A DNA stretch of 41,000 bases from Comamonadaceae bacterium (GCA_947447405.1 CANFKQ010000002.1:1-41000), one strand, 5' to 3'. Numbered from the stretch's first letter, positions 1-41,000 are shown. Numbers and translations: made by a program. The notes: generated by a model not told the origin, from the sequence alone.

Positions 1-1920
1 AAGCCACTGCGCATGAAAATCAGCAAGGCCAAAGAACGCGCCTTGATGAAAGAATTCGGTTTGGACGAAACCGTGCTGTCTGAAGAAGACATGCAAAAGC
101 GTCGCTCACGTCTGAAAACCCTGATCAAACTCGGCAAAACACGTGGTTACCTGACGCACGGCGAAATCTCTGACCACTTGCCCGACAAGTTGGTCGATGC
201 TGAAACCCTTGAAGTGGTCATCAGCATGTTGAACGACATGGGCGTGGCCGTTTACGAACACACACCAGACGCAGAAACCCTGCTGCTCAACAACAACACC
301 CCTACTGCGGCAACGGAAGAAGAAGCCGAAGAAGAAGCCGAAGCTGCTTTGTCTACCGTCGACAGTGAATTTGGCCGAACCACCGACCCCGTGCGTATGT
401 ACATGCGCGAAATGGGCACGGTTGAGTTGCTGACACGCGAGGGCGAAATTGAAATTGCCAAGCGCATCGAAGGCGGTTTGATGGACATGATGGCGGCGAT
501 CAGTGGTTCACCAGCCACCATTGCTGCCGTGTTGGTCATGGCTGAAGACATCCGTGAAAACAAAGTTGTCATTTCCACCATTGTTGACGGCTTCAACAAC
601 CTCAACGAAGCCGATGACTATGTGGCCGAAGAAGACTTCGACGAGTTCGACGAAGAAGACGATGACGACGGCAAAGGTGGCTCTAAGGCGCTGACCAAGA
701 AACTAGAAGAGTTGAAGAATGCCGCCCTCGAGCGCTTTGACCGCATGATTGTCTTGTTCGAAAAACTCCGAAAGACCTATGACAAAGAAGGCTACGGCAC
801 CCCTGCCTATGTGAAAGCGCAAACTGCGCTGACCACCGAGCTCATGGGCATACGCTTCACCGCCAAGACCATTGAAAAGCTCTGCGAATCTGTGCGCGGC
901 CAAGTGGACGATGTGCGTAAGAACGAGCGCGAATTGCGACGCATCATTGTTGACAAGTGCGGCATGCCTCAAGCCACCTTCATCAAAGACTTTCCACCGA
1001 ACTTGCTCAACCTCAAATGGGTCGAAAAGCAAGCCGCTGCCGGCAAGCCATGGTCTACCACCATGGGCCGCTACATCCCACCCGTCCAAGACTTACAGCA
1101 AAAGCTGATGGACCTGCAGTCCCGCGTGGTGGTGCCTTTGGAACAACTCAAAGACATCAACAAGCGCATGAATGCCGGCGAGCGCAGCTCACGCGGTGCG
1201 AAAAAAGAAATGATTGAAGCTAACTTGCGTTTGGTCATTTCGATTGCGAAGAAATACACCAACCGCGGTTTGCAGTTCCTCGATCTGATCCAAGAAGGCA
1301 ACATCGGTTTGATGAAAGCCGTGGACAAGTTTGAATACCGTCGTGGCTACAAGTTCTCAACCTATGCCACTTGGTGGATTCGTCAGGCGATCACGCGTTC
1401 CATCGCCGATCAAGCGCGCACCATCCGTATTCCTGTGCACATGATCGAGACCATCAACAAGATGAATCGCATCAGCCGACAACACTTGCAAGAGTTTGGT
1501 TTTGAGCCTGATGCCAGCGTCTTGGCCGAGAAGATGGAAATTCCAGAAGACAAGATCCGCAAGATCATGAAGATCGCCAAAGAGCCGATCTCAATGGAAA
1601 CACCCATCGGTGACGATGACGACAGCCACTTGGGCGACTTCATCGAAGATAGCGTCAACACTGCACCACTTGAGGCCGCGATGCAAGCTGGCTTGCGAGA
1701 TGTTGTGAAAGATATTTTGGATGGCCTCACACCTCGCGAAGCCAAAGTGCTGCGCATGCGCTTTGGCATTGAAATGGCCATTGACCACACCCTGGAAGAA
1801 GTGGGCAAGCAGTTTGACGTCACGCGCGAGCGTATCCGTCAAATCGAAGCCAAAGCTTTGCGTAAGTTGAAGCACCCAAGCCGCAGCGACAAACTACGCA
1901 GCTTCATCGACACGATGTAA
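1..1920 (+). CDS. rpoD: RNA polymerase primary sigma factor RpoD (sigma-70), 5' end truncated by window
   Basis: Frame is open from base 1. Contains [59 protein letters not shown] and the C-terminal [22 protein letters not shown] region 4 signature. Confidence 0.97.
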
Positions 1921-1951
1921 CCGCCTCCCTGCCCTGCTTGCGCAGGGCAAC

Positions 1952-1990
1952 AAAAACCCCCGTCAGTTTGCACTGACGGGGGTTTTCTTT
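1952..1990. terminator. Rho-independent terminator, probably bidirectional (rpoD and convergent ligB-like gene)
   Basis: Perfect stem CCCCCGTCAGT-TTGC-ACTGACGGGGG with A tract on one side and T tract on the other. Confidence 0.9.
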
Positions 1991-2003
1991 TGGCGCTCTG
2001 TTG

Positions 2004-2840
2004 TTATTCAGTGGCCAAGGCCATCACGCCAGTGGCCGTGTTGGAAATTGGAATATGGTAATTTTGATGCACAGGCTTCACGTGGTCACCCAATGCACCG
2101 CGCATAGCCAGCCACATCACCAACTCCACGCCCTGTGTGCCGGTCTTTTCGACCAACTCGTGGATGCTGAACTGCGTGGCCCACTCGGGGTTCTTGTGCA
2201 GGCTGTCCATGAACTCCAAATCAAACGCTTTGTTGATGTGGCCCGCACGTTCGCCGTCAAGTTGGTGGCTCAAACCACCCGTACCCAAAATAGCCACGTT
2301 CAAATCGCTGTCCCAGCTGCGAATGGCATCACCCACTGCTTTGCCTAAGTTGTAGCAACGCTTGGCCGAAGGCAATGGAAACTGCACGGTGTTGATGCAA
2401 ATTGGTACGGTCAACACAGGGCATGTGTCGCCTGGCCAGAAAAGTTTGAGCGGCAAGGTGAACGCATGGTCAACCAACATTTCTTGGCAAGTCACCACAT
2501 CAAATTCTTTTTCCACCAACTCGTTGATGATGTGCCATGACAAATCAGGTGCACCTTTGAACGGTGGCAAGGTGGGAATGCCCCAACCCTCGTCCGCGTT
2601 GTTGTACTGCGCCGCAGCACCCACAGCGAAGGTCGGCATTTTGTCGAGGAAAAAGTTCAAACCATGGTCGTTATAAAACACCACGGCAACATCAGGCTTG
2701 ACCTTAGCTAACCAGTCGTGAATGGGTGGAAAGCCATCAAAGAACGGCTTCCAATACGGATCTTGTTGAATGCCTTTGGCAATCGCGCTGCCAATGGATG
2801 GGATGTGTGATGAAGCGAGGCCGCCAACGATATGTGCCAT
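2004..2840 (-). CDS. Class III extradiol dioxygenase, LigB-type catalytic subunit (copy 1)
   Basis: MAHIVGGLASSHIPSIG, YNDHGLNFF, GTGGLSHQLDG and GTQGVELVMW motifs of the LigB family; the adjacent gene is LigA-like. Confidence 0.9.
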   Translation of the reverse strand: MAHIVGGLASSHIPSIGSAIAKGIQQDPYWKPFFDGFPPIHDWLAKVKPDVAVVFYNDHGLNFFLDKMPTFAVGAAAQYNNADEGWGIPTLPPFKGAPDLSWHIINELVEKEFDVVTCQEMLVDHAFTLPLKLFWPGDTCPVLTVPICINTVQFPLPSAKRCYNLGKAVGDAIRSWDSDLNVAILGTGGLSHQLDGERAGHINKAFDLEFMDSLHKNPEWATQFSIHELVEKTGTQGVELVMWLAMRGALGDHVKPVHQNYHIPISNTATGVMALATE

Positions 2841-2858
2841 GGTGTGTCTCCTGGATAT

Positions 2859-3209
2859 TTATTGGTGAGCTGCAGCGCGCAGCTTTGCTTTGAATTCTTC
2901 TTTGGTCATGCCAGTTTGGGCGGCTCCAAGGTCTTGCACGTCCAAACCCAAAATACCTGCGAACTTGGCGAGGTAGTACACATTGCCACCGGCTGCAAGT
3001 AGGCCAAGTACGTTGCGTGTGCGAATGGCCTCGGCTTGCTTAGCATTCAAACCATATTGCTTCATATACGCCTCTTCATCAGCTTTGAAGGTGTTGCGGT
3101 GGTCAGCGCTGTTGAAGGAGTAGCACATCTTGTTGAGTGCATAGCCTTTTTGGGCTTGGTCACCGTCAAACAATGTGGTTCCAAAAATCGGTTTAGGTTT
3201 ATGGCTCAT
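2859..3209 (-). CDS. Protocatechuate 4,5-dioxygenase alpha subunit-like (LigA, copy 1)
   Basis: KGYALNKMCYSFNSADHRNTFKADEEAYMKQYGL and GGNVYYLAKFAGI resemble LigA; immediately upstream of the LigB-like gene. Confidence 0.88.
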   Translation of the reverse strand: MSHKPKPIFGTTLFDGDQAQKGYALNKMCYSFNSADHRNTFKADEEAYMKQYGLNAKQAEAIRTRNVLGLLAAGGNVYYLAKFAGILGLDVQDLGAAQTGMTKEEFKAKLRAAAHQ

Positions 3210-3296
3210 GGTTGCCTCCGTGATTGAGTTTGTTCAATGAAACGGAGTGTGGTCGCTTCAACTCATAAAATAAACCAGGCAATACTCATTTATTCC

Positions 3297-4181
3297 ATGA
3301 AAAAGTTTAATCATTTAGATTTGGATGGTCACTTACTACATTTGCTCAGCACAGTCATTGAGCAAGGCTCGGTCACGGCTGCAGCCAATGCGTTGGGTGT
3401 GACGCAATCAGCCGTGAGCCACCAATTGGACCGGTTGCGCGCCATCGTGGGTGATGCCTTGTTCGTGAAGTCAGGGCGCGGCATTGTGCCCACAGCCCGG
3501 GCCGAAGCCTTGGCCGTACAAGCGCAAGGGCTGTTGACCGATCTGCAAGGGTTTGTGCACAGCGGTGCATTTGAGCCTGCACGTTTGAGCCAGTGCTTCA
3601 CCATCGCCGCGAATGACTTGCAGCGTGATTTGTTGCTGCCGGGATTACTTAACCGCTTGCAGGCCCAAGCGCCGGGCGTCACGTTGCGTGTGGTGCCTTC
3701 TGACGTTCCAAGTGCAGACATGCTGCGAGCGCAAGACTGCCAACTGGTCATCAGTCCGCGCCCGCCGGACGCCACCGACATCAAACACAAGCGTTTGTTT
3801 ACAGACAGCTACCGCGTGTTCTACGACCCCCAGGTACGTAAAGCACCACGCTCGCTCAAGGCCTACGAAATAGCAGAACACATCACGGTGGTCCACCAAC
3901 CGCGTCGAAGCTTGGACATTGACGAGCTATTGCTTAAAAAAGGCGTGCAACGCCGTTTTGCAGCCACCTTGAGTAGCTTTGCAGGTGTTGCCGCTTTCAT
4001 GACCGGCACCGAACGCTTAGCGACCCTGCCCGGCTTATTACGCCAAGGTTTGCTGCGCGGCTTGGCCGATGCGCCCGTGCCATTTGACACACCCGACATG
4101 CCCATGTACGCCATCTGGCATGTCCGACACCAACAAGATCCCGTGCACGCTTGGTTGCGGGAGTTGTTGTTTGTCGGTTGA
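3297..4181 (+). CDS. LysR-family transcriptional regulator
   Basis: N-terminal HTH LLHLLSTVIEQGSVTAAANALGVTQSAVSHQLDRLRAIVGDALFVKSGRG. Start chosen at the second Met (3297), since the ORF-track start at 3237 adds a non-conserved leader. Divergent from the ligAB-like genes. Confidence 0.9.
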   Translation: MKKFNHLDLDGHLLHLLSTVIEQGSVTAAANALGVTQSAVSHQLDRLRAIVGDALFVKSGRGIVPTARAEALAVQAQGLLTDLQGFVHSGAFEPARLSQCFTIAANDLQRDLLLPGLLNRLQAQAPGVTLRVVPSDVPSADMLRAQDCQLVISPRPPDATDIKHKRLFTDSYRVFYDPQVRKAPRSLKAYEIAEHITVVHQPRRSLDIDELLLKKGVQRRFAATLSSFAGVAAFMTGTERLATLPGLLRQGLLRGLADAPVPFDTPDMPMYAIWHVRHQQDPVHAWLRELLFVG

Positions 4182-4192
4182 TGTACAGCCGC

Positions 4193-5197
4193 TTATGAAG
4201 CGAACTCTTCGGTATCCACTTCCGATGCATTAAGAGGGTTGTAACGCGCCCCCTTCACTGTTTGTTGGTTGATGAGAGCGTCTAAGCGCTGCATCAGCTC
4301 AGCTGACAACACCACATCGGCGGCGGCAATGTTGTCTTCAAGGTGGTGAATGTTTTGTGTGCCGGGAATCGGAATGAGCTTGCTATCTTTGTGCAGCAGC
4401 CATGCCAAAGCAAGTTGAGCAGCAGTGCAACCTACTTCGCGAGCGATGGTTTGGTAAGCATCGAGCAAAGGTAAATTCGAGGCATACAGGTCTGCGCCAA
4501 AGCGCGGCATGGCACGGCGAATGTCGTTGGCAGCCAAAGTACCTACATCGCGCAAATCGCCACACAAGAAACCTCGGGCCACAGGGCTGAAGGCCACAAA
4601 CGTAGCACCCAATTCTTCGCAGGCTTTCAGCACAGCAATTTCAGGGTTGCGTGTCCACAGCGAGTATTCGGTTTGCACGGCTGCAATGGGGTGTACCGCA
4701 TGCGCTTTGCGCAGCGTGGTGGCAGAGACCTCGCTCAGACCAATCTCACGAATCTTGCCAGCGCGCACGAGATCGCTCAAGGCGCCTACGCTGTCTTCGA
4801 TGGGGACTTGTTTGTCCCAGCGGTGCAGGTAGTACAGGTCAATCACATCGGTTCTCAAACGCGACAAACTGTCTTCGCAATTTTTGCGCAACGTTTCGGG
4901 TCGCCCATCAATCACGCGCTTCACACCATCGGGGAAAGTCACCCCCGCCATGCCGCCTTTGCTGCACAAGGTGATTTCGCTGCGGTGCGCTTTGAGGGCA
5001 CGCCCCACCAACAACTCATTGGTGCCAAAGCCATACAAAGCTGCCGTATCAAACATCGTCACGCCGAGATCTAAGGCGCGGTGAATGAGTGCCTCGCCCA
5101 CTTCAGACGCGGGTGGTGCGCCATAGGCATGGCTGAGATTCATGCAGCCTAGGCCAATGGCTGAAACTGTGTAGGGGCCGAGTTGACGTTGTTTCAT
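4193..5197 (-). CDS. Aldo/keto reductase
   Basis: MKQRQLGPYTVSAIGLGCMNLSHAYG, MFDTAALYGFGTNELLVGRAL, IDLYYLHRWD and IPIPGTQNIHHLEDN are AKR signatures. 4-bp ATGA overlap with the upstream gene. Confidence 0.92.
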   Translation of the reverse strand: MKQRQLGPYTVSAIGLGCMNLSHAYGAPPASEVGEALIHRALDLGVTMFDTAALYGFGTNELLVGRALKAHRSEITLCSKGGMAGVTFPDGVKRVIDGRPETLRKNCEDSLSRLRTDVIDLYYLHRWDKQVPIEDSVGALSDLVRAGKIREIGLSEVSATTLRKAHAVHPIAAVQTEYSLWTRNPEIAVLKACEELGATFVAFSPVARGFLCGDLRDVGTLAANDIRRAMPRFGADLYASNLPLLDAYQTIAREVGCTAAQLALAWLLHKDSKLIPIPGTQNIHHLEDNIAAADVVLSAELMQRLDALINQQTVKGARYNPLNASEVDTEEFAS

Positions 5198-6087
5198 GCG
5201 GGTGTGTTGTTAGGTGTACGAGTCCAAGCAGGCAATGGCGCTGAGCGGTGCAGCACGTTGTCGTGCAGCCATGTGGCGCTTTTGCGCGCGCGCTCGGCCA
5301 CAGTGGCCAAGGGTAATTGTTGGTAATCGTCGTTGAAAACTTCAAAGCTGTAGTCGCCACGATAGCCAATGCGGTCAAGGCGCAGCACCAAGTCGGCCAA
5401 GGCTTCGCTGTGCACACCCTCACCTGGGAATACTCTGAAAGTGCGTGCGGTGGTCATGCGGTCTTCAAACGTGGGGGTTTCATGCCACATGAAGTCGGAC
5501 AGCTGCACCAAGAAAATTTTCTCTGGGTCAAGGTCCTCAATCGCGTCCAGCGGCGTGTTAGCTGCAAAGATGTGGAAGGAATCGATGCCAATACCAAGGT
5601 TGGGGCAATCGGCGCGGCACACCACATCCCAAGACGTGGTGAACTCATTGACGGTTCGGCCCCATGACAAACCTTCGTACGCCACTTTGATGCCTAAGGG
5701 CAAGGCCATCATGGCAAGCTTCTTCAAGTCGCGCGCAATGTGGTCTAGGTCATCCGTTGCATGCCGAGAGGTGGACGAGCAGGCCAACAACACTTTGCTG
5801 CCTGTGGCGGCACACATCTCGAGCATCGACTTGGCAATGTCAACTTTGTAGCCATGCAAGTGACCAGACAAACCTTCAAAATCGCGCAGCACCTGAAACC
5901 CCGTTGGGCGCAAGCCACTGGCCTGAACAGCGGCCACCGCAGCAGGCACGCCGCCAGGGTGTGTGACCAAGTCACGCGCCATGAGCATGACTTGCGAGAA
6001 GCCTGCATCCTTCATCGCCGACAGCTTGGCTTCTAAAGAGCCCGCCATCGTGATGGTGTCCATACCAAAACCATCGAGCAAGTTCAT
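5194..6087 (-). CDS. Sugar phosphate isomerase/epimerase-fold TIM-barrel protein, likely 3-dehydroshikimate dehydratase (QuiC N-domain-like)
   Basis: AP_endonuc_2-like TIM-barrel features (GIGIDSFHIFA, DPEKIFLVQLSDFMW, GYRGDYSFEVFNDDY). An AAGGAG site precedes the Met at 6087. Sits next to an HPPD-like gene and aroE/aroQ-like genes. Confidence 0.8.
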   Translation of the reverse strand: MNLLDGFGMDTITMAGSLEAKLSAMKDAGFSQVMLMARDLVTHPGGVPAAVAAVQASGLRPTGFQVLRDFEGLSGHLHGYKVDIAKSMLEMCAATGSKVLLACSSTSRHATDDLDHIARDLKKLAMMALPLGIKVAYEGLSWGRTVNEFTTSWDVVCRADCPNLGIGIDSFHIFAANTPLDAIEDLDPEKIFLVQLSDFMWHETPTFEDRMTTARTFRVFPGEGVHSEALADLVLRLDRIGYRGDYSFEVFNDDYQQLPLATVAERARKSATWLHDNVLHRSAPLPAWTRTPNNTPA

Positions 6088-6098
6088 GGCATGCTCCT

Positions 6099-6992
6099 TC
6101 ATTGGTCTTTGTGAACCAGCTCAAACGACACCGAGCCCAAGGCACTGCGTGTGAGCGCACCACGGTCTTCTGGGTGCAACTGGGTGGACTCGACAAACTC
6201 AACGCCACGTGCTTTGAGTGCCGTCACCGCAGCGCCCACATCGACCGCACCCAAACCAATGCGTTGCAAGCACTCGGGCGATTCGTCGGTGTCCATCCAT
6301 GGATCGGGTTCGATGAGTTGCCACAAGAAGTGGCCACACGGGCTCTTCATCAATTTGCCTTTGGGCAAGATGCCAAAGCGTTGCTCGTCGGGCACAAAGC
6401 TGAAATCAAACATGTGTTCAAAGTACGCCAACCAGTCCGCACTGCGGCCTGCACTGATGTACTGCACCACGCCAAAGTAGCTCATACCCGCAGTAGCTTC
6501 CGGGTGCTGGTCAACCGTAGGTATAGGTTTGAAGTCGATGTCGTAAATCGAGAACTCTTGCCAACGGTCTACAAAGTAAAAACGGCTGCCACCTGGACCA
6601 TGAATAGCGGGAATGTGCAGCTCCATTGCTTGCGCTTGGCTGGTTACGTTCCATGCGCCCAGCTCCATGCAGCGGGTGTGCGCTTGCAATGCATCGCGCA
6701 CCCGGAAGGCCACGGCTGAAATAACGGGTTGGCCATCGGTCGTGGCGCTCACACGAGCGTCATCTGGACTGGCATTGACGATCAAGTTCATACCGCCTTG
6801 GCGGTACAAGGTGACTTCACGAGAGCGGTGACGTGCCACAGGGCGAAAGCCCATGTTCTCTAGCACTTGACCCAGCGCTTGTGGCCGGCTGGTGGCGTAT
6901 TCAATGAACTCAATGCCGTCCAGACCCAAACGGTTGGGCATGTCAGGCACGGACTCGCGGTGTTGAGATTGCAAGGTCATCGGATACTCCAA
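6099..6992 (-). CDS. HPPD-like VOC-fold protein (QuiC C-domain-like; metal ligands apparently degenerate)
   Basis: LGLDGIEFIEYATSRPQALGQVLENMGFRPVARHRSREVTLYRQGG and ADWLAYFEHMFDFSFVPDEQRFGILPKGKLMKSP resemble 4-hydroxyphenylpyruvate dioxygenase halves. Confidence 0.8.
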   Translation of the reverse strand: MEYPMTLQSQHRESVPDMPNRLGLDGIEFIEYATSRPQALGQVLENMGFRPVARHRSREVTLYRQGGMNLIVNASPDDARVSATTDGQPVISAVAFRVRDALQAHTRCMELGAWNVTSQAQAMELHIPAIHGPGGSRFYFVDRWQEFSIYDIDFKPIPTVDQHPEATAGMSYFGVVQYISAGRSADWLAYFEHMFDFSFVPDEQRFGILPKGKLMKSPCGHFLWQLIEPDPWMDTDESPECLQRIGLGAVDVGAAVTALKARGVEFVESTQLHPEDRGALTRSALGSVSFELVHKDQ

Positions 6993-7014
6993 GAAAAAAT
7001 TAGTAGCTCAGAAC

Positions 7015-7866
7015 TCAATAGCTCAACTGCGCCACATCGCGCAGCACGTCGGCCGTGGTAGTGGGCAAGCCGAAGTATTCCAAGTAGGCAGGGATTTGTT
7101 CAAACAGCATGTCTGAGCCCACCTGCACGCGGCAACCGCGGTTTTTGGCGGCTTGCAAGAAGGCGGTCATTTCGGTTTTCATCACCACCTCGCCCACAAA
7201 GGCGTCAGGCGAAATGCGCGACACGTCCATCGGTAAAGCATCACCATCGTTCATGCCCATAGGTGTGGCGTTGACCACCAAGTCGTGATCAGCAGGGTCG
7301 TTCGAGCCTGTACGCACATCAATTTGCGGGTAGTTTTGTTTCAAGCGTTGGCCCAAGGCTTCGGCGGATGCGGTGTTGACATCAAACAAGCTGATGGCCG
7401 CAATGCCTGCACCGGCGAGTGACGCCGCAATGGCACAACCCACACCACCCGAGCCGACCACCAACACGCGCTTGCCAGCCAAGTCAAAGCCCTTGCGTTG
7501 CACGCCGCGCACAAAGCCAGCGCCATCAAACATGTCGCCGACCAGACGGCCATCGGCGAGCTTCTTGACCGCATTACAAGCACCGGCCACACGCACGGTG
7601 GCGGTCACTTCGTCGAGCAAGCCCACGGTCACCACCTTGTGAGGCATGGTGATGAGCGCGCCGCAAATGTTGGTGAGGCTGAACACCGACTTCAAGAAGT
7701 CCGGATAGTCTGGTGTCTGGCAGCCCATGGGTACCACCACCGCATTGATGCCCGAACTTGCGAAGTACGGGTTGTAAATCATGGGGGACTTGAAAGAGTG
7801 CGTCGGATAACCGATGTGGGCAATCAACTGCGTGTTGCCATTGATAGAGATGCCGTGCTTGCTCAT
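7015..7866 (-). CDS. Shikimate/quinate dehydrogenase family protein (AroE/YdiB-like, copy 1)
   Basis: GYPTHSFKSPMIYNPYF, ITMPHK, GDMFDGAGFVRGV, VVGSGGVGCAIAASLAGAG and NATPMGMNDGD motifs. Confidence 0.9.
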   Translation of the reverse strand: MSKHGISINGNTQLIAHIGYPTHSFKSPMIYNPYFASSGINAVVVPMGCQTPDYPDFLKSVFSLTNICGALITMPHKVVTVGLLDEVTATVRVAGACNAVKKLADGRLVGDMFDGAGFVRGVQRKGFDLAGKRVLVVGSGGVGCAIAASLAGAGIAAISLFDVNTASAEALGQRLKQNYPQIDVRTGSNDPADHDLVVNATPMGMNDGDALPMDVSRISPDAFVGEVVMKTEMTAFLQAAKNRGCRVQVGSDMLFEQIPAYLEYFGLPTTTADVLRDVAQLSY

Positions 7867-7872
7867 GATGTT

Positions 7873-8322
7873 TTATTTAGAAGATTGGACAGCAGACACC
7901 GCTGCACGCAAAGCCAACTCGTAGCTGTCGGCGCCAAAGCCGCAAATTTGGCCTTTCACAATTTCAGCGAACACTGATGTGTGACGGAATTCTTCACGGG
8001 CATGGATGTTGGACATGTGCAACTCCACCACGGGGCAAGTCAACACAGCCAAGGCATCGCGAATGGCGTAGCTGTAATGGGTCCAGGCGCCGGCATTGAT
8101 GAGCACGGCGTCGACGTTGTCAAAGTAGCCTTGATGAATGCGCTCGCACATGTCGCCTTCGTGGTTGGTCTGATAGCACTCAACTTCAGCGTCCAACTCT
8201 TTGCCCAGCTTAGTCAAATTGGCATTGATCTCATCAAGAGTGATGGTGCCGTATTGCTTAGGGTCGCGTTTGCCAAACATGTTGTGGTTCACGCCGTGGA
8301 GCATCAAGACTTTCATATGCAA
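7873..8322 (-). CDS. aroQ: Type II 3-dehydroquinate dehydratase
   Basis: GKRDPKQYG, INAGAWTHYSYAIRDAL and VVELHMSNIHAREEFRHTSVFAEIVKGQICGFGADSY motifs. Confidence 0.93.
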   Translation of the reverse strand: MHMKVLMLHGVNHNMFGKRDPKQYGTITLDEINANLTKLGKELDAEVECYQTNHEGDMCERIHQGYFDNVDAVLINAGAWTHYSYAIRDALAVLTCPVVELHMSNIHAREEFRHTSVFAEIVKGQICGFGADSYELALRAAVSAVQSSK

Positions 8323-8351
8323 CTTCCCTTAAGAGTTTTTATATTTTTCAA

Positions 8352-8384
8352 CAAAAAAGCTTCGCCGCATCCAAGCGGCGAAGC
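8352..8384 (-). terminator. Rho-independent terminator between dctP-like gene and aroQ
   Basis: Minus-strand CTTCGCCGC-TTGGAT-GCGGCGAAG followed by CTTTTTTG. Confidence 0.85.
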
Positions 8385-8397
8385 GTTACAAAGCCAA

Positions 8398-9420
8398 TTA
8401 CTTGGATTTTTTAGCAGGTGCCGCTGTACGCACTTTGTCAATTTCAGCTTGCAACTCTTTGACCAAGTCTTGACCCACGGCAACACCGTGCTTGGCAGTC
8501 ACTGGGCGCATCTTGTCGCGCAAGATCGACATTTCAGACTCAGGCAACTGGGTCACTTGCATGCCGTTCTTCTTCAAGTTGGCCAACAAGCTGGCTTCCA
8601 AGTTACGTGCGGTTTCGCGTTGAAACTTGGCGGACTCAGTCGCAGCATCAGCCACCACCTTTTTCTCAGTAGCACTCAAGGTGTCCCAAAACTTCTTGCT
8701 GATCACCACAGACTGTGGGTTGTATTGGTGAGCGGTCAGCACCATGTGCTTTTGCACTTCATACAACTTGGCACTGTTGATGGTGGGGATGGGATTTTCT
8801 TGACCGTCCACAGCACCCTGCTCCAAAGCGGCATACAACTCTGGGAAAGGCAGCGGTGTGGGGTTAGCCCCTAAAGCTTTGACCCAATCCACGTTGATTG
8901 GGTTAGGAATAACGCGCAGTTTCAAGCCTTCGATGTCAGACACTTTGTTGATGGCGCGCTTGCCGTTGGTGATGTGACGAAATCCCAGTTCGTAGTAAGC
9001 CAAACCGATCAACCCTTTTTCTTCCAACTTGGCGTGCATCTTCTTGCCGAAGGGGCCGTCGACCACAGCATCAGCTTCTTTGGTCGTCGCAAACATGAAG
9101 GGGAAATCGAACACGCCAAAGTCTTTGACTTGGCTCGCGAAGATGCCAGAGTTCATAGACGCCATTTCCAATGAGCCGCCTTGAATGGCAGACACGTTGG
9201 CTTGGTCGCTACCCAAAGTGCCACCGGGAAAAATGTTGACTTTGAGCTTGCCACCAGAGTTCTTCTCGACGATCTCTTTGAATTTTTCCATACCTTGAAC
9301 GATGGGGTGACCCGCAGTGTTCTGGTTGGCGAACTTGATGGTTTTGACTTGCGCCGAGGCGATGCCCATGGCGGCCATGGCCACAGTGGCGATCACGGTT
9401 TTGATAAATACACGTTTCAT
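8398..9420 (-). CDS. TRAP transporter solute-binding protein (DctP family)
   Basis: Signal peptide; GYAYYELGFRHITNGKRAINKVSDIEGLKLRV-type segment, LGANPTPLPFPELYAALEQGAVDGQENP typical of DctP. Confidence 0.95.
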   Translation of the reverse strand: MKRVFIKTVIATVAMAAMGIASAQVKTIKFANQNTAGHPIVQGMEKFKEIVEKNSGGKLKVNIFPGGTLGSDQANVSAIQGGSLEMASMNSGIFASQVKDFGVFDFPFMFATTKEADAVVDGPFGKKMHAKLEEKGLIGLAYYELGFRHITNGKRAINKVSDIEGLKLRVIPNPINVDWVKALGANPTPLPFPELYAALEQGAVDGQENPIPTINSAKLYEVQKHMVLTAHQYNPQSVVISKKFWDTLSATEKKVVADAATESAKFQRETARNLEASLLANLKKNGMQVTQLPESEMSILRDKMRPVTAKHGVAVGQDLVKELQAEIDKVRTAAPAKKSK

Positions 9421-9507
9421 AGTCAGTGTCTCCTGATGAACTTTTTCGGTCGTACGCCCAATGAAGGTCCACTGCCTGGCGTACCCGGACAGACAGTGGA
9501 AAAAAAC

Positions 9508-10785
9508 TTAATATAACCAGCGTGCAGGCACCATCACGATAGATGGGAACAACACCATCAAGAACATGACAATGAATTGAACAGCCATGAATGGCAACAC
9601 GCCGCGCGTGACATCATCCATACGCATGCGGCCCACGCCAGCGACCACGTTCAGCACAGTGCCTACGGGTGGGGTGACCAAGCCAATGGAGTTATTGATG
9701 ATGAACAAAACGCCAAAGTACACAGGGTCAATACCAGCCGCTTTCACAATAGGCATCAACACAGGGGTCAAGATCAAAATGGTGGGCGTCATGTCCATTG
9801 CCGTGCCAACGATCATGCACAGCACCATGATGGCAGCCATCAACAGGGTGGGGTTACCCAACAGCGGTTCAAGCAAGCTCACCACTTGTGCTGGCAAATT
9901 GGCCACGGTGATCAACCAAGCAGACACCATCGCAGCAGCCACCAAGAACATGATCACTGAGGTTGTTTTTGCAGCCATCCGGAACACATCAAACAACTGC
10001 GACCAAGTGAGTTCACGGTAGATAACACCAGCCACAAACAAGGCGTACACCGCAGCCACCACAGCAGCTTCTGTGGGTGTGAACACGCCCATGCGCAATC
10101 CCACCAAGATGATGAGTGGAAGCATCAAGGCCCAACCTGCTTCGCGCATTGCAGCAAACACTTCTGCGCTTGTCTTGCGTGCAGGAGGCGTCAAATCTTC
10201 TTTGCGAGTACACCACCACCATGTGGCCCACAAACCGGCGGCCAAAACGATGCCTGGAAAAATACCAGCCAAAAACAACTTACTGATTGACACGTTGGCA
10301 GCGACACCAAAGATCACAAAACCAATGGAGGGAGGAATGATCGGGCCGATCACACCGCAAGCGGCAATCAAGCCACCGCTGCGTGCTTTGTCGTGACCCG
10401 CTTTGACCATCATGGGCAACAGCAATGCAGTCAACGCAGCTGCATCAGCCACAGCGGAACCAGAGAGTGCGGACAGCAAACAGGCCGCAACAATCGTCAC
10501 GTAACCCAAGCCACCACGAATATGGCCGACCAGCGCCATTGCGAAGTCAACGATGCGACGTGACAAACCCCCTGTGTTCATCACCTCACCAGCCAACATG
10601 AAGAACGGAACGGCCAACAGCGGGAAGCTGTTAGATCCTTCAATCACGTTTTGCGCCAAGATTTGCGCATCAAACATGTCCATGTGCCACATCAAAGCGG
10701 AGCCACACAGCAACAAAGAAAAAGCGATGGGCACACCCAGCGCCATGGCGGCGAGCAAAGAGCCCAAAAATACAGCGATTGTCAT
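9508..10785 (-). CDS. TRAP transporter large permease (DctM family)
   Basis: Very hydrophobic protein with LSGSAVADAAALTALLLPMMVKAGHD, GVIGPIIPPSIGFVIFG and NNSIGLVTPPVGTVLNVVAGVG. Confidence 0.96.
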   Translation of the reverse strand: MTIAVFLGSLLAAMALGVPIAFSLLLCGSALMWHMDMFDAQILAQNVIEGSNSFPLLAVPFFMLAGEVMNTGGLSRRIVDFAMALVGHIRGGLGYVTIVAACLLSALSGSAVADAAALTALLLPMMVKAGHDKARSGGLIAACGVIGPIIPPSIGFVIFGVAANVSISKLFLAGIFPGIVLAAGLWATWWWCTRKEDLTPPARKTSAEVFAAMREAGWALMLPLIILVGLRMGVFTPTEAAVVAAVYALFVAGVIYRELTWSQLFDVFRMAAKTTSVIMFLVAAAMVSAWLITVANLPAQVVSLLEPLLGNPTLLMAAIMVLCMIVGTAMDMTPTILILTPVLMPIVKAAGIDPVYFGVLFIINNSIGLVTPPVGTVLNVVAGVGRMRMDDVTRGVLPFMAVQFIVMFLMVLFPSIVMVPARWLY

Positions 10786-10803
10786 GATTGAATTCCTTGG
10801 GAT

Positions 10804-11385
10804 TTACTTGAGGGGAGCGGGAACGTCGATGGGCTCTTCTTCAGACTCGCGAACACCAATCAACTCACTGTCAGCCAACTCGCCGCGCATCAAGCGCAAC
10901 AGGTGGTCCACCAAAATCAAAGCGCCCGACACAGCCAACACCATGCCGCAAGCGTAGAAGATGCCCATGGAAGCTTCCATCACCGCACTGGTGGACTCCC
11001 AGTTGATGATGGTTTGATCCAAGGAGCCTTTGAACAACAACCAGCAGATGAACAACATCAAACCGTGGCCCATGACCAAAAAGATTTTTTGCCAACGCAC
11101 GGACAACTTAGACACGATGGTGTCAGAGCCCAAATGTGCACCGTCCTTCATCGCCACGATGGCGCCTAAGAAGGTCACCCACACGAACAACCAGCGCGAC
11201 AACTCTTCTGACAGAGTGATACCAGAGTTAAAGGCGTAACGCATCACCACGTTGCCGAAAACCAAAACCACCATCACAGCGAGCGCAACAGAGATCACTA
11301 GTTCGAGAAACCGACAGTAGTGATCTAAAAAACGATTAAGCATTAGGAAATCCTTGAAGAATATAGGCTGGAACAAAATGTACAA
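10804..11385 (-). CDS. TRAP transporter small permease (DctQ family)
   Basis: Four hydrophobic segments; EELSRWLFVWVTFLGAIVAMKDGAHLGSD is characteristic of DctQ. Confidence 0.93.
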   Translation of the reverse strand: MYILFQPIFFKDFLMLNRFLDHYCRFLELVISVALAVMVVLVFGNVVMRYAFNSGITLSEELSRWLFVWVTFLGAIVAMKDGAHLGSDTIVSKLSVRWQKIFLVMGHGLMLFICWLLFKGSLDQTIINWESTSAVMEASMGIFYACGMVLAVSGALILVDHLLRLMRGELADSELIGVRESEEEPIDVPAPLK

Positions 11386-11431
11386 AACAGTTACTTTGCA
11401 GCAACCTAGTGAAAACCCGTAATTAAATATC

Positions 11432-11454
11432 GCATAGCAAACTACCTGCTATGC
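11432..11454. promoter_or_regulatory. Perfect 8-bp inverted repeat, candidate TetR operator or weak tetR terminator
   Basis: GCATAGCA-AACTACC-TGCTATGC in the tetR-dctQ intergenic region. Confidence 0.5.
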
Positions 11455-11460
11455 CAAATT

Positions 11461-12114
11461 TTAATAACTTACAAAACGCAAAACCATATCCACCACACTT
11501 TGACGCCGAGCCGCCAGCGCTTTGGCCGTTTGGCCATTGCGTTTAAAGATCAAATCAAAGGTGTAGCGGTTAGACACGTTGAAAAATGTAAGCGCCGAAA
11601 TAGATGCGTGGATATCGATGGGGTCTAGCCCCTTGCGAAACACCCCCGTCTTCACGCCACGCTTGTACAAAGCTTCGATGGACTGAATGGCCGACACGTT
11701 GAGCTCTTGAATCAACTTACTTTGTGCCAAAAAACTACCACGCTGGATGTTTTCAGACATCACCAAACGGATAAAGTCTTGGTTGCTGTGATGGTGGTCA
11801 AAGGTGAAGCCCACCAAAGCTTTAAGGGCCTCTACGGGCGACAGGTCTGCCAAGTGCAGCTCGGCCTCGGTGGCACGAATGCGGCGATACGCATCTTCCA
11901 ACACAGCCAGGTACAAACCCTCTTTGCTGCCGTAGTAGTAATAGATCATGCGTTTGCTGGTGTGCGTCGCGTCGGCTATCGCGTCAATGCGAGCACCGGC
12001 CAAGCCCTTAGCCGCAAATTCTGCTGTGGCCACGGACATGATGCCTGCCATCGTTCGCTCGGGATCGTTGGTGCGCTTAGGGGCTTTGCGTGCAGAATGT
12101 ACCGTTTCGTTCAT
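11461..12114 (-). CDS. TetR/AcrR-family transcriptional regulator
   Basis: N-terminal HTH IMSVATAEFAAKGLAGARIDAIADATHTSKRMIYYYYGSKEGLYLAVLE. Confidence 0.93.
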   Translation of the reverse strand: MNETVHSARKAPKRTNDPERTMAGIMSVATAEFAAKGLAGARIDAIADATHTSKRMIYYYYGSKEGLYLAVLEDAYRRIRATEAELHLADLSPVEALKALVGFTFDHHHSNQDFIRLVMSENIQRGSFLAQSKLIQELNVSAIQSIEALYKRGVKTGVFRKGLDPIDIHASISALTFFNVSNRYTFDLIFKRNGQTAKALAARRQSVVDMVLRFVSY

Positions 12115-12222
12115 TCCGAAAGTATAGAGGGCGCAGTAAGGGGCACTGTCTCCTGAAGAACCCTAATCAACGCCGAGTCGTTCAAGCATGCGTAAACTCA
12201 TTCACGAACACTAAAAACCAGC

Positions 12223-12960
12223 ATGTCATTTGATTCTTATTTCGTATTAGCAGGCCTCGCCTCGCTCTTAGTCGGCTTGTCAAAAGGTGGCTTGCCAACG
12301 GTCGGCATGTTGGCAGTTCCCCTGCTCTCGCTGTTCATGTCACCCGTGAAAGCTGCAGTGCTGTTACTGCCGATTTACATCATCTCGGACGTGGTGAGTG
12401 TGTGGCTTTACCGCAAAGATTTCAGCGCACCCAATTTGAAAATTCTTATTCCTGCAGGCGTGTTGGGCGTATTCATTGGCTGGATCACTGCCTCGTTCAC
12501 TTCTGACAGCGCGGTGAAGTTGATGATTGGTTGTCTGGGCGTGGGCTTTTGCCTGAACACCTGGCTGCGTAAAACGCCACACAACAAACAACATGTCAAT
12601 GCGAAGAAGGGTTGGTTCTGGGGCACGGTGGCGGGCTTTACCAGCTTCATCTCGCACGCGGGCGGACCTCCTTTTCAAATTTACGTGTTGCCACAGCGGC
12701 TGCCCAAGGTTCAGTTTGCAGGCACAGCCACGCTGCTGTTTGCCGTCATTAATGCGGCAAAAATCCTGCCCTACCAAATGCTGCAGCCTTACTCATACGC
12801 AGACTTGGCGAAAGCCGCTGACTTGATTCCATTTGCCTTGGTCGGCACGATGCTAGGCGCTTACATCACCAAGAAGATTGCCGATGTTTGGTTTTACCGA
12901 TTGGTACAAGCAGGCCTGTTTGCTGTGTCTCTCAAACTCATCGCGGATGTTGTTCTATGA
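12223..12960 (+). CDS. TauE/SafE-family permease (sulfite exporter-like)
   Basis: Polytopic protein with LVGLSKGGLPTVGMLAVPLLSLFMSPVKAAVLLLPIYIISDV and GFTSFISHAGGPPFQIYVLPQ. Confidence 0.92.
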   Translation: MSFDSYFVLAGLASLLVGLSKGGLPTVGMLAVPLLSLFMSPVKAAVLLLPIYIISDVVSVWLYRKDFSAPNLKILIPAGVLGVFIGWITASFTSDSAVKLMIGCLGVGFCLNTWLRKTPHNKQHVNAKKGWFWGTVAGFTSFISHAGGPPFQIYVLPQRLPKVQFAGTATLLFAVINAAKILPYQMLQPYSYADLAKAADLIPFALVGTMLGAYITKKIADVWFYRLVQAGLFAVSLKLIADVVL

Positions 12961-14009
12961 GTCATACCCAAGCGGACTGTTTGTTGACTGGCCGAAGCCT
13001 GCGCAATCGCCTCAACCACCAACAGGTTCTGTAAACCATCCTGCGCACTCACCAAGGGTTCGGCGTGGCCTTGCACCACATCAAGAAAATGGTCCATCTG
13101 CAATTTCAACGGATCATCGCGCTGTAGGTCAACTGCACTGCAATCGAAGGGTTTGAACCATGAACGATCTTCAGGATGGCCATAAGTTTTTAGGCGCATG
13201 GTAGGCACAGCCAAGCTGCCCATGGTGCCTGCAATGACATAACAATCTTCATCGCCATAGTTGGCGTAGGCTTTGTTTTCTTGGCTGGTTTGCTCCCAGC
13301 TGCGAGCAGAGGCGGCTGTGTCTGACAGCATGAAAGACGCCAAGACACCAGACGCAAAACGAAACGTGATGGACGCCGTGTCTTCCACCGCAAAACCGCG
13401 TATCACGTTAGATGTCATAGCCTGCACCTCAGTCATTTCGCCACACAACATACGCAAGTTGTGAATCTCGTGAATGAGGTTGATCAGCACAGGTCCTCCA
13501 CCCACCTCGCGCCGCCAAGGCGCTTCGCTGAAATAGCGATCAGGTTTGTAAAAGATGGCACTGCCCATGACACTGACCAGCTGACCCAAGCGTCCCGCTT
13601 CAATCACAGCTTTGGCTTCACGCATGATGGGGCTGTGGGCGCGGTGATGGCCAATCAACACTTTGGCTTGCGTGGCTTGCGTGGCTTGCACCAGCAGATG
13701 GGCATCAGCCACCGTATGTGCAATAGGTTTCTCCACCAGCACCGGCACACCCGCTTCGATGCACTGCAAAGCTTGCGGCACATGCAAGGCATTGGGCGTA
13801 GCCAGGATCACGCCGTCTGGCGAAGCTGCTGCTAGCAGCGCATCCAACGTGGCGAACCAAGCCACGTCGTGTTCTTTGGCTAAAACTTGCGCGGCCTCAG
13901 ACGGATCAGCAATCGCACAGAGCCGACACTGGGGATTCTGCGCAATCACCGCCATGTGCGCTCGACCAATCACGCCAGCACCAACAACCGCGATGTTGAG
14001 CACAGTCAC
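12894..14009 (-). CDS. Gfo/Idh/MocA-family oxidoreductase
   Basis: NIAVVGAGVIGRAHMAVIAQ Rossmann motif, VLVEKPIAHT (EKP) motif, GGGPVLINLIHEIHNLRMLCG. Confidence 0.93.
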   Translation of the reverse strand: MTVLNIAVVGAGVIGRAHMAVIAQNPQCRLCAIADPSEAAQVLAKEHDVAWFATLDALLAAASPDGVILATPNALHVPQALQCIEAGVPVLVEKPIAHTVADAHLLVQATQATQAKVLIGHHRAHSPIMREAKAVIEAGRLGQLVSVMGSAIFYKPDRYFSEAPWRREVGGGPVLINLIHEIHNLRMLCGEMTEVQAMTSNVIRGFAVEDTASITFRFASGVLASFMLSDTAASARSWEQTSQENKAYANYGDEDCYVIAGTMGSLAVPTMRLKTYGHPEDRSWFKPFDCSAVDLQRDDPLKLQMDHFLDVVQGHAEPLVSAQDGLQNLLVVEAIAQASASQQTVRLGMTHRTTSAMSLRDTANRPACTNR

Positions 14010-14011
14010 GC

Positions 14012-14776
14012 TTAAACAGCAGTGGCTTCAGTGGCTGTGGTCGTGTGCGCCCCCCCCAAGAACAAACGCTCCATTTGTGGATCAGCCAAAATTTCAGCAG
14101 CTGATTTGTACAGCACCAAACGGCCAGACTCCAAAGCAATGGCGTTGTCCGAGTGCTTGAGTGCACTCTTCACGTTTTGCTCCACCATCAGCACCGTCGT
14201 GCCTTGATCCGCCAGCTTACGCAACAGCTTGAACACGTCTTGCACCACCATGGGTGACAGACCAATAGAAGGCTCGTCAATCAACAAAACCTTGGGACGC
14301 AGCAACAAAGCACGGCCAATTTCGAGTTGCTTTTGCTCACCGCCAGAGAGCGAGGATGCCAGTGAGCTCATACGCTCTTTGACGCGCGGGAAAAACTCTA
14401 GCACTTCAGGGATACGTTCGTGCGTGATCTTCATGCCCAGCGTGATACCACCCAACTCTAAGTTTTCATACACCGAGAGTTGGCCAAACAAATTGCGGCC
14501 CTGTGGCACAAAGGCAATACCGCGCGCAAGTAAATCTTTTTGCGTAGCACCGGTGATGTCCTCACCGTTCAAGCGAATCTTGCCTTGGCGCGGTGTAAGC
14601 AAGCCAAACAAGGTTTTGAGCACGGTCGATTTGCCTGCGCCGTTGGGGCCAATCAGCAAAGTGATCGAGCCCTTGGGCACAGTAAATGACAGGTTATTCA
14701 AGATCATGAAATCTTTGTAACCCGCCACCACATCGTCAAACTCGATGCAAGGAGTTGTAGTGTTGTGTGTTGTCAT
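14012..14776 (-). CDS. ABC transporter ATP-binding protein, LivF-type
   Basis: Walker A GPNGAGKS, signature LSGGEQKQLEIGRAL, VLLIDEPSIGLSPMVVQDVF. Confidence 0.95.
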   Translation of the reverse strand: MTTHNTTTPCIEFDDVVAGYKDFMILNNLSFTVPKGSITLLIGPNGAGKSTVLKTLFGLLTPRQGKIRLNGEDITGATQKDLLARGIAFVPQGRNLFGQLSVYENLELGGITLGMKITHERIPEVLEFFPRVKERMSSLASSLSGGEQKQLEIGRALLLRPKVLLIDEPSIGLSPMVVQDVFKLLRKLADQGTTVLMVEQNVKSALKHSDNAIALESGRLVLYKSAAEILADPQMERLFLGGAHTTTATEATAV

Positions 14777-14778
14777 GA

Positions 14779-15537
14779 TCAGCTTCCCAGATAGGCATCA
14801 AGCACTTGTTTGTTGGCGCGAATTTCTTCGGGTGTGCCAATGGCCATGACCTTACCTTCGACCATCACCATGATGCGATGGCAAAGGTCCATCACAAAAT
14901 CCATGTTGTGTTCGATCACCACAAAACTGCCCTTGCGAGTTTTGTTCAAGTCCTTAAGCAAGGTACTGATGCCGCCGACCAGTGAGGGGTTCACACCAGC
15001 GCAAGGTTCATCGAGCAACACCAAGTCTGGCTCGCTCATAAAGGCCATGGCAATGTCCACCAGCTTTTGTTGGCCGTAGCTCAACTCGCCTGCTTTCTTG
15101 TCTGCCACATGCTTGATGTGGAACTGGTCAATCAAGGCATCCGCCTTGGCGCCCAAATCGGAATCACTGGGTGCAAACATGCGGCTAAACATCGTGCCTT
15201 GGTGCTCTTGTGCAGCCACGATCAAGTTGTCGCGTACGGTCATCTTGCCAAACACTTGCAAGGTTTGAAAAGTGCGACCAACGCCAAGTCGGTTGAGCTC
15301 AAGGGGACCCAGTTGGGTCACGTCTTGGCCATTGAGTTCGATCTTGCCGGTATCCGGTGTGATCTGACCCAACATGCTGTTGAACAGTGTTGTTTTACCC
15401 GATCCATTGGGTCCGATGACGCCAAAAATTTCGCCAGGGCGTACCTCGAATGAAACACCACCCACCGCTTGAATCGCACCGTAGGCTTTCTTCAAGTCGG
15501 TGACTTTGAGAACGGGTTGGTTGGTAGATAAGGTCAT
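14779..15537 (-). CDS. ABC transporter ATP-binding protein, LivG-type
   Basis: Walker A GPNGSGKT, LSYGQQKLVDIAMAF, LVLLDEPCAGVNPSLV, DLCHRIMVMVEGKVMAIGTPEEIRAN. Confidence 0.95.
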   Translation of the reverse strand: MTLSTNQPVLKVTDLKKAYGAIQAVGGVSFEVRPGEIFGVIGPNGSGKTTLFNSMLGQITPDTGKIELNGQDVTQLGPLELNRLGVGRTFQTLQVFGKMTVRDNLIVAAQEHQGTMFSRMFAPSDSDLGAKADALIDQFHIKHVADKKAGELSYGQQKLVDIAMAFMSEPDLVLLDEPCAGVNPSLVGGISTLLKDLNKTRKGSFVVIEHNMDFVMDLCHRIMVMVEGKVMAIGTPEEIRANKQVLDAYLGS

Positions 15538-16529
15538 GCTTTCACTCCCTCAGCGGAACGCTGATTCGCATTAGCTGCACGAGCTGCTGATGCTTCACGT
15601 GACAGACGTTTTGCGCGGATGCGGTCTGGAATGCTCAATAAACCATCGGGCAACCAAATCATCAACATCACCACGGCAGTGCCGAATACAAACAAATACC
15701 AAGCCTGAGCAAAGCGTAACCACTCTGGCAAGATCACGCCCACCGCAGCGCCGAGTAAGGGGCCCAAGAAATAACCAGGACCACCCACCACCACCATGAG
15801 GTACATCATGATGGAGGCTTCCACTGTGAACGGTGCAGGGTCGATGAACTGCACCATCGAGCCAAACAACCCACCTGCGATGCCGGCATACGAGGCGCCA
15901 ATGGCAAAGCTCAACAAGGTGTATCCACGAATATCCACACCCAAGCTTTCAGCTCGGATGGGGTTGTCACGCAAGGCTGTAAACGCTTTACCCCAAGGCG
16001 AGTTGAGCAAGCCCCACAGCAACAAACCAAGGACCACAGCAAACGCCAAGACCAAGTAGTAATAGGCCAAGTTACCGTCAAAGCTGATGCCGAAGGCTTC
16101 AGGCCGTGCGATGTTGTTGATACCAAACGTGCCGCCTGTGAGCCACTCTTCGTTGCGCATCACCAACCACACGGCAGTATTAAAGCCGAGTGTGGCAAAG
16201 GCCAAATAAATGGTTTGCACGCGCAGCGCTGGAAAGCCCAAGGCCAAGCCCACCACGAAGCAGCCCAGCGCAGCGAGGGGCATGCCCAACCAAAAGCTAT
16301 AACCCGCTTGCATCATCACCGCCACGGTGTACGCACCAATGCCAAAGAACGCGGCATGGCCGAGTGACTTTTGACCGGCGTAACCAATGGTGAGGTTCAG
16401 ACCCATGGTGGCGATCACATAGATCAGCCAATAGGTGAACAAATAAATGCCGTGGTTTTTGAGCAGAGTGGGCACAAAAATACAGGCCAGCAGCCCTAAG
16501 AGGCCTGCCAATAATGCGAGCTTCTTCAT
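15534..16529 (-). CDS. Branched-chain amino acid-type ABC transporter permease, LivM-type
   Basis: LNLTIGYAGQKSLGHAAFFGIGAYTVAVMM, GKAFTALRDNPIRAESLGVDIRGYTLLSFAIGASYAGIAGGLFG. Confidence 0.95.
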   Translation of the reverse strand: MKKLALLAGLLGLLACIFVPTLLKNHGIYLFTYWLIYVIATMGLNLTIGYAGQKSLGHAAFFGIGAYTVAVMMQAGYSFWLGMPLAALGCFVVGLALGFPALRVQTIYLAFATLGFNTAVWLVMRNEEWLTGGTFGINNIARPEAFGISFDGNLAYYYLVLAFAVVLGLLLWGLLNSPWGKAFTALRDNPIRAESLGVDIRGYTLLSFAIGASYAGIAGGLFGSMVQFIDPAPFTVEASIMMYLMVVVGGPGYFLGPLLGAAVGVILPEWLRFAQAWYLFVFGTAVVMLMIWLPDGLLSIPDRIRAKRLSREASAARAANANQRSAEGVKA

Positions 16530-17401
16530 ACTTTGCGCTCCACTTTCTTACCGAGCAAGCCTTGAGGCTTGAACAAAATCACGACCATGAAAATGATCAA
16601 CGCCACTGCGTCTTTGTACGCAGGCGAAATGTATGCAGCCGCTAAGTTTTCACACACTCCCACAATCAAACCACCCAACAGGGCACCGCGTGAGTTGTTG
16701 AAGCCACCGATGATGGCGGCAAAGAACGCCTTATTACCCAGCGAGGCGCCCATATCGAACTTAGCCAAATAAGTTGGCGTCACCAAAATCGCTGCTGCTG
16801 CTGCCAGCACTGCGTTGATAGCGAAGGTGTAAAAAATCATCCGTGGCACGTTGATGCCCAACACCGAAGCACTCTCCGTGTTTTGTGCCACCGCTTGCAT
16901 GGCACGACCGGTGACGGTCTTTGCCAAGAAGGCTTGCGTGACCAACACGAGTGCAATGGCAAACACAAAGGTGCCAATGTCGGTGGCCGAAATGGTGACA
17001 CCTGCAATGTTGTAAACCTCATCTGGGAACAAATTGGGGAAAGGTTGTGGCTCAGCGCTGTAGCCTGCACGCACAGCGTTGCGTATGGCGATGGACAAAC
17101 CAATGGTGGCCACCACGATGGGCATCATCCCGAACTTAAAGAGTGGGTCCACCACGCCGCGCTTGAACAACCAGCCCAGCACAAAGACCGACAACACACA
17201 ACTCGCGGCAAAGCTCAACATCAACGGGAATCCCGCCGCCATAAAGCCCAGCATCATGAAAGCCGGCAGCATCACAAATTCGCCTTGTGCAAAGTTGATG
17301 GTGCCCGAGGCTTGCCAAAGCAAGGTAAACCCCAAAGCTGCCAGCGCATAAATGCTGCCGGTGGCGAGGCCACTGAAAAAGAGTTGTAGGAAGTCGGTCA
17401 T
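16526..17401 (-). CDS. Branched-chain amino acid-type ABC transporter permease, LivH-type
   Basis: FFSGLATGSIYALAALGFTLLWQASGTINFAQGEFVMLPAFMM, GASLGNKAFFAAIIGGFNNSRGALLGGLIVGVCENLAAAYIS. Confidence 0.95.
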   Translation of the reverse strand: MTDFLQLFFSGLATGSIYALAALGFTLLWQASGTINFAQGEFVMLPAFMMLGFMAAGFPLMLSFAASCVLSVFVLGWLFKRGVVDPLFKFGMMPIVVATIGLSIAIRNAVRAGYSAEPQPFPNLFPDEVYNIAGVTISATDIGTFVFAIALVLVTQAFLAKTVTGRAMQAVAQNTESASVLGINVPRMIFYTFAINAVLAAAAAILVTPTYLAKFDMGASLGNKAFFAAIIGGFNNSRGALLGGLIVGVCENLAAAYISPAYKDAVALIIFMVVILFKPQGLLGKKVERKV

Positions 17402-17414
17402 GCTGTATCTCTAA

Positions 17415-18560
17415 TTACTTCTTCGCGTTCAAAGCAGGCAAGGTCGCTGTCACCACTTGGCGGCCATTTTTCACTTCGATCAAGAAGCTTTCACGATCAA
17501 GATCACCATTGGCATCAAAGCTCACGTCCATGATGACGCCTGGATTTTTCTTAGCACTGATGTTGATGCCGTGCAGTGCTTGCGCCACGGCTTTGCGGTC
17601 GAGCTTGCCCACTTTTTCAATGGCCGCTTTGAGCACGTACACGCCGGTGTAGCCTTTGATGCCGTTGTGGTCAGAGATGCTGCCGTAGGCTTGGTAGTAC
17701 TTGGCCTTGAACTTCAACATTTCTGGGTTGGGTGCATCGACGGTCAAGCCCACGTGGGCGATTGCACCGTTGGCAGCATCGCCTGCCAGCTCAATCACTT
17801 TTTGGCCGGTCAAGGTGGTCTCGCCGATCACGGGCTTGTTCCAGCCTTGCTTCTTCAGCTCGCGCAACAAACGTGCAGATTCTTCTTCGTTGGTGTAAGC
17901 AAAGATCGCGTCGGCATTGCTTTGCTTGGCCTTCAATACAGCGGCTGAAAAGTCAACTTGGCCTGCGTCCGTCGAAATGTCGGCCACCACTTTGGTGGGG
18001 GAGCCATCCAACAACTTAGCTAAGGTGTCACGGCCACCTTTGCCGAAGTCGTTGTTCACATAAATCACAGCCAATGTTTTGGCTTTGGTGTTGATGAACT
18101 TAGCGAGCTTAGGGAATGAGGTGCTTTGACCGAATGCGGTACGAAACACATAAGGGTTGCCCTGTGCTGTGATGGAAGCGGCCTCACCGCCTGTGAAGTT
18201 AGGCACTTCGCCGCGCTTAGATTCAGCCATGGACACCATGATGGAACCCGAGTAGACAGGGCCAAAAATGGCAAACACGCCATCGTCCACAGCCTTTTGG
18301 GTCAAACCCTTGGCCACGCCGGGATTGGTTTGGGTGTCAACGGTGTAGCTCTCGATTTTTTTACCCAAGATGCCGCCGTTGTCGTTGATCTCTTTGACCG
18401 CCAACTCAACACCGTTCTTAAACACCGTACCGGCTGTGGTACCTGGACCGGAGAGCTCAACGATGTTGGCAATCTTCACAGTTTGCTGTGCGTGCGCCAT
18501 GCCAGCCAAGGCAAAAATGGCAGCTGCAGCAACAGCTTTCAAGGTGGAACGTTTATGCAT
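17415..18560 (-). CDS. ABC transporter substrate-binding protein, LivK-type
   Basis: Signal peptide MHKRSTLKAVAAAAIFALAGMAHAQ; KIANIVELSGPGTTAGTVFKNGVELAVKEINDNGGILGKKIE. Confidence 0.95.
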   Translation of the reverse strand: MHKRSTLKAVAAAAIFALAGMAHAQQTVKIANIVELSGPGTTAGTVFKNGVELAVKEINDNGGILGKKIESYTVDTQTNPGVAKGLTQKAVDDGVFAIFGPVYSGSIMVSMAESKRGEVPNFTGGEAASITAQGNPYVFRTAFGQSTSFPKLAKFINTKAKTLAVIYVNNDFGKGGRDTLAKLLDGSPTKVVADISTDAGQVDFSAAVLKAKQSNADAIFAYTNEEESARLLRELKKQGWNKPVIGETTLTGQKVIELAGDAANGAIAHVGLTVDAPNPEMLKFKAKYYQAYGSISDHNGIKGYTGVYVLKAAIEKVGKLDRKAVAQALHGINISAKKNPGVIMDVSFDANGDLDRESFLIEVKNGRQVVTATLPALNAKK

Positions 18561-18698
18561 GGATGTCTCCTCTTAGGGGTTGAAATTGAGCCTTTGTCTG
18601 GTGGCTCGGGGTGATGAAACCGGGGGCACACATCCAAAGGAATTGGACATGTGAAATTTAATTGGAAAAGCTTGATTTATCGAAATATTCGTCGAGAC

Positions 18699-18739
18699 TT
18701 GCGCGATTAGCGAACAATTTCGTGCGATCATCGATCGCA
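18699..18739. promoter_or_regulatory. Candidate IclR/PcaR-type operators in the livK-iclR divergent region
   Basis: TTGCGCGATTAGCGAACAA (18699-18717) resembles the reverse complement of the PcaR operator as remembered; perfect IR TGCGATC-ATC-GATCGCA at 18723-18739. Confidence 0.55.
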
Positions 18740-18764
18740 TCACGGGTTTCCCCCTGCATGCGCA

Positions 18765-19547
18765 ATGAACACACTTTTCACACAAACCACGGGCATGGAC
18801 AAGAAGGACTGGATCGCGGGTCTGGACAAAGGCCTGGCCATGCTGCAAACCTTTGACGAACACAACCCCCGCTTGACCGCCACGCAAGCGGGCCAACGCT
18901 GTGGGCTGACACGAACTGCTGCGCGTCGCTACTTGTTGACGCTCTTGCATTTGGGTTTTGTCGCTACCGATGGCAAACTGTTTTGGCTCACGCCCAAGGT
19001 CATGCGGCTGGGGCAGTCGTATTTGGAGTCGGCGCGCTTGCCGCGCATCGTGCAGCCCTCGTTGCAACGCTTGGCGATGGGCACACAAGAAATTTCGTTT
19101 GTCGCCGTGCTGGACGATTACGACTTGGTCTACATCGCTCGCAACGGACAAAACCGCAGCATGAACACCAGCTTCGCACTGGGTGCGCGTGTGCCGTGTC
19201 ACCTCACCAGCGCGGGCGTGTTGTTGCTCGCTCTGTTGGGTGAAGAGGCATCGGACGCGTGGTTGGCCCACCATGAGCTCAAAGCCTTCACCTCGCACAC
19301 CATCACCGACACCAAGCGCATGCGTACCGAATTGGCCCGCATCCGTGCGCAAGATTGGGCGTTGTCTGAGCAGCAGCTCGACTTGGCGTATCGCGGAGTG
19401 GCTGTGCCGTTGCGTGACCACAAAGGGAATGTGCAAGGCGCTTTGACGGTGAGCATGCCCATTCAGCATGAAACGTCCAAAGAGGCGGTCAACCGCGTGT
19501 TGCCTGTGTTGCGTGAAGTCGCTCAGAGTTTGCGTCCGTTGATTTGA
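18765..19547 (+). CDS. IclR-family transcriptional regulator, PcaR/PobR-like
   Basis: DWIAGLDKGLAMLQTFDEHNPRLTATQAGQRCGLTRTAARRYLLTLLHLGFV; effector domain YIARNGQNRSMNTSFALGARVPCHLTSAGVLLLA. Start may be 18795 (internal Met). Confidence 0.92.
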   Translation: MNTLFTQTTGMDKKDWIAGLDKGLAMLQTFDEHNPRLTATQAGQRCGLTRTAARRYLLTLLHLGFVATDGKLFWLTPKVMRLGQSYLESARLPRIVQPSLQRLAMGTQEISFVAVLDDYDLVYIARNGQNRSMNTSFALGARVPCHLTSAGVLLLALLGEEASDAWLAHHELKAFTSHTITDTKRMRTELARIRAQDWALSEQQLDLAYRGVAVPLRDHKGNVQGALTVSMPIQHETSKEAVNRVLPVLREVAQSLRPLI

Positions 19548-19567
19548 CGTTGCGGTTTTGGTGATGA

Positions 19568-19653
19568 CCAAGTTGGACAGCCTGTTCGCACAGCAGCTCC
19601 TCTTCGCTTTGCTCAGAATGTCGCTTGCTGCGCGCACAGGCAGCCCAACTTGG
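19568..19653. repeat. Long imperfect palindrome (REP-like hairpin) with internal CATTCTGAGCAAAGCGAAGA-type motif
   Basis: 18-nt arms CCAAGTTGGACAGCCTGT / ACAGGCAGCCCAACTTGG match at 16 of 18 positions and pairing continues inward. Confidence 0.75.
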
Positions 19654-19680
19654 CGACTGTTGTGAACGTAGCAAGTTAAT

Positions 19681-20490
19681 TTAGGCATCGCCTAAAAACT
19701 TCTTGGTTGCGTTAAGACACAGTTCGGCCCATGCTTTGTCGCCCATGAGTTTTGAACGTTCTAGATTCACGATTTCTACGCTCACTGGGAGGTCATGGGG
19801 CAAGGTGGCAAACAAACCTGTCACGTCGATATTGCCTTCACCTGGCAAAAGGCGTTCTTGGCGTGCGGTGTGAATCAACTCTTCGGTCGTGAAGTTCAGG
19901 CCTGCTTGTGCATCGCACATCTGTGCGTAGTGCAACAGCTCGCGTGGGATGGCGGCGATGTCTTGCAAGGTCGTGGTTGAACGACCAAAGTGCAAGGCAT
20001 CCACCAAGACACCAGCATTACTAGGACGACCTGCACGCTCAATCACGCGTGTGGCGGACTTGGCGTCTTTCACGGCAGTCCACGGCATGAATTCCAAATC
20101 AGCGGTCAAACCGTAGGGCAGCATGGCGTCGCACAGCGCAGCGTAGTTATCAACCAAGCGTGATTCATTCGTGTCGTCTGCTGCAACGAGCACAGCTTTG
20201 GCACCCAGGGTTTGACCCATGTTCATCAGTGCAGCATGGTCAGCCACGTTGAACTGTTCACCGATGCGGATGATTTCTAAGTCATACACACCCACGCCGG
20301 TGTCGCGCATCGCCGCGTGGGTTTCGCGCATCACGGCGGCATCTCGAATGAGTGTTTGGTAAGGGGCGCCAGGGCCGTTGGGTTGCACGCGCAAGCCCAC
20401 ATAGGCGTAGCCCAACTCGGCCGCAATACCAACGGCTTGCGGCACTGTGGAGGCGTTGGCTGTCAGATATGCAAGTGAATAGGTACGCAT
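19681..20490 (-). CDS. Sugar phosphate isomerase/epimerase-fold TIM-barrel protein (copy 2)
   Basis: MRTYSLAYLTANASTVPQAVGIAAELGYAYVGLRVQPNGPG, AGVLVDALHFGRS, LPGEGNIDVTGLFATLPHDLPVSVEIVN. The longer ORF-track start (20751) runs out of frame into the neighbouring flavoprotein gene and is unlikely. Confidence 0.85.
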   Translation of the reverse strand: MRTYSLAYLTANASTVPQAVGIAAELGYAYVGLRVQPNGPGAPYQTLIRDAAVMRETHAAMRDTGVGVYDLEIIRIGEQFNVADHAALMNMGQTLGAKAVLVAADDTNESRLVDNYAALCDAMLPYGLTADLEFMPWTAVKDAKSATRVIERAGRPSNAGVLVDALHFGRSTTTLQDIAAIPRELLHYAQMCDAQAGLNFTTEELIHTARQERLLPGEGNIDVTGLFATLPHDLPVSVEIVNLERSKLMGDKAWAELCLNATKKFLGDA

Positions 20491-20510
20491 GGTGTGCAAG
20501 CTTGAGGGGT

Positions 20511-22904
20511 TTACTTCAGTGGCGAGACAGCCGTTGGCATACCAATGGTGGAGACCATGTGGGTGGTCAAGTTGGCGGGGCCACCTTTGGGTGGCCAAAT
20601 GCCTTGAGCCACCGCATCGGCGCGGGCCTTGCTGCGTGCGTCGAGTGTGGGGTAAGCCCAGATGTTGGTAAAGCGAAGCGGTCCATCCAATGCCACCATC
20701 GCGACCACACAGGGTGAAATTTTGTCGCGCGCAGGAATGGCTTGCTCCCACAAATCAATCGTGGGTTGCACACCACCGGGTTTGATGCCATAGGTGCGGA
20801 TTTCGTACACAGGACCGCTGATACCACTCTCAGCACTCGGGCGCACAGGTTTCATCCAAGGGAAGCCTTGGTAGCTGTGTTGCTCCAAACTTTGGAAGAT
20901 GTCGCCACAACCAAAGGGGCTCGCATTGTGTTGGGTGCGGTTGCGTTCGGCTTGCAAAGTAGCCAAGTCATCAAAGCCGCGCAACACAATCATTTGATTG
21001 AGCACACCGATGTCAGTGAACCAACAGCCCAGCAACTCACCTTGGCCTTGCGAAGCAAAGGTTTGCACGTTCGCGGCAGCTTGGGCGGCGGTGCCAAATG
21101 GCAGCGTCATGGTGGCGAGTTCGTAATACATAGGAGAAGTCCTTTTTAAAAATGGATGTTCAGAAGAAGCAAAGTCAGGAGACAAACGCGCTGCGTGGTG
21201 TGCCGCCAAATAACCAAACGTCATGGCGGGACCCAGGGTGATGCCACCACTGGGGTAGTTGCCGCCCATCACGCTGGAGAGGTCATTGCCACCGGCATAT
21301 AAACCGTCAATGGCTTGGCCTTGTGCGTTGAGCACTTGCGCATGCGCGTTGCAACGCAAACCTGCAAACGTGCCCAAGCTGCCTGCCACGATGCGCACAG
21401 CGTAAAACGGACCGTCTTGAATGGGGGCCATGTTCGGATTGGGACCTTCGTGCGTGGCATCACCTTGCACGCGGTTGTAGGCGGTTTGGCCTTTGGCAAA
21501 TTCACCGTCGTAGCCAATGTCGGCTTGTGTGTTGTAGCGCAGCACCGTGTTTTGCAAAGCCACTGCATCGATATTGCAGGCTTGCGCCAACTCAGCCAAG
21601 GTGTTTCCACATTTCAAATAACCATTGGCCAACATGCCGCGCATGGGCACAGGTGCAGGTTTGACCGCCCCCAGACCCCATCGACGGATGAAGCGGTGAT
21701 CAACAACCAACCACGCTTGCACGGGCTCGCCTTCGGGTAAGGCGTGAATCAAACCTTGCATGAAGTCGTGGTACGAGTCAGCCTCGTTCACAAAGCGTTT
21801 TCCAAAGCGGGTAACGGCAATCAGGCCAGGCTTACCGCGTTCAATCAAATGCGGAAAGTATGCGGTTGTGCCGTCTGTTCGAGGCAACAACGATACAGGC
21901 GCCATGGCTGCTGCATGCTTCAAATCTTTCGCGACCACAGCACCCACCGATTCGCCCAACCGCAGACCATCGCCGGTGTTGCCGCGCGAGGCGGCAGAGA
22001 AGTGCTCGTGGCCTGTCGGGTCGTGTGGCAGCAATTGACGCTTGCGCTCGGGGTCGTGTGGAAATCCACCGGTGGCCAACATCACGCCACGCTTGGCGCG
22101 AATGGTGTGCTCGGCGCCGTTGCGCATCACCACAGCCCCCCTCACCTTTTGCACGCCGTCCACGCCTGCTTGTGTGACCAAACGCACCGCAGGGCTGTTG
22201 ACGCGAAGGTCTACGCCTGCATCGAACGCCGACTTGGCCAGACTTGCGACCAAGGCATTGCCATTGACCAACTGCAGACCTCGGCCATGCAAAGCCAAAT
22301 CCAACAGATGTCGCGTGACACGCTTGACCACATGGAAGAACGAACCCCACGAGCGCAAGGCATTGAAAAAGTGACGGATGTCGGTCCCCGATGCAATCCC
22401 CATACCGAGGAAGGTCATTTCGTATAAAGGTGTCTTGAGCTGCTTCACATGTTCGCCCAGTAAGCCACCATTGAAGGGTGCAGCACACAGCGAACGGCCG
22501 CCCAAGGCCGCGTCTTCGGTTTTACCGTGGAAATCGGGAATCAAGTTGCCATCGATGAACTGCAGCGCCGTGTGCGCTTGAAAGAAGCGCACCATACGCG
22601 GACCGTGCGTGAGGAAGGTGCGTGCGCGCGCTTCGTCAAACTGTTCACCCAACTCGTGTCGCAAGTATGAAAGCGGCTTTTCAATCGGTTCGGTGATGCC
22701 CGCTTTGACTGCCAGTGGGTTGCGCGGAATCCACATCCAGCCGCCTGACCAAGCGGTGGTACCGCCGTAGTGCGGGTCCTTTTCCACCACGATGACTTTG
22801 AGCCCGAGATGTGCAGCCGTCACAGCGGTGGACAACGCACCCGCACCTGAGCCCACCACGAGCAAATCGCAGTCCCACTGTGTCGAGGTGCACTGCTGCG
22901 TCAT
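20511..22904 (-). CDS. FAD-dependent oxidoreductase (KstD/fumarate-reductase-like) fused to C-terminal NIPSNAP-like repeats
   Basis: CDLLVVGSGAGALSTAVTAAHLGLKVIVVEKDPHYGGTTAWSGG and MGGNYPSGGITLGPAMTFGYLAA, then MYYELATMTLPFG...CWFTDIGVLNQMIVLRGFDDL and VYEIRTYGIKPGGVQ...FTNIWAYPTLDARSKAR. Confidence 0.9.
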   Translation of the reverse strand: MTQQCTSTQWDCDLLVVGSGAGALSTAVTAAHLGLKVIVVEKDPHYGGTTAWSGGWMWIPRNPLAVKAGITEPIEKPLSYLRHELGEQFDEARARTFLTHGPRMVRFFQAHTALQFIDGNLIPDFHGKTEDAALGGRSLCAAPFNGGLLGEHVKQLKTPLYEMTFLGMGIASGTDIRHFFNALRSWGSFFHVVKRVTRHLLDLALHGRGLQLVNGNALVASLAKSAFDAGVDLRVNSPAVRLVTQAGVDGVQKVRGAVVMRNGAEHTIRAKRGVMLATGGFPHDPERKRQLLPHDPTGHEHFSAASRGNTGDGLRLGESVGAVVAKDLKHAAAMAPVSLLPRTDGTTAYFPHLIERGKPGLIAVTRFGKRFVNEADSYHDFMQGLIHALPEGEPVQAWLVVDHRFIRRWGLGAVKPAPVPMRGMLANGYLKCGNTLAELAQACNIDAVALQNTVLRYNTQADIGYDGEFAKGQTAYNRVQGDATHEGPNPNMAPIQDGPFYAVRIVAGSLGTFAGLRCNAHAQVLNAQGQAIDGLYAGGNDLSSVMGGNYPSGGITLGPAMTFGYLAAHHAARLSPDFASSEHPFLKRTSPMYYELATMTLPFGTAAQAAANVQTFASQGQGELLGCWFTDIGVLNQMIVLRGFDDLATLQAERNRTQHNASPFGCGDIFQSLEQHSYQGFPWMKPVRPSAESGISGPVYEIRTYGIKPGGVQPTIDLWEQAIPARDKISPCVVAMVALDGPLRFTNIWAYPTLDARSKARADAVAQGIWPPKGGPANLTTHMVSTIGMPTAVSPLK

Positions 22905-22907
22905 CGC

Positions 22908-23723
22908 TTAAGCCGCGTAAATAGGTTGCAAACGCACATGACTGGTGCCACGCGCCAACATGGGCGATGCACCACTGGCTGCAGCCAATTGCGCCGCACA
23001 TGACAACAAATCAGGCGCGATCGCCAACATGCGCTCGCGTGTCAGACGCGCCGAAGGGCCCGCCACACTGATGGTGCCCATGGGCAACTGACCGGCCAAA
23101 CCCACAGGGGCAGCAATGGCGTTCAAGCCGGCGGTGTAGGTTTCTTCAGTCAAGCTAAAGCCTTGCTTGCGGGTGTCTTGCAAGACCTTCAAAAACGCTT
23201 TCAAACTCTTGGGCGCGTTGGGGCCAAAGTCTTGTGGTGAACCCAAACCTTGTTGCGAAACCAAAGCCAAAGCATCGTCATCCTTCATGGTGGACAACCA
23301 AGCCAAGCCTGACGACGAGCAGCTCAAGCGAGCAATGCTGCCCATGTCTGGGTCGTAGCGCAGGCCTTGGCGTGCACCTTGGGCGCGGGCGACCCAAGTC
23401 AAACGGTCGCCATCGACAACAGACAAGCGCACCAGCTCGCCAGTTTGTTCGGCCAAGCGGTCCAGCAGGGGTTGAGCTACATCGATGACGCCTGTTTTGC
23501 TGAGGTAGCTCAAACCCAGTGACACCAGTTTGGTGGTCAAGACATATTCACCCATGTCGCGGGTTTGGCGCACATAGCCAAAGCGCACCAGATCGGCCAA
23601 CAGGCGGTGTGCAGCGCTTTTAGGCATATTGAGCTTGTCGGCCAACACAGCCAGCTCGACGCCTTGCCCTTGTTCAGACAAGAGCTCCAAGATGCCCAAA
23701 GTTCTTTCAAGTACGCCGCTCAT
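22908..23723 (-). CDS. IclR-family transcriptional regulator (second copy)
   Basis: MSGVLERTLGILELLSEQGQGVELAVLADKLNMPKSAAHRLLADLVRFGYV. Start chosen at 23723 rather than the ORF-track start at 23849. Confidence 0.93.
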   Translation of the reverse strand: MSGVLERTLGILELLSEQGQGVELAVLADKLNMPKSAAHRLLADLVRFGYVRQTRDMGEYVLTTKLVSLGLSYLSKTGVIDVAQPLLDRLAEQTGELVRLSVVDGDRLTWVARAQGARQGLRYDPDMGSIARLSCSSSGLAWLSTMKDDDALALVSQQGLGSPQDFGPNAPKSLKAFLKVLQDTRKQGFSLTEETYTAGLNAIAAPVGLAGQLPMGTISVAGPSARLTRERMLAIAPDLLSCAAQLAAASGASPMLARGTSHVRLQPIYAA

Positions 23724-23767
23724 AGTGCTGTGTGGAAATGGATGTTGGCCGAACTTTATCATGAAAA

Positions 23768-23800
23768 TTGAATTTGATTCAAAAGTTGAACGTAATTCCA
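23768..23800. promoter_or_regulatory. Two tandem 15-bp palindromic boxes, candidate IclR operators
   Basis: TTGAATTTGATTCAA (23768-23782, perfect 6-bp arms) and TTGAACGTAATTCCA (23786-23800), between divergent iclR and aroE-like starts. Confidence 0.6.
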
Positions 23801-23847
23801 TTTTTAGATAAACTGCGCCACATTCATCCACTTCACTTTGAATCACC

Positions 23848-24642
23848 ATGCTTGAAAACTACAGCGGCGCCACACGCGTTCACGTCATTGTGGGCGACCC
23901 GATTGCCCAAGTGAAATCGCCTTTTGGCGTGACCCAAGCTTTTGAATCGCATGGCCGCGACGCCATCTGCGTTCCCGCCCATGTCGCCCCCGCTGACTTG
24001 ACCAACTGGTGGGCTGGCACCAAACGCGCGCAAAACATCGATGGCCTGATCGTCACCGTGCCCCACAAATTTGCGTGCACTGCGTTTTGCGATGTGCTGT
24101 CTGAGCGCGCCGCCTTTTTGGGCACGGTCAACACTGTGCGTCGCGACGCGCAAGGTCGCTGGCATGGCGATATGTTTGACGGCTTGGGCTATGTGCGCGC
24201 CATGGAAAAAAATGGTTGTGAGTTGAAAAACAAACGCGCATTGCTGGTGGGCGCTGGCGGTGCAGGCTCTGCCATTGCACACAGCTTGGTATTGGCTGGC
24301 GTGAGCGAATTGGCCATCCATGACCCCGACGACCAACGTCGTCAATCACTGATCGACCGCCTCAACAGTTTGAAACTGGGCAAGGTCACCCATGGCAGCC
24401 CGGACCCCACAGGCTTTGATGTCGCCGTCAACGCAACCCCCATCGGCATGAAAGAAGCCGACCCCACACCGATTGACACCACTCAGATTCATGGCAACAT
24501 GTTTGTGGGCTGTGTCATCACCGCCCCCGCCATCACGCCTTTGATTGCAGCGGCACGTGCCAAAGGTTGCAAGACCGTCACAGGCGCCGACATGTTTGCG
24601 CAAGTGCGCGAGCTGATGGTCAACTTCTTGTTGGAGCGGTGA
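23848..24642 (+). CDS. Shikimate/quinate dehydrogenase family protein (AroE-like, copy 2)
   Basis: VIVGDPIAQVKSPFGVTQAFE, LIVTVPHKFA, GDMFDGLGYVRAM, LLVGAGGAGSAIAHSLVLAGV, NATPIGMKEADPTP. Confidence 0.92.
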   Translation: MLENYSGATRVHVIVGDPIAQVKSPFGVTQAFESHGRDAICVPAHVAPADLTNWWAGTKRAQNIDGLIVTVPHKFACTAFCDVLSERAAFLGTVNTVRRDAQGRWHGDMFDGLGYVRAMEKNGCELKNKRALLVGAGGAGSAIAHSLVLAGVSELAIHDPDDQRRQSLIDRLNSLKLGKVTHGSPDPTGFDVAVNATPIGMKEADPTPIDTTQIHGNMFVGCVITAPAITPLIAAARAKGCKTVTGADMFAQVRELMVNFLLER

Positions 24643-24645
24643 GCC

Positions 24646-26421
24646 ATGAGCGATACCTTGCACACCCTTCATCAGCGCATCAATACTGACCTCTCTCAAC
24701 TCAACGACCACGACACTGTGGACTTGGTCGTCATTGGTTCTGGCGGCGCAGGTTTTTCAGCCGCACTCAATGCGGCGATCGACGGCGCACGCGTGTTGCT
24801 GGTCGAACGCATGGCTCATGTGGGTGGCACCACCGCGTTGTCGGCGGCCACCACATGGGTACCCGGTACGAAGCGTGGCTTGGCAGTCAACCCAGACGAC
24901 ACACCTGAACGCGTGGCCACATTCCTCAACCTCGCCGTGGGCGATCGCTCAGATGCCAAGTTGCGCCAATCGTTCATTGACAACGGACCACACGCCATTG
25001 CCAAACTCGAAGCCCACAGCGCGCTGCAATTTCAAGTGCGCATGTTGCACCCCGACTATTTGTCTGAACTCGAAGGCTCGGTGTTGCGTGGCCGCGCGAT
25101 TGAGCCGCAGCCCTTTGATGGCAAATTGCTTGGCCCCAACCTGCCCCTCGTGCGCAACCCCATCCCCGAGTTCACCGTGCTCGGCGGCATGATGGTGGAC
25201 CGCGACGACATCTTCCATTTGCTGCGTTTGACAGAGACTTGGAAGTCGTTCAGCTATAGCGTGCGCATCATCGTGCGCCATTTCCTCGACAAACTGCTGC
25301 ACCCACGCAGCACGCGTTGGGTCATGGGCAACGCCATGATTGCGCGCATGCTCTACAGCTATATCCAACGTCAAGGCCTGCTGGTGACGAACACCGAAGC
25401 CACACAACTCTTGCAAGACGGCAACACCATTCAAGGCGTGGCCCTGCAACAAACCTTGCCTGATGGCAGCGTGGTCAAACGCACGGTGCACAGCAAAGGT
25501 GGCGTGGTCATGGCCAGCGGTGGTTTCAACCGACACCCGACACGTCGCGCCGATTTGTTGCCAGGTGCGAAAGAGGCATGGTGCCCCGCAGGCCCCGGTC
25601 ACACAGGCAAAGCACAAGACTTGGCCCTGCAAGCTGGTGCTCAACTGGGCAGCGGTGGTTTGAGCCACGCGTTTTGGGCACCTGTGTCCATGCGTCAACG
25701 CGCCGATGGCAGCACCGCCGTCTTCCCACACTTTGTGATGGACCGCGGCAAGCCCGGCATGCTCACCGTGGACAGCCAAGGTCAACGCTACGTGAACGAA
25801 TCCACCTCGTACCACTTGTTTGGCATTGCCATGCAAGCACACCATGCCACCACGCCCAGCGTGCCATCGTGGTTGGTGTGTGATGCGGGCGCCTTGAAGC
25901 GCTATGGCATCGGCATGGTTCGCCCAGGTGGCAAAGGCTTGGCGCCGTTCTTGGCTGATGGTTATTTGAAACAAGGCCATACCTTGGTCGAGTTGGCGCA
26001 ACAACTGAATGTGCCCGCTGACAAACTCCAAGCCACCATCGAACGCTTCAATGCTTTGGCCGACAAAGGCGTCGATGAAGACTTCCAACGCGGCACCACC
26101 GACTACCAACGCGCCAATGGCGACGCCACATGGCATGGACCCAACCCCTGCTTGGGCGCGTTGCGCGAAGGCCCGTTCTACGCCGTGGCCCTCTACCCTG
26201 GAGACATTGGTGCGGCCACTGGCTTGGTCACCGATGGCGATGCGCGTGTGCTCAACGCGCAGGGCCAAGTCATTGACGGCTTGTACGCCTGCGGCAACGA
26301 CATGCACTCCATCATGGGTGGCATTTATCCAGCGCCTGGGATTACCATCGGGCCCGGTGTCACATTTGGCTACTTGGCAGCCAAGCATGCAGTGGCACGG
26401 GCCCATCAGATCCAGACATAA
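24646..26421 (+). CDS. FAD-dependent oxidoreductase (KstD/fumarate-reductase flavoprotein family)
   Basis: VDLVVIGSGGAGFSAALNAAIDGARVLLVERMAHVGGTTALSAATTWVPG; MGGIYPAPGITIGPGVTFGYLAAKHAV. Confidence 0.93.
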   Translation: MSDTLHTLHQRINTDLSQLNDHDTVDLVVIGSGGAGFSAALNAAIDGARVLLVERMAHVGGTTALSAATTWVPGTKRGLAVNPDDTPERVATFLNLAVGDRSDAKLRQSFIDNGPHAIAKLEAHSALQFQVRMLHPDYLSELEGSVLRGRAIEPQPFDGKLLGPNLPLVRNPIPEFTVLGGMMVDRDDIFHLLRLTETWKSFSYSVRIIVRHFLDKLLHPRSTRWVMGNAMIARMLYSYIQRQGLLVTNTEATQLLQDGNTIQGVALQQTLPDGSVVKRTVHSKGGVVMASGGFNRHPTRRADLLPGAKEAWCPAGPGHTGKAQDLALQAGAQLGSGGLSHAFWAPVSMRQRADGSTAVFPHFVMDRGKPGMLTVDSQGQRYVNESTSYHLFGIAMQAHHATTPSVPSWLVCDAGALKRYGIGMVRPGGKGLAPFLADGYLKQGHTLVELAQQLNVPADKLQATIERFNALADKGVDEDFQRGTTDYQRANGDATWHGPNPCLGALREGPFYAVALYPGDIGAATGLVTDGDARVLNAQGQVIDGLYACGNDMHSIMGGIYPAPGITIGPGVTFGYLAAKHAVARAHQIQT

Positions 26422-26427
26422 ACTGAG

Positions 26428-27822
26428 ATGACTACACGCACAGAACACGACTCGTTAGGTGGCATTGAGGTGCCAGCAGAAAGGCTTTGGGGCGCGCAAA
26501 CTCAGCGATCTTTTGAGCACTTTCACATCTCTTGCGAGTTGATGCCTTCTGAAGTCGTGCACGCCCTCGCACGTGTCAAAGCTGTCTGCGCCACGGTCAA
26601 TGGCGAACTGGGATTGCTGGCAAAACCCAAAGCCCATGCCATTGCGACAGCCGCCGAAGAAGTGATGTCAGGCCTGCATGCCAAAGAGTTCCCTCTGTCG
26701 GTTTGGCAAACAGGCTCTGGCACCCAAAGCCATATGAACATGAACGAGGTGTTGGCCAACCGTGCGAGTGAATTGCTGGGTGGACCGCGCGGACGCGAGC
26801 GCCTGATTCACCCCAATGACGATGTGAATCTGGGGCAGTCTTCGAATGATATTTTTCCGACCGCCATGCATGTCGCGGCCGTCACGGAAATAGCCAAACA
26901 TTTGCTGCCCAACTTGATGCGTTTGACACAAACCTTGCGTGAAAAATCTGAAGCGTTTCATGACATTTACAAAATCGGACGAACCCATTTACAAGATGCC
27001 ACCCCACTCACCTTGGGGCAAGAAATGTCTGGTTACGTGGCACAGCTGGAACATGCCGCGTCATGCATCGCGCACGCCCTGACATCCATTTACCCCTTGG
27101 CCGTCGGCGGAACGGCGGTTGGCACGGGTCTCAACACCCACCCTGAATTTGGTGAACGCGTGGCGGCGGCTTTGGCGCAATCCACAGGCCTGCCGTTTGT
27201 GAGTGCGTCCAACAAATTTGCAGCGCTCGCGGCGCATGACGGCCTCGTGGCTGTCCACGCCACTTTGAAGGTGCTTGCAGTTGCCTTGATGAAAATCGCC
27301 AATGACATCCGTTGGCTGGCATCTGGGCCACGTTGCGGTCTGGGTGAAATCAGCCTACCGGAAAACGAACCCGGCAGTTCAATCATGCCGGGCAAAGTCA
27401 ACCCCACCCAATCCGAGGCCATCGCCATGCTGGCCTGCCAAGTGATGGGCAACGATGTAGCCATCAGCATGGGGGGCGCTTCTGGAAATTTTGAGCTGAA
27501 TGTTTACAAACCGTTGATGGCCCACAACGTCATGCAAAGCGTGCGTCTGCTCACCGATGGCATGTGCAGCTTTGACACACATTGCGCGCGTGGCATCGAG
27601 CCCCAACGTGAACGGATTGCAGAACTCATGCATCGTTCGCTGATACTGGTGACGGCCTTGGTGCCACACATTGGCTATGACCGCGCCGCTCAAATCGCCA
27701 AACAAGCCCAGCGCGAAGGCACCACCTTGAAAGCAGCCGCCTTGGCCTTGGGCTTCGTGTCTGCGCAAGATTTCGACCGCTGGGTCAAGCCAGAAAATAT
27801 GATTGGCAATCAAAAACAATAG
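26428..27822 (+). CDS. fumC: Class II fumarate hydratase
   Basis: [42 protein letters not shown], signature [16 protein letters not shown]. Confidence 0.94.
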
Positions 27823-27884
27823 ATGTACGATGAATTTGTTTGGTCAACTGATCAAGCATCACTACCTTGAAAAAGGAGAAACGT

Positions 27885-28352
27885 ATGTCATCTCTCAAAG
27901 CCTCCATCGTTCGTGCCTGTGTGTCGTCGTGCATCTTGCTGCTCGCCAGCTGCGCCTCCGTTTACGGTGACCCCAACACTGTCAAGCTCAACGCGCAGCT
28001 GACAGGCATGCAAGAAGTCCCGGCTAACCCAAGCATGGGCAAAGGCACGCTTGAAGCCAGCTTCAACAAAGAAACCCAAGAGCTCACATGGACGGTCACC
28101 TACTCGGGGTTGAGTGGTCCCGCCGTGGCAGGGCACTTCCACGGCCCGGCAGCCGCCGGCGCGAATGCAGGTGTCGCGCTGGGTTTCAAAGGCCCGCTTG
28201 ACACCCCCATCAAAGGCAGTGCCATGCTTTCAGCAGAGCAAGCGAAAGATCTGTTGGCCGGCAAGTGGTACGTCAACCTTCACACCAAAGTCAGTCCAGG
28301 TGGCGAGGTTCGTGGACAAGTTCTACCCACAGCACAACGCTCTGCCTACTAG
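27885..28352 (+). CDS. CHRD-domain lipoprotein
   Basis: Lipobox LLLASCAS; KLNAQLTGMQEVPANPSMGKGTLEASFNKETQELTWTVTYSGLSGPAVAGHFHGPA and GGEVRGQV are CHRD features. Confidence 0.88.
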   Translation: MSSLKASIVRACVSSCILLLASCASVYGDPNTVKLNAQLTGMQEVPANPSMGKGTLEASFNKETQELTWTVTYSGLSGPAVAGHFHGPAAAGANAGVALGFKGPLDTPIKGSAMLSAEQAKDLLAGKWYVNLHTKVSPGGEVRGQVLPTAQRSAY

Positions 28353-28370
28353 CCCTCACGCCGAAGGTAA

Positions 28371-28553
28371 GAGCGACAACACGACATCGGTGACATCCTG
28401 CGCGAAAGCCTTGCACACGAGAAAAACGCTTTAAGCGCTTACGACAAGTTGCTGGGCATCCCGAAAAGCAACAACGCCGTGTTGATCGAAGAATATGCGC
28501 GTGGAGTGAGTTTCAGCGGTTCTCTTCAGGTCAATCACGCCTCGCCTCCATGA
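28371..28553 (+). pseudogene. C-terminal remnant of a ferritin/bacterioferritin-like gene
   Basis: Hand translation from 28371 after an in-frame TAA gives ERQHDIGDILRESLAHEKNALSAYDKLLGIPKSNNAVLIEEYARGVSFSGSLQVNHASPP*; no start codon or complete N-terminus. Confidence 0.5.
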
Positions 28554-28588
28554 AAAAAGCGGCTTCGGTCAACCGAGCCGCTTTTTCT
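28553..28588. terminator. Bidirectional Rho-independent terminator
   Basis: AAAAAAGCGGCTTCGGT-CA-ACCGAGCCGCTTTTTCTTT between converging transcription units. Confidence 0.88.
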
Positions 28589-28628
28589 TTGGCCAAGCGC
28601 CTCCTCACAAGGCGCAGGGGCGTACGCG

Positions 28629-29585
28629 TCAAGCGTTGAGTTGCAACTCCAAGTCATGCAGCACTTTGTAGCAAGGCAACACTTGAGCGACGCTGGAGTT
28701 GGGCTCGCGACCTTCTTTGATAGCAGAGAAGAATTCACGGTCTTGCAACTCGATGCCGTTCATGGACACCGCCACTTTGGACACATCGATTTGTTCTTCT
28801 TTGCCGGTGTAGAGGTCGTCGTAACGGGCCAAGTAAGTACCGGTGTCACCGATGTAACGGAAGTAAGTGCCCAAGGGGCCATCGTTGTTGAACGACAAGC
28901 TCAAGGTACAAATCGCCCCGTTGGCAGCTTGCAATTGAATACTCATGTCCATCGCAATACCCAATGCCGGATGGATAGGGCCTTGCACCGCATTGGCTTT
29001 GACGATAGGGCTGCCTGCTTGGTATGCAAACAAATCCACCGTGTGGGCAGCGTGGTGCCACAGCAAGTGGTCGGTCCAGCTACGGGCTTGGCCCAGCGCG
29101 TTCATGTTGGTGCGGCGGAAGAAGTAGGTTTGTACATCCATTTGCTGAATGTTGAATTCGCCCGCTTTGATTTTGTTGTGTACCCATTGGTGGCTGGGGT
29201 TGAAGCGACGGGTGTGACCGCACATCGCAACCAAGCCTTTTTCTTTGGCCACGCGCACCACTTCGTCAGCATCTTTCCAGCTGTCGGCCAAGGGAATTTC
29301 CACTTGCACGTGCTTGCCTGCTTTCAAGCAAGCCAAGCTTTGTGCAGCATGCATCTGTGTAGGTGTGCACAAGATAACGGCATCGACTTCAGGCAAGGCC
29401 AAGCTGTCTGCCAAGTCGGTGGTGACGTGATGGATGCCGTACTTGCCCGCGACTTCTTTCGTTTTTTCCAAATCACGGCTGATCAATGACACAACTTCGA
29501 CGCCATCGATGTTTTTGATGCCGTCCAAGTGTTTGATGCCGAAAGCACCTGCGCCCGCCAAGGCGACTTTGATGGTTTTGCTCAT
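28629..29585 (-). CDS. ligC: 4-carboxy-2-hydroxymuconate-6-semialdehyde dehydrogenase (LigC/PmdC-like)
   Basis: Gfo/Idh-like VALAGAGAFGIKHLDGIKNIDGVEVVSLISRDLEKTKEVAGKYGI; operon context with ligAB and ligI. Confidence 0.88.
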   Translation of the reverse strand: MSKTIKVALAGAGAFGIKHLDGIKNIDGVEVVSLISRDLEKTKEVAGKYGIHHVTTDLADSLALPEVDAVILCTPTQMHAAQSLACLKAGKHVQVEIPLADSWKDADEVVRVAKEKGLVAMCGHTRRFNPSHQWVHNKIKAGEFNIQQMDVQTYFFRRTNMNALGQARSWTDHLLWHHAAHTVDLFAYQAGSPIVKANAVQGPIHPALGIAMDMSIQLQAANGAICTLSLSFNNDGPLGTYFRYIGDTGTYLARYDDLYTGKEEQIDVSKVAVSMNGIELQDREFFSAIKEGREPNSSVAQVLPCYKVLHDLELQLNA

Positions 29586-29636
29586 GTTTTTTTACTCCAG
29601 TTGAGGACAGAGCTGAAGGTCTGTCCCGCAAAGTTA

Positions 29637-30954
<1,318 letters not shown>

Positions 30955-30955
<1 letters not shown>

Positions 30956-31872
30956 TAAAAAGTCTCCTCTGGCCAGTAAAGGCGCATCGGGTTGTCCACC
31001 AACAACTTGCGTTGCTGTTCTGCGGTGGTCGCGATGTGCGGGATGAAATCAACCAGCAGGCCATCATCGGGCATGTGGTCTTTGAGGTTGGGGTGCGGCC
31101 AATCGGTGCCCCAAATCACGCGATCGGGGAACTCGTCCACGATGCGCTTGGCAAAGGGAATCACGTCTTGATAAGCGTTTTGCTCGCCGTTCAAAGCCTT
31201 GGGGCCTGCGACTGACAAACGTTCAGGGCAAGTCACCTTGCTCCACACATTTTTGTGTTCGCGCATGAACTTCACAAACAACTCAAATTCGGGGCCATCC
31301 ACAGGCTTGGTCACATCAGGACGGCCCATGTGGTCCACCACCACGTTGGTCGGCAAAGCGGTGAAGAAGTCCCACAACTCAGGCAAGTCCACGGCTTCAA
31401 AGTAAATCACCACATGCCAGCCAAAGAGCTGGATGCGTTTGGCGATTTCAAGCAATTCGTCTTTCGGTGTGAAGTCCACCAAGCGCTTCACGAAATTAAA
31501 GCGAACACCGCGCACGCCTGCGTCGTGCATGGCTTGCAACTCTTCATCGGTCACGCTGCGCTTGACAGTGGCCACGCCACGCGCTTTGCCGCCAGAGCTG
31601 ACCAAGGCATCCACCATGGCACGGTTGTCTGCACCGTGACATGTGGCTTGCACCACCACATTGCGCGCAAAACCGAGGTGGTCGCGCAAGGCATACAACT
31701 GAGCCTTCGATGCGTCGCACGGTGTGTACTTGCGTTCCGGTGCGTAAGGGAACTCGTTGCCAGGGCCAAACACATGGCAGTGGGCATCGACTGCACCTGC
31801 AGGCAATTTGAATTTAGGCTTGCTGGGGCCGGTGTACCAGTCCATCCAGCCGGGGGTCTTTTGAAACTCCAT
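30955..31872 (-). CDS. ligI: 2-pyrone-4,6-dicarboxylate lactonase
   Basis: GAVDAHCHVFGPGNEFPYAPERKYTPCDA, VWSKVTCPERLS and RVIWGTDWPHPNLKDHMPDDG (amidohydrolase family, LigI-like). Confidence 0.93.
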
Positions 31873-31889
31873 GTTGTTCCTCTTTGTTT

Positions 31890-32864
31890 TTAATCAGGTT
31901 GAATGTTGGCTTCGCGCACCAGCTTGGCATAGCGCAGGCGTTCGGAGCGAATCAAGTGAGTGAACATTTCGGCACTGCCGGGCACCACTTCGCCGCCCAC
32001 CGCATTCATGCGCTCGCGCACGTCTTTGGTTTGCAAGGCTTTTTGCACTTCGGTATGGAGCTTGTTCACGATGGGTTTTGGAGTGGCCGCAGGAGCGACC
32101 AAGCCGTACCACACCGAGGCTTCAAAACCGGCAAAGCCAGATTCAGCAATGGTGGGTACCTCAGGAAAGATGGCGCTGCGGTTGGGACTGAGCACTGCCA
32201 ACACTTTGAGCTTGCCACTCTTGACATGTGGCAACACCTCAAGCGCATTCACTGCCACCAAAGGCAACTGGCCGCCAATCACATCGGTGATGGCGGGTGT
32301 GCCGCCACGGTAAGGAATGTGTTGCAAATCAATGCCAGCTGCGCGCGCAAACAACTCAATCGCCATGTGGGGTGTGGAGCCGTTGCCAGGGCTACCAAAT
32401 GCGATGCTGTTGGGTTTGCCTTTCGCGGCGTCAATCAATTGTTTGATGTTGGTGTACGGCGCATTGGGGTTGGCTGCAATCACCACTGGCACACGACCAA
32501 TGAGTGAAACCGCCACCAAATCGCGCTCGGCATCAAATGGTGCGGGCTGATACAGCGACATGTTGGCGGCCAAGGCATTGGCCGCCAACAACAAAGTGTA
32601 ACCATCGGATTCTGCTGTGACCACCGACTTCACAGCAATGTTAGTACCTGCACCTGGTTTGTTTTCCACCACAACAGGCTGGCCCATGCTGGTCGAGAGG
32701 CTTTGGCCGATGGTACGTGCCACCACGTCCACAGCACCCCCTGCGGCATAGCCCACCACAACCTTGATCGGTTTGGTGGGGTAGTTTTGGGCGAGCGACA
32801 AAGTCGCCACACAAGAGGTCAACAGAATCAAACTCAAACGTTTCAACATGGTGGTCGTCCTCAC
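31890..32864 (-). CDS. Bug/TctC-family tripartite tricarboxylate transporter substrate-binding protein
   Basis: Signal peptide; YPTKPIKVVVGYAAGGAVDVVARTIGQSLSTSMGQPVVVENKPGAGTNIA. Confidence 0.95.
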   Translation of the reverse strand: MRTTTMLKRLSLILLTSCVATLSLAQNYPTKPIKVVVGYAAGGAVDVVARTIGQSLSTSMGQPVVVENKPGAGTNIAVKSVVTAESDGYTLLLAANALAANMSLYQPAPFDAERDLVAVSLIGRVPVVIAANPNAPYTNIKQLIDAAKGKPNSIAFGSPGNGSTPHMAIELFARAAGIDLQHIPYRGGTPAITDVIGGQLPLVAVNALEVLPHVKSGKLKVLAVLSPNRSAIFPEVPTIAESGFAGFEASVWYGLVAPAATPKPIVNKLHTEVQKALQTKDVRERMNAVGGEVVPGSAEMFTHLIRSERLRYAKLVREANIQPD

Positions 32865-32866
32865 AA

Positions 32867-33868
32867 TTAGTCCAAAGACACTTGGGCTTTTTTGATGATG
32901 CCGCCAAAGCGGGTGGATTCAGCCTGAATGTAGGCATTCAGCTGTTCACGGTTGAGCGTGAATGGCTCGTAGGCGAACGATGCAAACTTCTCACGCACAT
33001 CGGGTTCAGCCAAGGCTTTTTCGATGTCGCGTTGAATTTTGTCGGTCACCGCTTTGGATAATCCACGCGGTGCGGCGATGGTGGTCCAGCCACTCACCTC
33101 AAAACCTGCGGGACCACCTGACTCGCCAATGGTGGGCACGTTGGGGAATGCGCTCACACGCTTGGGCGCAGCCACCGCCAAATATTGCAACTTGCCTGCG
33201 CGGTACATGGCACCTGCTGTGGCGTTCGAGCCCAACGCAAACGACAGTTCGCGATTGGCCACGCCGGTGTAGAGCATGCTGGTTTCTTTGTAAATCACGT
33301 GTTGCATGTCCGTGCCTGTGACCGACTCAAACAAGGCTGAGCCCAAATGCACGGGGTTGCCCACAGACCAAGAGCCGTAGTTCAACTGCCCCGGATGTGC
33401 TTTGGCGTCGGCAATCAAGTCAGACACTTTTTTATATTTGCTGTCCGTGGCGACGGTCACAAAAAAGTAGGTTTTAAACAAAGGTGCCAAAGGCTCGAAA
33501 TCGGCCTTGGTGTCATAAGGCAGCTTTTTAAACAAATGCGGATAGGCCGACAAATGCACGCTGTCGAGTTGGATCAAGTCATGGCCATCCGTCGCACCAC
33601 GCTTGAAAGCATCAATCGCGATGAAGCCATTGCCACCAGGCTTGTTCTCCACGACCACAGGCTTGCCCCACGTGCGTGACAGCTTATCCGCCACCAAACG
33701 CAACACGCCCTCAGGACCGCTACCCACAGGAAACGGCGTGAGGATGCGCACAGGTTTGGTGGGAAAGTCTTGGGCGTGCGCGGGCAGACCGCACAGCGCC
33801 AAAGTTCCCAATGCCGCAGCGACGAGCAGTTGGCGTTTACAGGGGTGTGTCATGAAGCAAGTTTTCAA
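32867..33868 (-). CDS. Bug/TctC-family tripartite tricarboxylate transporter substrate-binding protein
   Basis: Signal peptide; FPTKPVRILTPFPVGSGPEGVLRLVADKLSRTWGKPVVVENKPGGNGFIA. Confidence 0.95.
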   Translation of the reverse strand: MKTCFMTHPCKRQLLVAAALGTLALCGLPAHAQDFPTKPVRILTPFPVGSGPEGVLRLVADKLSRTWGKPVVVENKPGGNGFIAIDAFKRGATDGHDLIQLDSVHLSAYPHLFKKLPYDTKADFEPLAPLFKTYFFVTVATDSKYKKVSDLIADAKAHPGQLNYGSWSVGNPVHLGSALFESVTGTDMQHVIYKETSMLYTGVANRELSFALGSNATAGAMYRAGKLQYLAVAAPKRVSAFPNVPTIGESGGPAGFEVSGWTTIAAPRGLSKAVTDKIQRDIEKALAEPDVREKFASFAYEPFTLNREQLNAYIQAESTRFGGIIKKAQVSLD

Positions 33869-33879
33869 AGTCGTCGAAA

Positions 33880-34563
33880 TTAATCGATGTACTTTAAGCC
33901 TGCAGCAGCCAAGGGCTCGCGCATTTTGTACATATCGAGGCCCAAGACGCCTGAAGCCAACTTGTCGCGTTTCTCGCCTTCAAAGCTTTCACGTTTTTGC
34001 GCGGCAGCCAAAGTTTCTGCGGCACGTGCAGCGGGCACGCAGACCACGCCGTCGTCGTCCGCCACGATGACGTCACCGGGCGTGACCAACATGCCAGCGC
34101 ACACCACGGGGATGTTGACGGAACCAATGGTGGCCTTGATGGTGCCTTTGCTGCTGATGGCTTTGCTCCACACGGGGAAGTTCATACGTTGCAGCTCTTT
34201 CACATCGCGTACACCGGCATCGATGATGAGGGCGCGCGCGCCACGCGCTTGGAACGATGTGGCCAACAAATCGCCAAAGTAACCGTCGGTGCACTCTGCG
34301 GTGATAGCCGCGACCACGATGTCGCCAGGTTGAATTTGTTCAGCGGCTACGTGCATCATCCAGTTGTCGCCGGGGTGTAAGAGTACGGTCACCGCAGTAC
34401 CCGACACTTGCGCGCCTGCGTAAATGGGGCGCATATACGGCTTGAGCAAGCCGACACGGCCCATGGCTTCGTGCACAGTGGCCGAACCCAATGCGGCCAA
34501 GCCGTCTGCTGCTGCGCGATCTGCGCGTTTGATGTTGCGATACACAACGCCGAGTTCGTACAT
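33880..34563 (-). CDS. ligK: 4-carboxy-4-hydroxy-2-oxoadipate aldolase/oxaloacetate decarboxylase (RraA-like fold)
   Basis: [91 protein letters not shown]. Confidence 0.94.
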
Positions 34564-34584
34564 AAAAGTCTCCTGAAAATTGAA

Positions 34585-35619
34585 TTAACGGCCTTGCGAT
34601 TTGAGCTTGGTGTCCAAGCGCGAAAAAACGCGACGCGCGTTGCCCTCGTACACCTGATGGCGCTCGTCAGCATTGAGGTTGAGCGTGGACTCGATGTAGC
34701 GCTTGGTATCGTCGTAGTAGTGGCCAGTTTCTGGGTCAATGCCACGGACCGCACCAATCATCTCGGACGCGAACATGATGTTCTTCACTGGAATCACTTT
34801 GGTCAACAAGTCGATGCCAGGCTGGTGGTACACGCAGGTGTCAAAGTAAATGTTGTTCATCAAGTGCTCAGACAGCAAAGGCTTTTTCAGCTCTTGCGCC
34901 AAGCCACGGAAACGGCCCCAGTGATAAGGCACAGCGCCGCCGCCGTGAGGAATCAAAAACTTCAAGGTGGGGAAGTCTTTGAACAAATCAGAGGTCAAGC
35001 ACTGCATGAAGGCCGTGGTGTCGGCGTTCAAATAATGCGCGCCCGTCGTGTGGAAGCAGCCATTGCAGCTGGTCGACACGTGAATCATGGCGGGTATGTC
35101 GTACTCGACCATCTTTTCGTAGATGGGGTACCACGCCTTGTCGGCCAGCGAGGGCGATGTCCAGTGGCCTCCTGATGGATCGGGGTTGAGGTTGATACCG
35201 ACGTTGCCGTATTGCTCCACGCACTTGACCAGTTCGGGAATGCAAGTGGCGGGGTCCACGCCAGGTGACTGGGGCAACATGGCCGCAGGCACGAAGTTGT
35301 TGGGGAACAACTCAGCCACACGAAAGCACAGCTCATTACAAATGGCCGCCCATGTGGATGACACTTGGAAGTCACCAATGTGGTGAGCCATGAAGCTGGC
35401 ACGGGGACTGAAGATGGTGATGTCAGAGCCGCGCTCCTTCATCTTGGCAAGTTGATTGGTCTCAATGGTTTCGCGCAACTCGTCATCGCTGATTTTGAGC
35501 TCAGACACTTTGGGCATAGACGCGGGGTCTTTGATGCCAGCGATTTGTTTGTTACGCCATTCTTCCAAAGCCTTGGGCGCGGTGGTGTAGTGACCGTGGA
35601 CGTCGATGATGAGAGACAT
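34585..35619 (-). CDS. ligJ: 4-oxalomesaconate hydratase (amidohydrolase family)
   Basis: MSLIIDVHGHYTTAPKALEEWRNKQIAG, FLIPHGGGAVPYHWGRFRGLAQEL, NIMFASEMIGAVRGIDPETGHYYDDTKRYIE. Confidence 0.94.
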   Translation of the reverse strand: MSLIIDVHGHYTTAPKALEEWRNKQIAGIKDPASMPKVSELKISDDELRETIETNQLAKMKERGSDITIFSPRASFMAHHIGDFQVSSTWAAICNELCFRVAELFPNNFVPAAMLPQSPGVDPATCIPELVKCVEQYGNVGINLNPDPSGGHWTSPSLADKAWYPIYEKMVEYDIPAMIHVSTSCNGCFHTTGAHYLNADTTAFMQCLTSDLFKDFPTLKFLIPHGGGAVPYHWGRFRGLAQELKKPLLSEHLMNNIYFDTCVYHQPGIDLLTKVIPVKNIMFASEMIGAVRGIDPETGHYYDDTKRYIESTLNLNADERHQVYEGNARRVFSRLDTKLKSQGR

Positions 35620-35648
35620 GAATACCCCTTACAAAATGAAATTTAAAA

Positions 35649-36365
35649 TTAAAGCCAGTCCATGCCTTGCTTGCGCTTGACGTTTTCCACGCCAACCGAA
35701 GCCAGGAACTGCAGAAAAGATTGCACCGCCGCCATACGCGCTGCGTCATGAGCAATGACTGCGGGAATGCCCGAGGAAAACGTGGTGATGAACGCCACAT
35801 CCGCAGGCAAGGTGCCCAGCACATCAATGCCGGGCAAGGCAATGAGTTCGCTCAACTGTTGGAAACCCAAAGCCGCTTTGCCACTCGCCACCAAAGCGCC
35901 CACAGGCGTTCCGGGGGGTGGCACAACGATGCGGGCTTTCACCACATCGGCAATGCCCCAACGCTCGAAAAGTTTTTCAAGGTACACACCACTTGGACCG
36001 GTGGAGTAGCTGAGCGTCGGGCTGGCCAACACAGCGGTTTTCACAGCGGCTTCGTCGCTCAGATCCGGGCGCTCCGCACCCGCTTGCACCGCCACAGCCA
36101 CTGGTGAACGCACCCAGTCGCAACGCGAACCGATTTGTACATGACCAGAGGTGATCAAGCGCTCAATAGCATCAGAGGCCAAGAGCACCATGTCAAATGC
36201 TTCGCCCGTTTGCACACGCTTAGCAGCATCCACACCACCCACAGATTCGATCTGTACCGACACACCGGTTTGTGCAAAGTAGGCCTGCGTCAATTCGGCC
36301 AACAAAGCCTTGGTGGCCATGGACGAAATACCGCGGAGCACGAGTAATGGAGAGGATGTTTGCAT
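35649..36365 (-). CDS. ModA-like substrate-binding domain protein without an obvious signal peptide
   Basis: LLVLRGISSMATKALLAELTQAYFAQTGVSVQIESVGGVDAAKRVQTGEAFDMVLLASDAIERLITSGHV and STGPSGVYLEKLFERWGI; the N-terminus MQTSSPLLVLRG starts directly in the domain. Confidence 0.85.
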   Translation of the reverse strand: MQTSSPLLVLRGISSMATKALLAELTQAYFAQTGVSVQIESVGGVDAAKRVQTGEAFDMVLLASDAIERLITSGHVQIGSRCDWVRSPVAVAVQAGAERPDLSDEAAVKTAVLASPTLSYSTGPSGVYLEKLFERWGIADVVKARIVVPPPGTPVGALVASGKAALGFQQLSELIALPGIDVLGTLPADVAFITTFSSGIPAVIAHDAARMAAVQSFLQFLASVGVENVKRKQGMDWL

Positions 36366-36434
36366 GCGAACGATTCTAGAGATTTACCTCAAGAAAGCAC
36401 TTCAAAGGGACAACTAGCTGCTATAACGTTTTTA

Positions 36435-36455
36435 AATAACAGACAATAGGTTATT
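36435..36455. promoter_or_regulatory. Candidate LysR-type regulator binding site
   Basis: Perfect IR AATAAC-N9-GTTATT, 16 bp upstream of the LysR start and between divergent genes. Confidence 0.55.
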
Positions 36456-36471
36456 CAAATTCGAGAATCTC

Positions 36472-37392
36472 ATGGAACTCAAACAAATCGAATCATTTGT
36501 GCGTGTGGCCGAGCTGGGGAGCTTCACCAAAGCGGCACAAGCCTTGAACATTCCCCAACCCCTGTTGAGCCGCCATGTGCGCCAGCTGGAGGTGGAATTG
36601 CATCAAAACTTGCTGATGCGCAATGGCCGTGGCGTAACTGTGACCGAAGCTGGCTTGGTCATGCTGGAGCACGGGCGTGGCATCTTGCACCAAGTTGCAG
36701 TGGCTCAAGAAGAGCTGGGCTCGGTGCGAGGCGCCTTAGCAGGACGTGTGTCCATTGGCTTGCCCCCTAGCTTGTCCAAGCTGGTCACCGTGCCTCTGAC
36801 CATGGCGTTTCGCAAAACCTTGCCGCATGCCCAGTTGTCGCTCACTGAAGGCTTTTCTGTGTTGATGGTGGAGAGCTTACGTGCTGGCCGCCTCGACATG
36901 GCAGTGCTCTACAACCCTGCGCCCTCCCCCGATTTGGAATTGACCGTGCTGCACGAAGACACCTTGGTGTTGATAGCCGGAAAAAAGAGTCAACCTATGA
37001 CGGGCAACACAGCACTGACAAGCGTGGTGCAACTGGCCGATTTGGCCAAGCTGCCCCTCATCGCACCAAGCCGCCCGAATGCATTTCGCTTGTTGATTGA
37101 CACCGAGATGCTGCGCATCAACTGCAAGCCCAACATCATGCTAGAAATTGATGGCTTGAACGCGATTTTGGAATTGGTCAAAGAAGGCTTGGGCTACGCT
37201 GTGTTGCCTGCCTACACGCTCAGCAACTTTGCAAAGCCCGAAGACTTCACCACGCATCGTGTGGCAAAACCCAAACTCATGAGCCAACTCATGCTGGTGT
37301 GGTCAGCACGCCGTCCGATGACCGCGACTCACAAAGCTGCCATGCAACTCACACAAGACGTGGTAACCCAGGCGCTGCAGGCCAACAGCTAA
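36472..37392 (+). CDS. LysR-family transcriptional regulator, probable pmd/lig operon regulator
   Basis: MELKQIESFVRVAELGSFTKAAQALNIPQPLLSRHVRQLEVELHQNLLMRNGRGVTVTEAG. Confidence 0.93.
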   Translation: MELKQIESFVRVAELGSFTKAAQALNIPQPLLSRHVRQLEVELHQNLLMRNGRGVTVTEAGLVMLEHGRGILHQVAVAQEELGSVRGALAGRVSIGLPPSLSKLVTVPLTMAFRKTLPHAQLSLTEGFSVLMVESLRAGRLDMAVLYNPAPSPDLELTVLHEDTLVLIAGKKSQPMTGNTALTSVVQLADLAKLPLIAPSRPNAFRLLIDTEMLRINCKPNIMLEIDGLNAILELVKEGLGYAVLPAYTLSNFAKPEDFTTHRVAKPKLMSQLMLVWSARRPMTATHKAAMQLTQDVVTQALQANS

Positions 37393-37399
37393 ACTGTAT

Positions 37400-38278
37400 T
37401 TACCAGCTGTCGTCGCTGCTGCCACCTGAATCAGCGCTATCCCAATCAGTGCCAGAACCAGCATCAAAGGAGCCCAAGTCAGGTTGCGCTTGCGTGTCAA
37501 AAGGCACGTAACCACCGTTAGCAGATGTAGGCGATGCACCTGCAACTGAGGGCGCAGACGTGTGGTGGTCACCCTCTAGGGCTTTCGACAAAGCATAACC
37601 AGCAGCCACACCGGCCAAGCCACCGACCACAGCCCCGGTCATGGTGGAACCACCACTGCTGGGTTGTGCGTAGCCCTGAGGGGCATAACCCGGTTGCGGG
37701 ACATTGGGCGTGAACTGCGCGCCAAAACCACGCGGTGCAGGCTGTGTGCTCATAGGCGATGGAACGGGTGCATTGGCAGAGGAGCGTCGTAGCCACAGAC
37801 CCAGCACCACCAACCCTGCGATGGCCAGCCACACATAGGTCAAGGGTGAACCACCCACGTTAGCGGCTGGCTCTGGTGCAGCTTTGGTGGCCACCTGTGT
37901 GCTGGGTACCACCGATGGCTCCATCACCACCGACGATGTGGGTGCGGCGGCCAAATCGCTCACCGTGGCCATCACGGTGTTGAACTTATCAGGATTGGTG
38001 GCGAATTTCAAAGACCCATCTAGGTCTTTGGCTTTTTGCAATTCGGTTTGCGCCTCTTTGTAACGGTGCTCATGCGCCAACACTTGGCCCAGCTCGTAAT
38101 GTGCTTTGGCGCTTTGCGGTTTGTCTTGCAGCACCTCACGCAGCATGCTTTCAGCTTGCGTGTAGTGACCTGCGGCTACTGCGGCTTCAATGTCTTTGGG
38201 CGTAGCCAACGCCAATGCCAGGGTTGCCCCTAAAACGCATGCACCGACAACAACCGATTTCAACAAACGAGACAACAT
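37400..38278 (-). CDS. TPR-containing membrane protein with low-complexity C-terminus
   Basis: HYTQAESMLREVLQDKPQSAKAHYELGQVLAHEHRYKEAQTELQKAKDLD TPR; one TM segment LTYVWLAIAGLVVLGLWL; C-terminal DWDSADSGGSSDDSW. Start chosen at 38278 (MLSRLLKSVVVG). Confidence 0.75.
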   Translation of the reverse strand: MLSRLLKSVVVGACVLGATLALALATPKDIEAAVAAGHYTQAESMLREVLQDKPQSAKAHYELGQVLAHEHRYKEAQTELQKAKDLDGSLKFATNPDKFNTVMATVSDLAAAPTSSVVMEPSVVPSTQVATKAAPEPAANVGGSPLTYVWLAIAGLVVLGLWLRRSSANAPVPSPMSTQPAPRGFGAQFTPNVPQPGYAPQGYAQPSSGGSTMTGAVVGGLAGVAAGYALSKALEGDHHTSAPSVAGASPTSANGGYVPFDTQAQPDLGSFDAGSGTDWDSADSGGSSDDSW

Positions 38279-38435
38279 GAAAAGCCTTTCAATCCAATCT
38301 GAATACTTCAGCGGCGTTGCATTGTGCAGCACCGATGTGACGGCTTACGTAACGACTTGGTAAAGCACGCACTCATGACGTTTAGATGCGCGTGGTTCGC
38401 AGAAATACAAGGGTGATGAAGGTGCAGCAGAAACG

Positions 38436-38459
38436 AAAAAGGCTCCTTGCGGAACCTTT
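38436..38459 (-). terminator. Rho-independent terminator downstream of tRNA-Val
   Basis: Minus-strand AAAGGTTCC-GCAA-GGAGCCTTTTT. Confidence 0.8.
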
Positions 38460-38496
38460 AACTCTTGCCTTTGAGAAGCGAATGATTTAGTAAAGA

Positions 38497-38571
38497 TGGT
38501 GGGCGATGCAAGTTTCGAACTTGCGACCCCCACAGTGTGAATGTGGTGCTCTACCCCTGAGCTAATCGCCC
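38497..38571 (-). tRNA. tRNA-Val, anticodon CAC
   Basis: Minus-strand GGGCGATTAGCTCAGGGGTAGAGCACCACATTCACACTGTGGGGGTCGCAAGTTCGAAACTTGCATCGCCCACCA. Cloverleaf assembled by hand, CCA encoded. Confidence 0.95.
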
Positions 38572-38607
38572 ATCTTTACCGTTTTTCCATCTCTGGAAAG
38601 ACAGAAA

Positions 38608-39321
38608 TTATGCCACAGAAATTTCTAATTTTCGCCAAACTGTGTTTCCACCGCTCGATTTATCTAACTGAACCAGTACATCGTCATGCTGCGTCATCTC
38701 TTGCTCCGTGGCGGTAATGACCGGCAGCTGATAGCTGCTGAGGTCTACGCGCTCTGTCGTACGGGTTTGTTCGTCGTTGCTCTCCACCTCCATGAGCAAG
38801 GCATCTTGGCCGCGCGTCATGTTGATATACACATCGGCCAGCAGCTCGGCATCAAGCAACGCGCCATGCAGCGTGCGGCCTGAGTTGTCGACCTCTAAGC
38901 GATCGCACAAGGAATCGAGCGAGTTGCGCTTGCCTGGGAACATCTCTTTGGCCATCACCAAGGTGTCGGTGATGCCATCCACAAACGTGGTGAAACGCGG
39001 ACGGCCTTGCAGCTCTAGCTCTTTGTTCAAAAAACCTACGTCAAACGGGGCGTTGTGAATGATGACTTCTGCGCCTTCGATGTATTCCAGAAACTGGTCC
39101 ACCACTTCGCCGAACTTGGGCTTGTCTTTCAAGAACTCATTGGTGATGCCGTGAACGCGCAAGGCGTCTTCATGGCTGTCACGCTCGGGGTTCAAATAGA
39201 AATGCAAGTTGTTGCCAGTGAGCTTGCGGTGCAACAGCTCAACGCAACCAATCTCAATGACACGGTCGCCGTTGTCAGCCGACAGGCCTGTGGTTTCGGT
39301 GTCTAGAAAAATCTGGCGCAT
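38608..39321 (-). CDS. dnaQ: DNA polymerase III epsilon subunit
   Basis: MRQIFLDTETTGLSADNGDRVIEIGCVELLHRKLTGNNLHFYLNPERDSHEDALRVHGIT; Exo motifs through HNAPFDVGFLNKEL. Start chosen at 39321 instead of the ORF-track 39435. Confidence 0.95.
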   Translation of the reverse strand: MRQIFLDTETTGLSADNGDRVIEIGCVELLHRKLTGNNLHFYLNPERDSHEDALRVHGITNEFLKDKPKFGEVVDQFLEYIEGAEVIIHNAPFDVGFLNKELELQGRPRFTTFVDGITDTLVMAKEMFPGKRNSLDSLCDRLEVDNSGRTLHGALLDAELLADVYINMTRGQDALLMEVESNDEQTRTTERVDLSSYQLPVITATEQEMTQHDDVLVQLDKSSGGNTVWRKLEISVA

Positions 39322-39323
39322 GG

Positions 39324-39662
39324 TCAGTGGTTTTCTTTGGCGTGGTTGATGGTGTACTTCGGAATTTCCACCACCAAGTTTTGCTGTGCCACGATGGCTT
39401 GGCAGCTCAAACGTGAATTGGGCTCTAAGCCCCAAGCGCGGTCAAGCAAGTCATCTTCGTTTTCATCGGCTTCGTTGAGCGACTTGAAGCCCTCGCGCAC
39501 GATGACGTGGCAGGTGGTGCAAGCGCAGCTCATGTCGCACGCGTGTTCGATGTTGATGTAGTGCTCCAACAGCACTTCGCAGATGGTGCTACCCGCTGCG
39601 GCTTGAAGCTCCGCGCCATTGGGGCAAAGTTCGGCATGGGGCAAGATTTTGATGATGGGCAT
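39324..39662 (-). CDS. fdx: 2Fe-2S ferredoxin, ISC type
   Basis: HACDMSCACTTCHVIVREGFKSLNEADENEDDLLDRAWGLEPNSRLSCQAIV. Confidence 0.96.
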   Translation of the reverse strand: MPIIKILPHAELCPNGAELQAAAGSTICEVLLEHYINIEHACDMSCACTTCHVIVREGFKSLNEADENEDDLLDRAWGLEPNSRLSCQAIVAQQNLVVEIPKYTINHAKENH

Positions 39663-41000
39663 TTAGATGTTCTCGATGTTTTGTCCGGCCAAGGCCTGTT
39701 GAATGCCTCGGTTCATGCGTTGTGCGGCGAAAGCTTCAGTACCCTTGGCCAGCGCTTCAGTGATCGCTTCAATGGCAGCGGCGTCTTCGAGCTTTTTGGC
39801 CTCTACCGTGGCCACCATTAACCCATCAATGCGCGCGCGGTCTTCGGCAGACAACAAATCGCCATCGGCTTGTAAAGCACTTTGCGTGGCCAACCACATG
39901 CGGTCCGCGTCCACGCGGGCCTCTACCAAAGCTCGGGCTTTGATGTCTTGCTCCGCGGTCTTGAAGCTGTCTTGCAACATGGCGGCAATTTGGTCGTCCG
40001 ACAAACCATACGAGGGTTTGACGGTGATGTTGGCAGTCACACCACTGAGCTGCTCTAACGCGCCCACACTCACCATGCCATCGGCATCGACCGTGAAGGT
40101 CACGCGAATGCGTGCAGCACCTGCAGCCATGGGTGGGATACCGCGCAACTCGAAACGCGCCAAGCTGCGGCAATCGGCCACCATGTCGCGCTCGCCCTGC
40201 ACCACATGCAAAGCCAAGGCGGTTTGGCCATCTTGATAGGTCGTGAAGTCTTGCGCCATCGCTGTAGGAATGGTTTGGTTGCGCGGCACAATGCGCTCGA
40301 CTAAACCGCCCATGGTTTCGATGCCGAGTGACAGCGGAATCACATCGAGCAACAGCAACTCACCATCGGGGTTGTTGCCTGCGAGCTGGTTGGCTTGGAT
40401 GGCAGCACCAAGCGCCACCACTTCGTCGGGGTTAAGGTTGTTCAGCGGTGCGCAGCCCAGCAGGTCAGCCACGGCTTGCTGCACTTGTGGCATGCGGGTG
40501 GAGCCCCCCACCATGACCACGCCTTGAATGTCGTCTTTGCTGAGCTTGGCGTCGCGCAAGGCTTTGCGCACGGCGGACAAAGTGCGCTGGGTCAAAGGGT
40601 AAGTGGCAGCTTCAAATTCGGCGCGAGTGACGGTGTGGCTCAATGCGCCTCTCGACAAGACCACGTCAAACGCGACGCTATCAGCCTCAGACAAGGCTTC
40701 TTTGCAGGCACGTGCAGCCACAAGCACATTTGATTTGTCAGCCGGTGTGAGAATGACGCAGCCGGTTTGGGCTCGCACCCAATCGACCAAAGCACGGTCG
40801 TAATCGTCTCCGCCTAAAGCGGAATCGCCGCCCGTGGCAAGCACTTCAAACACGCCACGTGTGAGGCGCAGCACAGAGATGTCAAACGTGCCGCCGCCGA
40901 GGTCGTAAACGGCGTACACACCTTCGCTGGCTTGGTCTAAGCCATAGGCAATGGCAGCAGCCGTGGGCTCGTTGATGAGGCGTAGCACGTTGATGCCTGC
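39663..41000 (-). CDS. hscA: Fe-S assembly Hsp70 chaperone HscA, N-terminal part beyond the window
   Basis: Frame open to the window end ([23 protein letters not shown]); [31 protein letters not shown]; immediately upstream of fdx. Confidence 0.93.

Follow-up and report, generated by a model that had tools for sequence, protein, structure and literature searches.

The window, a stretch of 41 kb, is a whole contig of a 2.2-Mb genome (84% complete) from a freshwater bacterium of the Limnohabitans type. Positions 19681 to 26421 carry a divergent gene module centred on a regulator. The minus strand encodes an IclR-family regulator (22908-23723; PF01614/PF09339), a KstD-type flavoprotein and candidate ring desaturase designated FAD_A (21171-22904; PF00890, 8e-94; NCBIfam NF004789), a tandem dimeric alpha/beta-barrel NIPSNAP part (20511-21134; PF07978, in two stretches), and a TIM-barrel protein of the AP_endonuc_2 family (19681-20490; Pfam PF01261). 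The NIPSNAP part forms the tail of FAD_A in a single fused open reading frame (20511-22904) that begins with the FAD_binding_2 domain. The plus strand encodes AroE_b, a catabolic AroE-type protein and candidate ring-hydroxyl dehydrogenase (23848-24642; PF08501), followed by a second KstD-type flavoprotein with an FAD_binding_2 domain, FAD_B (24646-26421; NCBIfam NF009477). The real start of the TIM-barrel gene lies near 20490 rather than at 20751. The open reading frame called for IclR extends over 22908-23849; the conserved length of the regulator (270-277 residues) and its sequence place the start at 23723, which leaves a promoter of 124 bp between the two arms.

An earlier note on this DNA had described these genes between a Liv ABC importer and a protocatechuate 4,5-cleavage operon, and both the genes and the flanks were found in place. 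The importer itself occupies 14012-18560, within a minus-strand group that comprises LivKHMGF and a Gfo/Idh/MocA-family dehydrogenase (12894-18560). The ring-cleavage genes, also on the minus strand (28629-35619), comprise ligC, ligB, ligA, a PDC-hydrolase-like gene, ligK and a ligJ-like amidohydrolase gene, with two TctC receptors interspersed among them. A third minus-strand group (5194-11385) specifies a quinate/shikimate dehydratase route, with a split QuiC (N-terminal and HPPD-like parts), AroE_a, AroQ and the TRAP transporter DctPMQ. The three groups are associated with the module and are not part of its core. The earlier note had also counted fumC (26428-27822, plus strand) as a member. 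This assignment was rejected: FumC is the only class II fumarase of the genome and was present in 1 of 49 loci, that one from a close relative, indicating that it is a neighbour of the module.

Three further features of the window were recorded. The QuiC-type dehydroshikimate dehydratase at 5194-6992 is encoded by two adjacent genes, for a TIM domain and an HPPD-like domain; the usual form is one two-domain protein, and many Comamonadaceae show the same split. An orphan class III extradiol dioxygenase, LigB-like (2004-2840; NF009901, 522 bits versus a cut-off of 290), adjoins rpoD, is divergent from a LysR regulator and lies apart from the lig operon. An IclR protein resembling PcaR/PcaU/PobR (18765-19547; 271.7 bits versus a cut-off of 284.75) is divergent from the Liv importer.

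The operator and the conservation of the module

The 124-bp promoter contains a putative operator, the 15-bp palindrome RTTCAANNNTTGAAY (ATTCAAAAGTTGAAC), at 23777-23791, 57 bp upstream from AroE_b. It is the single site of the window, where none was found at the Liv, lig or fumC genes. Comparison of 60 loci revealed the exact palindrome in 41 of the 60 divergent promoters, and in 49 if up to one mismatch was allowed, against a background of 10 in 1177 random windows taken from the same loci. In loci in which Gfo was interposed between IclR and AroE_b, the site was detected in 19 of 37 Gfo/AroE_b promoters. Both promoter sets together hold 60 of the 62 sites present in 2.49 Mb of loci, some of which are duplicates of each other. 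The 2.2-Mb genome harbors two exact sites in all, and the one outside the module is not a plausible promoter target, being located inside a glutamate-synthase-like open reading frame. Four genomes of 4.8-5.9 Mb harbor exactly one site each. In G455, which is among these four, the genes for IclR and the TIM-barrel protein have been relocated away from the other module genes, and the site has followed IclR. IclR would govern both arms from this one operator. The site was not found in distant alphaproteobacterial modules and is therefore a feature of the Burkholderiales version.

Co-occurrence was counted in 49 loci from other species, each anchored on NIPSNAP and at least 18 kb in length. FAD_A, IclR and AroE_b were present in all 49 loci, FAD_B and the TIM-barrel protein in 48 each, Gfo/Idh in 30 and LivKHM in 18. 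Orthologues of FAD_B (57-94% identity) were also sought, in samples of 300 genomes from the order and 401 from the family; AroE_b was close to FAD_B in 40 of the 42 loci with FAD_B at 55% identity or more. The earlier note had proposed to look for these genes together in other genomes, and what was found is a near-invariant gene set with a shared operator, which clearly upholds the note on this point. The conservation of the module is beyond chance.

A NIPSNAP profile scan of 85,488 species genomes yielded 382 confirmed relatives. The best 80 of these came from Burkholderiales or from metagenome-assembled genomes bearing Burkholderiales-like loci, and included Limnohabitans, Rhodoferax, Polaromonas, Hydrogenophaga, Malikia and unclassified Comamonadaceae. 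The module is present in Burkholderiales and, in a rearranged version, on alphaproteobacterial plasmids; it spans hundreds of related genomes plus plasmids. An island on a Limimaricola plasmid (locus L119, 4746-15528) contains the whole module together with Gfo and its own TctA, TctB and TctC, and lies near transposition genes, forming a self-contained mobile catabolic unit.

Enzyme families and predicted active sites

FAD_A and FAD_B scored above the cut-offs of their NCBIfam families (850 bits versus 747 for NF004789 and 832 bits versus 758 for NF009477, respectively). The closest solved structure of FAD_A is 7P18, a 3-oxosteroid 1-dehydrogenase, and those of FAD_B, which was aligned to 7P18 and 4C3X, are 3-ketosteroid dehydrogenases. 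The KstD tetrad Y119/Y318/Y487/G491, in the numbering of 4C3X, is kept in full in FAD_B as Y138, Y389, Y561 and G565. In FAD_A, three of the four residues are kept and an invariant Phe replaces Y119. The assignment of both flavoproteins to the KstD type by the earlier note is thus upheld by their sequences, with a full tetrad in FAD_B, and the carbonyl-binding Tyr/Gly pair implies that both would act on ketones. They share the fold, the FAD domain, this pair and the catalytic Tyr with KstD/AcmB (4C3X, 7P18) but differ by their non-steroidal context, by the absence of Y119 from FAD_A, and by scores below the ketosteroid-dehydrogenase cut-offs of NCBIfam (429 bits versus 789, 392 versus 788 and 337 versus 793 for FAD_A, and lower scores for FAD_B).

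In the phylogenetic tree, FAD_A and FAD_B formed two supported clades (100/98 and 98/99), which included the alphaproteobacterial copies; two rows of the tree were read from the wrong strand (para_L010 and para_L013), with no bearing on these clades. Two loci used a different FAD_B lineage. Judged from the tree, FAD_A and FAD_B are separate ancient clades that have been kept together.

In most relatives NIPSNAP is encoded by its own gene (about 208 residues), and it is fused to FAD_A in the genus of the window. The fusion ties NIPSNAP functionally to FAD_A. In two distant genomes, NIPSNAP was found with FAD_A or alone, the TIM-barrel, AroE_b and FAD_B genes not being nearby. The AF2 model of NIPSNAP (pLDDT 93.8) is a tandem dimeric alpha/beta barrel, for which the fold search returned general dimeric alpha/beta-barrel proteins exclusively (TM of about 0.6). 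In paralogous clusters of loci L096, L101, L104 and L114, a FAD_A-like flavoprotein is accompanied by a recurrent protein family (about 260 residues, probably SDR), and several of the clusters also contain a short NIPSNAP-like gene; the pairing of flavoprotein and NIPSNAP may be general.

AroE_b is 35% identical to AroE_a, its closest relative in the genome, which is encoded at 5-8 kb in the quinate cluster beside QuiC and AroQ, and 25-28% identical to two housekeeping AroEs. AroE_b and AroE_a have the motif GDMFDG in common, and both scored below the TIGR00507 cut-off of 200 bits (137 and 138.5 bits, respectively). On this identity and motif, AroE_b belongs with the catabolic, quinate-cluster AroE and not with the housekeeping enzymes. 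Its best structure match and nearest solved relative is 4K28 (2.7e-69, 38% identity), a shikimate dehydrogenase-family protein from P. putida whose entry name records no function. A PIAQVKSP-type N-terminus is common to both proteins, and GDNVDG in 4K28 replaces GDMFDG. Residues K74, D111 and N95, which correspond to the catalytic Lys65-Asp102 pair and Asn86 of shikimate dehydrogenase, were invariant in 25 sequences. The canonical substrate contacts Ser14, Thr101 and Gln244 are missing, being replaced by Val, Phe, and a variable residue or Val, respectively, and this counts against an alicyclic acid as substrate. Since AroE_a lacks Ser14 and Thr101 too, the loss of these two residues is no argument against a substrate of the quinate/shikimate type.

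The TIM-barrel protein (AF2 model, pLDDT 96.4) has as nearest folds Lmo2234 (2G0W, a protein of unknown function), IolI (1I60) and QuiC1 (5HMQ). Residues E133, D164, H167, R210 and E239 are invariant and Q190 is near-invariant. The active site of the dehydratase QsuB consists of R64, E134, D165, H168, Q191, S206, R210 and E239 (PMC7442255), of which E134, D165, H168, Q191, R210 and E239 are matched in the TIM-barrel protein, most of the matched positions being general to the TIM superfamily. With the QuiC model NF042435 (cut-off of 1200 bits), the protein scored 35 bits and the split QuiC-N of the window 151 bits. It is a putative metal-dependent dehydratase or isomerase of a ring ketone.

Ring-cleavage neighbourhoods

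Genes for aromatic-ring cleavage and for the dehydratase route adjoin the module in differing arrangements, with LigABC in 8 and QuiC-N in 5 of the 49 loci. In Limnohabitans, the 4,5-cleavage genes ligABC are found at the FAD_B end of the module in one group and at its TIM-barrel end in another. PcaF, PcaJ, PcaI, PcaR and PobA are encoded beside the module in locus L213, as are QuiC and a 3-oxoadipate:acetyl-CoA transferase (also called acetyltransferase) in Paracoccus. In S. meliloti, pcaGHCD, pcaIJF and the AroQ gene adjoin FAD_B and the TIM-barrel gene. Quinate genes (QuiC, AroQ and catabolic AroE) recur among the neighbours, as do genes for protocatechuate breakdown, some of the 4,5-cleavage and some of the 3,4-cleavage type. 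The common denominator is protocatechuate or its precursor 4-hydroxybenzoate, and the adjoining ring-cleavage genes point to one of these two compounds as the place of entry. The hydroaromatic and protocatechuate theme of the earlier note gains support from repeated, independent neighbourhoods. LigA was detected in 37 of 39 module genomes versus 190 of 362 others of the same sample (p = 3e-8, a value that takes no account of phylogeny), the two module genomes without LigA being incomplete assemblies. Catabolic genes cluster in general, a further caveat.

The earlier note had proposed that the module would bypass or complement the dehydratase route encoded at 5-8 kb. In all 16 module genomes checked, a match of the QuiC type or to the HPPD domain outscored the TIM-barrel protein. 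The module accompanies the QuiC route and does not replace it; it is therefore more likely to handle a different ring acid than to bypass the route for the same one.

Many loci encode additional ring dehydrogenases (Gfo, SDR), and the Gfo gene is often placed within the divergent unit. In locus L133, the Liv set runs directly into aroQ-aroE-quiC, a continuity which suggests that the Liv importer carries hydroaromatic or aromatic acids.

Proposed function and alternative readings

We propose that the module is a co-regulated funnel that would aromatise hydroxylated cyclohexanecarboxylic acids, fully or partly saturated and akin to quinate and shikimate, to protocatechuate or 4-hydroxybenzoate, a reading to which we give an even chance. 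In an NAD(P)-dependent step, AroE_b would convert a ring hydroxyl into a ketone. FAD_A and FAD_B would each remove two hydrogens beside the ketone, tautomerisation then producing the phenol. On rings with additional hydroxyls, the TIM-barrel protein would dehydrate or isomerise the ketone, NIPSNAP would act as a helper of FAD_A, perhaps as a tautomerase, and IclR would control both arms via the one operator. One alcohol dehydrogenation and two desaturations remove six electrons, as required for conversion of a hydroxycyclohexanecarboxylate into a hydroxybenzoate; for instance, 3,4-dihydroxycyclohexanecarboxylate (C7H12O4) minus 6 H gives protocatechuate (C7H6O4). The Gfo and SDR dehydrogenases and the TIM-barrel protein fit a polyhydroxylated ring. 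The electron count and these additional enzymes therefore place the substrate among hydroxylated acids whose ring is fully or partly saturated, a placement that we regard as having roughly equal chances of being right and wrong. It counts against this proposal that some modules are mobile islands without adjoining ring-cleavage genes, and that flavoproteins of the KstD type are active on steroids and other ketones as well. In the interpretation of the earlier note, co-occurrence, the KstD type and the hydroaromatic theme have stood, and the membership of fumC has not.

The fold of the TIM-barrel protein, which is as near to the inosose isomerase IolI as to the dehydratase QuiC1, also counts against an alicyclic acid and would suit catabolism of an inositol-type cyclitol. 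Gfo/Idh and AroE_b would then oxidise a carbocyclic polyol devoid of a carboxylate, the TIM-barrel protein would isomerise an inosose like IolI, and the flavoproteins would dehydrogenate the ketone, giving a trihydroxybenzene. Gfo lies within the module or close to it in 30 of the 49 loci, with sugar and inositol dehydrogenases as its best structures, and a related FAD_B on S. meliloti pRM41A is located beside an intradiol dioxygenase, an annotated maleylacetate reductase and iolG. However, AroE_b falls with the AroE of the quinate cluster and, of the two serines that bind the carboxylate, retains one, the ring-cleavage neighbours in Burkholderiales are of the protocatechuate and not of the hydroxyquinol type, and no iolBCDE set was seen adjoining the module. 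We consider a cyclitol substrate unlikely. Degradation of a terpenoid, a steroid or another larger alicyclic ketone by true KstD-like enzymes would account for the closest solved structures and for the full tetrad of FAD_B, but this is quite unlikely in view of the missed ketosteroid-dehydrogenase cut-offs, of partners of the AroE family that are unlike those of steroid pathways, and of the loci inspected, where no steroid-type gene set was found beside the module among the neighbours identified.

The route to gallate put forward in the earlier note starts from dehydroshikimate or dehydroquinate: a flavoprotein would desaturate 3-dehydroshikimate at C4-C5, and the product would tautomerise to gallate. 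The balance works (C7H8O5 minus 2 H gives C7H6O5), quinate genes often adjoin the module, and LigB-like extradiol dioxygenases are encoded in the window. One flavoprotein would suffice for this route, though, leaving the TIM-barrel protein, Gfo and NIPSNAP unneeded. Moreover, LigAB of the window scored far above the cut-off as a protocatechuate dioxygenase but below that for gallate dioxygenase, and the neighbours in other classes are genes for protocatechuate or 4-hydroxybenzoate. We consider gallate formation quite unlikely.

The proposed aromatisation of hydroxylated ring acids follows the same logic as the route from cyclohexanecarboxylate to 4-hydroxybenzoate (trans-4-hydroxy acid dehydrogenase, ChcC1, ChcC2), which also combines an alcohol dehydrogenase with two KstD-type desaturases. 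Both flavoproteins matched the ChcC2 model over its full length; with the ChcC1 and ChcC2 models (NF053676 and NF053677), FAD_A scored 299 and 488 bits and FAD_B 290 and 425 bits, below the equivalog cut-offs of 1000 and 900 bits. The dehydrogenase of the cyclohexanecarboxylate route is a short-chain dehydrogenase, whereas that of the module is of the AroE type; NIPSNAP, TIM-barrel and IclR proteins are added, and a P450 or hydroxylase arm is absent here. With the quinate/shikimate dehydratase route (QuiC/QsuB, AroQ, catabolic AroE), which often adjoins the module and runs in parallel here and in the module genomes checked, it has in common the AroE subfamily and a TIM barrel resembling QuiC, but it differs by the two ring desaturases and NIPSNAP. 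No description of the module was found in a search confined to the open-access literature (subscription papers lay outside its scope), including that on NIPSNAP-flavoprotein, Limnohabitans aromatic catabolism, Lmo2234 and cyclohexanecarboxylate desaturases; the module appears to be previously undescribed.

If right, this reading would provide a genetically defined route for saturated hydroxylated ring acids, a class of compounds that is served by few known aerobic pathways and forms an alicyclic component of organic matter in plants and waters. Functions would also be assigned to two large families with no annotation beyond 'FAD-dependent oxidoreductase', to a catabolic AroE branch and to a bacterial NIPSNAP protein, and the operator offers a handle for finding the inducer. 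A stronger version, which we hold tentatively and consider rather doubtful, is that of a widespread aerobic pathway, mobile among Beta- and Alphaproteobacteria, that would fully aromatise saturated polyhydroxy-cyclohexanecarboxylates such as dihydroshikimate and 3,4-dihydroxycyclohexanecarboxylate to protocatechuate by means of AroE, two KstD-type desaturases and a NIPSNAP enzyme. Were this true, dissolved organic matter of the alicyclic, carboxyl-rich kind would become accessible to abundant freshwater bacterioplankton.

The cluster on S. meliloti pRM41A (locus L116, 3604-13791), in which a related FAD_B and a TIM-barrel protein are encoded beside a type II dehydroquinate dehydratase and the intradiol dioxygenase, also contains the gene annotated as maleylacetate reductase, an enolase-superfamily protein and a small NIPSNAP; it is possibly a second, different hydroaromatic pathway.
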